From Ilumatobacter sp. (GTDB lineage: Bacteria; Actinomycetota; Acidimicrobiia; Acidimicrobiales; Ilumatobacteraceae), in NCBI GenBank assembly GCA_013002175.1, contig JABDKP010000004.1, positions 1-44,702 on the forward strand: a stretch of 44,702 bases of DNA, written 5' to 3'. How positions within the stretch are numbered: position 1 is the first letter of the stretch; each line of letters starts with the position of its first letter. Shown piece after piece: positions 1 through 44,702 of this stretch. Under the pieces are notes generated by a model. The model worked only from the letters and a program-made list of their open reading frames with translations. It did not search any database and was not told where the DNA came from. The translations under genes were made by a program, and so were the position numbers.

Positions 1-1689
1 GACGAGCGGCTGCGCCAGATGGTGTCGCACCTCAGCGACGAGGAACTGCGCAACCTGCCCCGCGGCGGCCACGACTACCGCAAGCTGTTCGCGGCGTACA
101 AGGCGGCCACGGAGAACCTCGGCTCGGGTCGGCCGACCGTGATCCTCGCCAAGACGGTCAAGGGGTGGACGCTCGGCGAGGGCTTCGAGGGTCGCAATGC
201 GACGCACCAGATCAAGAAGATGACCAAGAAGCAGCTGCTGGAGATGCGCGACCGGCTGCACCTCCACGACGAGGTCCCCGAAGAGCTGGTCGACGACAAG
301 AGCCCGCCGTACATCAAGCTGTCGCCCGACTCGATCGAGTACCAGTACATGATGGAGCGCCGCAAGTCGCTCGGCGGTTCGATCCCCGTCCGCACCACCC
401 GTGCCCGCCGGCCGATGAAGCTGCCGAACGACGGCGCCTACCACGAGCTGATGGCGGGTTCCGGCGGCCAGGCGGTGTCGACGACGATGGGGTTCACGAG
501 GCTGCTGCGGAACCTCGCCCGCGACGAGAACATGGGCCCGCGCGTCGTGCCGATCATCCCGGACGAGGCCCGCACGTTCGGCATGGACGGGCTCTTCCGC
601 GAACTCAACATCTATGCCTCGCAGGGCCAGAAGTACGAGCCGGTCGACCACGACCTGCTGCTGTCGTACTCCGAATCGACGAAGGGGCAGATCCTCGAGG
701 AAGGCATCACCGAAGCGGGCGCGATGTCCAGCTTCATCGCGGCCGGCACCAGCTATTCCACCCGCGGTGTACCGATGGTGCCGTTCTACACCTTCTATTC
801 GATGTTCGGCTTCCAGCGGGTCGGCGACCTGATCTGGCAGGCGGCCGACATGCGCTGCCGCGGGTTCATGATGGGGGCCACCGCGGGCCGCACGACGCTG
901 ATGGGCGAGGGCCTCCAGCACCAGGACGGTCACAGCCTCGTGCTGGCGTCCACCGTGCCGGCGGTACAGGCCTACGATCCCGCATTCGCGTACGAGGTCG
1001 GCATCATCGTCGACGCCGGGATCAAGCGGATGTACGGCGGCGGCGAGCCGGACGAGACCGACGTCTTCTACTACATCACGCTGTACAACGAGAACTACGA
1101 GATGCCGGCGCTGCCCGACCGCGAGGGGGTCCGCGAGGGCATCCTGGAGGGCCTGTACAAGTGGGCGGACGCCCCCGAAGGCGACGGGCTGATCCCGGCG
1201 ACGATCCTGTTCTCCGGCTCCGCGCAGGGCGCGGCCCGCGAGGCCGTCGCCGAACTCGCCGAGCACTACGGCGTCGGCGCCGAGCTGTGGTCGGCGACGT
1301 CGTACAAGGCACTGCGCGAGGAGGGGCTCGCAGCCGAGCGCTACAACCGCCTGCACCCGTCACAGGAACGTCGTGTCCCGCGGGTCAAGCAGATCCTCGA
1401 CGAATCGTCTGGTCCGATCACCGCGGTGTCCGACTTCATGATGAGCGTCCCCGAGCAGATCCTGCGCTTCCTCGACGACCGCACGTTCATGACGCTCGGC
1501 ACCGACGGGATGGGCCGCTCGGACACGCGCGAGGCGCTGCGCCGGTTCTTCGAGATCGACACCGGCCATGTCGTCACCGCCGTCCTGTTCGGTCTGCTCC
1601 AGGACGGCCGGGTGGACGCGGGCACCGTCGAGGACGCGATTCGCCGCTACGACATCGACCCCGACGCCGTCGACCCGTTCCTGATCTGA
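1..1689 (+). CDS. aceE: Pyruvate dehydrogenase E1 component, homodimeric type (5' end outside window)
   Basis: The frame is open from base 1 and ends at TGA 1687-1689, so 562 C-terminal residues of an enzyme that is usually about 890-920 residues are present. AceE is the thiamine-diphosphate-dependent decarboxylase of the cytosolic pyruvate dehydrogenase complex; it passes an acetyl group to the lipoyl domain of E2. The sequence shows the conserved middle domain (for example GLFRELNIY, ILEEGITEAGAMSSF, PFYTFYSMFGFQR, LMGEGLQHQDGHS) and the C-terminal transketolase-like domain (VPEQILRFLDD, FMTLGTDGMGRSDTRE). The diphosphate-binding region lies upstream of the window. It is a housekeeping gene and marks the left edge of the glycan region. 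Recognition of the family is secure; the missing start cannot be assessed. Confidence 0.97.
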   Translation, partial: DERLRQMVSHLSDEELRNLPRGGHDYRKLFAAYKAATENLGSGRPTVILAKTVKGWTLGEGFEGRNATHQIKKMTKKQLLEMRDRLHLHDEVPEELVDDKSPPYIKLSPDSIEYQYMMERRKSLGGSIPVRTTRARRPMKLPNDGAYHELMAGSGGQAVSTTMGFTRLLRNLARDENMGPRVVPIIPDEARTFGMDGLFRELNIYASQGQKYEPVDHDLLLSYSESTKGQILEEGITEAGAMSSFIAAGTSYSTRGVPMVPFYTFYSMFGFQRVGDLIWQAADMRCRGFMMGATAGRTTLMGEGLQHQDGHSLVLASTVPAVQAYDPAFAYEVGIIVDAGIKRMYGGGEPDETDVFYYITLYNENYEMPALPDREGVREGILEGLYKWADAPEGDGLIPATILFSGSAQGAAREAVAELAEHYGVGAELWSATSYKALREEGLAAERYNRLHPSQERRVPRVKQILDESSGPITAVSDFMMSVPEQILRFLDDRTFMTLGTDGMGRSDTREALRRFFEIDTGHVVTAVLFGLLQDGRVDAGTVEDAIRRYDIDPDAVDPFLI

Positions 1690-1705
1690 CGCCGTCCGGC
1701 GGCGG

Positions 1706-1711
1706 TAGATT
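1706..1711 (+). promoter_or_regulatory. Putative -10 element for a leaderless transcript of the HhH-GPD gene
   Basis: TAGATT lies 6 bases before ATG 1718, so transcription would begin at or next to the start codon. No Shine-Dalgarno sequence is seen. The same arrangement recurs before most first genes in this window. Confidence 0.6.
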
Positions 1712-1717
1712 CACCGC

Positions 1718-2305
1718 ATGGCCGGAACGTTGTACATCACGGGAGACACGGCGGCGGACAAGCTGCTGAACACGAACGCGAACGCACTGCTGCTGGGGAT
1801 GTTGCTGGACCAGCAGGTGCCGATGGAGTGGGCGTTCCAGGGTCCCGCCACGTTGAAGTCTCGGCTCGGCCATCTCGACCCGAAGAAGATCGCGGCGATG
1901 GACCAGGACGAGTTCGTCTCGATCTGCTGCGAGAAGCCGGCGATCCACCGCTTCCCCGGCTCCATGGGCAAGCGGGTCCACCAGGTCTGCACCGCCCTCA
2001 CCGATGAGTACAAGGGCAGCGCCGCCAACATCTGGAAGGGCGTCGACTCCGGTGCCGATCTGTTCCGGCGGCTCAAGGCGCTGCCCGGCTTCGGCGACGA
2101 GAAGTCGAAGATCTTCGTCGCACTGCTCGCCAAGACCCAGGGCATCGCCCCCGACGGGTGGCGCGAAGCGGCCGGCAAGTTCGGCGACGACACACCCCGG
2201 TCGGTCGCGGATGTCGTCGACGACGACTCCCTCGGCAAGGTCCGTGACTGGAAGAAGGCCCAGAAGGCCGCCAAGAAGGACAAGCAGGACCGCCCGCTGT
2301 CCTGA
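1718..2305 (+). CDS. HhH-GPD-type base excision DNA repair protein
   Basis: This 195-residue protein resembles the compact actinobacterial group of HhH-GPD DNA glycosylase-like proteins. A helix-hairpin-helix stretch is visible around residues 120-140 (LKALPGFGDEKSKIFVALL), preceded by a helical region typical of the fold, and the C-terminus is a lysine-rich tail (KKAQKAAKKDKQD). I do not see the iron-sulfur cysteine cluster of endonuclease III. The expected role is recognition and removal of damaged bases from nucleoid DNA, but the substrate is unknown. The start is fixed by a TANNNT element 6 bases upstream. It is convergent with the next gene, the two stops being directly adjacent. Confidence 0.85.
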   Translation: MAGTLYITGDTAADKLLNTNANALLLGMLLDQQVPMEWAFQGPATLKSRLGHLDPKKIAAMDQDEFVSICCEKPAIHRFPGSMGKRVHQVCTALTDEYKGSAANIWKGVDSGADLFRRLKALPGFGDEKSKIFVALLAKTQGIAPDGWREAAGKFGDDTPRSVADVVDDDSLGKVRDWKKAQKAAKKDKQDRPLS

Positions 2306-2312
2306 TCAGCGG
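2294..2312. terminator. Hairpin spanning the convergent stops
   Basis: CCGCTG (2294-2299) and CAGCGG (2307-2312) form a 6-bp stem with a 7-base loop that contains both stop codons. There is no U-tract on either strand. It could act as a bidirectional terminator, but chance pairing in GC-rich DNA is possible. Confidence 0.35.
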
Positions 2313-3892
2313 CCGGCGTCGCGCCCGGGGCGCCGCAGCAGCCGGCGCACGATCCGCACCGGGGTCCGGCGCAGCTCCGCGTTGAGCCACTGGTTGTCGC
2401 GTTCGAGCGCCTCGATCCGTGACGTCGAATCGTCGAGGGAAGCCGCTGCCGCATCGAGGGTGCCACGCCGCTGTCGGTGAACGGCGAGTTCGTCGAGCAC
2501 CCACGGTTCGACCAGGACCGGCGCGTCGGCCACCGTCTCACCGCCGGCCGTCTCGCGGCCGGTTGGCCCGGAGTCGGCCTTCCCGGGCTCGTGCCACGGT
2601 GAGGTCGCGGTCAGCGCGCCGTGCCCGGTGTCGTGAACGCCGCAGAACGGTGCGAGGAACACGAGCAGTTGGTGGACCGTCCCGGCGTCGACGCCGGTGT
2701 CGGGATGGTCGTCGACGAGCGTGAGCCCGAGCACGTCGAGTGCGGCCAGCGGGAACGCCAGCGCTGCGGGCGGCGTCGCGAGAGCGATGCGATGGTCGAT
2801 CGGGTCGAACTCGACGGGCCATCCCGACCCCACCTCCTCCTGGGCGGCGTTCGGTCGGCAGCGCAGCACCATCCCGTGCCATTCCCCGGCCGCGGCGACG
2901 AACTGCTCGACCCATGAGGGGCCGAGGCGCTGGCCGGGCCCGACGATCGACACGTGGGTGAACGCCGCCGAGTCGAGCGCGTCAGCATCGAGCAGTTGCC
3001 AGCGGTCACTCGTCTGAGCCGCGAGATCGCCGCCCAGCAGGGCGACATCGTCGGGCCCGCACTCGGCTGCGGCCACGACAGCGACACGCGGCGCGTCGGG
3101 CTCGGTCGTGCCCTCGCCCAACATGGACGGAGCCGGCGCACGCTCGCCCGGCGCGTACAACCGCACGAACTGGTACGTGTCGCCATGGCCGTCGGCACGG
3201 TCGCGGAGGTCGGCGAGGAAGCGACCCGCCGGCGCGGTGCGATTCAACAGCGGCGACTGGACGGGAGAATGCTGATCGGACCAGATCGAGATCGCGTCCC
3301 GGCGATCGACCTCGTCGAAGCCAGACGCCGACAGCACCGACGTCAGGGTGCGATCGGTGAAGAACCGCAGATGCGTCGCATCGAGCAACCCCGTCGGGGT
3401 CATGTCCCAGCGCGCACCGAGCAGTCGTACGGCCAGATCCCGGTGCGACACGTTCGGCACGCTGAGGCCGAGCACGGGCACAGATCGGCCGGTCATCCAT
3501 GCATGCAGATGCGCGAGCAACAGATGCGGGTCGACGAGGTGCTCGACGACGTCGAGGGCGAGCACGGCGACGACCGCGTGCTCCCCGGCGCGATCCGCGG
3601 CGCGGGTCACCGCCTCGTCGAGCATCGGGTCGACATCGTCGGCGCGTCGCAGATCGATGGTCCCGGCGTCGAATCCACGTCCCCGCAGTGCGTCGACGCA
3701 CGCTGGGTTGACGTCGAGACCCACGTAGACGAAGCCGGCGTCACGCAGCGGTTCGGCATGCGGTGCAGATCCGCAGCCGATGTCGACGACGATCCCGCGC
3801 TCATGTCGATCATGCAGCATCGACACGATGTGGCCGTGTGAGCCGTCCCAGCTGAAGTCGATGACCTCGAAGTCGGGCGGCGCAGCGTCCAT
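2306..3892 (-). CDS. SAM-dependent methyltransferase with degenerate GT2-like module and coiled-coil tail
   Basis: The 528-residue product begins with a class I methyltransferase domain (about residues 1-230): VVDIGCGSAPH is the SAM-binding motif, YVGLDVNP follows as motif II, and LALDVVEHL is the motif IV region. Residues about 240-430 look like a worn GT2 domain (LAAQTSDRWQLLDADAL) without a clear DxD metal site. The end is a coiled coil (IEALERDNQWLNAELRR) followed by a basic tail (RIVRRLLRRPG). It probably methylates a sugar of the surface glycan at the membrane. ATG 3892 is chosen; an in-frame GTG at 3904 overlaps the upstream stop by one base (TAGTG) and is an equally possible coupled start. 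It follows the GT2 gene in the same direction. Confidence 0.85.
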   Translation of the reverse strand: MDAAPPDFEVIDFSWDGSHGHIVSMLHDRHERGIVVDIGCGSAPHAEPLRDAGFVYVGLDVNPACVDALRGRGFDAGTIDLRRADDVDPMLDEAVTRAADRAGEHAVVAVLALDVVEHLVDPHLLLAHLHAWMTGRSVPVLGLSVPNVSHRDLAVRLLGARWDMTPTGLLDATHLRFFTDRTLTSVLSASGFDEVDRRDAISIWSDQHSPVQSPLLNRTAPAGRFLADLRDRADGHGDTYQFVRLYAPGERAPAPSMLGEGTTEPDAPRVAVVAAAECGPDDVALLGGDLAAQTSDRWQLLDADALDSAAFTHVSIVGPGQRLGPSWVEQFVAAAGEWHGMVLRCRPNAAQEEVGSGWPVEFDPIDHRIALATPPAALAFPLAALDVLGLTLVDDHPDTGVDAGTVHQLLVFLAPFCGVHDTGHGALTATSPWHEPGKADSGPTGRETAGGETVADAPVLVEPWVLDELAVHRQRRGTLDAAAASLDDSTSRIEALERDNQWLNAELRRTPVRIVRRLLRRPGRDAGR

Positions 3893-3903
3893 CCCGGCCG
3901 ACA

Positions 3904-4836
3904 CTATCGACGGGTCGCTCCGGCACGCGCCGCCAACCGGCTCGGAACGCCTGCGAGCCCCTGCAGCAGGGCGACCGCGTGGACCCGTCTCGGCCGATGC
4001 CGCAGGCGGCGCACCGACAGTGACAGCGCACGCGCCAACTCGCCCGCCGAGCCGTGCATCGCCGACGACCAGATCCGATTCCGCTCCTGGAGGCGCCTGA
4101 CGTCGTCGCCGAGCTGCGCGGTCGTCGCGCTGCCGACGTGCCACACCGTCGCCGCCGGAACGTGGCGGTAACGCCATCCCACCCGCCGACCGCGCCTGGC
4201 GAGTTCGACGTCCTCGTAGTACAGGAAGAAGCGCTCGTCGAAGAATCCGACGTCCGCGATGAAGTCGCGGTGCAGCATCACGGCACCACCGGTGAACGCC
4301 TCGATGTCTGCCGGCAAGCTGCCGACCTCGCCGAGCAACGCACCGCGGTGCCGGTCGGACCCCGCGCCGAAGCGGTCGATCACGACGCCGGCGCTGTTGA
4401 CGATCGGTGCCGCCGATGTGTCGCCGTCGCCGTCGAGCAGGGTCGGCTGGGCCGCGCCGACATCGGCGTCGGCGTCGAGCTCGGCGACCAACGGCGCCAG
4501 CCATCCCGGATCGATCGACACGTCGTCGTTGAGGAGCGCGACTGCATCCGCACCGGACTCGAGCGCGCGGCGGATCCCGGCATTCATCCCACCGGCGTAA
4601 CCGGCATTGCTCCCCGTCGACACCACCTCGGCCGCGACGCCGCGGAGCCGATCGGCGGCCGATGCGCCGTTGTCGATGACGACCAGCTCGACGGGGAACC
4701 CACCCGATCCGGTCCGATCGGCCAGCACCGACTGCACCGACCGCTCCAGGACGCCGGGAGGCGTGTCGAAGGCCAGCATCACCACCGACACCCGCTCGAT
4801 CGGTGCCCGCGTTCGTCGTGGCGCAGCCGCAGACAC
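3904..4836 (-). CDS. GT2-family glycosyltransferase (rhamnosyltransferase-like)
   Basis: A 310-residue GT-A enzyme of family GT2. Visible motifs are the N-terminal strand VSVVMLAFDTPP, the nucleotide-binding VELVVIDNGAS, the metal-binding ALLNDDVSID, and FDERFFLYYEDVELARRGRRVGW, the ED-x-E-L segment typical of rhamnosyl- and galactofuranosyl-transferase-like GT2s. It should add a sugar from a nucleotide donor to a growing glycan on the cytoplasmic face of the membrane. The GTG start at 4836 is chosen because TACACT sits 6 bases before it; longer in-frame starts (ATG 4881) would place the promoter inside the gene. It heads a two-gene leftward unit with the methyltransferase, and is divergent from the GT2-HAD gene. 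Confidence 0.88.
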   Translation of the reverse strand: MSAAAPRRTRAPIERVSVVMLAFDTPPGVLERSVQSVLADRTGSGGFPVELVVIDNGASAADRLRGVAAEVVSTGSNAGYAGGMNAGIRRALESGADAVALLNDDVSIDPGWLAPLVAELDADADVGAAQPTLLDGDGDTSAAPIVNSAGVVIDRFGAGSDRHRGALLGEVGSLPADIEAFTGGAVMLHRDFIADVGFFDERFFLYYEDVELARRGRRVGWRYRHVPAATVWHVGSATTAQLGDDVRRLQERNRIWSSAMHGSAGELARALSLSVRRLRHRPRRVHAVALLQGLAGVPSRLAARAGATRR

Positions 4837-4842
4837 AGACGG

Positions 4843-4848
4843 AGTGTA
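4843..4848 (-). promoter_or_regulatory. Putative -10 element, leaderless (leftward GT2 gene)
   Basis: TACACT on the minus strand lies 6 bases before GTG 4836. It decides the start of the GT2 gene. A second element for the divergent gene lies at 4914-4919. Confidence 0.6.
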
Positions 4849-4913
4849 CCGAGACCGCTCTCGGCCCGAGGTGCCGTCCATCGGACACCGTCTTGCCGGG
4901 GAGCGTGCGCCGA

Positions 4914-4919
4914 TACGGT
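4914..4919 (+). promoter_or_regulatory. Putative -10 element, leaderless (GT2-HAD gene)
   Basis: TACGGT lies 8 bases before ATG 4928. It pairs with the divergent element at 4843-4848. Confidence 0.5.
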
Positions 4920-4927
4920 TGCGCCCC

Positions 4928-7900
4928 ATGGCAAGAATCCCCGGAGCCGGGCTCGACGGGCCTCCCTTCGCACGGCGGGCGGCAGCCGTCGGGTCATCAC
5001 CACTCGTCTCGATCATCCTGGCCGTGTACGACCCCCCGATCGGGGCGCTCACCGAGCAGCTCGAAGCCATCGCGAATCAGTCCGACCCCCGTTGGGAGTG
5101 CATCGTGATCGACGACGCTGCGCCGTCGCCCGAGGTCAAGGCGGTCCTCGCGGCCTGGACCGCGGCCGACCTGCGCCGCTCGCTCGTCACACGCGACGGA
5201 AACGGCGGCATCGCAGCAGCGACCAACGACGGGCTGGAGCGGGCCACCGGCGAGTTCGTCACGATCTGCGACCACGACGACCTGATCGCCCCGGACGCAC
5301 TCGACCGGGTCGTGGCCCACTTCGACGACCATCCCGACCACGACCTCGCGTACAGCGACGAGGAGATGATCGACGACACCGGCTTCCTCGTGCACGAGTA
5401 CTGCAAGCCGGACTTCAGCCCGTGGCGGCTGCTCGGACAGAACTACTTCAGCCACCTGACCGTGATCCGTCGGGCGGCAATCGGCGACATCCGACTCCGG
5501 GCCGCGTTCGAGCCCGCCCAGGACTACGACTTCTTCCTGCGCGTGGTCGAGGGCATCACCGCGGCCGGTCGGGGCATCGGCCACATCCCCCGAAGCCTCT
5601 ACTCCTGGCGCGCGGTGGCGGGCTCGATCGCGCTCGACACCGGCGAGAAGCGGGGGGTGACCGAGGCCGTGCGACGGTGCGTCGAGTCCGCCCTCGAGCG
5701 CCGGGGCATCTCGGGCACGGTCGTGCCGGCGCCGAACAGCACGACCGCCATGCACCATCACTTCCCCGCGTCGAGCCGGCGCTCCGAGCTGATCGAGATC
5801 GGGCCGACGACGACAGCGGGCGAGGTCGCCGCTCGCGTCTCGGCGTCCACCGCCGACGTGGTCTGCCTCGCACCCGTCGCGCACAACATCGACGCCATGC
5901 CGACATGGCCTGTGCAACTCGTCGAGCTGCTCGACCGGCCGGACGTGGGCGCGGCCGGGCCGCGCCTGGCGAACGCGGACGGCGTGCTGCTGAGCGCCGG
6001 GCGGGCGGTCATGCCGACGCTGCACGATCCGTTTCGCGGGGCGGACGCGAGCCTCGCCGGCCCGTGGGACGCGTTCACGGTCACCCGTGAGGTCACCTCG
6101 CTCGCACCGCTCGGTCTCGCCCTCGATCGCGAGGCCGTCGCGGCCGTCGGAGGGATCGCCGACGACGTCGGGCTGGACGCGGCAGTGACCGAGTTGTGCG
6201 CTCGGCTGCGCGACGCCGGATATGCCACCCTCTACACGCCGACCGCGGAGTTGACGACCGATGCTGACGCCGTCCCGGACCCGCGTGACGACCGCCGGGT
6301 CGACGACGACATCTCGCGAGTCAGCGTGCGCGTCCCCCACATCCGCGACGAGCGATTCGCCCCGACCGGAACGGCACCGTTGGTCGGGTATGTGCCCGCC
6401 GCCGCCACGAAACTTCGACGATCGCTCGCATCGGGCACGGTCGAACTCGTCACATCCGACGTGTTCGACACGATCGTCGATCGCGACGTCTCGACACCCA
6501 GCGATGTGTTCCTCACCCTCGGCCGCACCCTGCGCGCCCGCGGGTGGTTCGACGATCACATCACGCCCGAACTGTTCGTCGAGATGCGGATCGACGCCGA
6601 GCATCGGGTACGGGCACGCCGGTCTGACGACGCCCGCGCGCGCCACGCCGACCTCGCACCCGCCGCGCTCGAGCGGATCGCCGACATCGCCGCGCCCGAG
6701 TGCTCGCTGGAGGAGATCTGGGCCGAGATGCCGGCCCTGCGCACCGATCCGGCACGCGCCGCCTCCGACGACGAGCTGATCGCAGCGGAGCTGGGCAACG
6801 AGGTCGAGCACCTGCGACTGATCGAGCCGACCATCGAGGCGCTGGGCGGCGCTGTCGACCGGGACGTGACCGTGCACCTCGTCAGCGACATCTACCTCAG
6901 TGCGGACCAGCTCCGCGAGCTGCTGCGCCAGGTCGGTGTCGACGAACGGCTGCTCGCCCACATCACGACCTCGGCCGACCACGGGATGGGCAAGGCCCAC
7001 GGGCTGCTTCGGCAGGTCTTCGACGCGCACGGCGTCGACACCGCAACCGCCGTGCACGTCGGCGACAACCCGATCGCAGACGTCGCGACAGCCGAGGAAC
7101 TGGGAGCCGTCGCGGTCGCGACGGATGTGCTGCCGATCGACCGCCACGTGCCGATGGTCGGAGAGGAGCTGGCCGCCAGATCGCGAGCGCTGGCCACCGA
7201 CGGCGGCATCCGCTCGACGATCCGGGCTGCGCTCGTCCAGGCGGGGTCGCCGGGCGTCGATCCTTCGTTCCAGTTCGGCGCGGCGATCGCCGGTCCGGCG
7301 ATGGCCGGGTTCGCGGCATGGGTGTCTGCGACGACCGAACAGCTGGGCGCCACGACGGTGCACTGCCTCCTGCGCGAAGGAGCGACGCTCGCCGACATGC
7401 TGGGGATCGTCGCTCCCGACGGACCGCGTCCGGTGCTGGTGCACGCCTCGCGCTGGGTGAACATGCGCGCCGCGGTGATCGAGGGCACACCGGACGAGTT
7501 GCTCACGGCGCTCGCTCGCAGGGCGCCGCTCACCCCTGACCACGTCGCGGCCTCCTTCGGGTGCGACGTCGACCGCGTCACAGCGTTGCTCGGTTCCAGC
7601 GAGGTGCCGCACTCGCACCTGGCCCAGGCGTGCCGGAAGCTCGCCGCCGACCACGATGTGCGCGCGTCGATCGTGGCGGCGTCTGCGGCGCTGCGCGGGC
7701 GGCTGGTCGACTACCTGCGGTCCGCGCTCGTCATCGACGACAGCCCGATCGTCGTCGCCGACGTCGGCTGGGGCGGCACGATCCAGGAAGGCCTCACCCG
7801 TGTCCTCCGGGCCGAGGGCGTCGACAACGACGTCGTCGGTCTGTACTTCGCCCTGTCGGCGCCGGGCGAGGCGCGGTTGCGGCGAGGGGCGCGGATGATG

Positions 7901-8968
7901 TCGTATCTCCCGAACGCCGTCGACCACAGCAAGCGCTCGCGGGTGAGCCGGGTCGTCTCCCACAACGCAGAGGTCATCGAGCGGATCCTGACCCCACAGC
8001 TCGGCACGCTCGTCGACATCGACGAGGGCGGACGGCCGGTCTGTCGTCCGGACGACGACGATCACATCCCGGCCACGCTCGAAAGCGCCCAGATCGGGAT
8101 GCACGACGTCGTGCGCCGTCTCGCGGCGCAGCCAGGCGGGGTGGACACCGCCTTCTTCGTCGACGATGCGCTCGTGCGCCATGCGCTCGGGGCAGCGATC
8201 GCCGACGTGATCGAGCGGCCGACCGAGGCGACCGCGCTCGCACTCGGCTCGTGGCCCCACGACGACGTCGCAGGCACGGCCCACCGGTCGATCACCGGCC
8301 ACGTCGCCACCGCCGTCCGGTTCGCGAACGCTCACGACATCGGCGTGGTCGACCCGAGCGAGACGGCATGGATCAGCGGCGTCGCCGCGGTCGCCAACCC
8401 GGTACTGGCCGCGCAGCTGTCCGCGTCGGCGCGTGGCGTACCGCCCCACGCACTGTGTCCCGCCGGCGAGAACGGGTGGTCCTCGCTGGCCGCCTTCCCA
8501 ATCGATTCCGAACTCGCCGAACTGCTCGACGAAGGACATGCCCGCACCGGCGCCCGCGGCTGGTCGGTGGCGCGCGTCAACGGCCCGGTGCAGTCGCTGC
8601 GAGCCGTGCAGTTCACCGCGGCCACCGAACCCGTGCTCGTCGACGTCGGGGCCTTCGAGATCATCGCCACCGACACGTCGGGCGTGCGGCACCGCCTGGA
8701 CGTGACCGACCTCACCGACCGGGCGCTGCGGTGGTCCGACGCCCGCCCGATCGACTCGCGGCGCTTCGCCACCGGCCCCGGCGGGCACGTCGTCGTGCCG
8801 ATCGACGCCGAGCTCGCCGGCCGAATCAGGCGAGTCGATGTCACGCTTGGCTTCCGCGTGTGGCCGCTCACACCTGACGGCCCGCTGATGCGGCCGCCGC
8901 TGTGGCATGCCGTCAACGACGTGACGCGGCGGGTCGGCGGCGCAGTTGCCAGGCGCCTCCGCTCCTGA
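4928..8968 (+). CDS. Giant GT2 glycosyltransferase / HAD-superfamily fusion protein
   Basis: This 1346-residue protein joins several modules. Residues about 25-260 are a GT2 domain (VSIILAVYDPP, ECIVIDDAA, ICDHDDLIAPDAL, AQDYDFFLR). Residues about 280-445 resemble a second GT2 half that has lost its metal site. A HAD domain follows, with nucleophile motif DVFDT at 511-515, LVSDIYLS, GMGKAHGLL and VGDN at 711-714. A further domain carries HCLLREGATL near 812 and VVADVGWGGTIQEG near 942, as in large HAD-containing glycan proteins where an FLSRDG-like motif occurs. The protein ends in a basic tail (VTRRVGGAVARRLRS). It may transfer a sugar and hydrolyse or transfer a phosphate on the same glycan; the substrate is unknown. 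It is convergent with the next gene. Confidence 0.87.
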   Translation: MARIPGAGLDGPPFARRAAAVGSSPLVSIILAVYDPPIGALTEQLEAIANQSDPRWECIVIDDAAPSPEVKAVLAAWTAADLRRSLVTRDGNGGIAAATNDGLERATGEFVTICDHDDLIAPDALDRVVAHFDDHPDHDLAYSDEEMIDDTGFLVHEYCKPDFSPWRLLGQNYFSHLTVIRRAAIGDIRLRAAFEPAQDYDFFLRVVEGITAAGRGIGHIPRSLYSWRAVAGSIALDTGEKRGVTEAVRRCVESALERRGISGTVVPAPNSTTAMHHHFPASSRRSELIEIGPTTTAGEVAARVSASTADVVCLAPVAHNIDAMPTWPVQLVELLDRPDVGAAGPRLANADGVLLSAGRAVMPTLHDPFRGADASLAGPWDAFTVTREVTSLAPLGLALDREAVAAVGGIADDVGLDAAVTELCARLRDAGYATLYTPTAELTTDADAVPDPRDDRRVDDDISRVSVRVPHIRDERFAPTGTAPLVGYVPAAATKLRRSLASGTVELVTSDVFDTIVDRDVSTPSDVFLTLGRTLRARGWFDDHITPELFVEMRIDAEHRVRARRSDDARARHADLAPAALERIADIAAPECSLEEIWAEMPALRTDPARAASDDELIAAELGNEVEHLRLIEPTIEALGGAVDRDVTVHLVSDIYLSADQLRELLRQVGVDERLLAHITTSADHGMGKAHGLLRQVFDAHGVDTATAVHVGDNPIADVATAEELGAVAVATDVLPIDRHVPMVGEELAARSRALATDGGIRSTIRAALVQAGSPGVDPSFQFGAAIAGPAMAGFAAWVSATTEQLGATTVHCLLREGATLADMLGIVAPDGPRPVLVHASRWVNMRAAVIEGTPDELLTALARRAPLTPDHVAASFGCDVDRVTALLGSSEVPHSHLAQACRKLAADHDVRASIVAASAALRGRLVDYLRSALVIDDSPIVVADVGWGGTIQEGLTRVLRAEGVDNDVVGLYFALSAPGEARLRRGARMMSYLPNAVDHSKRSRVSRVVSHNAEVIERILTPQLGTLVDIDEGGRPVCRPDDDDHIPATLESAQIGMHDVVRRLAAQPGGVDTAFFVDDALVRHALGAAIADVIERPTEATALALGSWPHDDVAGTAHRSITGHVATAVRFANAHDIGVVDPSETAWISGVAAVANPVLAAQLSASARGVPPHALCPAGENGWSSLAAFPIDSELAELLDEGHARTGARGWSVARVNGPVQSLRAVQFTAATEPVLVDVGAFEIIATDTSGVRHRLDVTDLTDRALRWSDARPIDSRRFATGPGGHVVVPIDAELAGRIRRVDVTLGFRVWPLTPDGPLMRPPLWHAVNDVTRRVGGAVARRLRS

Positions 8969-8971
8969 ACC

Positions 8972-10615
8972 TCAGGCCCAGGCGACCTCTCCGTCGTCGA
9001 GGATCTCGTACGTCGGCCACCCGGACTGCAACGGTCGTTCGAGCCAGTCGCAGCGGTGCTCGGCGAGGTTGGGGTTGTAGTACGGGTCGCGGTGCAACCA
9101 ATCGCCCCACGCAGCATCGAGTGCCGCGATCTCCGACGCCAGCACCGGGTTCGGGTCGGAGCCGTGCTCGAAGTGGTACCAGCAGGCGTGCGGCGTCCAG
9201 AGGATGCGACGGCCACTCATGCGGATCTTCAGCGAATAGTCGACGTCGTTGTAGTTGACGGCGAAGTCGGTGTTCATCCCGCCCACGTCGTCGTGCACGG
9301 CTCGCGGAACGAGCGCGGCCGCAGCCGTGACGCCGGCGCACTCACGTTCGACCGCGAGGAGACGATGGGGACCTGGATGGCCACCCCACCACCCGATCAT
9401 CGCGTGGGTCGCGATGTGGTTGTACACGTGGCCGGCGTGTTGCAGCCGGCCGTCGTCGTACAGCAGCTTCGCGCCGACCATCCCGACATCGTCCTGCTGC
9501 GCCAACCCGACCAGCTCGGCGACGGAGTCGGGAGCGATCAGCTCGGTGTCGTCGTTGAGAATCAGCACGTACTCGCCGCTGGATGCCGCGACACCCGTAT
9601 TGACTTTGTCGGCGAAGTTGAACGGCGCGTCGTACTCGACGACGACCAACGCATCACCGGCGACGCGCCTCAGGCCCCGCTCGACCACGGGGTCGGTGCC
9701 GCGGTCGATGACCGCCACGACCTCGAGTTCGCAGCCCCCGTCGGCGGCGAGCAGCGATGCGATCGCGTGGTGTACATGGATCCGCTCGACGCCCCATGCC
9801 CGGCCGCGAGAACCCCGGGTCGGGACGACCACCGACACGGTCGGCCGCCCCCGCAGCGCCCGCCGGATGCGGTAGATGCCGGGGTACTGGCCGTGGTCGA
9901 CGATGGCATCGACGCCGACTCGCTGGAGGTGCTCGCCGACCGCACGCCGGCCGTGTTCGGTCGCGTCCGGCTTGTTGGCGATGTCGGATGCGACCGATGC
10001 CGGCGCCTGCCGCCAGTGCAGCAGGATCTGGGGCACGTGCTCGAACGGGCCGAACCGCTCGGCGAGCCGGAGGAGCAGGTCATGGTCCTGGGCACCGTCG
10101 AAGCCGGGCCGGAAGCCCCCGATCGAATTCACCGCGGCGCGCCGCGCCGCGACGAGGTGGGTGATGTAGTTGTGGCTGCGAAGCCGTTCCGGCGAGTACG
10201 CCGGCTTGTAGATCGGAACACCGCGGCGGCCGTCGGCGCGCAGCACGTCGTGATCGCTGTAGAGCACGTCGCGACCCGTGCGATCGATCGCTTCGCGGAG
10301 AGCTTCCAGCGCGTTCGCTGCGAGGACGTCGTCGTGGTCGAGCAACACGACGTACTCCCCGCCCGCCGCCGCCAAGGCCACGTTCGAGGCGGCGACGATG
10401 CCGCCGTTGACCGGCCGGCGGATCACGGTGCGCCGGGGCTCGGCTGCCGCGTCACGCAGCGCGGTGACGACTGCCGCATCGGACGACGCGTCGTCGACGA
10501 CGACGTGTTCCCAGTCACCGTCGGTCTGAGCATCGACGGATGCGAGACAGGCGCGGAGATGGTCGGGGTCGGGGTCGTAGACGGTGGTCAGGACCGAGAA
10601 CCGCGGCCTGTTCAT
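8972..10615 (-). CDS. Tandem GT2 glycosyltransferase (two GT-A domains)
   Basis: The 547-residue product contains two GT2 domains in a row. Domain 1 (about 1-265) shows FSVLTTVYDPDPD, EHVVVDDAS and VLLDHDDVLAANAL. Domain 2 (about 275-547) shows VSVVVPTRGSRG, ILNDDTELIAPD and VNYNDVDYSLKIRMSGRRI. Such double enzymes usually add two sugars, or alternate linkages, to a surface glycan in the cytoplasm. The start ATG overlaps the stop of the upstream 115-codon gene by 4 bases (ATGA), so the two are translationally coupled. It is the last gene of a four-gene leftward unit that begins at 13159. Confidence 0.9.
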   Translation of the reverse strand: MNRPRFSVLTTVYDPDPDHLRACLASVDAQTDGDWEHVVVDDASSDAAVVTALRDAAAEPRRTVIRRPVNGGIVAASNVALAAAGGEYVVLLDHDDVLAANALEALREAIDRTGRDVLYSDHDVLRADGRRGVPIYKPAYSPERLRSHNYITHLVAARRAAVNSIGGFRPGFDGAQDHDLLLRLAERFGPFEHVPQILLHWRQAPASVASDIANKPDATEHGRRAVGEHLQRVGVDAIVDHGQYPGIYRIRRALRGRPTVSVVVPTRGSRGRAWGVERIHVHHAIASLLAADGGCELEVVAVIDRGTDPVVERGLRRVAGDALVVVEYDAPFNFADKVNTGVAASSGEYVLILNDDTELIAPDSVAELVGLAQQDDVGMVGAKLLYDDGRLQHAGHVYNHIATHAMIGWWGGHPGPHRLLAVERECAGVTAAAALVPRAVHDDVGGMNTDFAVNYNDVDYSLKIRMSGRRILWTPHACWYHFEHGSDPNPVLASEIAALDAAWGDWLHRDPYYNPNLAEHRCDWLERPLQSGWPTYEILDDGEVAWA

Positions 10616-10959
10616 TCGCGACGCGCCCTGACCCGCCGCACGAGCGCCGCGGGAGCGCGGGGCAGCCGCCGCAGCTGCGGTGCCACCGACGCGGCCCACC
10701 AGCGGCCGGCCGTGTCCCTCGCCCGCTGGAGCGGCCGCATCTCGGCCCGCCGGAGCAGCAGGTCCTGGTCCTGGCGTGCCCGGGCGAGCTGCACACCGAG
10801 CTCGACGACCCGGCCCCGCAGCTCGCCGGTCTCGGCGAGCGCCTCCCGGGCCACGTGCGCGGCCTGCTCGCGATCGGTCAGCAGCGCGGCGTAGGACGTC
10901 TCGGACGGTCCGACGAGCTGACGCAGCCGTTCCAGCTCTCCGCGTGCCGCTTCGTCCAT
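10612..10959 (-). CDS. Small coiled-coil protein with basic tail, unknown function
   Basis: I do not recognise a family. The 115-residue product starts acidic and helical with heptad-like spacing (ELERLRQLV, ELRGRVVELGVQLARARQDQDLLLRRAE) and ends in a strongly basic amphipathic stretch (LRRLPRAPAALVRRVRARR). Coding is supported by its placement: 9 bases after the upstream stop and an ATGA overlap with the downstream tandem GT2. It could be a scaffold or membrane-peripheral partner for the flanking glycosyltransferases; that is inference. Confidence 0.7.
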   Translation of the reverse strand: MDEAARGELERLRQLVGPSETSYAALLTDREQAAHVAREALAETGELRGRVVELGVQLARARQDQDLLLRRAEMRPLQRARDTAGRWWAASVAPQLRRLPRAPAALVRRVRARRE

Positions 10960-10968
10960 CGATGCATC

Positions 10969-12861
10969 CTACGAGCTGGTCGTTTCCGGCCACGGCAGGC
11001 TCGGATACCGCTCGACGAGCTCGGCTCGCATCTCGGACGCCACCAGGTTCGCCGTCGCGATCATCGAGCCGGCCCGGGTCCGGTAGCGGCCCAGCAGCTG
11101 CGCGACATGGACGCCGAACTCGCCGGCTGCTGCGAATCGGAGCCAGAGGTCCCAGTCCTCCCAGCCGAAGGCGACGCCGCCGTCGGGGCGATACCCGCCG
11201 TGGCGGTCCAATGCGTCCCGCCGGATCATCGCCTGGGCGTCGATGTAGTTGGCGTCGCACAGCCATGGCACATGCCATCCCATCCCGCTCCGCAGACCGG
11301 GTTCGGCGCCGAAGGCCTCCAACGTGGCGTAGGCGAACGCCGCGTCGGGATGGGCGTCGAGCGCGTCGCTGAGCCGACGCAGACACGTCGGGTACACCAG
11401 GTTGTCGGCGTCCATCACCATCACCCTGTCCGCCCTGGACGCGCTGACCGCCAGGTTGCGGGCGCGCGCCAGCCCCCGATTGACGTTCGACCCGAGGAGC
11501 ACCATCGGTACGTCGGCGTGATCGTCCATGAACGACCGGACGACCGAACGCCCGGCGTCGGTCGACTTGTCGTCGACGACGATCACTTCGACGTCGATGT
11601 CGGTCGACGCGCAGATCGAGGCGAGGGTCTCGGTGACCACATCGGCGTAGTCGAACAGCGTCACGATCACACTGACTTCCGGCCTCGCTGTCGCGTACGC
11701 GGGGGTGGCGTCGCGCTCGACGTGGTCCTCGGCGCCGAACTCTGCGAGCGCGCGCACCCGGCCGAGGGCACGGCGGTGGTCACGCTCGGCGATCATCTGG
11801 CGGTACAGCTCATTGCGCAGGTCGGCGTGGGGCCGGAACTCGGGCAGCAGCGGCGGCCGGTGGGCGCGGACGATCCGGCGGCGCGCGGCGAGACGCATCG
11901 ACCATCGCGGCGGCCGGCGATCGGGCCCCTCCAGGGCGGCAGCGGCGTCGTCGAGGAACGGTTCGAGCGAGTTGGCCAGCGGATACTCGTCCATCACGGC
12001 CCGGTATGCCGCGTCGGTGACGTCGTCACGCTGCTCGGAGTCGAGCACGTCGATCACGGTCGCGCCGAGCCGGTCGAGCGGCGCTTCGAGGAAGTGCACG
12101 CCGGGCACCAGCGGCTCGAATCCGCGGGACGGCTCGGTGACGACGGCGCACCGATTGGCCATCGTCTCGACCATCCGCGCCCACTCGAAGTAGCCGTCGC
12201 TGTCGTCGCTGCGATGGAGGTTGACGAGCACCTTCGACCGTGCGAGCAGGTCGTACTTGTCGTCTCCGAAGACGACCCCGGGCTCACCACCCTCGATCGG
12301 TCGGCTGAACTGGAACAGCCGGATCTCGGCGCGGCGGTCCCACAGCACCGGTGCCAGCCCGGCGAGGACCCGGGCCCGACGATCGGTGTGCCCACCGAGG
12401 AACAGCACGTCGATGTCCCGCTCGCCCACCCGGTCTCGGATGCGATCCATCGACCGCACTCCACCGAGGGCGAGGCGTCGCGCCTCGAACCCCTCGCGGG
12501 CGATCGCCGACGCACCCGTCGCGTTGATGTCGCCGACGAGCGGACTCCCGACGCACAACCCGATCGCGAGGTTGAACCACGGCGTACCCGGCTGCTCGGT
12601 GCAGATCGGCACGCTGCAGCGCGCCGCCGCCCGGATCTCGGCGTCGCTGTCATCGCGGAGCACGTAGAACTCGTGCGGGGCGACGACCAGGTTGATCGTG
12701 CCGTCGGGTCGCGGCAGCCGGTCGTCGACGAGCAGCGCCCTCCGGCCACACGACGCCGCCGCATCGACGATCCAGGTCGCGATGTCGCGCATGAACCCGT
12801 TGCCGTCCGGAGCGACGAAGACGGTGACCTCCGCCCCGCTCATGCCTGGCGTGCGGGCCAT
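10969..12861 (-). CDS. Two-domain glycosyltransferase (GT-B-like N-terminus, GT2 C-terminus)
   Basis: The 630-residue protein has an N-terminal half (about 1-330) resembling the CgeB/GT-B-type glycosyltransferases (DIDVLFLGGHTDRRARVL, SKVLVNLHRSDDSDGYFEW, MVETMANRCAVVTEP). A GT2 domain follows from about residue 395 (VSVIVTLFDYADVV, EVIVVDDKSTD, VMVMDADNLVYP, WEDWDLWLRFA). It probably elongates the surface glycan with two activities in one chain. The start at 12861 comes one base after the stop of the upstream small gene; MSGAEVTVF six codons later is an alternative. Part of the leftward unit 13159 to 8972. Confidence 0.85.
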   Translation of the reverse strand: MARTPGMSGAEVTVFVAPDGNGFMRDIATWIVDAAASCGRRALLVDDRLPRPDGTINLVVAPHEFYVLRDDSDAEIRAAARCSVPICTEQPGTPWFNLAIGLCVGSPLVGDINATGASAIAREGFEARRLALGGVRSMDRIRDRVGERDIDVLFLGGHTDRRARVLAGLAPVLWDRRAEIRLFQFSRPIEGGEPGVVFGDDKYDLLARSKVLVNLHRSDDSDGYFEWARMVETMANRCAVVTEPSRGFEPLVPGVHFLEAPLDRLGATVIDVLDSEQRDDVTDAAYRAVMDEYPLANSLEPFLDDAAAALEGPDRRPPRWSMRLAARRRIVRAHRPPLLPEFRPHADLRNELYRQMIAERDHRRALGRVRALAEFGAEDHVERDATPAYATARPEVSVIVTLFDYADVVTETLASICASTDIDVEVIVVDDKSTDAGRSVVRSFMDDHADVPMVLLGSNVNRGLARARNLAVSASRADRVMVMDADNLVYPTCLRRLSDALDAHPDAAFAYATLEAFGAEPGLRSGMGWHVPWLCDANYIDAQAMIRRDALDRHGGYRPDGGVAFGWEDWDLWLRFAAAGEFGVHVAQLLGRYRTRAGSMIATANLVASEMRAELVERYPSLPWPETTSS

Positions 12862-12862
12862 G

Positions 12863-13159
12863 TCAGGCGTCTGCGTCCGCCGAGCCCACGACGCGCCGTT
12901 TCACGCGCCGAGCCAGTGACATCGGCGCCCACACCAACTTGCGCACACCGCGCCGGGCGATCTCCCCCTTGTTCGGTGCGGCGCGGAGATCCCGCGCGGC
13001 GCCGTGCACCAGCGCCCGCCGACTGATCGCGGGCGGGATGGCCGCGGCGAGCTCACGGAGCTCGGCGCTGCGCTGGTCGGAGGCCCGCTCCAGTGCGGCG
13101 AGCCGGGCGTCGATCGACGCGTCGACCGGTGCGTCGCCGGTGGCCGGTTCGGTGGACAT
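12863..13159 (-). CDS. Small helical protein with basic tail, unknown function
   Basis: The family is not recognised. The 98-residue product has an acidic N-terminus, a predicted coiled coil (DARLAALERASDQRSAELRELAAAI) and a basic C-terminus (GVRKLVWAPMSLARRVKRRVVG). The layout is like the 115-residue protein two genes downstream. The start is supported by TAGCAT 8 bases upstream, making it the first gene of the leftward glycosyltransferase unit. The nearly abutting next gene suggests co-expression. Confidence 0.7.
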   Translation of the reverse strand: MSTEPATGDAPVDASIDARLAALERASDQRSAELRELAAAIPPAISRRALVHGAARDLRAAPNKGEIARRGVRKLVWAPMSLARRVKRRVVGSADADA

Positions 13160-13167
13160 GGGCCCGG

Positions 13168-13173
13168 ATGCTA
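13168..13173 (-). promoter_or_regulatory. Putative -10 element, leaderless (leftward GT unit)
   Basis: TAGCAT on the minus strand lies 8 bases before ATG 13159. It is divergent from the ABC exporter promoter region. Confidence 0.55.
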
Positions 13174-13242
13174 CCGATCGGGCCGGGTCGCCGGACCGCC
13201 GGCCCTGCCGGCCCGATCGCTCGGAACCGGCCGGAGACTGGA

Positions 13243-13248
13243 TAACGT
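13243..13248 (+). promoter_or_regulatory. Putative -10 element (ABC exporter operon)
   Basis: TAACGT lies 10 bases before ATG 13259, which would give a 5' leader of only a few bases. Weaker than the other sites because the spacing is at the long end. Confidence 0.4.
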
Positions 13249-13258
13249 CGTGTGCCGC

Positions 13259-14056
13259 ATGTCGCTCCGGACGGCGGTGGCCCACCGCAACCTGCTCTAC
13301 CTCCTCTCGCTGAAGGAGTTGCGGACCCGCTATCGCAAGTCGCTCCTCGGCTGGGCGTGGAGCCTGCTGAACCCGATCAGCCAGATGATCATCTTCAGCA
13401 TCTTGTTCCTGAAGGTCTTCGGCGGCGTCCCGCCGAAAGGTGCGGCGAGCGGGCTGACCAACTTCCCCCTGTACTTCCTGGCCGGGTTGCTGCCGTTCCA
13501 GTTCTTCGCAGTCTCGGTCACCGCGTCGATCGGGTCGGTCCAGGGTGGCGCGAGCCTGATCAAGAAGGTTGCATTCCCGCACGAACATCTCGTGCTGTCG
13601 ATCGTGATCGCCCAGTTCGTCACCGTGTGCATCGAGCTGCTGGTGCTGTCGGTGACGTTCCTGCTGTTCGGACACTTCATGTTCCAGTGGCTGGTGCCGA
13701 TGGCGGTGCTGCTGGGCCTGATCGGTTTGTTCACGATCGGCGTGGCGCTCACACTGTCGGCCGCGAACGTCTTCTTCCACGACATCAACTACCTGTGGGG
13801 CATCGTGTCCCAGGTGTTGTTCTACTCGAGCCCGATCATCTTCGTGCCCGAGCAGATCCCCAGCCGTTCGGTGCGCGCGATCAGCAACTGGGGGCCGACC
13901 GGGAGCTTCGTCCGGGCGGCCCAGGAGATCCTGTACGACAACCGCATGCCGAGCCCCGAGCGATGGCTCCAGGTGTCGCTGTACGCGGGCGTCACCTTCG
14001 TCGCCGGTGCGTGGATCTTCAATCGTCTGTCGCCACGGTTCGCGGAGGAGATGTAG
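13259..14056 (+). CDS. wzm: Polysaccharide ABC transporter permease (Wzm/TagG type)
   Basis: A 265-residue ABC-2 family integral membrane protein. The N-terminal LSLKELRTRYRKSLLGWAWSLLNP is the hallmark of O-antigen/teichoic-acid exporters, followed by about six hydrophobic segments, for example MIIFSILFLKVF, FPLYFLAGLLPFQFF and LLGLIGLFTIGVALTLS. With the ATPase 3 bases downstream it should form the exporter that moves a lipid-linked glycan to the outer face of the cytoplasmic membrane. ATG 13259 is chosen; an in-frame GTG at 13250 would add three residues. Confidence 0.95.
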   Translation: MSLRTAVAHRNLLYLLSLKELRTRYRKSLLGWAWSLLNPISQMIIFSILFLKVFGGVPPKGAASGLTNFPLYFLAGLLPFQFFAVSVTASIGSVQGGASLIKKVAFPHEHLVLSIVIAQFVTVCIELLVLSVTFLLFGHFMFQWLVPMAVLLGLIGLFTIGVALTLSAANVFFHDINYLWGIVSQVLFYSSPIIFVPEQIPSRSVRAISNWGPTGSFVRAAQEILYDNRMPSPERWLQVSLYAGVTFVAGAWIFNRLSPRFAEEM

Positions 14057-14059
14057 CCG

Positions 14060-15307
14060 ATGTCCCTCCGAGCCGGACCTGCGTCGACAACGGCGGACGG
14101 CTACGCGCTGCGCGTCGCCGACGTCACCAAGACGTTCCGCATCCACCACGAACGTGCGTCATCGCTGAAGGCGTTCATCGCCGCCGGTGGACGCAACCGC
14201 TACGAGGACTTCTACGCGTTGCGGAACGTGTCATTCGACGTCGCGGAGGGCGAGGCGGTCGGCGTCATCGGGCACAACGGGTCCGGCAAGTCGACGCTGC
14301 TCAAGTGCATGGCCAAGATCCTGACGCCGAACGCAGGCCACGTCGAGGTGACGAAGCGGATGGCGGCACTGCTCGAGCTCGGCGCGGGGTTCCATCCCGA
14401 GCTGAGCGGCCGGGACAACGTGTTCTTGAACGCGGCGATCCTCGGCATGGGCCGCAAGGAGATCGCAGAACGGTTCGACGAGATCGTCGCGTTCTCGGGC
14501 CTCGAACAGTTCATCGACACCCCGGTCAAGACCTACTCGTCGGGCATGTACGTCCGGCTGGCGTTCGCCGTGGCGATCAACGTCGAGCCCGAGCTGCTGC
14601 TGATCGACGAGATCCTCGCAGTCGGCGACGTCACGTTCCAGCAGAAGTGCATGGAGAAGTTCGTCGACTTCCGTGAGCAGGGCCGCACCCTCGTGCTCGT
14701 CACCCACGACACCGGCAACGTGCGCGACTTCTGCGACCGCGCGATCTGGCTCGACCACGGGGTCGTCCGCTCCGACGGTGAGCCGGCGGCGGTGATCGAC
14801 GAGTACACCGAGACGATGCTCGGCGCACAGCAGAGCACCGAGACCGAAGGCATGCGCCGGGGTGACGGTCAGATCACGATCCAACGCGTCGAGCTGCTGG
14901 TCGACGGCGTGCCGGTCGACCGGTTCCGCACCGGCGACGACGTCACGGTACGGCTGCACTTCGAGGCGTCGGAGTCGATCCCGAAGCCGGTGTTCGCGAT
15001 CAGCATCGCGAGCTTCACCGGCGCCCTCGTGACGTCGCCGTCGAGCCGCAACGTCGGCCAGATCCCCGACGCGATCTCGGGCTCGGGCGTCGTCGACATC
15101 GAGCTGGGCGACGTGCCGCTCGTCCCCCAGCGCTACGTGCTGCACACCGAGATCACGGGCTACGGGCGTCAGCGCGTGTACGACCACCTCCAGAATGCGC
15201 GCACGTTCGACGTCGTCACCGGGTCCTCCTCCGAGACCCACGGGGTCGTCACGTTGAACCCGGTGTGGAAGATCAGCGGCGACGACGTCGTACCGAGTCT
15301 CGAGTGA
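14060..15307 (+). CDS. wzt: Polysaccharide ABC transporter ATPase with carbohydrate-binding domain (Wzt type)
   Basis: A 415-residue ATPase paired with the permease. Walker A is GHNGSGKST at 71-79, the signature is YSSGM at 159-163, Walker B is LLLIDE at 179-184, and an H-loop lies in LVTHDTGN. Residues about 270-405 form an extra C-terminal domain like the Wzt glycan-binding domain that recognises a terminal modification on the chain (FRTGDDVTVRLHFEA, VDIELGDVPLVPQRYVL). Presence of this domain suggests that chain length may be set by a capped end, with a methyltransferase in this window as a possible capping enzyme; that link is inference. Confidence 0.95.
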   Translation: MSLRAGPASTTADGYALRVADVTKTFRIHHERASSLKAFIAAGGRNRYEDFYALRNVSFDVAEGEAVGVIGHNGSGKSTLLKCMAKILTPNAGHVEVTKRMAALLELGAGFHPELSGRDNVFLNAAILGMGRKEIAERFDEIVAFSGLEQFIDTPVKTYSSGMYVRLAFAVAINVEPELLLIDEILAVGDVTFQQKCMEKFVDFREQGRTLVLVTHDTGNVRDFCDRAIWLDHGVVRSDGEPAAVIDEYTETMLGAQQSTETEGMRRGDGQITIQRVELLVDGVPVDRFRTGDDVTVRLHFEASESIPKPVFAISIASFTGALVTSPSSRNVGQIPDAISGSGVVDIELGDVPLVPQRYVLHTEITGYGRQRVYDHLQNARTFDVVTGSSSETHGVVTLNPVWKISGDDVVPSLE

Positions 15308-15386
15308 CCGATCACTCGACCGTCGCGGCGCCCGAGCGGCCAGACGTCAACTCCGCGAAAACCGACTTGCGGCGCGGGTGAAACCA

Positions 15387-15392
15387 TAGACT
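15387..15392 (+). promoter_or_regulatory. Putative -10 element, leaderless (aminotransferase fusion)
   Basis: TAGACT lies 7 bases before GTG 15400, supporting that unusual start codon. Confidence 0.6.
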
Positions 15393-15399
15393 CGACTCA

Positions 15400-17076
15400 G
15401 TGAGTGCAGATTCCGGGAGCCACCGGCTGCGAAGTCGCCTCCTGGAGATGACGATGCGCCACCATCGCCTCGCCACACCGACGCGCATCATCTTCGACCT
15501 GATCGCGTTCGAGACAGCCATCGCGGTTGCGATCTTCCTCCGCCTCGGCCTCACCCTGCAAGACGGGGGCGAGTTCAGGTTCTGGCAGATGGTGCCCATC
15601 ATCGCCGCACTCCAGCTGATCATGGGGGTCGCCTCCGGCCTCTATCGCGGCAAGTGGCGCTACGGATCCTCCAACGAAGTCGCGGCGCTGTGCGCGACGG
15701 CGGTGACGACGACGGCGGCGGTCTATCTCCTCAACGAGAACTCCTTCACCGTTCGACCGATTCCCCAGAGTTCGGTCCTCGTCGGCGGGGTGTTCGGTCT
15801 CGTGCTGATGGCGGGCATCCGGTTCGCCTGGCGCCTGCTCCTGGAGAACTTGCGGCCGAGCCTGAGCACCTCGAGAACTGCGTTCTTGGCCTTCTCCCCA
15901 CCGTCGATCGGTGAAGGGGAGATCGCGTCCGTGACGAAGTCTCTCGGATCCGACTGGATCACGACCGGACCGAAGACCCATGAGTTCGAAGTGGCGTTCG
16001 CCGAACGGGTCACGAGCCCCGCCGCACTGGCGGTCTCGTCGTGTACCGATGCGCTGCAAGTGGCGTTGGCGGCGCTCGGCATCGGGCCGGGCGACGCGGT
16101 GTTCACGACCACGATGACCTTCTGCTCGACGGTGCACGTGATCGAACACGTCAGCGCCACACCGATCCTCGTCGACATCGATCCGGAAACGCTCAACCTG
16201 TCCCCGATCGCCCTGCAACAGGCCATCGATGCAGTCACCGAAGCCGGCGAGCTCACACCGCGGTGCATCATGCCGGTCCACTATGCGGGCCACCCCTGTG
16301 ACATGGCGGCGATCGACGAGATCGCCGCTGCCCACGGGCTCGCGATCGTGGAAGATGCCGCCCATGCGCTGCCGGCGATCGTCGATGGCCGCACCATCGG
16401 TGACCCCTCCGGTCCGGACGGGTTGATCCGCGCCACCGCGTTCAGCTTCTACGCCACGAAGAACCTCACGACCGCAGAAGGCGGGATGCTCACCGGTCCC
16501 GCCGATCTGATCGAAGAAGCGCGGTTGTGGAGCCTCCACGGCATGAGCCGTGATGCGTGGAAACGGTACGGCAAGGGCGGCAGCTGGTATTACGAGGTGA
16601 TTCGCCCCGGTTTCAAGTGCAACATGACCGACCTGCAATCGTCGCTCGGACTGGTCCAGCTCGACCGACTCTCCGGATTCCAGACCCACCGCGACCAGAT
16701 CCTCGCCACGTATCGCGACGGGTTCTCCGATCTCGCCGCCCTCGAACTGCACCCGGAGCGACCGAACGTCACGAGCGCTCATCACCTCTATCCAGTCCGG
16801 TTGCATCACGGCCACCTCTCGATCGATCGGGCCCGGTTCATCGACGAGTTGGCGGAGCGGAACATCGGGGCGAGCGTCCACTTCATCCCGATTCACATCC
16901 ACCCGTACTACGCGGACAAGTACGGATACTCGGCGAGCGACTTCCCGGTCGCCCACCGCGAGTACGAACGGCTGCTGAGCTTGCCGCTGAACAACAAGAT
17001 GACGCTCGACGACGCCGCCGATGTCGTCACAGCAGTTCGAGACATCTGCGACACGTTCGCGCTCGCACGTGACTGA
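15400..17076 (+). CDS. Fusion of a WbpM/PglF-type membrane domain to a DegT-family aminotransferase
   Basis: The 558-residue product begins with about four membrane segments (near 28-50, 64-80, 93-111, 125-145) and the text LYRGKWRYGS and GIRFAWRLL, which belong to the N-terminal domain of WbpM/PglF/CapD-type nucleotide-sugar dehydratases. The dehydratase Rossmann domain expected next (GxxGxxG, TGA) is absent. From about residue 160 a DegT/DnrJ/EryC1/StrS aminotransferase begins exactly like a free-standing enzyme (FSPPSIGEGEI), with PLP aspartate D319 (IVEDAAH) and PLP lysine K354 (SFYATKNLTTAEGG). It should transaminate a keto-sugar nucleotide next to the membrane. Its stop is overlapped by the sugar transferase start, as in a PglF-PglE-PglC order. 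A deletion between two adjacent genes or an assembly error could explain the fusion. Confidence 0.88.
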   Translation: MSADSGSHRLRSRLLEMTMRHHRLATPTRIIFDLIAFETAIAVAIFLRLGLTLQDGGEFRFWQMVPIIAALQLIMGVASGLYRGKWRYGSSNEVAALCATAVTTTAAVYLLNENSFTVRPIPQSSVLVGGVFGLVLMAGIRFAWRLLLENLRPSLSTSRTAFLAFSPPSIGEGEIASVTKSLGSDWITTGPKTHEFEVAFAERVTSPAALAVSSCTDALQVALAALGIGPGDAVFTTTMTFCSTVHVIEHVSATPILVDIDPETLNLSPIALQQAIDAVTEAGELTPRCIMPVHYAGHPCDMAAIDEIAAAHGLAIVEDAAHALPAIVDGRTIGDPSGPDGLIRATAFSFYATKNLTTAEGGMLTGPADLIEEARLWSLHGMSRDAWKRYGKGGSWYYEVIRPGFKCNMTDLQSSLGLVQLDRLSGFQTHRDQILATYRDGFSDLAALELHPERPNVTSAHHLYPVRLHHGHLSIDRARFIDELAERNIGASVHFIPIHIHPYYADKYGYSASDFPVAHREYERLLSLPLNNKMTLDDAADVVTAVRDICDTFALARD

Positions 17077-17704
17077 CGCGGCGCTCGCCGACGTCGATTA
17101 CGTGGGCAAGCGCGCCTTCGATGCGGTGGTTGCCGGCGTCGGACTCCTGCTCCTCAGCCCGGTCCTGATCGGCACGGCGATTGCGGTCGGCCTGTCGTCG
17201 CCGGGTCCGATCCTGCACCGTGCACGACGGGTCGGCCGGAACGGCGAACCGATCACCGTCCACAAGTTCCGCTCGATGCGAACCGGTACGTCAGGCACCG
17301 CCGTCACCGCGGCGCGCGATCCGCGGGTCACCCCCGTCGGTCGCCTGATCCGACGATCGAAGATCGATGAACTCCCCCAGTTGCTCGATGTCGTCGTGGG
17401 CACGATGAGCATCGTCGGACCCCGGCCCGAGGACCCCCGCTACGTCGCCGGATACACACCGCACCAGGCTCGGATCCTGGCGTGGCGTCCGGGGATCACG
17501 TCGCCGGCCTCCATCGCCTACCGGCACGAGGAGGCGATGCTCGTTGCGGCTGACGACATCGGGATGGCATACGCAGAGATCAGCGCCGCCAAGATCGCAC
17601 TCGATCTCGAGTATTTCGAACGCTCCACGCTCGTCGGCGACATCCGGATCCTGCTGCGCACGTTCTCGGCGATCTTCTCGAGGCCCGCCGACTCGTTCGT
17701 CTAG
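17069..17704 (+). CDS. Undecaprenyl-phosphate sugar-1-phosphate transferase (PglC/WcaJ-type)
   Basis: A 211-residue monotopic phosphoglycosyl transferase that links a sugar-1-phosphate to undecaprenyl phosphate and so starts a lipid-linked glycan. Visible are KRAFDAVVAGVGLLLLSPVL (re-entrant membrane helix), HKFRSMR, SKIDELPQLLDVV, GTMSIVGPRPEDPRYV and RPGITSPASI. The length fits the small PglC-like class rather than the longer WbaP/WcaJ forms. GTG 17069 is chosen; it overlaps the upstream stop by 8 bases, which implies coupling to the aminotransferase fusion. A longer start at 17021 would overlap by 56 bases. Confidence 0.95.
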   Translation: MTDAALADVDYVGKRAFDAVVAGVGLLLLSPVLIGTAIAVGLSSPGPILHRARRVGRNGEPITVHKFRSMRTGTSGTAVTAARDPRVTPVGRLIRRSKIDELPQLLDVVVGTMSIVGPRPEDPRYVAGYTPHQARILAWRPGITSPASIAYRHEEAMLVAADDIGMAYAEISAAKIALDLEYFERSTLVGDIRILLRTFSAIFSRPADSFV

Positions 17705-17737
17705 GCCGGTCGAGGCAGTGGCCCAATCTGCGCGATC

Positions 17738-19072
17738 TCAGACCGTGGAGGACGGGCGGTCGATCGAGGCGCCGTCGCGTCGAAGGAACGCCGCGGCGAC
17801 GAGCAACATCCAGATGTACGAGTGCCAGAGGACGAAGCTCTCCATCAGGTGCTCGACCAGCACGAATCCCAACATGACGGCCCACCACATACCGGCGACC
17901 GAGTGGTCGGTCCACACGCCTCGAGCGACGCCGCCGATGGCGGCGAGCACGACGAGGCTGAACAGCGCGACGCCGATCAGGCCGAGCCCGAGCGCGATCT
18001 CGTAGAAGCTGTTGTGCGCACTCCCGTAGTAGCCGCCGACGTCGCGGTAGCTGACCCAGGCGAAGTCGAGGTTGTCCCAGAACGCCCAGTAGCCATACCC
18101 CTGCACCGGCCGGTCGCCGATGAACCTCAGCATGTCGCTCCAGATGACCGTACGGCTCGCCAGAGTCGGATCCCTGCCGAGCGCGCCGGCGATGCGGCTC
18201 ACGTTCGGAATGACCAGTATCAGCACCCCCACACCAACCGATCCGAACGCCACTGCGACCCTCCGGCCGGGTACACCCACGCGCGCCAGGTGGCGCGCCG
18301 CGAGCACCGCGACGGCGGTGAGGACGCACACTGCGAGGCCTGCCTGTGCCGTGATGCTTGCAGTCTGCGTCAGCATCACCAGGTTGACGACCCCGAGTCC
18401 GGCCGCCACGACGCGGGCCGGCCACCGGGGGAAGTGGATCCACACGCCGACGGCGGCGATCATTGCGATGACGTTCGCGGGGCCCAACGAGTTCGGGTTG
18501 CCGAAGACGCCCTGCCAGTCGCCCAGACCGTTTCGACCGATGTTCGGCCAGCCCGCGATCAGCATCGTGCTGCCGACGGTCGTGATCAGCGACATCGCCG
18601 CCACCGCGAGAAGTTGCTCGGTGAACCGCAGTGACCGACCGAACCACACACCGAACGCTGCAATTCCGACGGCGACCATCGCTCGTGTCGCGGTGGCGTT
18701 CGGTGACACCGACCAGAGGACCGAGGCGAGCGACCACGAAACGAGTCCGATCAGGGGCCAGATCGGCCGGGGCCATGCCGACACAGGCGTCCTGGCCAAC
18801 TCTCGGTACAGCAGCAGGACACTGACGAGGCCGATCGCGTTGAGCGGATACGAAAATGTCCACGTCTCGAAACTGAGCGGTTCATGACGGATGTGCACGC
18901 CGTAGACGATCGACGGTGTCCCGGTTCCGACGAGCAGCCCGGCAGCCGCGAACGCCACCGATGCGCGCCGCACCGGCGTGCCCGGGGTCGACCGAGACCG
19001 GTCCGGCTGCGCGTCGCTCGGCCGGATGGCCTCGTCCACGGGGGCGAGGCGCGACACATCATCGGTGACCAC
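17738..19072 (-). CDS. O-antigen ligase/polymerase-like membrane protein
   Basis: A 444-residue polytopic protein with roughly ten to twelve hydrophobic segments. The Wzy_C signature region is visible as GVFGNPNSLGP and the later periplasmic-loop text RTVIWSDMLRFIGDRPVQGYGY followed by SAHNSFYEIALGLGLIG, as in O-antigen ligases and polymerases. It could polymerise repeat units or attach the finished chain to an acceptor on the outer membrane face. GTG 19072 is fixed by TACGTT 7 bases upstream. A second protein of the same family is encoded at 27683. Confidence 0.88.
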   Translation of the reverse strand: MVTDDVSRLAPVDEAIRPSDAQPDRSRSTPGTPVRRASVAFAAAGLLVGTGTPSIVYGVHIRHEPLSFETWTFSYPLNAIGLVSVLLLYRELARTPVSAWPRPIWPLIGLVSWSLASVLWSVSPNATATRAMVAVGIAAFGVWFGRSLRFTEQLLAVAAMSLITTVGSTMLIAGWPNIGRNGLGDWQGVFGNPNSLGPANVIAMIAAVGVWIHFPRWPARVVAAGLGVVNLVMLTQTASITAQAGLAVCVLTAVAVLAARHLARVGVPGRRVAVAFGSVGVGVLILVIPNVSRIAGALGRDPTLASRTVIWSDMLRFIGDRPVQGYGYWAFWDNLDFAWVSYRDVGGYYGSAHNSFYEIALGLGLIGVALFSLVVLAAIGGVARGVWTDHSVAGMWWAVMLGFVLVEHLMESFVLWHSYIWMLLVAAAFLRRDGASIDRPSSTV

Positions 19073-19079
19073 CTGAGAG

Positions 19080-19085
19080 AACGTA
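19080..19085 (-). promoter_or_regulatory. Putative -10 element, leaderless (ligase/polymerase gene)
   Basis: TACGTT on the minus strand lies 7 bases before GTG 19072. It is only 28 bases from the divergent element at 19114-19119, so the two promoters overlap. Confidence 0.55.
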
Positions 19086-19113
19086 CTCGCTCTGCTTCGG
19101 CGTCAACCGCCGG

Positions 19114-19119
19114 TAGATT
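19114..19119 (+). promoter_or_regulatory. Putative -10 element, leaderless (dehydrogenase gene)
   Basis: TAGATT lies 8 bases before GTG 19128 and supports that start. Confidence 0.6.
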
Positions 19120-19127
19120 CGCCGCTT

Positions 19128-20423
19128 GTGATCGTCGCTGTCGTCGGACTCGGAAAGATCGGCCTCCCGCTGGCGGTCCAGGCGGCCACGCGCGGCCTCA
19201 CCGCCATCGGCGCAGACATCTCCACCGACACGGTTGACCTCGTCAACCGCGGCGAGGAACCGTTTCCCGGCGAGACCGACCTCGGCACGAAACTGAAAGA
19301 CGTCGTCGACCGCGGCACACTTTCGGCAACATCGGACACCGCCGCAGCCGTCCGGGAGTCCGATGCCGTCATCGTCGTCGTCCCGCTGGTCGTCGACGCC
19401 GACGCCGACGCTGACTTCGGGGCGCTCGATGCGGCGACCGCTGACATCGGTCGCGGGCTCACCGCGGGGACGCTCGTCAGCTACGAGACGACCCTGCCGG
19501 TCGGAACCACACGCAACCGCTTCGTGCCGGCGCTCGAGGCCGCCTCGGGGCTGACCTGTGGCGAGGACTTCTTCGTCGTGTTCTCGCCCGAACGGGTGTA
19601 CTCGGGACGGATCTTCCGAGACCTCCGGCGATATCCGAAGCTGGTCGGAGGCGTCGATGCCGCGAGCACCGCACGCGGGATCGAGTTCTACGAGGCAATG
19701 TTGGAGTTCGACGAGCGCCCCGACCTGTCGACGCCGAACGGCGTGTGGGACATGGGCTCGGCCGAGGCGGCAGAGTTCGCCAAGCTGGCCGAGACGACCT
19801 ACCGCGACGTCAACATCGGCCTGGCGAACGAGTTCGCCCGCTTCGCCGACACGGCGGGGATCGATGTCGTGCGCGTGATCGAGGCGTCGAACAGCCAGCC
19901 GTTCAGCCACATCCATCAGCCCGGGATCGCCGTCGGCGGCCACTGCATTCCCGTCTATCCCCGCTTCTACCTCGCGAACCATCCCGACGCACGGGTCCCG
20001 GCGGCTGCTCGCACGGCAAACGCCGAGATGCCTGACTACGCCGTGTCACGCCTCGAGTCCGTGATCGGTTCGCTGAACGGCGAGAAGGTGGTCGTTCTCG
20101 GCGCGTGCTACCGAGGCGGCGTCAAGGAGACTGCCTTCTCCGGCGTGTTCGCCACCGTCGACGCATTGGCCGCTCGCGGGGCTCACCCGGTCGTTCACGA
20201 TCCACTCTTCTCCGACGACGAGCTTCGTGCCCTCGGCTTCGAACCGCACGAGCTCGGAACTGCGTGCGACGCCGCCGTGATCCAGGCGGACCATCCGGAA
20301 TACACGACCCTCACGCCCGCCGATCTGCCGGGCTGCCGCGCGATCCTCGATGGGCGCCGGTGTCTGTCCACGAGCCCCGAATTCGCGCTCGAGAGCATCC
20401 CCGTCGTCCTCCTCGGCGGGTGA
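19128..20423 (+). CDS. Nucleotide-sugar 6-dehydrogenase (UDP-GlcNAc/ManNAc dehydrogenase family)
   Basis: A 431-residue UDP-glucose/GDP-mannose dehydrogenase-family enzyme that oxidises the C6 hydroxyl of a UDP-sugar to a carboxylate using two NAD. The NAD site is VVGLGKIGLPLA at 5-16, FVVFSPERVYSG follows in the middle region, a catalytic lysine is likely K219 (EFAKLAETTYRDVNI) and the catalytic cysteine is C273 in GIAVGGHCIPVYP. The GGHC text places it with WecC/WbpA rather than UDP-glucose dehydrogenases. It would supply the uronic acid used by the diamino-sugar enzymes at 32372-35015. GTG start. Confidence 0.92.
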   Translation: MIVAVVGLGKIGLPLAVQAATRGLTAIGADISTDTVDLVNRGEEPFPGETDLGTKLKDVVDRGTLSATSDTAAAVRESDAVIVVVPLVVDADADADFGALDAATADIGRGLTAGTLVSYETTLPVGTTRNRFVPALEAASGLTCGEDFFVVFSPERVYSGRIFRDLRRYPKLVGGVDAASTARGIEFYEAMLEFDERPDLSTPNGVWDMGSAEAAEFAKLAETTYRDVNIGLANEFARFADTAGIDVVRVIEASNSQPFSHIHQPGIAVGGHCIPVYPRFYLANHPDARVPAAARTANAEMPDYAVSRLESVIGSLNGEKVVVLGACYRGGVKETAFSGVFATVDALAARGAHPVVHDPLFSDDELRALGFEPHELGTACDAAVIQADHPEYTTLTPADLPGCRAILDGRRCLSTSPEFALESIPVVLLGG

Positions 20424-20449
20424 TGCGGGTGAACCTGCGACGACGATGA
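20423..20449 (+). CDS. Eight-codon bridging ORF (MRVNLRRR)
   Basis: ATG overlaps the dehydrogenase stop (TGATG) and its TGA overlaps the next ATG (ATGA). It could carry terminating ribosomes from one gene to the next. An encoded functional peptide is not claimed; the arrangement could be chance. Confidence 0.3.
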   Translation: MRVNLRRR

Positions 20450-21144
20450 GCAACGAGGAACGTGATCGCCTGAGCGCCGTGTACGGCGAACTGCTCGGTG
20501 CTGACTCGGCGAAACGGTGGAGCCTGACGAACGCCGGAAATGACGCCATCCTGCGCCAGCGCGTCGAGCAGACGACTCGTTTCGTGGACGCCCAGTTCCT
20601 GCCTCGCTCCCCGGCGGTCCTCGATTTCGGATCCGGCGGCGAGACCACGCTCTGCCCCCGTCTCGGGGCCCGTACCGACGGCACGATCCGCCGCGTCGGG
20701 GTCGACATCCTGCTCGAGCGCCTCCGTGCCGCCTCCGGCGCCACCGCCAGTTCGCTGGTGTGCGCCGACGGCCAGTCGTTGCCATTCGAGAACGACACGT
20801 TCGACGTCGCTGCCGTCTTCACGGTCTTCTCGTCGATTCTCGATGGCGACGTGCGCCGGCGAATCGCGGCCGAACTGGTGCGGACGCTGAAACCCGGCGG
20901 TTTCGTCATCTGGTACGACCTGCGCTACCGCAACCCGGCCAACCGGAACCTCCAACCGTTGTCGCGCCGAGCGGTCGAGCGGCTCTTCCCGACGCTGACG
21001 CCCACGTGGACATCGACCACCGTGCTGCCCCCGCTGGCTCGACGGCTGACACCGCTCCACCGCCGGTGCTACGCGGTCGCATCGGCGCTGCCGATGCTGC
21101 GAAGTCATCTTCTCGGTACCCTCTCGAAGCCACAGACCGCCTGA
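20446..21144 (+). CDS. Class I SAM-dependent methyltransferase
   Basis: A 232-residue methyltransferase of the Methyltransf_11 type. The SAM motif is AVLDFGSGGETTL, followed by RVGVDILLERL, CADGQSLPFENDTFDVAAVFTVFSSI and LVRTLKPGGFVIWYDLRYRNPANRN. The DLRYRNP text and short C-terminal region resemble methyltransferases in glycan clusters. It probably methylates a sugar or lipid-linked intermediate in the cytoplasm. The start ATG lies 22 bases after the dehydrogenase stop and is bridged by an eight-codon ORF. Confidence 0.87.
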   Translation: MSNEERDRLSAVYGELLGADSAKRWSLTNAGNDAILRQRVEQTTRFVDAQFLPRSPAVLDFGSGGETTLCPRLGARTDGTIRRVGVDILLERLRAASGATASSLVCADGQSLPFENDTFDVAAVFTVFSSILDGDVRRRIAAELVRTLKPGGFVIWYDLRYRNPANRNLQPLSRRAVERLFPTLTPTWTSTTVLPPLARRLTPLHRRCYAVASALPMLRSHLLGTLSKPQTA

Positions 21145-21179
21145 GCGCGTCTCGACGCATCGTCACGAAAGGCGACCGG

Positions 21180-22328
21180 ATGACCTCCCGAGTTGACACC
21201 ACGATCTGTCGCCGCTGTGTGATGGACACCAGCGATCCAGACATCACCTTCGACGCCGATGGTGTGTGCTCGCACTGTCGCAAGTTCGACGACATCACCA
21301 GCAAGCAATGGTTTCCCGGGGAGGAAGGCGAGCAGCGGCTCAACACCATGCTCGACCAGATCCGTGCGGCGGGCACGGACCACGACTATGACGTCATCCT
21401 CGGTCTCAGCGGCGGACTGGACAGCTCGATTCTGGCGGTGCGGGCCAAGGACTGGAACCTGCGCGTGCTCGCGATTCACGTCGACGCGGGATGGAACACC
21501 GAACTCGCCGTCCACAACATCCAACGGATCGTGGAGTACTGCGACTTCGACCTCCACACCCATGTCGTCGACTGGGCCGACATGCGTGATCTGCATCTCG
21601 CGTACCTGCGGTCGGGGATCGCCAATCAGGATGTCCCCCAGGACCACGTGTTCTTCGCCAGCCTCTACGGACAGGCCGTCGAGCGCAAGATCAAGTACGT
21701 CCTGAACGGCGGCAACATCGCCACCGAATCGGTCTTCCCCGCGAACTGGCACGGTTCCGCGATGGACGCATGGAACCTGCGCGACATTCATCGCAAGTAC
21801 GGAACGACCGAGCTCAAGTCGTATCCCACGATGGGGTTCCTCCGCTACTACCTCACCATTCCCTACGTCCACCGGATCAAGGTGTTCCGCCCGTTGAACT
21901 TCATGCCGTACGACCGGGCTGCGGCGCTGACCGAACTCCAGGAACGCCTCGGCTACAAGGACTACGGGCTGAAGCACGGCGAGTCCCAGTTCACGAGGTT
22001 CTTCCAGAACTACTACCTGCCCACACGGTTCGGCTACGACAAGCGGCGGCCGCACCTGTCCAGCATGATCCTGAGCGGGCAGATCACGCGCGAGGAGGCC
22101 CTCGCCAGACTCGACGACGAGATGTACACCGCTGACCAACTCGAGCAGGACATCGCCTACTTCTCGAAGAAGCTACGCATCGGCCGCGACGAGTTCACCG
22201 ATCTGTTGCACGCGCCACTGCGCAGTCACCGGGACTTCCGCAACCAGGACAGCGCGTACCGCCGGCTCAAGCAGGTGCAGGGAATGATCGAGAAGATCAC
22301 TCGAAGGAACCTCGGCGCGTACGGCTGA
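21180..22328 (+). CDS. N-acetyl sugar amidotransferase, WbpG/PseA-like
   Basis: A 382-residue PP-loop ATP pyrophosphatase. Two zinc-type pairs (C10-x2-C13, C30-x2-C33) are followed by the PP-loop GLSGGLDSS at about 75-83 and by HVDAGWNTE. In P. aeruginosa O5, WbpG works with HisH2 and HisF2 to convert a 3-acetamido group of a uronic acid sugar into acetamidino, with ammonia coming from glutamine through HisH. Both partner genes follow on the opposite strand at 22355-23742. ATG 21180 has a good ribosome-binding site (GAAAGG) about 7 bases upstream, one of few such sites here. Confidence 0.93.
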   Translation: MTSRVDTTICRRCVMDTSDPDITFDADGVCSHCRKFDDITSKQWFPGEEGEQRLNTMLDQIRAAGTDHDYDVILGLSGGLDSSILAVRAKDWNLRVLAIHVDAGWNTELAVHNIQRIVEYCDFDLHTHVVDWADMRDLHLAYLRSGIANQDVPQDHVFFASLYGQAVERKIKYVLNGGNIATESVFPANWHGSAMDAWNLRDIHRKYGTTELKSYPTMGFLRYYLTIPYVHRIKVFRPLNFMPYDRAAALTELQERLGYKDYGLKHGESQFTRFFQNYYLPTRFGYDKRRPHLSSMILSGQITREEALARLDDEMYTADQLEQDIAYFSKKLRIGRDEFTDLLHAPLRSHRDFRNQDSAYRRLKQVQGMIEKITRRNLGAYG

Positions 22329-22348
22329 CGTCGCCGGCCCGGGCGACG
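22329..22348. terminator. GC hairpin between convergent wbpG-like and hisF-like genes
   Basis: CGTCGCC (22329-22335) pairs perfectly with GGCGACG (22342-22348) across a 6-base loop. There is no T-tract, so if it ends transcription it may do so in both directions or with Rho. Confidence 0.5.
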
Positions 22349-22354
22349 GCTGCA

Positions 22355-23122
22355 TCAGTTGGCATGGGTCAGACCGCCGAGTTCGTCATCGGTCGGGTAG
22401 GTGACGAGAACCGCACGGTGCCGACCCTGGAAGACGAACGTCGAACCGGCCGCCGCAGCGGCTGCACCACGACGCAGCGCCGCGTCGAAGTCGTCGACGG
22501 AGCCCGCGCCCCCCAGCGCGATGACCGGCACGTCCACCGCGTCCGCGATGTCTTCGACGAGTTCGAGGTCGTAGCCGGCCATCGAACCATCGCGGTCCAC
22601 GGACTGCACGATGATCTCGCCCGCGCCGAGCCGCGCGACGTTGATTGCGTGCTCGACGGGATCGAGCTTGTGCCGTACCTGCCCGCCCCGCGTCATGACC
22701 TCGCGGCGCCCGAATCGCCCCCGCTTGACATCGATACACACGACGATCGACGAGGTCGCGAACGTCGCGGCGGCGTGCGCGACGAACTCGGGGCGTTCCA
22801 CCGTGACGCTACAGAGCACGACCTTCTCGAAACCCAGGCCGAGCAACGTCCGGATCTCGTCGACGGTCTCGATGCCACCGCCGACCGCCAACGGCACGAA
22901 TGCCTCGGAGGCGATCTCCGCGAGCAGCTCGATGTCGGCAGGCGTCCGCAGCCGACCCGCATCGATGTCGAGCAACACCAGCTCGTCGACGCCCTTCTCG
23001 TTGAAGATCCGGACGATGTTGATGGGGTCACCGAGATAACGCGGGTCGGTGAACCCGGTCGACTTCACGAGTCCGCCGTCGCTCAGCAGCAGCACCGGGA
23101 TGACCCGTGGGCGAAATCGCAT
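22355..23122 (-). CDS. HisF-like subunit of the sugar amidotransferase
   Basis: A 255-residue (beta-alpha)8 protein of the HisA/HisF family. It lacks the first catalytic aspartate of histidine-pathway HisF: the RIIACLDVKDG text of HisF reads RVIPVLLLSDG here, with L12 at that position, while D176 in QSVDRDG is kept. The same change is known in the HisF2 proteins of WbpG clusters, so this is an LPS/glycan amidination partner and not the histidine enzyme. Its ATG overlaps the HisH-like stop by one base (TGATG), which implies coupling. Expected to form a glutaminase-driven complex with the HisH-like protein and the WbpG-like enzyme. Confidence 0.92.
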   Translation of the reverse strand: MRFRPRVIPVLLLSDGGLVKSTGFTDPRYLGDPINIVRIFNEKGVDELVLLDIDAGRLRTPADIELLAEIASEAFVPLAVGGGIETVDEIRTLLGLGFEKVVLCSVTVERPEFVAHAAATFATSSIVVCIDVKRGRFGRREVMTRGGQVRHKLDPVEHAINVARLGAGEIIVQSVDRDGSMAGYDLELVEDIADAVDVPVIALGGAGSVDDFDAALRRGAAAAAAGSTFVFQGRHRAVLVTYPTDDELGGLTHAN

Positions 23123-23742
23123 CAGGACACCTCGAACGCGTCGAACGACCGGAGCAGTGCCATGCCGAAGCGGTGGCTCTTCTCCGGATGGAACTGCGTG
23201 CCCAGCACGTTGTGGTGTCCCACCACCGCGGCGATCTCGATGCCGTAGTCGACCGTCCCGAGCAGGAAGTCGGCGGTCGTCTCGAACGCATAGCTGTGGG
23301 CGAAATAGAACCGTTGTGGCTCATCTGTCGGAGGCAACAGGGGATGTTCCTGGGTCGGTGTGACGAATCCCCACCCCATGAACGGAAGGCGGAACTGCGC
23401 CGGCAGCGACCCTCGCATCGAGCGGACACGGCCGGGAACCCATCCGAGCCCGCGGCGTTCGCCCTCCTCACTCGAGTCGGCCAACAACTCCATCCCGAGA
23501 CAGATGCCCAACAGCGGACGTCGCTCCTGGATCACCAGTTCCTCCAGCGCGGGGCGCATGCCACTCGCATCGAGGCGATCGACCGCGTCGTCGAAGGCCC
23601 CGACCCCAGGGAGAATGAAGCGGGCATGTCGTGCGAGCTCATCCGGATCGCTGACGAGTTCGGCGTCGATACCGAGCCTGCGGTGCATCGAAACGATCGA
23701 CCCGAGGTTGCCCACCCCGTAGTCGACTATCGCGGTGGACAC
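23122..23742 (-). CDS. HisH-like glutamine amidotransferase subunit
   Basis: A 206-residue class I glutamine amidotransferase. The nucleophile is C81 in GICLGMELL, and H185 and E187 in GTQFHPEKS complete the triad; IVDYGVGNLGSI at the N-terminus is typical. It would release ammonia from glutamine and channel it through the HisF-like partner to the WbpG-like enzyme. GTG 23742 gives the usual length and a 16-base overlap with the upstream glycosyltransferase; a longer ATG at 23775 is possible. It sits third in the leftward unit that begins at 26392. Confidence 0.93.
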   Translation of the reverse strand: MSTAIVDYGVGNLGSIVSMHRRLGIDAELVSDPDELARHARFILPGVGAFDDAVDRLDASGMRPALEELVIQERRPLLGICLGMELLADSSEEGERRGLGWVPGRVRSMRGSLPAQFRLPFMGWGFVTPTQEHPLLPPTDEPQRFYFAHSYAFETTADFLLGTVDYGIEIAAVVGHHNVLGTQFHPEKSHRFGMALLRSFDAFEVS

Positions 23743-24971
23743 GGCGCCTCGTCGCTCAGGAAGGTCGTCAACCACTGCGCGAACTGTTCATAGTTGGACG
23801 ACGCAGCATAGTGCCGGCGCCAGAACTCGATCCGGGCAACCGCCGGACCCGGGTCGTCGGCGACGACTGCGATCGCTTCGGCGATGCGGGCGGCATCGGG
23901 GTCGGGCGGCACCAGTCGACCGTTGCCGTCCGTGATGATCTCGGGTGTTCCACCGACCGCGGTGGCCACGACGGGAACGCCCGCACTGAGCGCCTCCATC
24001 ATCGAGACGGCGACGCCCTCCGAGCTGCTCGTGTTCAGCAGCACATCGACCGCGTGTGATTCGAAGTGCTCGGCGACGTCGGTGTTCGGGACCGCGCCGT
24101 GCAGCGTGAATCGCAGCGAGCCCCGGCCGGGCGACCGCGCCCCGGCGTGCGCCTCGCCGACCACCCGTTCCACCTCTGGACGGAGCGGCCCGTCGCCGAA
24201 GTGATCCCAGACGACGTTCCGGTCCTCGGCCAGACGAACGATCGCCTCGGCAGCCAACACCGGCCGCTTGACCGCGGTCAACGACGAACACGTGACCACG
24301 CGGACCGTCGAGTCAGCCGACGGCGAACTCGCAGGGAACGGTCTGGTGCCGAGGCGACGGACGTGCAGCCGGTCACGGTGCATCGGATACCGTTCGACGA
24401 GGTACGAGTGGCCCCGGTCGGAGACCGATGCGACGGCGCTGCAAGCTCGCAGCAGGGACTCGTGTTGCGGGATGTAGTTCCCGGGGTGCCGTTCGAGGAA
24501 CAGGTCGCCGCCGTGCACCCGGCTGACGATGGGAACCGACGGATCGGCTCGACGGATGCCGAGCACGGACTCGGTCAGCCAGTAGGAGTAGACCACCGAG
24601 GGCCGCCCGCTGCCGACCGCCGTCTCCCGGTACCACCTGGTGACGGCCGCGGCACCGCCGACGGACAGCAGCGCACGGGCGAGCTGACGGGGCCGGGCCA
24701 TCGTGCGCGCATGCAGCCGCATCTCCCGGGCCGCGAGTCGGACCGCCGGGAACGACAACAGTGATCGGAGACGCCGACCCCTCGTGAGGCGTGGGCACAA
24801 CGTCATGTCGACGTCGACGTTGTCAGGAAGATCGTTGCACTCGCCGGCCGGCGACGTCGGGGCGAGCGTGATCGTGTCGAACGCGTCCGCGAGCGCACCG
24901 ATTTCGTCTTCGAGGAAGTCGATCCGGTTGCCGAACGGGAACGACTGGGTGATGACCAGCAACCGAGTCAT
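23727..24971 (-). CDS. GT4-family glycosyltransferase
   Basis: A 414-residue GT-B enzyme of family GT4. The N-terminal domain starts RLLVITQSFPFGN and shows PIVSRVHGGDLF. The C-terminal domain has VVTCSSLTAVKRPVLAAEA, RFTLHGAVPNTDVAEHFE, LLNTSSSEGVAVSMMEALSAGVPVV and GGTPEIITDGNGRLV, the E-x7-E retaining-transferase motif. It probably adds a sugar with retention to the lipid-linked repeat unit in the cytoplasm. The start ATG overlaps the flippase stop (ATGA) and the end overlaps the hisH-like gene. Confidence 0.92.
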   Translation of the reverse strand: MTRLLVITQSFPFGNRIDFLEDEIGALADAFDTITLAPTSPAGECNDLPDNVDVDMTLCPRLTRGRRLRSLLSFPAVRLAAREMRLHARTMARPRQLARALLSVGGAAAVTRWYRETAVGSGRPSVVYSYWLTESVLGIRRADPSVPIVSRVHGGDLFLERHPGNYIPQHESLLRACSAVASVSDRGHSYLVERYPMHRDRLHVRRLGTRPFPASSPSADSTVRVVTCSSLTAVKRPVLAAEAIVRLAEDRNVVWDHFGDGPLRPEVERVVGEAHAGARSPGRGSLRFTLHGAVPNTDVAEHFESHAVDVLLNTSSSEGVAVSMMEALSAGVPVVATAVGGTPEIITDGNGRLVPPDPDAARIAEAIAVVADDPGPAVARIEFWRRHYAASSNYEQFAQWLTTFLSDEAPCPPR

Positions 24972-26392
24972 CGCCGACGCATCATCCTGCGGCCGCGTTG
25001 CACCAACCCACCCAGCGTTCGGAACTCGGCCCGCCCGACCGCGAACAGGCGATGTACCGGTTGTCCGATCGCCCGCGACAATGCCGTGGCCGACCAGGAT
25101 GCAGCCAGCGAATACGCGCACGCGGACACCACGGCGGCACCCCACACCCCGTAGCGCGGAGCAACCCACCACAGCACGGAGATCGTCAGGACGAGCCCAG
25201 CAGTCTGCGCATAGAGCGGGCTGCGCGGGCGATGGAGCGCTCGGAGGAGTTCCTCCATGACGGTCGACAGCCCGAGAACGGCGGTGGCGGGAAGCAGGAT
25301 CATCGCCAGTTGACCCGACCGAGTGAACGACTCGCCGTAGACGAACGGAACGACGAACGGCGAGGCGGCACCGCCGACGATCGCCAGCGCGACGGCCACC
25401 AGCACACTGAATCGGACGTGGTTCACGACCGTCGACGGATCGGCCCCGGTTTGCACGACGCGCGGCAGCGCCAGGTTGGCCAACGTGTTCAGCACCGGCA
25501 GGCAGAGCATGCTCCATGCAGCCGCAACGGCGTAGTGGCCGAGCGCCGCCTCGGATTCGGTCACCGCCAGAAAGGCCTGATCGACCCGAAAACTGAGGGT
25601 GAACGGGATCACCGACAACGCCGTGGGCAACCCGAACGCGAAAATGCGACGCACCTTCGTGCGGTCGAACCTGAACCGCTGGTTCCGCCAGAACGACAGG
25701 CACAGCAGAAAGATCGCGCTCAGCAACGTGAGCTGCACGGTGACCAACGTGGTGTAGCTCTTGCTGCCGATTGCGATCAGCACGACGATGAAGGCCAGCG
25801 GGACCAGGTCGACGAGTGTCCGCAACCCGTTCCACCGCCCGATCCGCCGGAGGCCGAGCCATGGGTGCAGCAACGTCCCGGTGATGGGTTGCAGCGCCAG
25901 GCCCAGCATCATCAGCCGTGCCGGCCAGACGATTCCCGGCTTGTCATCCGGAAGCAGCAACTCGACGACGAAGAATCCGATCGCGGCGAACGCCACCCCG
26001 CTCAGCGCACTGAGCGACGCTGCGGTGCCGACCCAGCTCCCGGCGTTTCGCGGATCCTTCGCGGCGTGAAAGAGCGCAGCTTGCGGGAGGCCCAGGTTGG
26101 CGACACCGATGACCAGCGTCGGCCAGAGGAACACGAGCGCCAGCAGCCCCCTGCCCTCGTCGCCGAAATACTGCGCCGTCAGCACCGAGGTCCCGAACAG
26201 CAGCACGGCGAGCGCGAGGTTCGTCGCCCCGATCTTGCCGCCACTCGCGGTGATGTCGAGTTCCTGCGGTTCGTCGAACGCATCGTGGCCATCTGCCGAA
26301 ACGGGTTCGTCGGCTCCGGCGGTCATCACCACCGCCGGCCGATTGTTCGGGGCCCCGAGGAAGGGTTGCCCTCTCAGCCGCCATCGATTCAC
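24968..26392 (-). CDS. wzx: Polysaccharide flippase, Wzx/MATE-like
   Basis: A 474-residue membrane protein with about twelve to fourteen hydrophobic segments (for example LALVFLWPTLVIGVANLGLPQ, VAFAAIGFFVVELLL, LVAVALAIVGGAASPFVVPF). VANLGLPQAALFHAA and YGESFTRSGQLAMIL are in keeping with MOP-superfamily lipid-linked oligosaccharide flippases, which move repeat units across the membrane. GTG 26392 is chosen because TACCCT lies 6 bases before it; ATG 26326 would remove 22 residues. It heads the leftward unit wzx-GT4-hisH-hisF. Confidence 0.88.
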   Translation of the reverse strand: MNRWRLRGQPFLGAPNNRPAVVMTAGADEPVSADGHDAFDEPQELDITASGGKIGATNLALAVLLFGTSVLTAQYFGDEGRGLLALVFLWPTLVIGVANLGLPQAALFHAAKDPRNAGSWVGTAASLSALSGVAFAAIGFFVVELLLPDDKPGIVWPARLMMLGLALQPITGTLLHPWLGLRRIGRWNGLRTLVDLVPLAFIVVLIAIGSKSYTTLVTVQLTLLSAIFLLCLSFWRNQRFRFDRTKVRRIFAFGLPTALSVIPFTLSFRVDQAFLAVTESEAALGHYAVAAAWSMLCLPVLNTLANLALPRVVQTGADPSTVVNHVRFSVLVAVALAIVGGAASPFVVPFVYGESFTRSGQLAMILLPATAVLGLSTVMEELLRALHRPRSPLYAQTAGLVLTISVLWWVAPRYGVWGAAVVSACAYSLAASWSATALSRAIGQPVHRLFAVGRAEFRTLGGLVQRGRRMMRRR

Positions 26393-26398
26393 CCGTTC

Positions 26399-26404
26399 AG
26401 GGTA
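26399..26404 (-). promoter_or_regulatory. Putative -10 element, leaderless (flippase unit)
   Basis: TACCCT on the minus strand lies 6 bases before GTG 26392 and selects that start over ATG 26326. Confidence 0.5.
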
Positions 26405-26513
26405 CCTGCGCGGCGACGGCCGGACGGGGTGGTCTCCTCCCCCTGATTCGCGGCGTCGAACCGCCGCCCGAGCAGCGCACTCCGGACGCCGTTTGCCGAC
26501 GAGTCGGGATTGG

Positions 26514-26519
26514 TAGGCT
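26514..26519 (+). promoter_or_regulatory. Putative -10 element, leaderless (Wzz-like gene)
   Basis: TAGGCT lies 6 bases before ATG 26526. The 133-bp divergent region contains no other clear signal. Confidence 0.55.
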
Positions 26520-26525
26520 GCGCCG

Positions 26526-27686
26526 ATGCCTGGATCGGACACGGAGCACCTGGAGGTCGATTTCAGTCGGGCAAAGGACGGGTTGCGGCGCTACTGGTGG
26601 TTGTCGATCGTGTTCGCGACACTGGGTCTCGGCCTGGTACTCGTCAGCGCTTCCGATGTCACCGTGGTCGAAGCGGAGTTCGTGCAGTCCGACAATCGAA
26701 CTCGGCTGAGCGAACTGATCACGCTCGACGGTGCCGACATCGTGCTCCTGCGGCTCGACACCGAGAAGTTCGCGGACGAAGTCGAGGAAGAACTCGGCAC
26801 ACCGTTGTCGTACACGGTGACGCGTACCGATCGCGGACTCATCGCGATCGGCGCCGAGGGTTCGAACGCCGAAGAGGCCGCGAGCAATCTCGAACAGATC
26901 GTCGGATTGATCAACAGGATGCTGCGTGATGAGGAGATCGACGTGGCGATGGAGCGCATCGAGATCCTCGAGACGACGATCGCCGAAGTCGAGGCCACCA
27001 TCGACGACATTCGCAGCGACGGCGACAGCGTCGTCTCCGAGATCCTCGAACGCCGTTCGTTGGTCGGCCTCCTCGCCGCAGAGCAACATGACTTGACCGC
27101 GCTCAACGCTGCGCTCGACGCACAGATCGACAGCCTCGTCGAGATCCGCCGCGTCGAGCGCCAGCCGACGGGATTGACGAAGCTGTTGTTCGGGTTCGTC
27201 GGCGGGGCCGGCATCGGCATCGCCGCGGCGGTCCTGTTGGGCTTCCTGCGGCGCCGCGTCAGCGACGAAGCCGACGTTCGTCGACTCACCGGCAACGGAC
27301 GGGTGATGCGCGTCTCCGACACGACGACGGACGCCGATCTCGCCGCGGTCGGTCTCGGACTGCTCCGCCTGCGGGGCACCGGACGCGAACCCGCCTCGCT
27401 GGCCCCGACCGGCGCGCGCTCGCACTCCGCGGCCGAAGCGATCGTCGACGCAGCGAAACGGACGGGGCTGCCGCTGACGCTCGCGGAGAACGGCGACGCA
27501 CCGGGCGGATTCCGCATCTCACTGGTCGAGCACGAGTTCGGCCTCGACCGGCTCCTGTTGTTGCCCGACGACGTCGTGTTGATCGTGACGGCGAGCGTGG
27601 GCGATCAGTTGGACGATCTCATGGCGTTGGCCCGTCGTCTCGACACGGCCGGATACGAGTCAGCGGCCACACTGCTCCTGTCGTGA
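26526..27686 (+). CDS. Wzz-like polysaccharide co-polymerase
   Basis: The 386-residue product has two membrane segments, near residues 22-42 (YWWLSIVFATLGLGLVLV) and 218-240 (TKLLFGFVGGAGIGIAAAVLLGF), with an extracytoplasmic coiled-coil-rich domain between them (EEIDVAMERIEILETTIAEVEATIDDI). This is the layout of Wzz chain-length regulators. The cytoplasmic C-terminus (241-386) is in the place of a BY-kinase-like domain but shows no Walker A motif or tyrosine cluster. It likely sets chain length together with the polymerase encoded downstream, whose GTG overlaps its stop (GTGA). Confidence 0.78.
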   Translation: MPGSDTEHLEVDFSRAKDGLRRYWWLSIVFATLGLGLVLVSASDVTVVEAEFVQSDNRTRLSELITLDGADIVLLRLDTEKFADEVEEELGTPLSYTVTRTDRGLIAIGAEGSNAEEAASNLEQIVGLINRMLRDEEIDVAMERIEILETTIAEVEATIDDIRSDGDSVVSEILERRSLVGLLAAEQHDLTALNAALDAQIDSLVEIRRVERQPTGLTKLLFGFVGGAGIGIAAAVLLGFLRRRVSDEADVRRLTGNGRVMRVSDTTTDADLAAVGLGLLRLRGTGREPASLAPTGARSHSAAEAIVDAAKRTGLPLTLAENGDAPGGFRISLVEHEFGLDRLLLLPDDVVLIVTASVGDQLDDLMALARRLDTAGYESAATLLLS

Positions 27687-29080
27687 ACGTCGGCGTCGTC
27701 CAACCCGCTCCACTCGTCGACGCCCACCGGGCAGTGGCCGTACCAGACCGCTCGAACTCCCGGTTCATCAACGCGTTGCTGTTCGCGTGCCCGCTGACGG
27801 CATCGTTCAACAGCGCATTCGGCGCCGTCACGGTGGCCGGGCAAACCCTCTATCCGTTCAAGGTGGTCGTCCCGCTCCTCGCCATCGCGCTCGGCTGGCG
27901 GGCGCTCGACCTGCTCACACGGCCGGGGAGCTACCCGTTCATGCTCGCGCTGTTGGCCGGGTGGGGAGTCGTCGGCCTCGCCTGGACGCCGGATCGCACC
28001 GCCGGCCTGAAGGAGGTCTCGGTGATCGTGTTCGCAGCGCTCGTCACGGCTGCCGTCGCGGTCGCCGTCCGTGCGCCCGACGGTGTCCGCTGGCTGCTCC
28101 GCGGATGGCTCGCGGGAGTCACCGTGACCGTTCTCGTTGCGCTGTGGGAACTCGGGTCAGGGCAACACCTTCCTTCGGAGTTCGTCAATCAACATGCGCT
28201 CGGAGACGGGGTACTGCTCGCGACGTTCGGCAACCCCAACAACTTCGGGGCGTTCCTGGTGCTCTCGATACCGTTCATCGGCATCGTCGCAACCAGGCCT
28301 GCCGTGCGCTGGGAACTCGGTCGGACCGATCGAGTTCTGGCGCGCATCCTCCTCGTGCTCTTGCCGATCCTGTTGTTGCTCTCCGGGTCTCGTTTCGCGC
28401 TCATCGGCCTTGTGGTCGCGAGCGGCGCCTACGTTGCGCTGAACCGGCGCGACCGGTCGGCGTGGCGTTTCGGAGGACTGCTCCTGCTGGCCGGTACAGG
28501 GCTGTCGACCTTCGCGATCGAGAGTGGGCAGCGGATCGTCGCCAAACTCGGCAGATTCACCGATCCGAGTGCCTTCGTGCAGGACTCGACAGAGATTCGC
28601 GCGAACCTCGTGCTGAACGGCCTCGTCTACCTGGGCCGTTCTGGCGGTGTCGGAATCGGACCGGCCGGCTTCGAGGAGTCGATCGCGTCTGGCGACGTGG
28701 CGTTCGCCGTTCGTCCGGGCGTGGTCAACGCGCACAACTTCTGGGTCGAGTTGCTCAGTCAGTACGGTCTCATCGGCGGCCTTCTGCTGGGCGTCGTGAT
28801 CGTCAGCGCGACCGCGACGTACGTCCGCATGACGCGAGACCGCCCGTATGGCGCAGACCGCCATCGCGCGACCTTGATGCTGACCGGTCTCGCCGGCTAT
28901 GTCTTTGCGAGCATGACGGCCAGTTCGTACATCAATGCTCCTGAGAATTGGATGTTCATCGCATCATTCCTCGCGCTGGCCCCGGCCCTCGTCACGATCG
29001 GACGAGAAGGGCGATCGCTCGACGACCGCGTCGATACCGACGAGGAGTCCGGCGTGGTGGCAGCGTCCAGCGGAACCTAG
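27683..29080 (+). CDS. O-antigen polymerase/ligase-like membrane protein (Wzy-like)
   Basis: A 465-residue polytopic protein of the O-antigen ligase family, with about eleven hydrophobic segments. The signature text is ATFGNPNNFGAFLVLSIPF and, after a loop, VGIGPAGFEES with VVNAHNFWVELLSQYGLIGGLLLG. Pairing with the Wzz-like protein favours a role as polymerase of the Wzx/Wzy route on the outer face of the membrane. Its GTG start overlaps the upstream stop by 4 bases. The last codon TAG is also the first part of the -10 element of the next gene. Confidence 0.9.
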   Translation: MNVGVVQPAPLVDAHRAVAVPDRSNSRFINALLFACPLTASFNSAFGAVTVAGQTLYPFKVVVPLLAIALGWRALDLLTRPGSYPFMLALLAGWGVVGLAWTPDRTAGLKEVSVIVFAALVTAAVAVAVRAPDGVRWLLRGWLAGVTVTVLVALWELGSGQHLPSEFVNQHALGDGVLLATFGNPNNFGAFLVLSIPFIGIVATRPAVRWELGRTDRVLARILLVLLPILLLLSGSRFALIGLVVASGAYVALNRRDRSAWRFGGLLLLAGTGLSTFAIESGQRIVAKLGRFTDPSAFVQDSTEIRANLVLNGLVYLGRSGGVGIGPAGFEESIASGDVAFAVRPGVVNAHNFWVELLSQYGLIGGLLLGVVIVSATATYVRMTRDRPYGADRHRATLMLTGLAGYVFASMTASSYINAPENWMFIASFLALAPALVTIGREGRSLDDRVDTDEESGVVAASSGT

Positions 29081-29083
29081 AAT
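29078..29083 (+). promoter_or_regulatory. Putative -10 element, leaderless (methyltransferase 29090)
   Basis: TAGAAT lies 6 bases before GTG 29090. Its TAG is the stop codon of the polymerase gene. Confidence 0.55.
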
Positions 29084-29089
29084 GCCCCG

Positions 29090-29917
29090 GTGAGCGAGCC
29101 CGAACAGCGCGAACAAGAACTGACGGACGCAGCGTTCTGGGAGCGTGAGTGGTCCCAGGTCGAGTCACACCCTGCTCTCGTCAGCACGGACTACGCGCCG
29201 CACCTGTACGGCGAGCGCGGCCTGTACACGAGAGTGCTGCAGCGCCACCTCGGCTCGTGCGATGGCGTGCGGGTACTCGAGTTCGGAGCGGGCGGCCCGA
29301 ACATGCATCTGCTGGCACTGTCGAAGTACCTCCATGCCGACGTTGCAGGGATTGACTATTCTCCGGCGTCGCTCGACCAGTTGACGCGGCTGTTCGAGCT
29401 GCACGGAGAACCACTCCATGCAATCGAGGGCGACTTCTTCACGCATGACTTCGGTGACGACCGATTCGATCTGATCGTCCACTGGGGCGTGGCCGAGCAC
29501 TTCGTCGACCTCGTGCCGTTTCTCCGCCGCTGTCGTGAACTGCTCGCGCCCGGCGGCGAGATGCTCTTCACGATGCCGAACCTGGAGGGAATCGCGCGTG
29601 CGACGTGGAGTCGCTGGAGCCCGGAGAACTGGTCGAAACACATCCTCCACACGGAGGCTGACGTCAGCGCGGCCGCTGACCGGGCCGGATTCGCGGTCAA
29701 GTCCCACTTCCGGTTCGGCATCCCGTTCGTCGGGCCGCAGTCCTACGAAGACACGGGTCGCCCCGCCATGCTCGTCGCATACCTCCAGCGTGCCCTCGCG
29801 AGGCTCCCGAAGGTCGTCCCGATCTTCCACGCACACGGTTCACGGCTGCTCGCCGGTGAGCAGGGCTTCCACCTCACGCAACTCGAGACGCCACCGCCGA
29901 GTTCGTCGACGCCATAG
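29090..29917 (+). CDS. Class I SAM-dependent methyltransferase
   Basis: A 275-residue methyltransferase. The SAM motif is VRVLEFGAGGPNMH, then VAGIDYSPASL, DRFDLIVHWGVAEHF and CRELLAPGGEMLFTMPNLEG. The C-terminal half has PENWSKHILHTEADV and GPQSYEDTGRP. Similar proteins occur in glycan clusters and probably methylate a sugar hydroxyl; the acceptor is unknown. GTG start supported by the -10 element. It is convergent with the GT4 gene that follows. Confidence 0.85.
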   Translation: MSEPEQREQELTDAAFWEREWSQVESHPALVSTDYAPHLYGERGLYTRVLQRHLGSCDGVRVLEFGAGGPNMHLLALSKYLHADVAGIDYSPASLDQLTRLFELHGEPLHAIEGDFFTHDFGDDRFDLIVHWGVAEHFVDLVPFLRRCRELLAPGGEMLFTMPNLEGIARATWSRWSPENWSKHILHTEADVSAAADRAGFAVKSHFRFGIPFVGPQSYEDTGRPAMLVAYLQRALARLPKVVPIFHAHGSRLLAGEQGFHLTQLETPPPSSSTP

Positions 29918-29934
29918 CGCCGACGCTCCCGGCG
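29918..29934. terminator. Weak hairpin between convergent genes
   Basis: CGCCG (29918-29922) and CGGCG (29930-29934) pair across a 7-base loop just after the methyltransferase stop. Short and without a T-tract, so low confidence. Confidence 0.25.
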
Positions 29935-29935
29935 A

Positions 29936-31105
29936 TCAGGAGCTCGTGGGTTGCGGAGCGCTCGGTGCGTGCGGGGCACCGAGGATGTGCCGGTACACGT
30001 CACCCAGCCGTTCGGCTTCGACTTCCCAGTTCAGCTCGCCCTCGACCAACTGCCGTCCTCGGGCGCCCATCTGCTCGGCCGCGTCGGGATTCGCCAGGAT
30101 CCAGTCGATCGCGTCGGCGATCGCATTCGGATCGAGCGGGTCGACGTAGAGCGCATTCGGCCCGCCCAGCACACGGAAGTGTTCGAAGTCGGACACGACC
30201 GAGGGGATGCCGGCAGCCATGTACTCGAACATCTTGATCGGCATGCTCTCCAGATGGTTCGGCGTCGGGTGGAGGATCACCAGACCGAGCACGGATCGTG
30301 AAAGGAGATCCGCGACCTCGTCGCGACCGAGCCAGCCGAACATCGCCGTCTTCTTCCAGCCCGGCAGGGCGCGCACGCGTTCCTCGAATTCAGCCGGGGC
30401 GAACTTGCCGGCCAGGGCCAACCGCACGTCATTCGACCGGACGTGCTCGATCGCGTTGACGAGCTCTGCGATACCACGGACTTCGGTGAGCCCGCCCACG
30501 TAGCTGACGAACTCCCGCGTGCGCGGCGGCGAGGACGCTGGATCGGCCGGGAACTCCTCGAGGCTCGGGAAGTTGTGGATCACCGTGCTCCGCGACTCGC
30601 GGAAGTGCAGGCGAATCGGTGCCGTCGCGGTGACGACATGGTCGAACGTGAACGCCAGCACGGTCTCGACGCAGCGCACCACGATCGACAGCGGGAGTCG
30701 CAACCCGCGGGGAATCCAGAACTTCCCTCGGATCTGCTTCGCGATGTCCTCGTGGGCGTCATAGATCACCGCACGACCCTGGAGCTTCAGTACCGCGCCC
30801 AGGAACAGCAGCTCGGGATCGTGGAAGTGGACCAGGTCCGGATCGAGCCGGCGCACCGCCCGCCACGCAGCGACCTGCGGCTTCAGGAGCCGCGCGAACC
30901 GACCGCTCGCTCGCGGAATGCCGACGACCTCGACGGCGGCATCGCCGGGAACCGCGTCGACGGGCGCGACGAGGCTGACGTGCCACCCCTGGGCCGACAG
31001 ACTCCGGCACATCTTGTGGTAGATCCGGACGTCGTCCCACGGATGAACGGTCGTGAGATGGACGACTCGCGGCGGTCTCGTCCCGGTCCGACGGCGTCGC
31101 CTCAC
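29936..31105 (-). CDS. GT4-family glycosyltransferase
   Basis: The 389-residue product is a GT-B enzyme. Visible are RVVHLTTVHPWDDVRIYHKMC, DLVHFHDPELLFLG, YDAHEDIAKQI, SYVGGLTEVRGIAELV, FGWLGRDEVADLL and MPIKMFEYMAAGIPSVVSDF. This resembles the N-acetylglucosaminyl- or mannosaminyl-type GT4s of capsule clusters; the sugar is not predictable. GTG 31105 overlaps the stop of the next upstream gene by 4 bases (GTGA). It is the last gene of the long leftward unit from 37863. Confidence 0.92.
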   Translation of the reverse strand: MRRRRRTGTRPPRVVHLTTVHPWDDVRIYHKMCRSLSAQGWHVSLVAPVDAVPGDAAVEVVGIPRASGRFARLLKPQVAAWRAVRRLDPDLVHFHDPELLFLGAVLKLQGRAVIYDAHEDIAKQIRGKFWIPRGLRLPLSIVVRCVETVLAFTFDHVVTATAPIRLHFRESRSTVIHNFPSLEEFPADPASSPPRTREFVSYVGGLTEVRGIAELVNAIEHVRSNDVRLALAGKFAPAEFEERVRALPGWKKTAMFGWLGRDEVADLLSRSVLGLVILHPTPNHLESMPIKMFEYMAAGIPSVVSDFEHFRVLGGPNALYVDPLDPNAIADAIDWILANPDAAEQMGARGRQLVEGELNWEVEAERLGDVYRHILGAPHAPSAPQPTSS

Positions 31106-32355
31106 GACGGCATCACCCCTGCAGCCCAATCCTGGACGATCCGACCCCACGACCAGTCCGGATCGACCCAGGATCTCGCGTTGTTCCCCCAGCGGCGACG
31201 GCGATCCGCGTCAGCCATCAGTTCCTCGAGGGCGGCGACGATCGACGCTCGATCGTTCGGCGCGACGATGCCCGCCCCCGCCGTGTCGACCACGTCGGAA
31301 CCGACGCTCGGCCCGATGCTCAGGACTGGGAGGCCCGCCGCCATCAGCGGGAAGAGCTTCGCGGGCCGGGCGGCTTCGTTCAGCGCGATCGGGGCGACCG
31401 TCACGACCCCCGCGGTGGCGGCCCGGAGGATCTCTGCAAGCGTCTCGGTCGGGACCGGATCACGGAAGTGGACGTTGCGGAGATCGAGCGAATCGGCGAG
31501 CCGTTCGAGCTTCTTGCGCTCGCTGCCGCCGCCGACCATCAACAGGTCCGGCATGTCCGATCGTCCTGCCACCGCGTGCATCGCCTCGACCAGCGGCTCG
31601 ACACCGTGGACCAATCCCATCGTCCCTGCGTACACGATGAAGGGCCGACCGTCGACGCCGTAGTCGGCGAGATCGACGTTCGCGCGCCCTGGTCGGAACA
31701 GGTCGGTGTCGACCGCGTTCGGGAGCATCACGATGCGACCCGGCTCGACCCCCTTGTCGACGAGGCGGTCTGCGACCTTGTCCGTCACGGTCGAGATGAC
31801 ATCGGCTCTGCGATACGCCCACAGTTCCAGTCGGCGCATCAGGCGCAGGACGCGCCCCTCACGCAGAGCGCCGACTGCGACGGCGGCGTCCGGCCAGAGG
31901 TCGGCGACGTTCAGCACGGAACGGACCCTGCGGACCCGGCAGTACACGAGTGCAGGCCATGCGACGAACAGCGGTGGCGACTCGATGACCAACACATCCG
32001 GCTTCTTGCTCCGCAACAGACCGAAGACCGACAGCGTCGTGAACGAGAGGTAGTTGAGCAGGCGCTTCGCGCCGGTGCCCATCGCGGCGTAGACCCACAC
32101 GCGGCGCACCGACGCACCGAACACTTCCTCACGCATCGTCAGCGTGCGCCGGTAGCCATCTGCGATCACACCATTCGGGTAATTCGGCATCGACGTGACG
32201 ACGTCGACCGTGTGGCCGAGGTTGCGGAGCTCGGTGACCACCGCCGCAAGACGGGTCTGCGCCGCACCGACCTCCGGCCAGAAATACTGCGAGACGATGA
32301 GCACGCGACGGGGCTGCGCGGCGATCGTTCGAGCGGTTCGGGTTTCGGGGTGCAC
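31102..32355 (-). CDS. GT4-family glycosyltransferase (WbuB-like)
   Basis: A 417-residue GT-B enzyme with VLIVSQYFWPEVGAAQTRL, VTSMPNYPNG, LNVADLWPDAAV, VMLPNAVDTDLF, YAGTMGLVHGVEPLVEAM and ARPAKLFPLMAAGLPVL. The text closely follows the WbuB family, which adds fucosamine-type or similar N-acetylated sugars, so transfer of an unusual amino sugar is plausible. The GTG start lies 16 bases after the oxidoreductase stop, with GAAGGA as a weak ribosome-binding site about 12 bases upstream. Confidence 0.92.
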   Translation of the reverse strand: MHPETRTARTIAAQPRRVLIVSQYFWPEVGAAQTRLAAVVTELRNLGHTVDVVTSMPNYPNGVIADGYRRTLTMREEVFGASVRRVWVYAAMGTGAKRLLNYLSFTTLSVFGLLRSKKPDVLVIESPPLFVAWPALVYCRVRRVRSVLNVADLWPDAAVAVGALREGRVLRLMRRLELWAYRRADVISTVTDKVADRLVDKGVEPGRIVMLPNAVDTDLFRPGRANVDLADYGVDGRPFIVYAGTMGLVHGVEPLVEAMHAVAGRSDMPDLLMVGGGSERKKLERLADSLDLRNVHFRDPVPTETLAEILRAATAGVVTVAPIALNEAARPAKLFPLMAAGLPVLSIGPSVGSDVVDTAGAGIVAPNDRASIVAALEELMADADRRRRWGNNARSWVDPDWSWGRIVQDWAAGVMPS

Positions 32356-32371
32356 CTGACTGACGGGTCCT

Positions 32372-33337
32372 TCAAGACGACACGGTCATCGCGGCGACGA
32401 TCGACGTCGCCACCCGGACCGCGCGCGTCGCTGCTTCTCCCGTGACCCGCGGTCGGCCGCCGTCACGGACCGCCGCCAGAAAGTCCGCGAGTTCGAGTGC
32501 GAGCGGTTCTCCGCGATTCTCGATGAACGGAATCTCGATCATGTTCGATTGGCGGTAGCTCACGCCGTGGTCGCCGAGGAACTCGTGATGCGCCATCCGA
32601 TGAATCGTGATGTCGGCGCGGACGAGATCCGCAGTCACGACGCTGTCCCCCTGCGTCACCTCGATCGATCGGATCTTCTGTTGCCCGAGTCGGCTCGTCG
32701 CCAGCGCGGCGGTCACACCGTTGTCGAACGTCATCGTCGCATTTGCGATGTCCTCGGACGTGCTTCGGATCGCGCGTCCGACACCGGCGACCGAGGTGAC
32801 CGAGGCCCCCTCACCGGCGAGAGCGCACACGATGTCGATGTCGTGGATCATGAGGTCGAAGACCACGCCATCGCTGATTCGCGAGGAGTACGGGCCGATT
32901 CGTGCAGCGGCGATGTGGATCGGTGACTCGACGAGGTTCGACAACTCCACGATTGCCGGGTTGAAGCGTTCGATGTGGCCGACCGCCAGCACGACACCCG
33001 CTTCGGCGGCCGCCTGGGTGATCTCCTCGGCCTCGGCGACCGTCGCTGCGAGCGGCTTCTCGACCAGCAGATGAATGCCCCGGCGGATCAGCGCCGTCGC
33101 GGTTTCGACATGTCCCGACGTGGGCACGGCCACGACCGCTGCGTCGATGTCGTCGGGGAGCTCGTCGATCGAGCGACAGCAGAAGATCGCAGGGTCCGAC
33201 GCGGCGGCTCGGGCGCGTTCGAGATCGGCGTCGACCACAGCCGCCAGCTCGGCGCCAGCGGTTCGTTTCAGGACGCGCACGTGGTTCGCGCCCATCACGC
33301 CGGTCCCGACGACGACGATCCGTAGCGGATCACTCAT
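32372..33337 (-). CDS. Gfo/Idh/MocA oxidoreductase (WlbA/WbpB-like)
   Basis: A 321-residue NAD-dependent oxidoreductase. The Rossmann motif is VVVGTGVMGANHVRVL, EKPLA is at 93-97 and VGHIERFNPA and DLMIHDIDIV carry the expected catalytic histidine. WlbA/WbpB oxidises C3 of UDP-N-acetylglucosaminuronic acid to the 3-keto sugar, using 2-oxoglutarate to recycle NAD. The neighbours (aminotransferase and acetyltransferase, each overlapping by 4 bases) make this assignment likely. The donor would be made by the dehydrogenase encoded at 19128. Confidence 0.9.
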   Translation of the reverse strand: MSDPLRIVVVGTGVMGANHVRVLKRTAGAELAAVVDADLERARAAASDPAIFCCRSIDELPDDIDAAVVAVPTSGHVETATALIRRGIHLLVEKPLAATVAEAEEITQAAAEAGVVLAVGHIERFNPAIVELSNLVESPIHIAAARIGPYSSRISDGVVFDLMIHDIDIVCALAGEGASVTSVAGVGRAIRSTSEDIANATMTFDNGVTAALATSRLGQQKIRSIEVTQGDSVVTADLVRADITIHRMAHHEFLGDHGVSYRQSNMIEIPFIENRGEPLALELADFLAAVRDGGRPRVTGEAATRAVRVATSIVAAMTVSS

Positions 33338-34434
33338 GACGAGAACACCGCACCCACCGTCTCGATGATCGTGTCGACGTCCGCGTCCGACAGATGCTGA
33401 TGGATCGGCAACGAGAGCACCTGCGATGCGATCTCGGTCGCGCGTGGGACGTCGTCGAGCACGACGTTCGGGTGAGCTCGGTAGCACTCGTAATCGAACA
33501 CGGTGCTCGGGTAGTACACACCGGCGCCGACTCCGCCGGCGACGATTCGATCGACCGCCGTGTCGCGGTCGAGCCGCGCATCCGGCGTGACCCGCACCGT
33601 GAACTGGTGATACACGTGGTCCCAGCCGTCGGCAGGTTCCGGCGGGAGCAGCAGGCCATCGATGCCGGACAACCCGGCGCGCAACGCGGCGGCGTTCTTG
33701 CGGCGCGCCTCGGTCATCTCCGTGAGACGATCGAGTTGCGGGATCCCGACGGCGGCGGACAGGTTCGTCAGGCGATAGTTGTGACCTGGAAGCTCGTACT
33801 GGTACCGGGCCCGCATCCCCTGGTTCCGGAGAAGGCGGAGTCGGTCGGCGATTCGATCGTCATCGGTGGTGATCATGCCGCCCTCGCCGGTGCTCAGGTT
33901 CTTCGTGGCATAGAGCGAGAAGCATCCGGTGCCGAAGCTGCCGGCCGGTCGGCCGTGGCAGGTTGCTCCGACCGCCTGTGCGGCGTCTTCGATGATCACC
34001 AGATCTTCGTCGGCGGCCACGGCCTCGATCGCGGGCATGTCGGCCATGCATCCGTACAGATGCACGGGCAGCAGGACCCTCGTACGGTCGTTGACGAGCG
34101 CGGCCATCGCCGCCGCGTCGACGTTGTAGTCGTCGTTGATGTCGGCAAATCGAGCCGTCGCTCCGGCCTCCAGGATGGCGTTCAGCGTGGCGACGAACGT
34201 GAACGGGCTCGTGATCACCTCGTCGCCGGGTCCGATCTCGTGTGCTTGCATCGCGGCGACCAGCGCGGTGGTTCCGTTGTTCACTGCGACTGCGTGCGCA
34301 ACTCCGTGCACGTTCGCGAACTGCTGTTCGAAGCGCTCGACGTATGCGCCCTGTGCGAGCTGGCCCGATCGCAGGACCTCGAGGACCAGCGCTTCCTCGT
34401 CTGGCCCGATCCGGACGACGGTGATGGGAATCAT
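33334..34434 (-). CDS. DegT-family sugar aminotransferase (WlbC/WbpE-like)
   Basis: A 366-residue PLP enzyme that would convert the 3-keto uronic sugar to a 3-amino sugar. Motifs are GTTALVAAM, SPFTFVATLNAIL, PLP aspartate D150 (VIIEDAAQAVG), PLP lysine K178 (SLYATKNLSTGEGGMI) and GHNYRLTNLSAAVG. Unlike the fusion protein at 15400 it has no membrane domain. Both ends overlap neighbouring genes by ATGA, so it should be made together with the acetyltransferase and the oxidoreductase. Confidence 0.94.
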   Translation of the reverse strand: MIPITVVRIGPDEEALVLEVLRSGQLAQGAYVERFEQQFANVHGVAHAVAVNNGTTALVAAMQAHEIGPGDEVITSPFTFVATLNAILEAGATARFADINDDYNVDAAAMAALVNDRTRVLLPVHLYGCMADMPAIEAVAADEDLVIIEDAAQAVGATCHGRPAGSFGTGCFSLYATKNLSTGEGGMITTDDDRIADRLRLLRNQGMRARYQYELPGHNYRLTNLSAAVGIPQLDRLTEMTEARRKNAAALRAGLSGIDGLLLPPEPADGWDHVYHQFTVRVTPDARLDRDTAVDRIVAGGVGAGVYYPSTVFDYECYRAHPNVVLDDVPRATEIASQVLSLPIHQHLSDADVDTIIETVGAVFSS

Positions 34435-35015
34435 GATGCTCTTTCGTGTCGGCAAGCTGCGCAGGAGAGATCGGAGGGGCGAGCCGCATCGCGGGACACC
34501 ACGTTGCCGCAACGACAGACCCAGGCCCGGTGCCTCGCCGGATTGCCCACGACGAGGGCGTGATCTGCGACGTCGTTGGTCACGACCGACCCGGCTGCGA
34601 CCATCGAGTACGCGCCCAGGTCGTTTCCGCACACAAGGGTCGCGTTTGCCCCAACCGACGCTCCGGTTCGAACCATCGTCTCGGTCACCGTCCAGTCGCT
34701 GCTGAACGCCCGGGGCACGAGATCGTTGGTGAATGTCGCCGCAGGACCGACGAAGACATCGTCTCCGATCGTGACCCCGCTGTAGACGCTGACGTTGTTC
34801 TGGATCTTGCAGCGTGCGCCCACCGTCACGCCGGCATCGACGAACACGTTCTTGCCGATGACACACCCGGGTCCGAGCTCGGCTCCGGTGCGGATGTGGG
34901 CGTGGTGCCAGATCGAGCAGCCTGCTCCGATCGTTGCGCCATCTTCGACGATCGCTGTCTCGTGGACGAAGAAGTCTGGCTCTGGCACGCAGCCGAGGAT
35001 ATCGGCGTGATGCAT
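34431..35015 (-). CDS. Left-handed beta-helix N-acetyltransferase (WlbB/WbpD-like) with zinc-ribbon tail
   Basis: A 194-residue hexapeptide-repeat protein. Repeats run from about 20 to 150 (AIVEDGATIGAGC, VIGKNVFVDAGVTVGARCKIQNNVSVY). In WlbB/WbpD this enzyme acetylates the 3-amino group to give a 2,3-diacetamido uronic acid sugar. After the helix a tail carries C167-x-C169 and C185-x2-C188, which looks like a small zinc ribbon. ATG 35015 is chosen for the match to family N-termini; a GGAGGAA sequence lies about 17 bases upstream, a long spacing. Start of the amino-sugar trio within the long operon. Confidence 0.92.
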   Translation of the reverse strand: MHHADILGCVPEPDFFVHETAIVEDGATIGAGCSIWHHAHIRTGAELGPGCVIGKNVFVDAGVTVGARCKIQNNVSVYSGVTIGDDVFVGPAATFTNDLVPRAFSSDWTVTETMVRTGASVGANATLVCGNDLGAYSMVAAGSVVTNDVADHALVVGNPARHRAWVCRCGNVVSRDAARPSDLSCAACRHERAS

Positions 35016-35059
35016 CGCGACGATCCGACGGTTCCTCCGGGGGATGGGGCCGAGTACGA

Positions 35060-35665
35060 CTAGGTCGTCGCCCGGAGACCGACGACGAGCCCGAGTCTCC
35101 GAAACGTCTCGACCGCGGAGAAGACGCGACGAAACGTTTCGACGAAGGCGTCGTCGGCACCGTGGAAGACGTCGAAGTCCCACGAGCGGTGGATGATCCG
35201 GCCTCGGACCTGGGTCATCAGCTTGCCCGAGGCGGCGTTCTCGGCCGCGAGGAACTGGCCGCCCTCGACGAGTCGGTCGCGTAACGCGACGAGGAACTGC
35301 TCGAGATCCGGAACGACGACGAGCACGCTCTTGCAGAAGATCACATCGAATGGGCCGTCCGGCAACATGCCGGCCGACCCGTCATATGTGGAGAACGTCA
35401 CCCTGTCCGAGACGCCACGGCGCTCAGCCGCAGCGCGCGCGACGTCGAAGTGTTCACCATCGATGTCCAGGCCGTGCACGGTCGCTCCGAGTTCCGCGAA
35501 CAGCATCGACATCGCGCCGCGACGAGGCCCGAGTTCGAGCACCCGCCGCCCCGCCCACTGTTCGGGGTCGCCGATCAGACGACGGACCACCGGGGCCCAC
35601 AGCCAGACCCTCCATTCGGTGGCATCGCTCAGTCCGGCTCGGAGTGTCTCGCTCGGGTCCTTCAT
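35060..35665 (-). CDS. SAM-dependent methyltransferase
   Basis: A 201-residue class I methyltransferase. RRVLELGPRRGAMSMLF is the SAM-binding motif, then VHGLDIDGEHFDVAR, DVIFCKSVLVVVPDL and DRLVEGGQFLAAEN. The glycine-rich loop is unusual (LGPRRG). It lies 10 bases after the DUF2142-like gene. ATG 35665 is chosen over ATG 35692, which would overlap that gene. A glycan hydroxyl is the likely acceptor but the family does not prove it. Confidence 0.83.
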   Translation of the reverse strand: MKDPSETLRAGLSDATEWRVWLWAPVVRRLIGDPEQWAGRRVLELGPRRGAMSMLFAELGATVHGLDIDGEHFDVARAAAERRGVSDRVTFSTYDGSAGMLPDGPFDVIFCKSVLVVVPDLEQFLVALRDRLVEGGQFLAAENAASGKLMTQVRGRIIHRSWDFDVFHGADDAFVETFRRVFSAVETFRRLGLVVGLRATT

Positions 35666-35675
35666 CGCCGACAAG

Positions 35676-37115
35676 CTACCGATCGTCCACACGCGGTCGG
35701 AGGCCGGACGCCGGCTGATGAGCGAGACACGACCAGAGCAGCAGCACGGACGCGGCGATGTGCAGGACCATCAGCAATTCGAGCGGCAGCGGCGTGGAGT
35801 ACGTCCCCCAGTTCAGCGGTGAGAGCGACCCGCCTTCCCCGACACCCCAACGTCGAATCGCCTGGAGATACGACATGTTCCAGACGACGACCGCCATCAC
35901 GCCGACGACTGCGCCGACGTTGAGCGGCCGGCTCCGGTGCCGCGGTGCGAGCAGCAGCGGCACCCCCATCAGGAGCGGCAACGCATAACGTCCCTGCCAA
36001 TAGAGCCCGATGTCGCGAACCTGGCTGAACTCGACGACCCATGAGATGACGACGAAACCGGCGAGGGCGATCACCGATCCGAGCGCGGCCCGGGTGTTGG
36101 CGGCGACCAACGCCGCCCCGAGAAGGATGCCGACGCCAACCCACCAGACCAGCATCGCCGTTTCGGGAATCGAGGTGTCGAGCCAGCCGAGCACACCGAC
36201 CGCAGATCGCAGGTGGTCACCGGTGCGGCTGACGATCATGTTGACGATCGTGCCGAGTCCGGCGTCGTGCAGCCGCTGGGTTTCGGCGAGCTTCGGTGGC
36301 ACGAGGATCGTCCACGCCGCACTCGCCGCGAGCCCGAGCGGCATCGCGATGCGCGGGACGGGCGGCAGGCGGTCCCAGAACCGCCGCGGAGAGCAGTGCT
36401 CGACGAGCAGCACGATCGCCAGTGCGGCGCACATCCACAACGGGCCGTCGTTGCGGGCGAGGACTGCCACCAGCCACCCGACTGCGAGCAGGTTGCCGGC
36501 CGACGCATCACCCCGCGCGACGTCTCGCGCCGCGAGCCAGACGACGAGCGCTCCGGACACACTCCAGCCGCTCGGGTTGACGACGCTGAACGTGAACAGC
36601 GCCATCGGGGTGAGCGCGAGCAGCGCAGCGCCGATTTCGTCGCTTCGGCCGGCCAGTCGGAGCCGTGCCAGCGCAGCGACGACCAGGCCGGTCGGGACGA
36701 TCGCGTGGAGCAGGCGCGACAACCACATCGTCCGCGCCTCGCCGGGTGCCAGTGTTCCGACACCGGGCAGGATGTGCGCCCACGGCGGATTCGTCGCTGC
36801 GGTCGACGCGAGGTCCTGCGTCCCACCATCGTCGGGCGACACGCTTGCGCACGAGGCCGGGACGTGTGGCATCTGGGCGTAGCAACCCGGATCCGGCGCG
36901 CCGACCCACCCCGGAAGTTCGAAGGTCCGACCGGCGTCGTCGACGTCGCCGACCGGCTCGGCGCCGAGCAGCTGACCACCCCACAGCGCGGCACCGCGCC
37001 GAACGTGCGCGGGTTCGTCCGGGCCCGCGCTGCGCGGGACCGAGAACGCCTGCACCGCCACGATCAGGCCGAAGAACAGCCCGATCCGCACGATCACCGT
37101 CCGATCAGCGGTCAT
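35676..37115 (-). CDS. DUF2142-like integral membrane protein (putative GT-C glycosyltransferase)
   Basis: The 479-residue product has about ten hydrophobic segments. After the first one comes PDEPAHVRRGAALW, the DUF2142 signature in the first outer loop, where an acidic pair is expected to be the catalytic site in GT-C type enzymes. A large loop with two cysteines (CYAQMPHVPASC) precedes the remaining membrane segments. It could use a lipid-linked sugar donor on the outer face, in keeping with the DPM1-like enzyme directly upstream that would make such a donor. ATG 37115 overlaps that gene by ATGA. Confidence 0.82.
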   Translation of the reverse strand: MTADRTVIVRIGLFFGLIVAVQAFSVPRSAGPDEPAHVRRGAALWGGQLLGAEPVGDVDDAGRTFELPGWVGAPDPGCYAQMPHVPASCASVSPDDGGTQDLASTAATNPPWAHILPGVGTLAPGEARTMWLSRLLHAIVPTGLVVAALARLRLAGRSDEIGAALLALTPMALFTFSVVNPSGWSVSGALVVWLAARDVARGDASAGNLLAVGWLVAVLARNDGPLWMCAALAIVLLVEHCSPRRFWDRLPPVPRIAMPLGLAASAAWTILVPPKLAETQRLHDAGLGTIVNMIVSRTGDHLRSAVGVLGWLDTSIPETAMLVWWVGVGILLGAALVAANTRAALGSVIALAGFVVISWVVEFSQVRDIGLYWQGRYALPLLMGVPLLLAPRHRSRPLNVGAVVGVMAVVVWNMSYLQAIRRWGVGEGGSLSPLNWGTYSTPLPLELLMVLHIAASVLLLWSCLAHQPASGLRPRVDDR

Positions 37116-37801
37116 CGCGGCCTCAATCGGAAGTGTTTGATCGTCAGGAGCAGCATCCTCGCGGCGTACACGACGCTCTTGGTCGGTCCGGCGTACGGTC
37201 GTCCGCCGGACCGGGCGATCATGTCGACGGGCACCGTTCGCACGATGAGGCCGGACTCCGCGGCGAGATAGAGCACTTCGATCGTGTCGGCGAGATAGGC
37301 GGTGGGAAAGATCGGCGCGAGCTTCTCCATGGCCTTCGGCCCGAACGCACGGAAACCGCTCGTCGGGTCGGAAACGTGGTGGCCGACGTGTCGGGACACC
37401 GCAGCCGAGAAGAAGCGCAACGCCGTTCGCCGGACGAAACTCATCTCGAAACCCTGCTCGAAACGGGTCCCGACGACGAGGTCGGCTCCGGAGTGCAGTG
37501 CCGCGAGGAGCACGGGGATGCTGGACGCGACGTGTTGCCCGTCGCCGTCGACCTGAACTGCGGCATCAGCACCCAGGTCGAGCGCGTGCCGCAGACCCGT
37601 GGCGATTGCCGCACCGACACCGAGGTTGCGTTCGTGGCTGACGCACGACGCCCCGGCCTCGCGTGCGAGGTCTGCGGTTCCGTCGGTCGAACCGTCATCG
37701 ATCACGACGACGCTGTCGACGTGGGCAGCCGCACTTCGCACGACCTCCGCAATCGTGTCGGCCTCATCGAGCGCTGGAACGATCGCCAGCACCCCAGTCA
37801 C
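37112..37801 (-). CDS. DPM1/DPG-synthase-like GT2 (polyprenyl-phosphate sugar synthase)
   Basis: A 229-residue GT2 enzyme with VLAIVPALDEADTIAEV, VVVIDDGSTDGTADLA, AAVQVDGDGQHVA and VSDPTSGFRAFG. These match dolichyl/polyprenyl-phosphate mannose- or glucose-synthases, which move a sugar from a nucleotide to polyprenyl phosphate on the inner membrane face. It lacks the extra C-terminal membrane segments of some relatives. The GTG start overlaps the stop of a 21-codon upstream ORF (GTGA). It provides the donor logic for the GT-C-like protein. Confidence 0.92.
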   Translation of the reverse strand: MTGVLAIVPALDEADTIAEVVRSAAAHVDSVVVIDDGSTDGTADLAREAGASCVSHERNLGVGAAIATGLRHALDLGADAAVQVDGDGQHVASSIPVLLAALHSGADLVVGTRFEQGFEMSFVRRTALRFFSAAVSRHVGHHVSDPTSGFRAFGPKAMEKLAPIFPTAYLADTIEVLYLAAESGLIVRTVPVDMIARSGGRPYAGPTKSVVYAARMLLLTIKHFRLRPR

Positions 37802-37863
37802 GGCGCGGCCAGCCGACCGGGCCCGGTGCGGTGAGTACGCAACAACGTCGTCCGGTCGGGCAC
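37798..37863 (-). CDS. Leaderless 21-codon upstream ORF coupled to the DPM1-like gene
   Basis: GTG 37863 stands 6 bases after a TACACT element. The frame reads 21 codons (begins VPDRTTLLRTH, ends GRLAAP) and its TGA overlaps the GTG of the DPM1-like gene (GTGA). No promoter-like TANNNT is found closer to GTG 37801. Its likely role is to load ribosomes for the following genes; whether the basic peptide itself acts is unknown. Confidence 0.5.
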   Translation of the reverse strand: MPDRTTLLRTHRTGPGRLAAP

Positions 37864-37869
37864 CAGGCC

Positions 37870-37875
37870 AGTGTA
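37870..37875 (-). promoter_or_regulatory. Putative -10 element of the long leftward operon
   Basis: TACACT on the minus strand, 6 bases before GTG 37863. It would drive ten genes down to 29936. It is separated by about 130 bases from the divergent element at 38006. Confidence 0.55.
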
Positions 37876-38005
37876 GGACGCAGATGTTCGCCAGCCGTGA
37901 TGCCCGAGACCGGCGGTGCGGGCGACATCGGGTCGAGGCCGGACGGGACGCTCACCCCGTGAAAAACACCTGGTTGACGGCCTCCGTGTCGCTCCCCTGA
38001 CTCAG

Positions 38006-38011
38006 TACACT
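38006..38011 (+). promoter_or_regulatory. Putative -10 element, leaderless (methyltransferase 38020)
   Basis: TACACT lies 8 bases before ATG 38020. A TTGACG is seen upstream but 26 bases away, too far for a standard -35. Confidence 0.55.
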
Positions 38012-38019
38012 CCCGAACC

Positions 38020-38940
38020 ATGCTCTGGCGACGGCGTGCTCTGCTCTACCGGGTGATGTCTCGCGTCCCGGCGGGTGCTCGTGCGGTCGAGGCCAGGCGG
38101 CGCCGCGTCGGAGGCCTCAGCCCGGACAAGGTCGACATGCGAACGAACGCTGTCGCACGGCTGGTCGAGATGCTCGGACGAATCGACCGATCGGTCGAAG
38201 GGACGGCAATGTGCGAGATCGGCAGCGGCTGGCAACCCGTTGTTCCCGCCGTGTTCTACGGCATGGGGGCCGAGAGCATCGTGATGACCGACATCGCTGC
38301 GCACATGGAGACCGACCTCGTCGCCCGGACGATGAAGCATCTGGATGAACACGCCGACGAGATGGCGCAGATCACCGGCGTCCCGGCGAAACAACTGCAG
38401 CTGCGATGGCGCGACCTGATGCCTGTCGACGGTGCGTGGCAGCAGCGCTGGGCCGAACGCGGGCTCGTCTACCTCGCCCCACACCACTTCGATCGGCCGA
38501 CGTTCCCCTCCGGGGCATTCGACGTCGTGTACAGCAACTCGGTACTCGGGTATGTGCCGTCCCCCACGGTCGAAGCGATCTTTCGCGAGACGCACAGGCT
38601 GTTGCGTCCCGGGGGTTGGCTGATGCACCGGATCAGCACCTACGACGACTTCGCCAATTCGGATCCGACGATCACACCATTGAATTTCCTGACGTTCGAT
38701 CGCGAGGACTGGGAGCGGATCGGCAACAGTGCGATGCACCACCAGAACCGGCTCCGGCCGGCGGAATATGTTGCGCTCGCCGAGCGACATGGTCTCGAAG
38801 TACTCCTGCAGGACCGAGAACCCGAGCATCTGCTCCCCGAAATGCTCGACGACGTGGTGCTCGACGCCGAGTTTGCGGACCTCCCCGTCGACGAGGTGCT
38901 GTGTGCGCACCTGATCCTGGCAGCAGAGCGTCCGCGCTGA
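38020..38940 (+). CDS. SAM-dependent methyltransferase
   Basis: A 306-residue methyltransferase with a basic N-terminus (MLWRRRALLYRVMSR). CEIGSGWQPVVPAVFYGMG is an altered SAM motif, followed by VMTDIAAH, FDVVYSNSVLGYVPSP and THRLLRPGGWLMHRIST. HHQNRLRPAEYV occurs in the C-terminal part. The same sort of protein is common in actinobacterial glycan clusters. It should methylate a sugar of the surface glycan; the acceptor is not predictable. It is convergent with the deacetylase-like gene, the stops being directly adjacent. Confidence 0.83.
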   Translation: MLWRRRALLYRVMSRVPAGARAVEARRRRVGGLSPDKVDMRTNAVARLVEMLGRIDRSVEGTAMCEIGSGWQPVVPAVFYGMGAESIVMTDIAAHMETDLVARTMKHLDEHADEMAQITGVPAKQLQLRWRDLMPVDGAWQQRWAERGLVYLAPHHFDRPTFPSGAFDVVYSNSVLGYVPSPTVEAIFRETHRLLRPGGWLMHRISTYDDFANSDPTITPLNFLTFDREDWERIGNSAMHHQNRLRPAEYVALAERHGLEVLLQDREPEHLLPEMLDDVVLDAEFADLPVDEVLCAHLILAAERPR

Positions 38941-39885
38941 TCAGCTGGCGCCGACCGACATCTTGTGTCGGAGCCACCGTCGCTCCAGCGCTCGGCGCCT
39001 GCGGTCGCTGATCACGTGCTGACCGCCGCGCTGCGTCCGGATGTGATCGAGCAGTGTCGTCGTCGGAACGAACCACCCGTCCTTGGCAGCCAGCCGCGTC
39101 ATCAAGTGCCGAAACCGGGGATCGAGTTGTCCATCGACGACGAACCCGGACGCGAAGTGGGTGTACATGATGCACGCGCCGCCCTCCTGTTCCAGCCGGT
39201 CCTGGTTGTCCTCCGAGATCATGTCGACGAACGCGTCGACGGCCGAACCCTCCGACGACGCAAACCATTCTCGGACATACGGTCGACGGGGGTCGTGGTA
39301 CGGCATGTCCGGGCATGCGGCGAGCGTGTTGATGTCGCCGTAGACGAAGTTGCGGACGTACTCGATCCGTGATCGACAGACGTCGCCCCAGAACAGAGGA
39401 CTCCCCTCGACCTCTCCTTGCCAGCCGCGATTTCTGAACCTCGTCATCACGTTGTAGGCGAGACGTGCCGCGCCGGTCAGACGCTTCTCACCCCAGTAGA
39501 TGCAGTTGTCGCAGCCGGAGTGATTCGCGTGCGTGTGGGGATCGTGGCCGAAGATCTGGTGGAACCTGTCCAAGCCTGCGACCGTCTGTTCGCGGTCGGC
39601 GGTACCGGCCGCGACGCCGTGCAGGCCGATCTCGAAGCCCTGCTCCTGGAGATCGAGCACCCACGACCGATAGTCGGGGTCGGCACACGACGTACCGCCG
39701 ATCTGCGGAGGTTCGGCGCTCTCGATCGGCCAGACGGTCTTCGTCGTGAGCATCCCGATCTCGGCGAGGAACCCGTAGACGATGGAGCCGACGTCGAGGG
39801 TCATGTTGTCGGTGTCGTCGAAGACGGTGAAGGCGAACCGTCGCCCGTCCGGCCAGGTGACCGTCGGCGTCGAAGGTGTCGGCAT
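38941..39885 (-). CDS. Polysaccharide-deacetylase-like (NodB-fold) protein
   Basis: The 314-residue product has FAFTVFDDTDNMT near 17-28, resembling the first NodB motif with metal-binding aspartates, and GFEIGLHG near 83-90, the place of the later motif. A histidine- and cysteine-rich text (HTHANHSGCDNCIYWG, about 118-132) is not typical of NodB proteins and may hold a metal. No signal peptide is seen, so it is probably cytoplasmic and could act on a nucleotide- or lipid-linked sugar. ATG 39885 is chosen; TTACTT 7 bases upstream is a poor match to the usual -10 here. Confidence 0.68.
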   Translation of the reverse strand: MPTPSTPTVTWPDGRRFAFTVFDDTDNMTLDVGSIVYGFLAEIGMLTTKTVWPIESAEPPQIGGTSCADPDYRSWVLDLQEQGFEIGLHGVAAGTADREQTVAGLDRFHQIFGHDPHTHANHSGCDNCIYWGEKRLTGAARLAYNVMTRFRNRGWQGEVEGSPLFWGDVCRSRIEYVRNFVYGDINTLAACPDMPYHDPRRPYVREWFASSEGSAVDAFVDMISEDNQDRLEQEGGACIMYTHFASGFVVDGQLDPRFRHLMTRLAAKDGWFVPTTTLLDHIRTQRGGQHVISDRRRRALERRWLRHKMSVGAS

Positions 39886-39933
39886 GCAACGGAAGTAAAC
39901 AGCGTCGACGGTTGTCGGGGCAACCCGTACCGA

Positions 39934-39939
39934 TACTCT
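39934..39939 (+). promoter_or_regulatory. Putative -10 element, leaderless (galE)
   Basis: TACTCT lies 7 bases before ATG 39947. Confidence 0.55.
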
Positions 39940-39946
39940 GCCGTCC

Positions 39947-40936
39947 ATGGCAGCTGAGGGAACGGTGCTGGTCACGGGTGGAGCCGGCTACATCGGGTCG
40001 CACACGGTACGCGCACTCCGGGAGGCAGGGCGTGCCGTCGTCGTGCTCGATTCGTTGGAGTTCGGCCGTCCTGACGCCGTGATCGACGCGCCGCTCGTCG
40101 TCGGCAACATCGCCGATCAGGAACTCGTCACCGCGACGTGCCGCGAGTACGGGGTCACCCAGCTCATGCACTTCGCTGCCTACAAGTCAGTCGGTGAGTC
40201 GATGGAGAACCCGACGCGGTACTGGCGAAACAACGTCGCCCGGTCGATCGAGCTGATCGATGCCTGCATCGACGCAGGCGTCAGCGAGATGGTGTTGTCG
40301 TCGTCGTGTTCGGTCTACGGCACGCCGGCCCAGGTTCCGGTGACCGAACGGGCACCGATCGACCCGGAGAGCGTCTACGCGGAGACGAAGGCGACCCTCG
40401 AACGGCTGATGACCTGGTACGGGGTCACCAAGGGGCTGCGGTCCGTCAGCCTGCGGTACTTCAACGCCGCGGGGGCGAGCTTCGACGGACGGCTCGGCGA
40501 GGAGTGGACGTTCAGTCTGAACCTGATCCCACTCGCGATGAAAGCGGTGCTGCTCGGCGATCGACGACTGCAGGTGTTCGGTGACGACTACGACACGCCC
40601 GACGGCACGTGCATCCGCGACTACATCCACGTCGAGGACCTCGCCGGCGCGCACCACAAGTCGCTGGAGTACCTCGCCGACGGTGGCGGATCGGCGCAGG
40701 TCAACGTCGGCACCGGTACGGGTTCGTCGGTGTTCGAGGTGATCCGTGCGACCGAACGCGTCGCCGGCCAGGCAGTTCCGTACGACGTCGTCGATCGTCG
40801 ACTGGGAGACCCGGTTGCAACGTACGCGGCCCCCGAACATGCCGAGCAGACGCTCGGCTGGTCGGCCCGCTACGGACTCGACGAGATCGTCCGATCGGCG
40901 TACGAATGGCACCGTTCGCAGGTCGCGACGAGCTAG
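39947..40936 (+). CDS. galE: UDP-glucose 4-epimerase
   Basis: A 329-residue short-chain dehydrogenase-fold epimerase that interconverts UDP-Glc and UDP-Gal (or the N-acetyl forms). NAD-binding GGAGYIGSH at 11-19, HFAAYKSVGES, the catalytic serine region LSSSCSVYG at 117-125, and Y144-x3-K148 (VYAETK) are complete, as are RYFNAAGA and DGTCIRDYIHVEDLA. It supplies UDP-galactose-type donors for the surrounding glycosyltransferases. It stands alone on the plus strand with its own promoter and is convergent with the hydrolase gene. Confidence 0.96.
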   Translation: MAAEGTVLVTGGAGYIGSHTVRALREAGRAVVVLDSLEFGRPDAVIDAPLVVGNIADQELVTATCREYGVTQLMHFAAYKSVGESMENPTRYWRNNVARSIELIDACIDAGVSEMVLSSSCSVYGTPAQVPVTERAPIDPESVYAETKATLERLMTWYGVTKGLRSVSLRYFNAAGASFDGRLGEEWTFSLNLIPLAMKAVLLGDRRLQVFGDDYDTPDGTCIRDYIHVEDLAGAHHKSLEYLADGGGSAQVNVGTGTGSSVFEVIRATERVAGQAVPYDVVDRRLGDPVATYAAPEHAEQTLGWSARYGLDEIVRSAYEWHRSQVATS

Positions 40937-40958
40937 GCGCGTGTCGGTCAGCGCGCCT
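40935..40958. terminator. Hairpin over the galE/hydrolase convergent stops
   Basis: AGGCGCG (40935-40941) and CGCGCCT (40952-40958) form a 7-bp stem with a 10-base loop. It includes part of the galE stop and surrounds the hydrolase stop. No T-tract. Confidence 0.45.
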
Positions 40959-41724
40959 CGGCAGACGGATGCACACTCGCCGAGCGCATCCGGTCCAGCC
41001 AGCCGATCAGCACTGCGATCGCCCGCGGGTCGTGCCGCAGGCGGTGCCCGGCGCCGACGAAGAGGCTGAGCTCCGCGTCGCCATGGGCGTTGACCAGTTG
41101 GCGGGCGTCGGAGACCGGCACGCTGTCGTCTTCCTCGCCGTGCATCACGAGCATCGGGCGGGGTGCGAACCGCCGCGCGGAGGCAACCGGCCGGAATCTC
41201 CGGAACTCGCGTGTCCACTCCTCGACCGACGCCGGGAAGCGGGGGTCCTTGATCGCACCGATCTCACGGGCGTGTTCGAGGAACCGTCGGGGATGATCGG
41301 CCCAGTCGTCGAAGTCGGCGCGTGGGCTGAGCAGCCCGGCCGCGACGACGCGCGGGTCGTCGGCGGCGACGCAGATCGCGATCGAACCGCCGGTGTTCGT
41401 GCCGAGCAGGATCACGCCCTGTGGCTCGCTGACGGTCTCGAGGTGGGTGATCGCGTTGCGCAGGTCGTCGACCCATCCCTGGAGCGAGAAGTCTCCCTCG
41501 CTCTCGCCGCAGCCGCGGAAGTTGAACGTCATCGCGACGCAGCCGAGTTGCTGGGCGACACGATCCATCAGTTGGGGGAAGGTGCCCCCCGACAACTTCG
41601 CATCGAGCGGGCCGATCGGGAATCCGTGGCAGAGGATCACGCCCGGACCGGGCTGGACCTCACCGGGCGGGTGGGCGAGATGGCAGGCGAGCGAGAACCC
41701 ACTCGACGTGAATCGCTCGGTCAT
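40948..41724 (-). CDS. Alpha/beta hydrolase-fold protein with altered nucleophile
   Basis: A 258-residue serine-hydrolase-like protein. The oxyanion text is ILCHGFPIGP, followed by FNFRGCGESEGDF, typical of this fold. The nucleophile elbow, normally G-x-S-x-G, reads LLGTNTGGS with N110 in place of serine. An acidic residue (VMHGEEDDSVPV) and a histidine (VGAGHRLRHD) are in the usual places. It is therefore either a non-catalytic relative or uses a different residue. It lies 28 bases after the small gene at 41977; GAGAGG upstream may be its ribosome-binding site. Confidence 0.82.
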   Translation of the reverse strand: MTERFTSSGFSLACHLAHPPGEVQPGPGVILCHGFPIGPLDAKLSGGTFPQLMDRVAQQLGCVAMTFNFRGCGESEGDFSLQGWVDDLRNAITHLETVSEPQGVILLGTNTGGSIAICVAADDPRVVAAGLLSPRADFDDWADHPRRFLEHAREIGAIKDPRFPASVEEWTREFRRFRPVASARRFAPRPMLVMHGEEDDSVPVSDARQLVNAHGDAELSLFVGAGHRLRHDPRAIAVLIGWLDRMRSASVHPSAEAR

Positions 41725-41752
41725 CCCAGGCACGGCCGACCTCTCGCAGGGC

Positions 41753-41977
41753 TCAGGCGCGGGGCGCGCGCCGCATCCGCCTGGCGTCTGCTGTCGCCGG
41801 TGTGTAGCCGCGGTTGCGGGCCTCGCCGAGCGTGTCGGGACCGAACGACAGTGCGACACCGAGGTCGACGAACTCGTTCACGACGCCTGCGTCCTCCCAG
41901 GTGTCGAGGTCGTAGACCAATTGGGTGCGCTTGTCGCCGAGGAACCGGCTGTGCTCGAACTTCGGGTGGCGGTCCAT
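41753..41977 (-). CDS. Small protein of unknown function
   Basis: A 74-residue product, not recognised. It begins MDRHPKFEHSRFLGDK and has a compact text (LVYDLDTWEDAG, FVDLGVALSFGPDTLGEARNRGY) before a basic tail. The start is backed by TACCGT 9 bases upstream, and the arrangement with the following hydrolase gene supports a two-gene unit. Codon use and amino-acid composition look like real coding sequence. No function can be assigned. Confidence 0.65.
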   Translation of the reverse strand: MDRHPKFEHSRFLGDKRTQLVYDLDTWEDAGVVNEFVDLGVALSFGPDTLGEARNRGYTPATADARRMRRAPRA

Positions 41978-41986
41978 TGCGTGGCC

Positions 41987-41992
41987 ACGGTA
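41987..41992 (-). promoter_or_regulatory. Putative -10 element (small protein / hydrolase unit)
   Basis: TACCGT on the minus strand lies 9 bases before ATG 41977. Confidence 0.45.
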
Positions 41993-42027
41993 CCGGAACG
42001 GCACGACTGCGGCGTGACGCGGACGCG

Positions 42028-42064
42028 ACAGCGCCGGAGCATCGTGACGACACTCCGGCGCTGT
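42028..42064. terminator. Perfect 12-bp inverted repeat
   Basis: ACAGCGCCGGAG (42028-42039) and CTCCGGCGCTGT (42053-42064) are exact reverse complements around a 13-base loop. It lies downstream of leftward transcription from the MDMPI-family gene and about 36 bases upstream of the next leftward promoter. A terminator is the simplest reading; an operator is possible. No U-tract follows. Confidence 0.5.
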
Positions 42065-42192
42065 ACGGACTGTTGAGACCGATCTCACCATGAACGAACC
42101 TGCAAGCAGGCGCGAACGCCACTGGGATCAGGTGTGGCGATGAGATTCAGCGGGGGTTGGCGAGTATTCGCCAGGCGATCCAGCCTGTTGAC

Positions 42193-42237
42193 CTAGCGGC
42201 CAACCACCTCCAGGATCCCGTAACAATTGTCTGGCAT
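42193..42237 (-). CDS. Short ORF (14 codons) with a strong Shine-Dalgarno sequence
   Basis: ATG 42237 is preceded by GAGAGAGGAGGTGG, with AGGAGG at 42249-42254 and 11 bases of spacing, the best ribosome-binding site seen in the window. It encodes MPDNCYGILEVVGR and then TAG. The pattern Y-x3-E-V-V-G resembles the start of dodecin flavoproteins, but no dodecin sequence follows in any frame. It may be a leader peptide, a truncated remnant, or chance. Confidence 0.35.
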   Translation of the reverse strand: MPDNCYGILEVVGR

Positions 42238-42248
42238 TGTCTGGACCA

Positions 42249-42254
42249 CCTCCT
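42249..42254 (-). promoter_or_regulatory. Strong ribosome-binding site
   Basis: AGGAGG on the minus strand. The flanks CCACC and GGTGG (42245-42264) can pair, which could partly hide the site. Confidence 0.45.
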
Positions 42255-42284
42255 CTCTCTGGTGGCACCAGTTCACCACACTTT

Positions 42285-43112
42285 TCAGATCGTGTACGAC
42301 TGATTTGCAAGAATTTTTTCGGCGACCGCCGGGTCGCCGGTGACGACGATCCGGTCCCGCAACGCATCCGGTGCAACCCGTCCGGCGCAGCGCCGCGTCA
42401 TCACGCCGACCGGCATCGTCAGCGTCGTCGTCGCGGGCGCGGACAGACGGTCGACGACGACCGCACGGTCGGCGACCTCGACGTGGATCTCGCGCACGAC
42501 CATGCCGCCGTCGGTGAGCGCGAACGTCACGCGGTGGCCGGATTCGACGCCGGCGCGCTTGCCGACGACGAACCCCATCGCGGTCGTCATCTCGTCGAGC
42601 GTGACCTCGACGGCCAGGCCGGTCTCGTTGCCCGGCCGGCCGGTCGCGTCCCGGATGTCCTGTTCGTGCAGCCAGCAGTCGAAGACGCGGATCTGCATGA
42701 AGCGTCCGTAACTGTCCTTGCCGGCGGGCGTGAACGTCTCGGCGTCCCACTCGTCCTGGCCCATGGCGCGCAGCGCGAGGATGCGCGCCGCCGTCACCTC
42801 GTTGAATCGCGCGAGTACGGCGGCCGGTTCGACCGTTCGCATCGCCTCGACCCACACCTCGTTGAACGCACCGATGTCGTTGCGGACGTGCGGCGACCGG
42901 TCGCGGTCGATCTCGATCGCCGGTGCGTCGTGGCCGAGCAGCATCGACTCGGTCCCGACGATGTGGGCGACGTTGTCACGAACATCCCATCCGGCGAGCG
43001 GCGAGCGCGCCGACCACTGCTCGGGCGGCAGCGAGGCGAGCAGGTCTGCGGTGCTCCCCCAGACCTCGTCGAGTGCCGCGATCGTGCGCTCTCGCGGGAT
43101 CGGTGATGTCAT
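42285..43112 (-). CDS. Maleylpyruvate isomerase-family (DinB-like) protein
   Basis: A 275-residue protein of the actinobacterial MDMPI/TIGR03083 type. The N-terminal four-helix domain has LAGWDVRDNVAHIVGTES, where the histidine binds metal, and FDCWLHEQDIRDATGR carries the second conserved histidine. Some members use mycothiol as cofactor, but most have no known substrate. The C-terminal part (about 180-275) resembles an SCP2-like small domain. The ATG overlaps the stop of a four-codon ORF (43109-43123). Not obviously connected to glycan synthesis. Confidence 0.88.
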   Translation of the reverse strand: MTSPIPRERTIAALDEVWGSTADLLASLPPEQWSARSPLAGWDVRDNVAHIVGTESMLLGHDAPAIEIDRDRSPHVRNDIGAFNEVWVEAMRTVEPAAVLARFNEVTAARILALRAMGQDEWDAETFTPAGKDSYGRFMQIRVFDCWLHEQDIRDATGRPGNETGLAVEVTLDEMTTAMGFVVGKRAGVESGHRVTFALTDGGMVVREIHVEVADRAVVVDRLSAPATTTLTMPVGVMTRRCAGRVAPDALRDRIVVTGDPAVAEKILANQSYTI

Positions 43113-43123
43113 CGCAGCAGCAT
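43109..43123 (-). CDS. Four-codon upstream ORF (MLLR) overlapping the MDMPI-family start
   Basis: ATG 43123 stands 9 bases after TAGAGT and the TGA overlaps ATG 43112 (ATGA). If the transcript is leaderless, ribosomes would start here and reinitiate on the main gene. Confidence 0.3.
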   Translation of the reverse strand: MLLR

Positions 43124-43132
43124 GCCACGGCC

Positions 43133-43138
43133 ACTCTA
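43133..43138 (-). promoter_or_regulatory. Putative -10 element (MDMPI-family gene)
   Basis: TAGAGT on the minus strand, 9 bases before ATG 43123. It is only 19 bases from the divergent element at 43158, so the promoters must overlap. Confidence 0.5.
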
Positions 43139-43157
43139 CGGCGGTCGATCCAGCCGC

Positions 43158-43163
43158 TAGCGT
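43158..43163 (+). promoter_or_regulatory. Putative -10 element, leaderless (methyltransferase 43172)
   Basis: TAGCGT lies 8 bases before ATG 43172. Confidence 0.5.
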
Positions 43164-43171
43164 CGGTCGCC

Positions 43172-44089
43172 ATGCACGATTCGTCGTACGCGAAGATGGC
43201 GTCGTTCGTCCGGGTCCACCTGGCCGCGCACCGGGGACAGCCACTCGACATCATCGACTTCGGGAGTCAGATGGTCGACGGGCAGCAGTTGTCCTATCGC
43301 ACGCTGTTCGACGACCCGTCCTGGACGTACCGCGGGCTGGACATCGAGTCGGGTCACAACGTCGACATCGTCGTGACCGACGCCTACGACTGGAGCGAGG
43401 TGGCGAGCGACTCGGTCGACCTCGTGATCTCCGGGCAGGCGTTCGAGCACGTCGAGTACTTCTGGGCGTCGATGTTCGAGATCGTCCGCACACTGAAGCC
43501 GGGCGGGATCGCCGCGATCATCGCGCCGTCCGGTGGGTTCGAGCACCGCTTCCCGGTCGACTGCTGGCGGTTCTATCCGGACGGTCTCGTGGCGCTCACG
43601 TCGCATGTCCAGTGCGAGGTGGTCGACGTGTTCACCGACTGGGGCAACCTGGATTGGGAGGACTCGGTGCTGGTCGCGCGCAAACCGGACTGGGACGTCG
43701 ACCGGCGCCGGCTGTTCGAGCGGCGCTCGATGCTGCAGCGGGCGCTGCTCGGCGACGACCTCCCCGACGAGTTGCGGCTGGACCCCGGCGCGCACCCCGA
43801 CGATCTCGCGCCCAGCGCGCTCGCCGCGCTGACGACGGGTGCCTTGACCGCCGAACTCGACGCCGCCCGCACCGCCCGCCTGGAACAGGAGGCGGCCGCG
43901 CGCCACGCAGCCGCGGCAGCCTCCCGGGCCCAGGCCGCCGAACTGGATGCGCTCCGGGCCCACGTGGCCGGCCTCGATCACGCCCCCGGTCCGGTCGAGC
44001 GGGCCTACGGCATCGTCAGGGCGCACATCGCTCGGCTCGTCGGCGAGCGGGGTCGCCGGCTGTACAAGCGGTTGCGCGGACGGGTCTAG
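43172..44089 (+). CDS. SAM-dependent methyltransferase with C-terminal coiled coil and basic tail
   Basis: The 305-residue product begins MHDSSYAKMASFVRVHL and has LDIIDFGSQMVDGQQ as a modified SAM motif, YRGLDIESGHNVDIVV, VDLVISGQAFEHVEYFW and IVRTLKPGGIAAIIAPSGG. Residues about 215-280 are alanine- and glutamate-rich and likely form a coiled coil (ARTARLEQEAAARHAAAAASRAQ is part of it). The end is basic (RLYKRLRGRV), like the tail of the methyltransferase at 2306. It probably methylates a surface glycan component. It overlaps the convergent membrane-protein gene by 4 bases. Confidence 0.85.
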   Translation: MHDSSYAKMASFVRVHLAAHRGQPLDIIDFGSQMVDGQQLSYRTLFDDPSWTYRGLDIESGHNVDIVVTDAYDWSEVASDSVDLVISGQAFEHVEYFWASMFEIVRTLKPGGIAAIIAPSGGFEHRFPVDCWRFYPDGLVALTSHVQCEVVDVFTDWGNLDWEDSVLVARKPDWDVDRRRLFERRSMLQRALLGDDLPDELRLDPGAHPDDLAPSALAALTTGALTAELDAARTARLEQEAAARHAAAAASRAQAAELDALRAHVAGLDHAPGPVERAYGIVRAHIARLVGERGRRLYKRLRGRV

Positions 44090-44547
44090 ATCACGTCGTC
44101 GAGCGGGGCCTGCGGGCCCACTGCGCCGATCGCTTCGAAGTAGGCAAGGTGCGCTTCCACGACGTGCACCGCATCGACGTCGTCGAGGAGGTCGATGTCG
44201 TTGCGCTCGGACTCACCGAGCAGGTACGCGGTGAGCGTGTCCTCGGTGACGACGACCGGATCGGCGATGTCCTGCGGCCGGTCGACGACGCGGTCGGGTT
44301 GCAGCCCCTGCGCGTGCAGCCACTGCATGTGGAAGACGAGCAACTGCTCGACCTCGTGCGGGGTCAGGCGGGCCTGGCTGTCCGCCGGGAGCCGATCGCA
44401 CACGAAGTCGGTCGCTTCGTCGAGTGAATAGGTCGCCCGCGGCGCGACCGCATCCAGGCGGTGCGCCTCGCGTCCGACCGATGCTGCGGCGATGACGAAC
44501 ACGACGACCGCCGCCACGACGGCGAACACGATCGTCACGGCATCCAT
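44086..44547 (-). CDS. Small single-pass membrane protein, unknown function
   Basis: A 153-residue product with an N-terminal membrane anchor (about residues 3-23, VTIVFAVVAAVVVFVIAAASV) and an acidic soluble domain, likely cytoplasmic (YSLDEATDFVCDRL, LTPHEVEQLLVFHMQWLHAQGL). Family not named with certainty; such proteins occur widely in actinobacteria. ATG 44547 is supported by TAGAAT 7 bases upstream. Its 3' end overlaps that of the methyltransferase, so the pair is convergent. Confidence 0.75.
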   Translation of the reverse strand: MDAVTIVFAVVAAVVVFVIAAASVGREAHRLDAVAPRATYSLDEATDFVCDRLPADSQARLTPHEVEQLLVFHMQWLHAQGLQPDRVVDRPQDIADPVVVTEDTLTAYLLGESERNDIDLLDDVDAVHVVEAHLAYFEAIGAVGPQAPLDDVI

Positions 44548-44554
44548 CCCGCTG

Positions 44555-44560
44555 ATTCTA
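44555..44560 (-). promoter_or_regulatory. Putative -10 element, leaderless (membrane protein 44547)
   Basis: TAGAAT on the minus strand lies 7 bases before ATG 44547. Confidence 0.55.
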
Positions 44561-44578
44561 CCGGCCCACCCGTCTCCG

Positions 44579-44702
44579 AAATCTGGCGCTCACGCCCCGC
44601 TGGCCGGGCTCCGGGTGACAAATTTGGGGCGGGTCAGCGCATGCCAACGCAAATTTGGCGTTCACGTCACGCGTGGCGGGCGTGGGGCGGCAAATTTCGG
44701 GG
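44579..44702. repeat. Degenerate 72-bp tandem repeat built around AAATTTGG
   Basis: AAATCTGGCGCTCACG (44579) and AAATTTGGCGTTCACG (44651) are 72 bases apart. AAATTTGGGG (44620) and AAATTTCGGG (44692) are also 72 bases apart. The four AAATnTnG units are thus spaced 41, 31 and 41 bases. The array runs to the window edge and may continue. No gene is seen here. Confidence 0.6.

Follow-up and report, generated by a model that had tools for sequence, protein, structure and literature searches.

The stretch of Ilumatobacter sp. DNA analyzed here (44,702 nucleotides; hereafter the window) belongs to a contig of a metagenome-assembled genome (MAG) and carries, at 15400-17076 on the forward strand, a gene in which parts of two otherwise separate enzymes are joined in one frame. 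According to the list of open reading frames and its translation, the intact frame encodes 558 amino acids from a GTG start (alternative ATG starts lie at 15448 and 15454), and the protein opens with a four-helix membrane module of the PglF/WbpM type, which a short linker connects to a complete DegT aminotransferase that retains its lysine K354. The in-frame fusion proposed in a preliminary description of this DNA was thus confirmed by an uninterrupted frame and by homology found for both parts. The domains themselves are known; their combination does not occur elsewhere in the matches listed for the searched genomes. We consider it reasonably probable that the product is a membrane-tethered aminotransferase of the UDP-4-keto-6-deoxy-GlcNAc type, fused by rearrangement of a divergent PglF/DegT gene pair with domain loss. 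With the PglF anchor, the DegT enzyme, which is normally soluble, is probably kept at the membrane and close to its partner transferase.

The membrane module comprises residues 1-152 (15400-15855, forward strand), as delimited by identity to PglF N-termini, AlphaFold2 helices, and lysine/arginine counts. Residues from about 21 to 152 share 48-57% identity (53, 57, 51, and 48%, depending on the alignment) with the PglF N-terminus of one member of the same family, G589, and 46-53% (50, 53, 47, and 46%) with that of another, G576, and the similarity stops near residue 152-155. The LYRGKWRYGS and RPIPQSSVLVGG stretches and the hydrophobic helices are retained in the alignment, near PglF's own, in agreement with the earlier description of four membrane segments bearing WbpM/PglF-type sequence. 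When the N-terminal part (residues 1-166) was modeled with AlphaFold2 together with eight relatives, a check proposed in the preliminary description, four helices were predicted with a mean pLDDT of 80 (residues 25-49, 57-79, 91-114, and 123-151, encoded at about 15472-15546, 15568-15636, 15670-15741, and 15766-15852 on the forward strand). In the full-length model, for which the aligned rows covered the DegT part only, the DegT part was mostly well predicted and the transmembrane (TM) part was of low confidence, with block means of 35-62 over residues 1-160. Lysine and arginine residues number five at the N-terminus, three in the loop that joins helix 2 to helix 3, and two at the C-terminal end, the other two loops holding zero and one; from this distribution, we infer that both ends of the module lie inside and that the DegT domain is cytoplasmic.

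Pfam gave zero matches for residues 1-165 at E up to 1. A fold search of the PDB with the isolated TM model gave nothing significant (best E 0.67), and a search of the PDB with the TM sequence gave no useful match either; since no solved structure was matched in either way, the identity of this part rests on its sequence similarity to PglF. As regards membership in the PglF/WbpM proteins, the four-helix N-terminal module is present, and CoA_binding_3 (PF13727) and Polysacc_synt_2 (PF02719) are absent; neither of these profiles nor PF02397 matched the fusion protein at E up to 1, which corroborates the earlier statement that the dehydratase domain is missing.

The DegT/DnrJ/EryC1/StrS aminotransferase domain, classified as Spr1654/WbgX/ArnB-like from PF01041, orthologue identity, and Foldseek, occupies 15874-17076 on the forward strand, including the stop codon. 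PF01041 matches residues 169-547 over profile positions 2-360 of 360 (E 1.1e-106). K354, the PLP lysine (codon at 16459-16461, forward strand), and D319 are invariant in 25 of 25 aligned rows, and K354, D319, and E360 align with Lys199, Asp170, and Glu205, named as active-site residues of Spr1654 in PMC5936713. The lysine is intact, as had been noted, and His196 of Spr1654 is replaced by Y351 at the aligned position. Spr1654 is also the best fold match (Foldseek E 1.9e-40), with ArnB next (1.8e-39), while in the sequence search ArnB entries come ahead of Spr1654 (E 5.1e-70 vs 1.2e-65). Scores for the NCBIfam models of PseC (332.7 bits, cut-off 423.5) and ArnB (PRK11658; 321.8 bits, cut-off 631) lie below the cut-offs, so no named equivalog is reached. 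By similarity alone the domain could belong with either Spr1654 or ArnB, and it is closer to Spr1654/WbgX/ArnB than to PglE. The label PglE, used in the preliminary description, had to be given up: 1o61 and 4ztc, which we take to be C. jejuni PglE structures, matched with E 1.6e-20 and 9.3e-20, compared with 1.8e-65 for Spr1654, and both sequence and fold searches place the domain with Spr1654 and ArnB.

The two parts of the protein have not changed at the same pace. Identity to the counterparts in G589 and G576 is 57 and 53% for the TM part and 65 and 67% for the DegT domain, compared with 76% between G589 and G576 for each part; the TM part has thus diverged faster than the DegT part, as expected of a module freed from some constraint.

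The fusion point is a linker of about six residues (153-158, PSLSTS; 15856-15873, forward strand), positioned by aligning the protein with PglF and DegT from genomes where they are encoded separately; the transition is indeed short, but the earlier estimate of about 10 residues is corrected by the extent of the PglF similarity. The junction lies directly after helix 4, where the window reads RFAWRLLLENLRP and PglF reads RYVWRLVLEWLRRP in the alignment. In G589 and G576, DegT starts with V-R-D-T-F-L-P-F, and the window continues S158-R-T-A-F-L-A-F (S-RTAFLAFSPP vs V-RDTFLPFSPP), which indicates that homology begins at DegT codon 2; at the position of the DegT GTG start the window has TCG (15871-15873), and the domain's own start codon is gone. 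A 15-nt imperfect inverted repeat flanking the junction (15743-15757 and 15903-15917) is taken for chance.

In both G589 and G576, the orthologous DegT and a full PglF are encoded by separate, full-length, divergent neighboring genes, with 117 and 88 bp, respectively, between start codons chosen by eye, and the G589 PglF is a 618-codon frame with CoA_binding_3 and Polysacc_synt_2 (Pfam). A third divergent PglF/DegT pair occurs in G1142 with a less similar DegT (32%), and within the order the two genes run in the same direction in G041 and are fused in G039, with DegTs merely 27-29% identical. Because PglF and DegT are divergent in the two nearest relatives, a simple deletion cannot yield the fusion, and the in-frame deletion within a co-directional PglF-PglE-PglC operon suggested in the preliminary description was rejected. 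Rearrangement of the divergent pair, perhaps one that inverted the 5' portion of the PglF gene, would fit better than plain deletion, and the PglF nucleotide-binding and dehydratase domains would have been lost in its course. The preliminary description also held that the fusion would be refuted if close relatives always carried the two genes separate and full length. Such separateness is found in the two nearest relatives; it does not prove a chimera, but marks the fusion as rare and derived and is compatible with an artefact.

The gene neighborhood bears on function. The fusion gene is followed by a gene for a small phosphoglycosyl transferase (Bac_transf, PF02397, E 6.4e-51; 17069-17704, forward strand); the 8-base overlap described earlier holds if this gene starts at GTG 17069, but becomes 56 bases with ATG 17021, the first start in the list of open reading frames. 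A Wzt-type ABC transporter ATPase with a C-terminal domain (PF00005, PF14524; 14060-15307, forward strand) lies 92 bp upstream of the fusion, preceded by an ABC permease (13259-14056, forward strand, start chosen by eye within the frame 13004-14056) that, judged by its context, is probably Wzm-like; similar frames adjoin Wzt-like genes in two other loci (L097 and L173). Among 80 related DegT loci (L091-L170), 53 contain a transferase match and 11 a strong match to the PglF catalytic part, both counts being lower bounds, as the flanks extend at most about 4 kb and are often cut by a contig end. All 15 loci from L091 to L105 contain the transferase: in 12 of them its start is no more than 100 bp downstream of the DegT match, whereas it slightly overlaps DegT in L105 and lies about 1 kb away in L093 and L096.

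From this neighborhood, the fusion and the transferase are read as the last two steps of a pathway in which the aminotransferase would be anchored next to the enzyme that follows it. The cytoplasmic DegT domain, with PLP on K354, would convert a UDP-4-keto-6-deoxy-GlcNAc-type sugar to its 4-amino form (UDP-AATGal/FucNAc4N-like), and the four-helix module would hold it near the adjacent phosphoglycosyl transferase, to which the product may be handed over. According to PMC13063421, E. coli equipped with a dehydratase (C. jejuni PglF), an aminotransferase (WcfR), and a transferase (WcfS) converts UDP-GlcNAc to lipid-linked AATGal; the likely native dehydratase gene is placed outside the operon there.

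Other parts of the window also contain sugar-related genes. In two regions (19128-23775 and 32372-35183), a nucleotide-sugar dehydrogenase and an amidotransferase of the WbuX type exceed their NCBIfam cut-offs, whereas an acetyltransferase, a second DegT, and a protein resembling Gfo-type UDP-GlcNAc 3-dehydrogenases stay below theirs; genes that look by eye like HisF and HisH are also present. This set, which resembles the P. aeruginosa O5 O-antigen set, suggests that this actinobacterium makes a putative uronic acid of the amidino or diacetamido kind. A 1453-codon frame (4607-8968) has a family 2 glycosyltransferase-like start and, by eye, an apparent HAD-like continuation. The other DegT (about 33334-34450, reverse strand), in a 626-codon frame, was considered as a second fusion and rejected, its upstream extension being arginine/serine-rich and, by eye, not membrane-like.

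Profile and sequence searches detected no PglF-type dehydratase in the recovered assembly (89% complete). PF13727, present in 8 of 14 control genomes, had 0 matches in this genome. PF02719 had five, of 26-61 bits and all above the broad cut-off of 20.2, compared with 341 bits for the G589 PglF; by eye, these five frames read as RmlB-like, GalE-like, and other epimerase/reductase-like. The part of the G589 PglF downstream of the TM module gave two matches (E 5.4e-5 and 7.1e-5). The expected substrate is thus without a visible source in the recovered assembly, and the gene for the first step may have escaped recovery with the rest of the missing genome or may be lost, or the substrate may come from another enzyme.

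The whole protein was searched in 60 genomes, and residues 21-235 were searched in 397 genomes of the order, 221 of the family, 395 of the class, and 396 of the phylum, each set including the source genome; judged by handle numbers, these overlapping sets amount to about 1,200 distinct genomes. Up to seven candidates per genome were scored in the order, class, and phylum searches, a depth at which strongly diverged fusions could escape. Of the matches listed from these genomes, none spans the junction except that of the window itself, and the same architecture, which the preliminary description had suggested seeking in related genomes, did not recur. A genome-contig scan likewise revealed no fusion in the 80 loci retained out of 296 confirmed relatives; the two rows reaching TM residues correspond to separate genes (L101, residues 40-549) and to a 406-codon DegT frame (L150, residues 61-548). 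Among 135 DegT frames in 183 loci, some places being present twice, 21 have an in-frame extension of at least 90 residues, and seven of these have at least two hydrophobic stretches: the window twice (L001 and L023), L117-L120, and L053. The 81 distinct frames recognized by a TM profile consist of 65 with TM and PglF catalytic parts, one that also has DegT, 10 cut by a sequence end, and five others (the window, L200, L101, L116, and L096). The literature searched, whose coverage mostly excludes subscription journals, yielded, in the titles and abstract openings listed, no membrane-tethered DegT aminotransferase of such a build.

Related ARRANGEMENTS are of four kinds. In G039 (L053, 2639-5626), a 996-codon frame combines 4TM, CoA_binding_3, Polysacc_synt_2, and DegT, and a transferase gene follows; as in the window, a PglF membrane part and a DegT share one frame with a transferase next to it, but G039 keeps the dehydratase, and its DegT is merely 27% identical. 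Four records from Phycisphaerae join a family 2 glycosyltransferase (GT2), two hydrophobic segments, and DegT in one frame (L117 2774-5161 and L119 2888-5161 by Pfam; L118 1251-3587 and L120 756-2999 by eye). Their DegTs are 43-44% identical to that of the window and are likewise joined to predicted membrane segments, but these segments follow the glycosyltransferase; no PglC-kind transferase lies beside them within the flanks examined. In the Chloroflexota locus L101, a DegT (58% identical) and a transferase are directly followed by a stand-alone PglF-type four-helix gene (5768-6319; 166-183 codons) without dehydratase, which is 68% identical to the TM part of a full PglF elsewhere in the same genome. 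A match occurs in 36 of 150 genomes around L101, its own included. The 16 recognized frames from other genomes, a count outside which weaker or shorter frames (such as those of 140 and 153 codons) fall, contain no second lone 4TM gene: 14 have a dehydratase part, and two (L234 and L235) have the order transferase-4TM-CoA-binding. These two and L116 form the fourth kind (L116 1485-3077, L234 1120-2631, L235 1066-2655), in which a transferase, 4TM, and a CoA-binding region stand in reversed order compared with WbaP-type proteins. A 267-codon frame near a contig end (L200, 1534-2334) has 4TM and CoA_binding_3 and no dehydratase.

As these four arrangements demonstrate, recombination affects DegT enzymes as well as the membrane module. 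Only L101 resembles the window in that the module is kept while the remainder of PglF is absent, and it may be a remnant; two of the four, which count against the proposed reading, use different helices (Phycisphaerae) or a distant DegT (G039). A broader and rather doubtful idea is that the four helices of PglF act as a movable platform on which the complex of the initiating phosphoglycosyl transferase docks, independent of the nucleotide-sensing DUF. If so, the module would recruit a dehydratase, an aminotransferase, or, when free-standing (L101), the complex itself, and the window fusion would be the module alone bearing a different catalytic class.

In favor of a tethered aminotransferase, both halves are homologous to one neighboring gene pair in G589 and G576, the cut is in frame, after helix 4 and at DegT codon 2, the four predicted helices and the active-site residues are retained, and in L117-L120 broadly similar DegTs are joined to predicted membrane segments. 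Against it count the dehydratase not found, the faster change of the TM part, the single MAG contig that constitutes the evidence, and the fact that no other junction-crossing match is listed. This last point and the state of the MAG (191 contigs, completeness 89.2%, contamination 3.0%) would also fit an assembler having joined the start of PglF to DegT in an organism with separate full-length genes. We regard such a chimera as unlikely: the join is in frame and at domain borders with the DegT start codon replaced, the PglF catalytic part was undetected on other contigs, and, the genes being divergent in the nearest relatives, skipping a stretch would not by itself bring them into one direction. 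No second copy of the junction occurs among 40 scored of 229 candidates in the assembly; outside the window, the scored matches are stretches of up to about 45 bases, and none covers query positions 522-747, where the junction lies.

The rearrangement could also be real and non-adaptive, the DegT still working or the pathway dying, with the membrane part a tolerated passenger. The dehydratase undetected in the assembly and the faster evolution of the TM part are in keeping with such a scar, and the lone 4TM gene of L101, given its identity to the PglF of its own genome, could be a similar remnant. The intact 558-codon frame, the conserved active-site residues, and coding-like GC3 in both parts (0.87 and 0.83 on either side of the junction) count against it, as do the retained hydrophobic helices and conserved stretches, and we find this explanation improbable as well. 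RmlB is ordinary in rhamnose synthesis, and a frame that looks by eye like RmlB lies on another contig (C128). That the tethered enzyme aminates its product, dTDP-4-keto-6-deoxyglucose, is nevertheless very improbable, as the closest orthologues adjoin PglF and a transferase, and the substrate proposed for Spr1654, the best fold match, is UDP-4-keto-6-deoxy-GlcNAc (PMC5936713).

Three known systems can be compared with the proposed tethered aminotransferase. PLP sugar aminotransferases are usually seen as soluble, and we know of no membrane part in the WcfR/WbgX/Spr1654 group, which otherwise resembles the fusion in sequence and fold and shares with it the active-site lysine, aspartate, and glutamate and a neighboring phosphoglycosyl transferase; the fusion DegT is 44.5% identical to a DegT of an S. 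sonnei plasmid, which we take to be WbgX. For Spr1654, PMC5936713 reports a homodimeric state in solution. The PglF/WbpM/CapD-type 4,6-dehydratases have the same four-helix module, at the identity given above for the two nearest relatives, but continue with CoA_binding_3 and Polysacc_synt_2, whereas in the fusion a different enzyme follows the helices. The large phosphoglycosyl transferases WbaP and WcaJ carry the same kind of 4TM module ahead of a glycan enzyme, but combine 4TM, DUF, and Bac_transf in one chain, whereas the fusion bears an aminotransferase, has no DUF (CoA-binding), and leaves the transferase as a separate small protein. PMC10942596, on the structure of WbaP, describes the relation between the N-termini of WbaP and PglF and calls the N-terminal domains common to PglF-like dehydratases and large phosphoglycosyl transferases "puzzling". 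A third enzyme class with the four helices and without the DUF separates the two domains, so that whether the helices serve as anchor, as docking element, or for nothing becomes directly testable; beside these three systems, the fusion suggests that PLP sugar aminotransferases can join the membrane assembly line.
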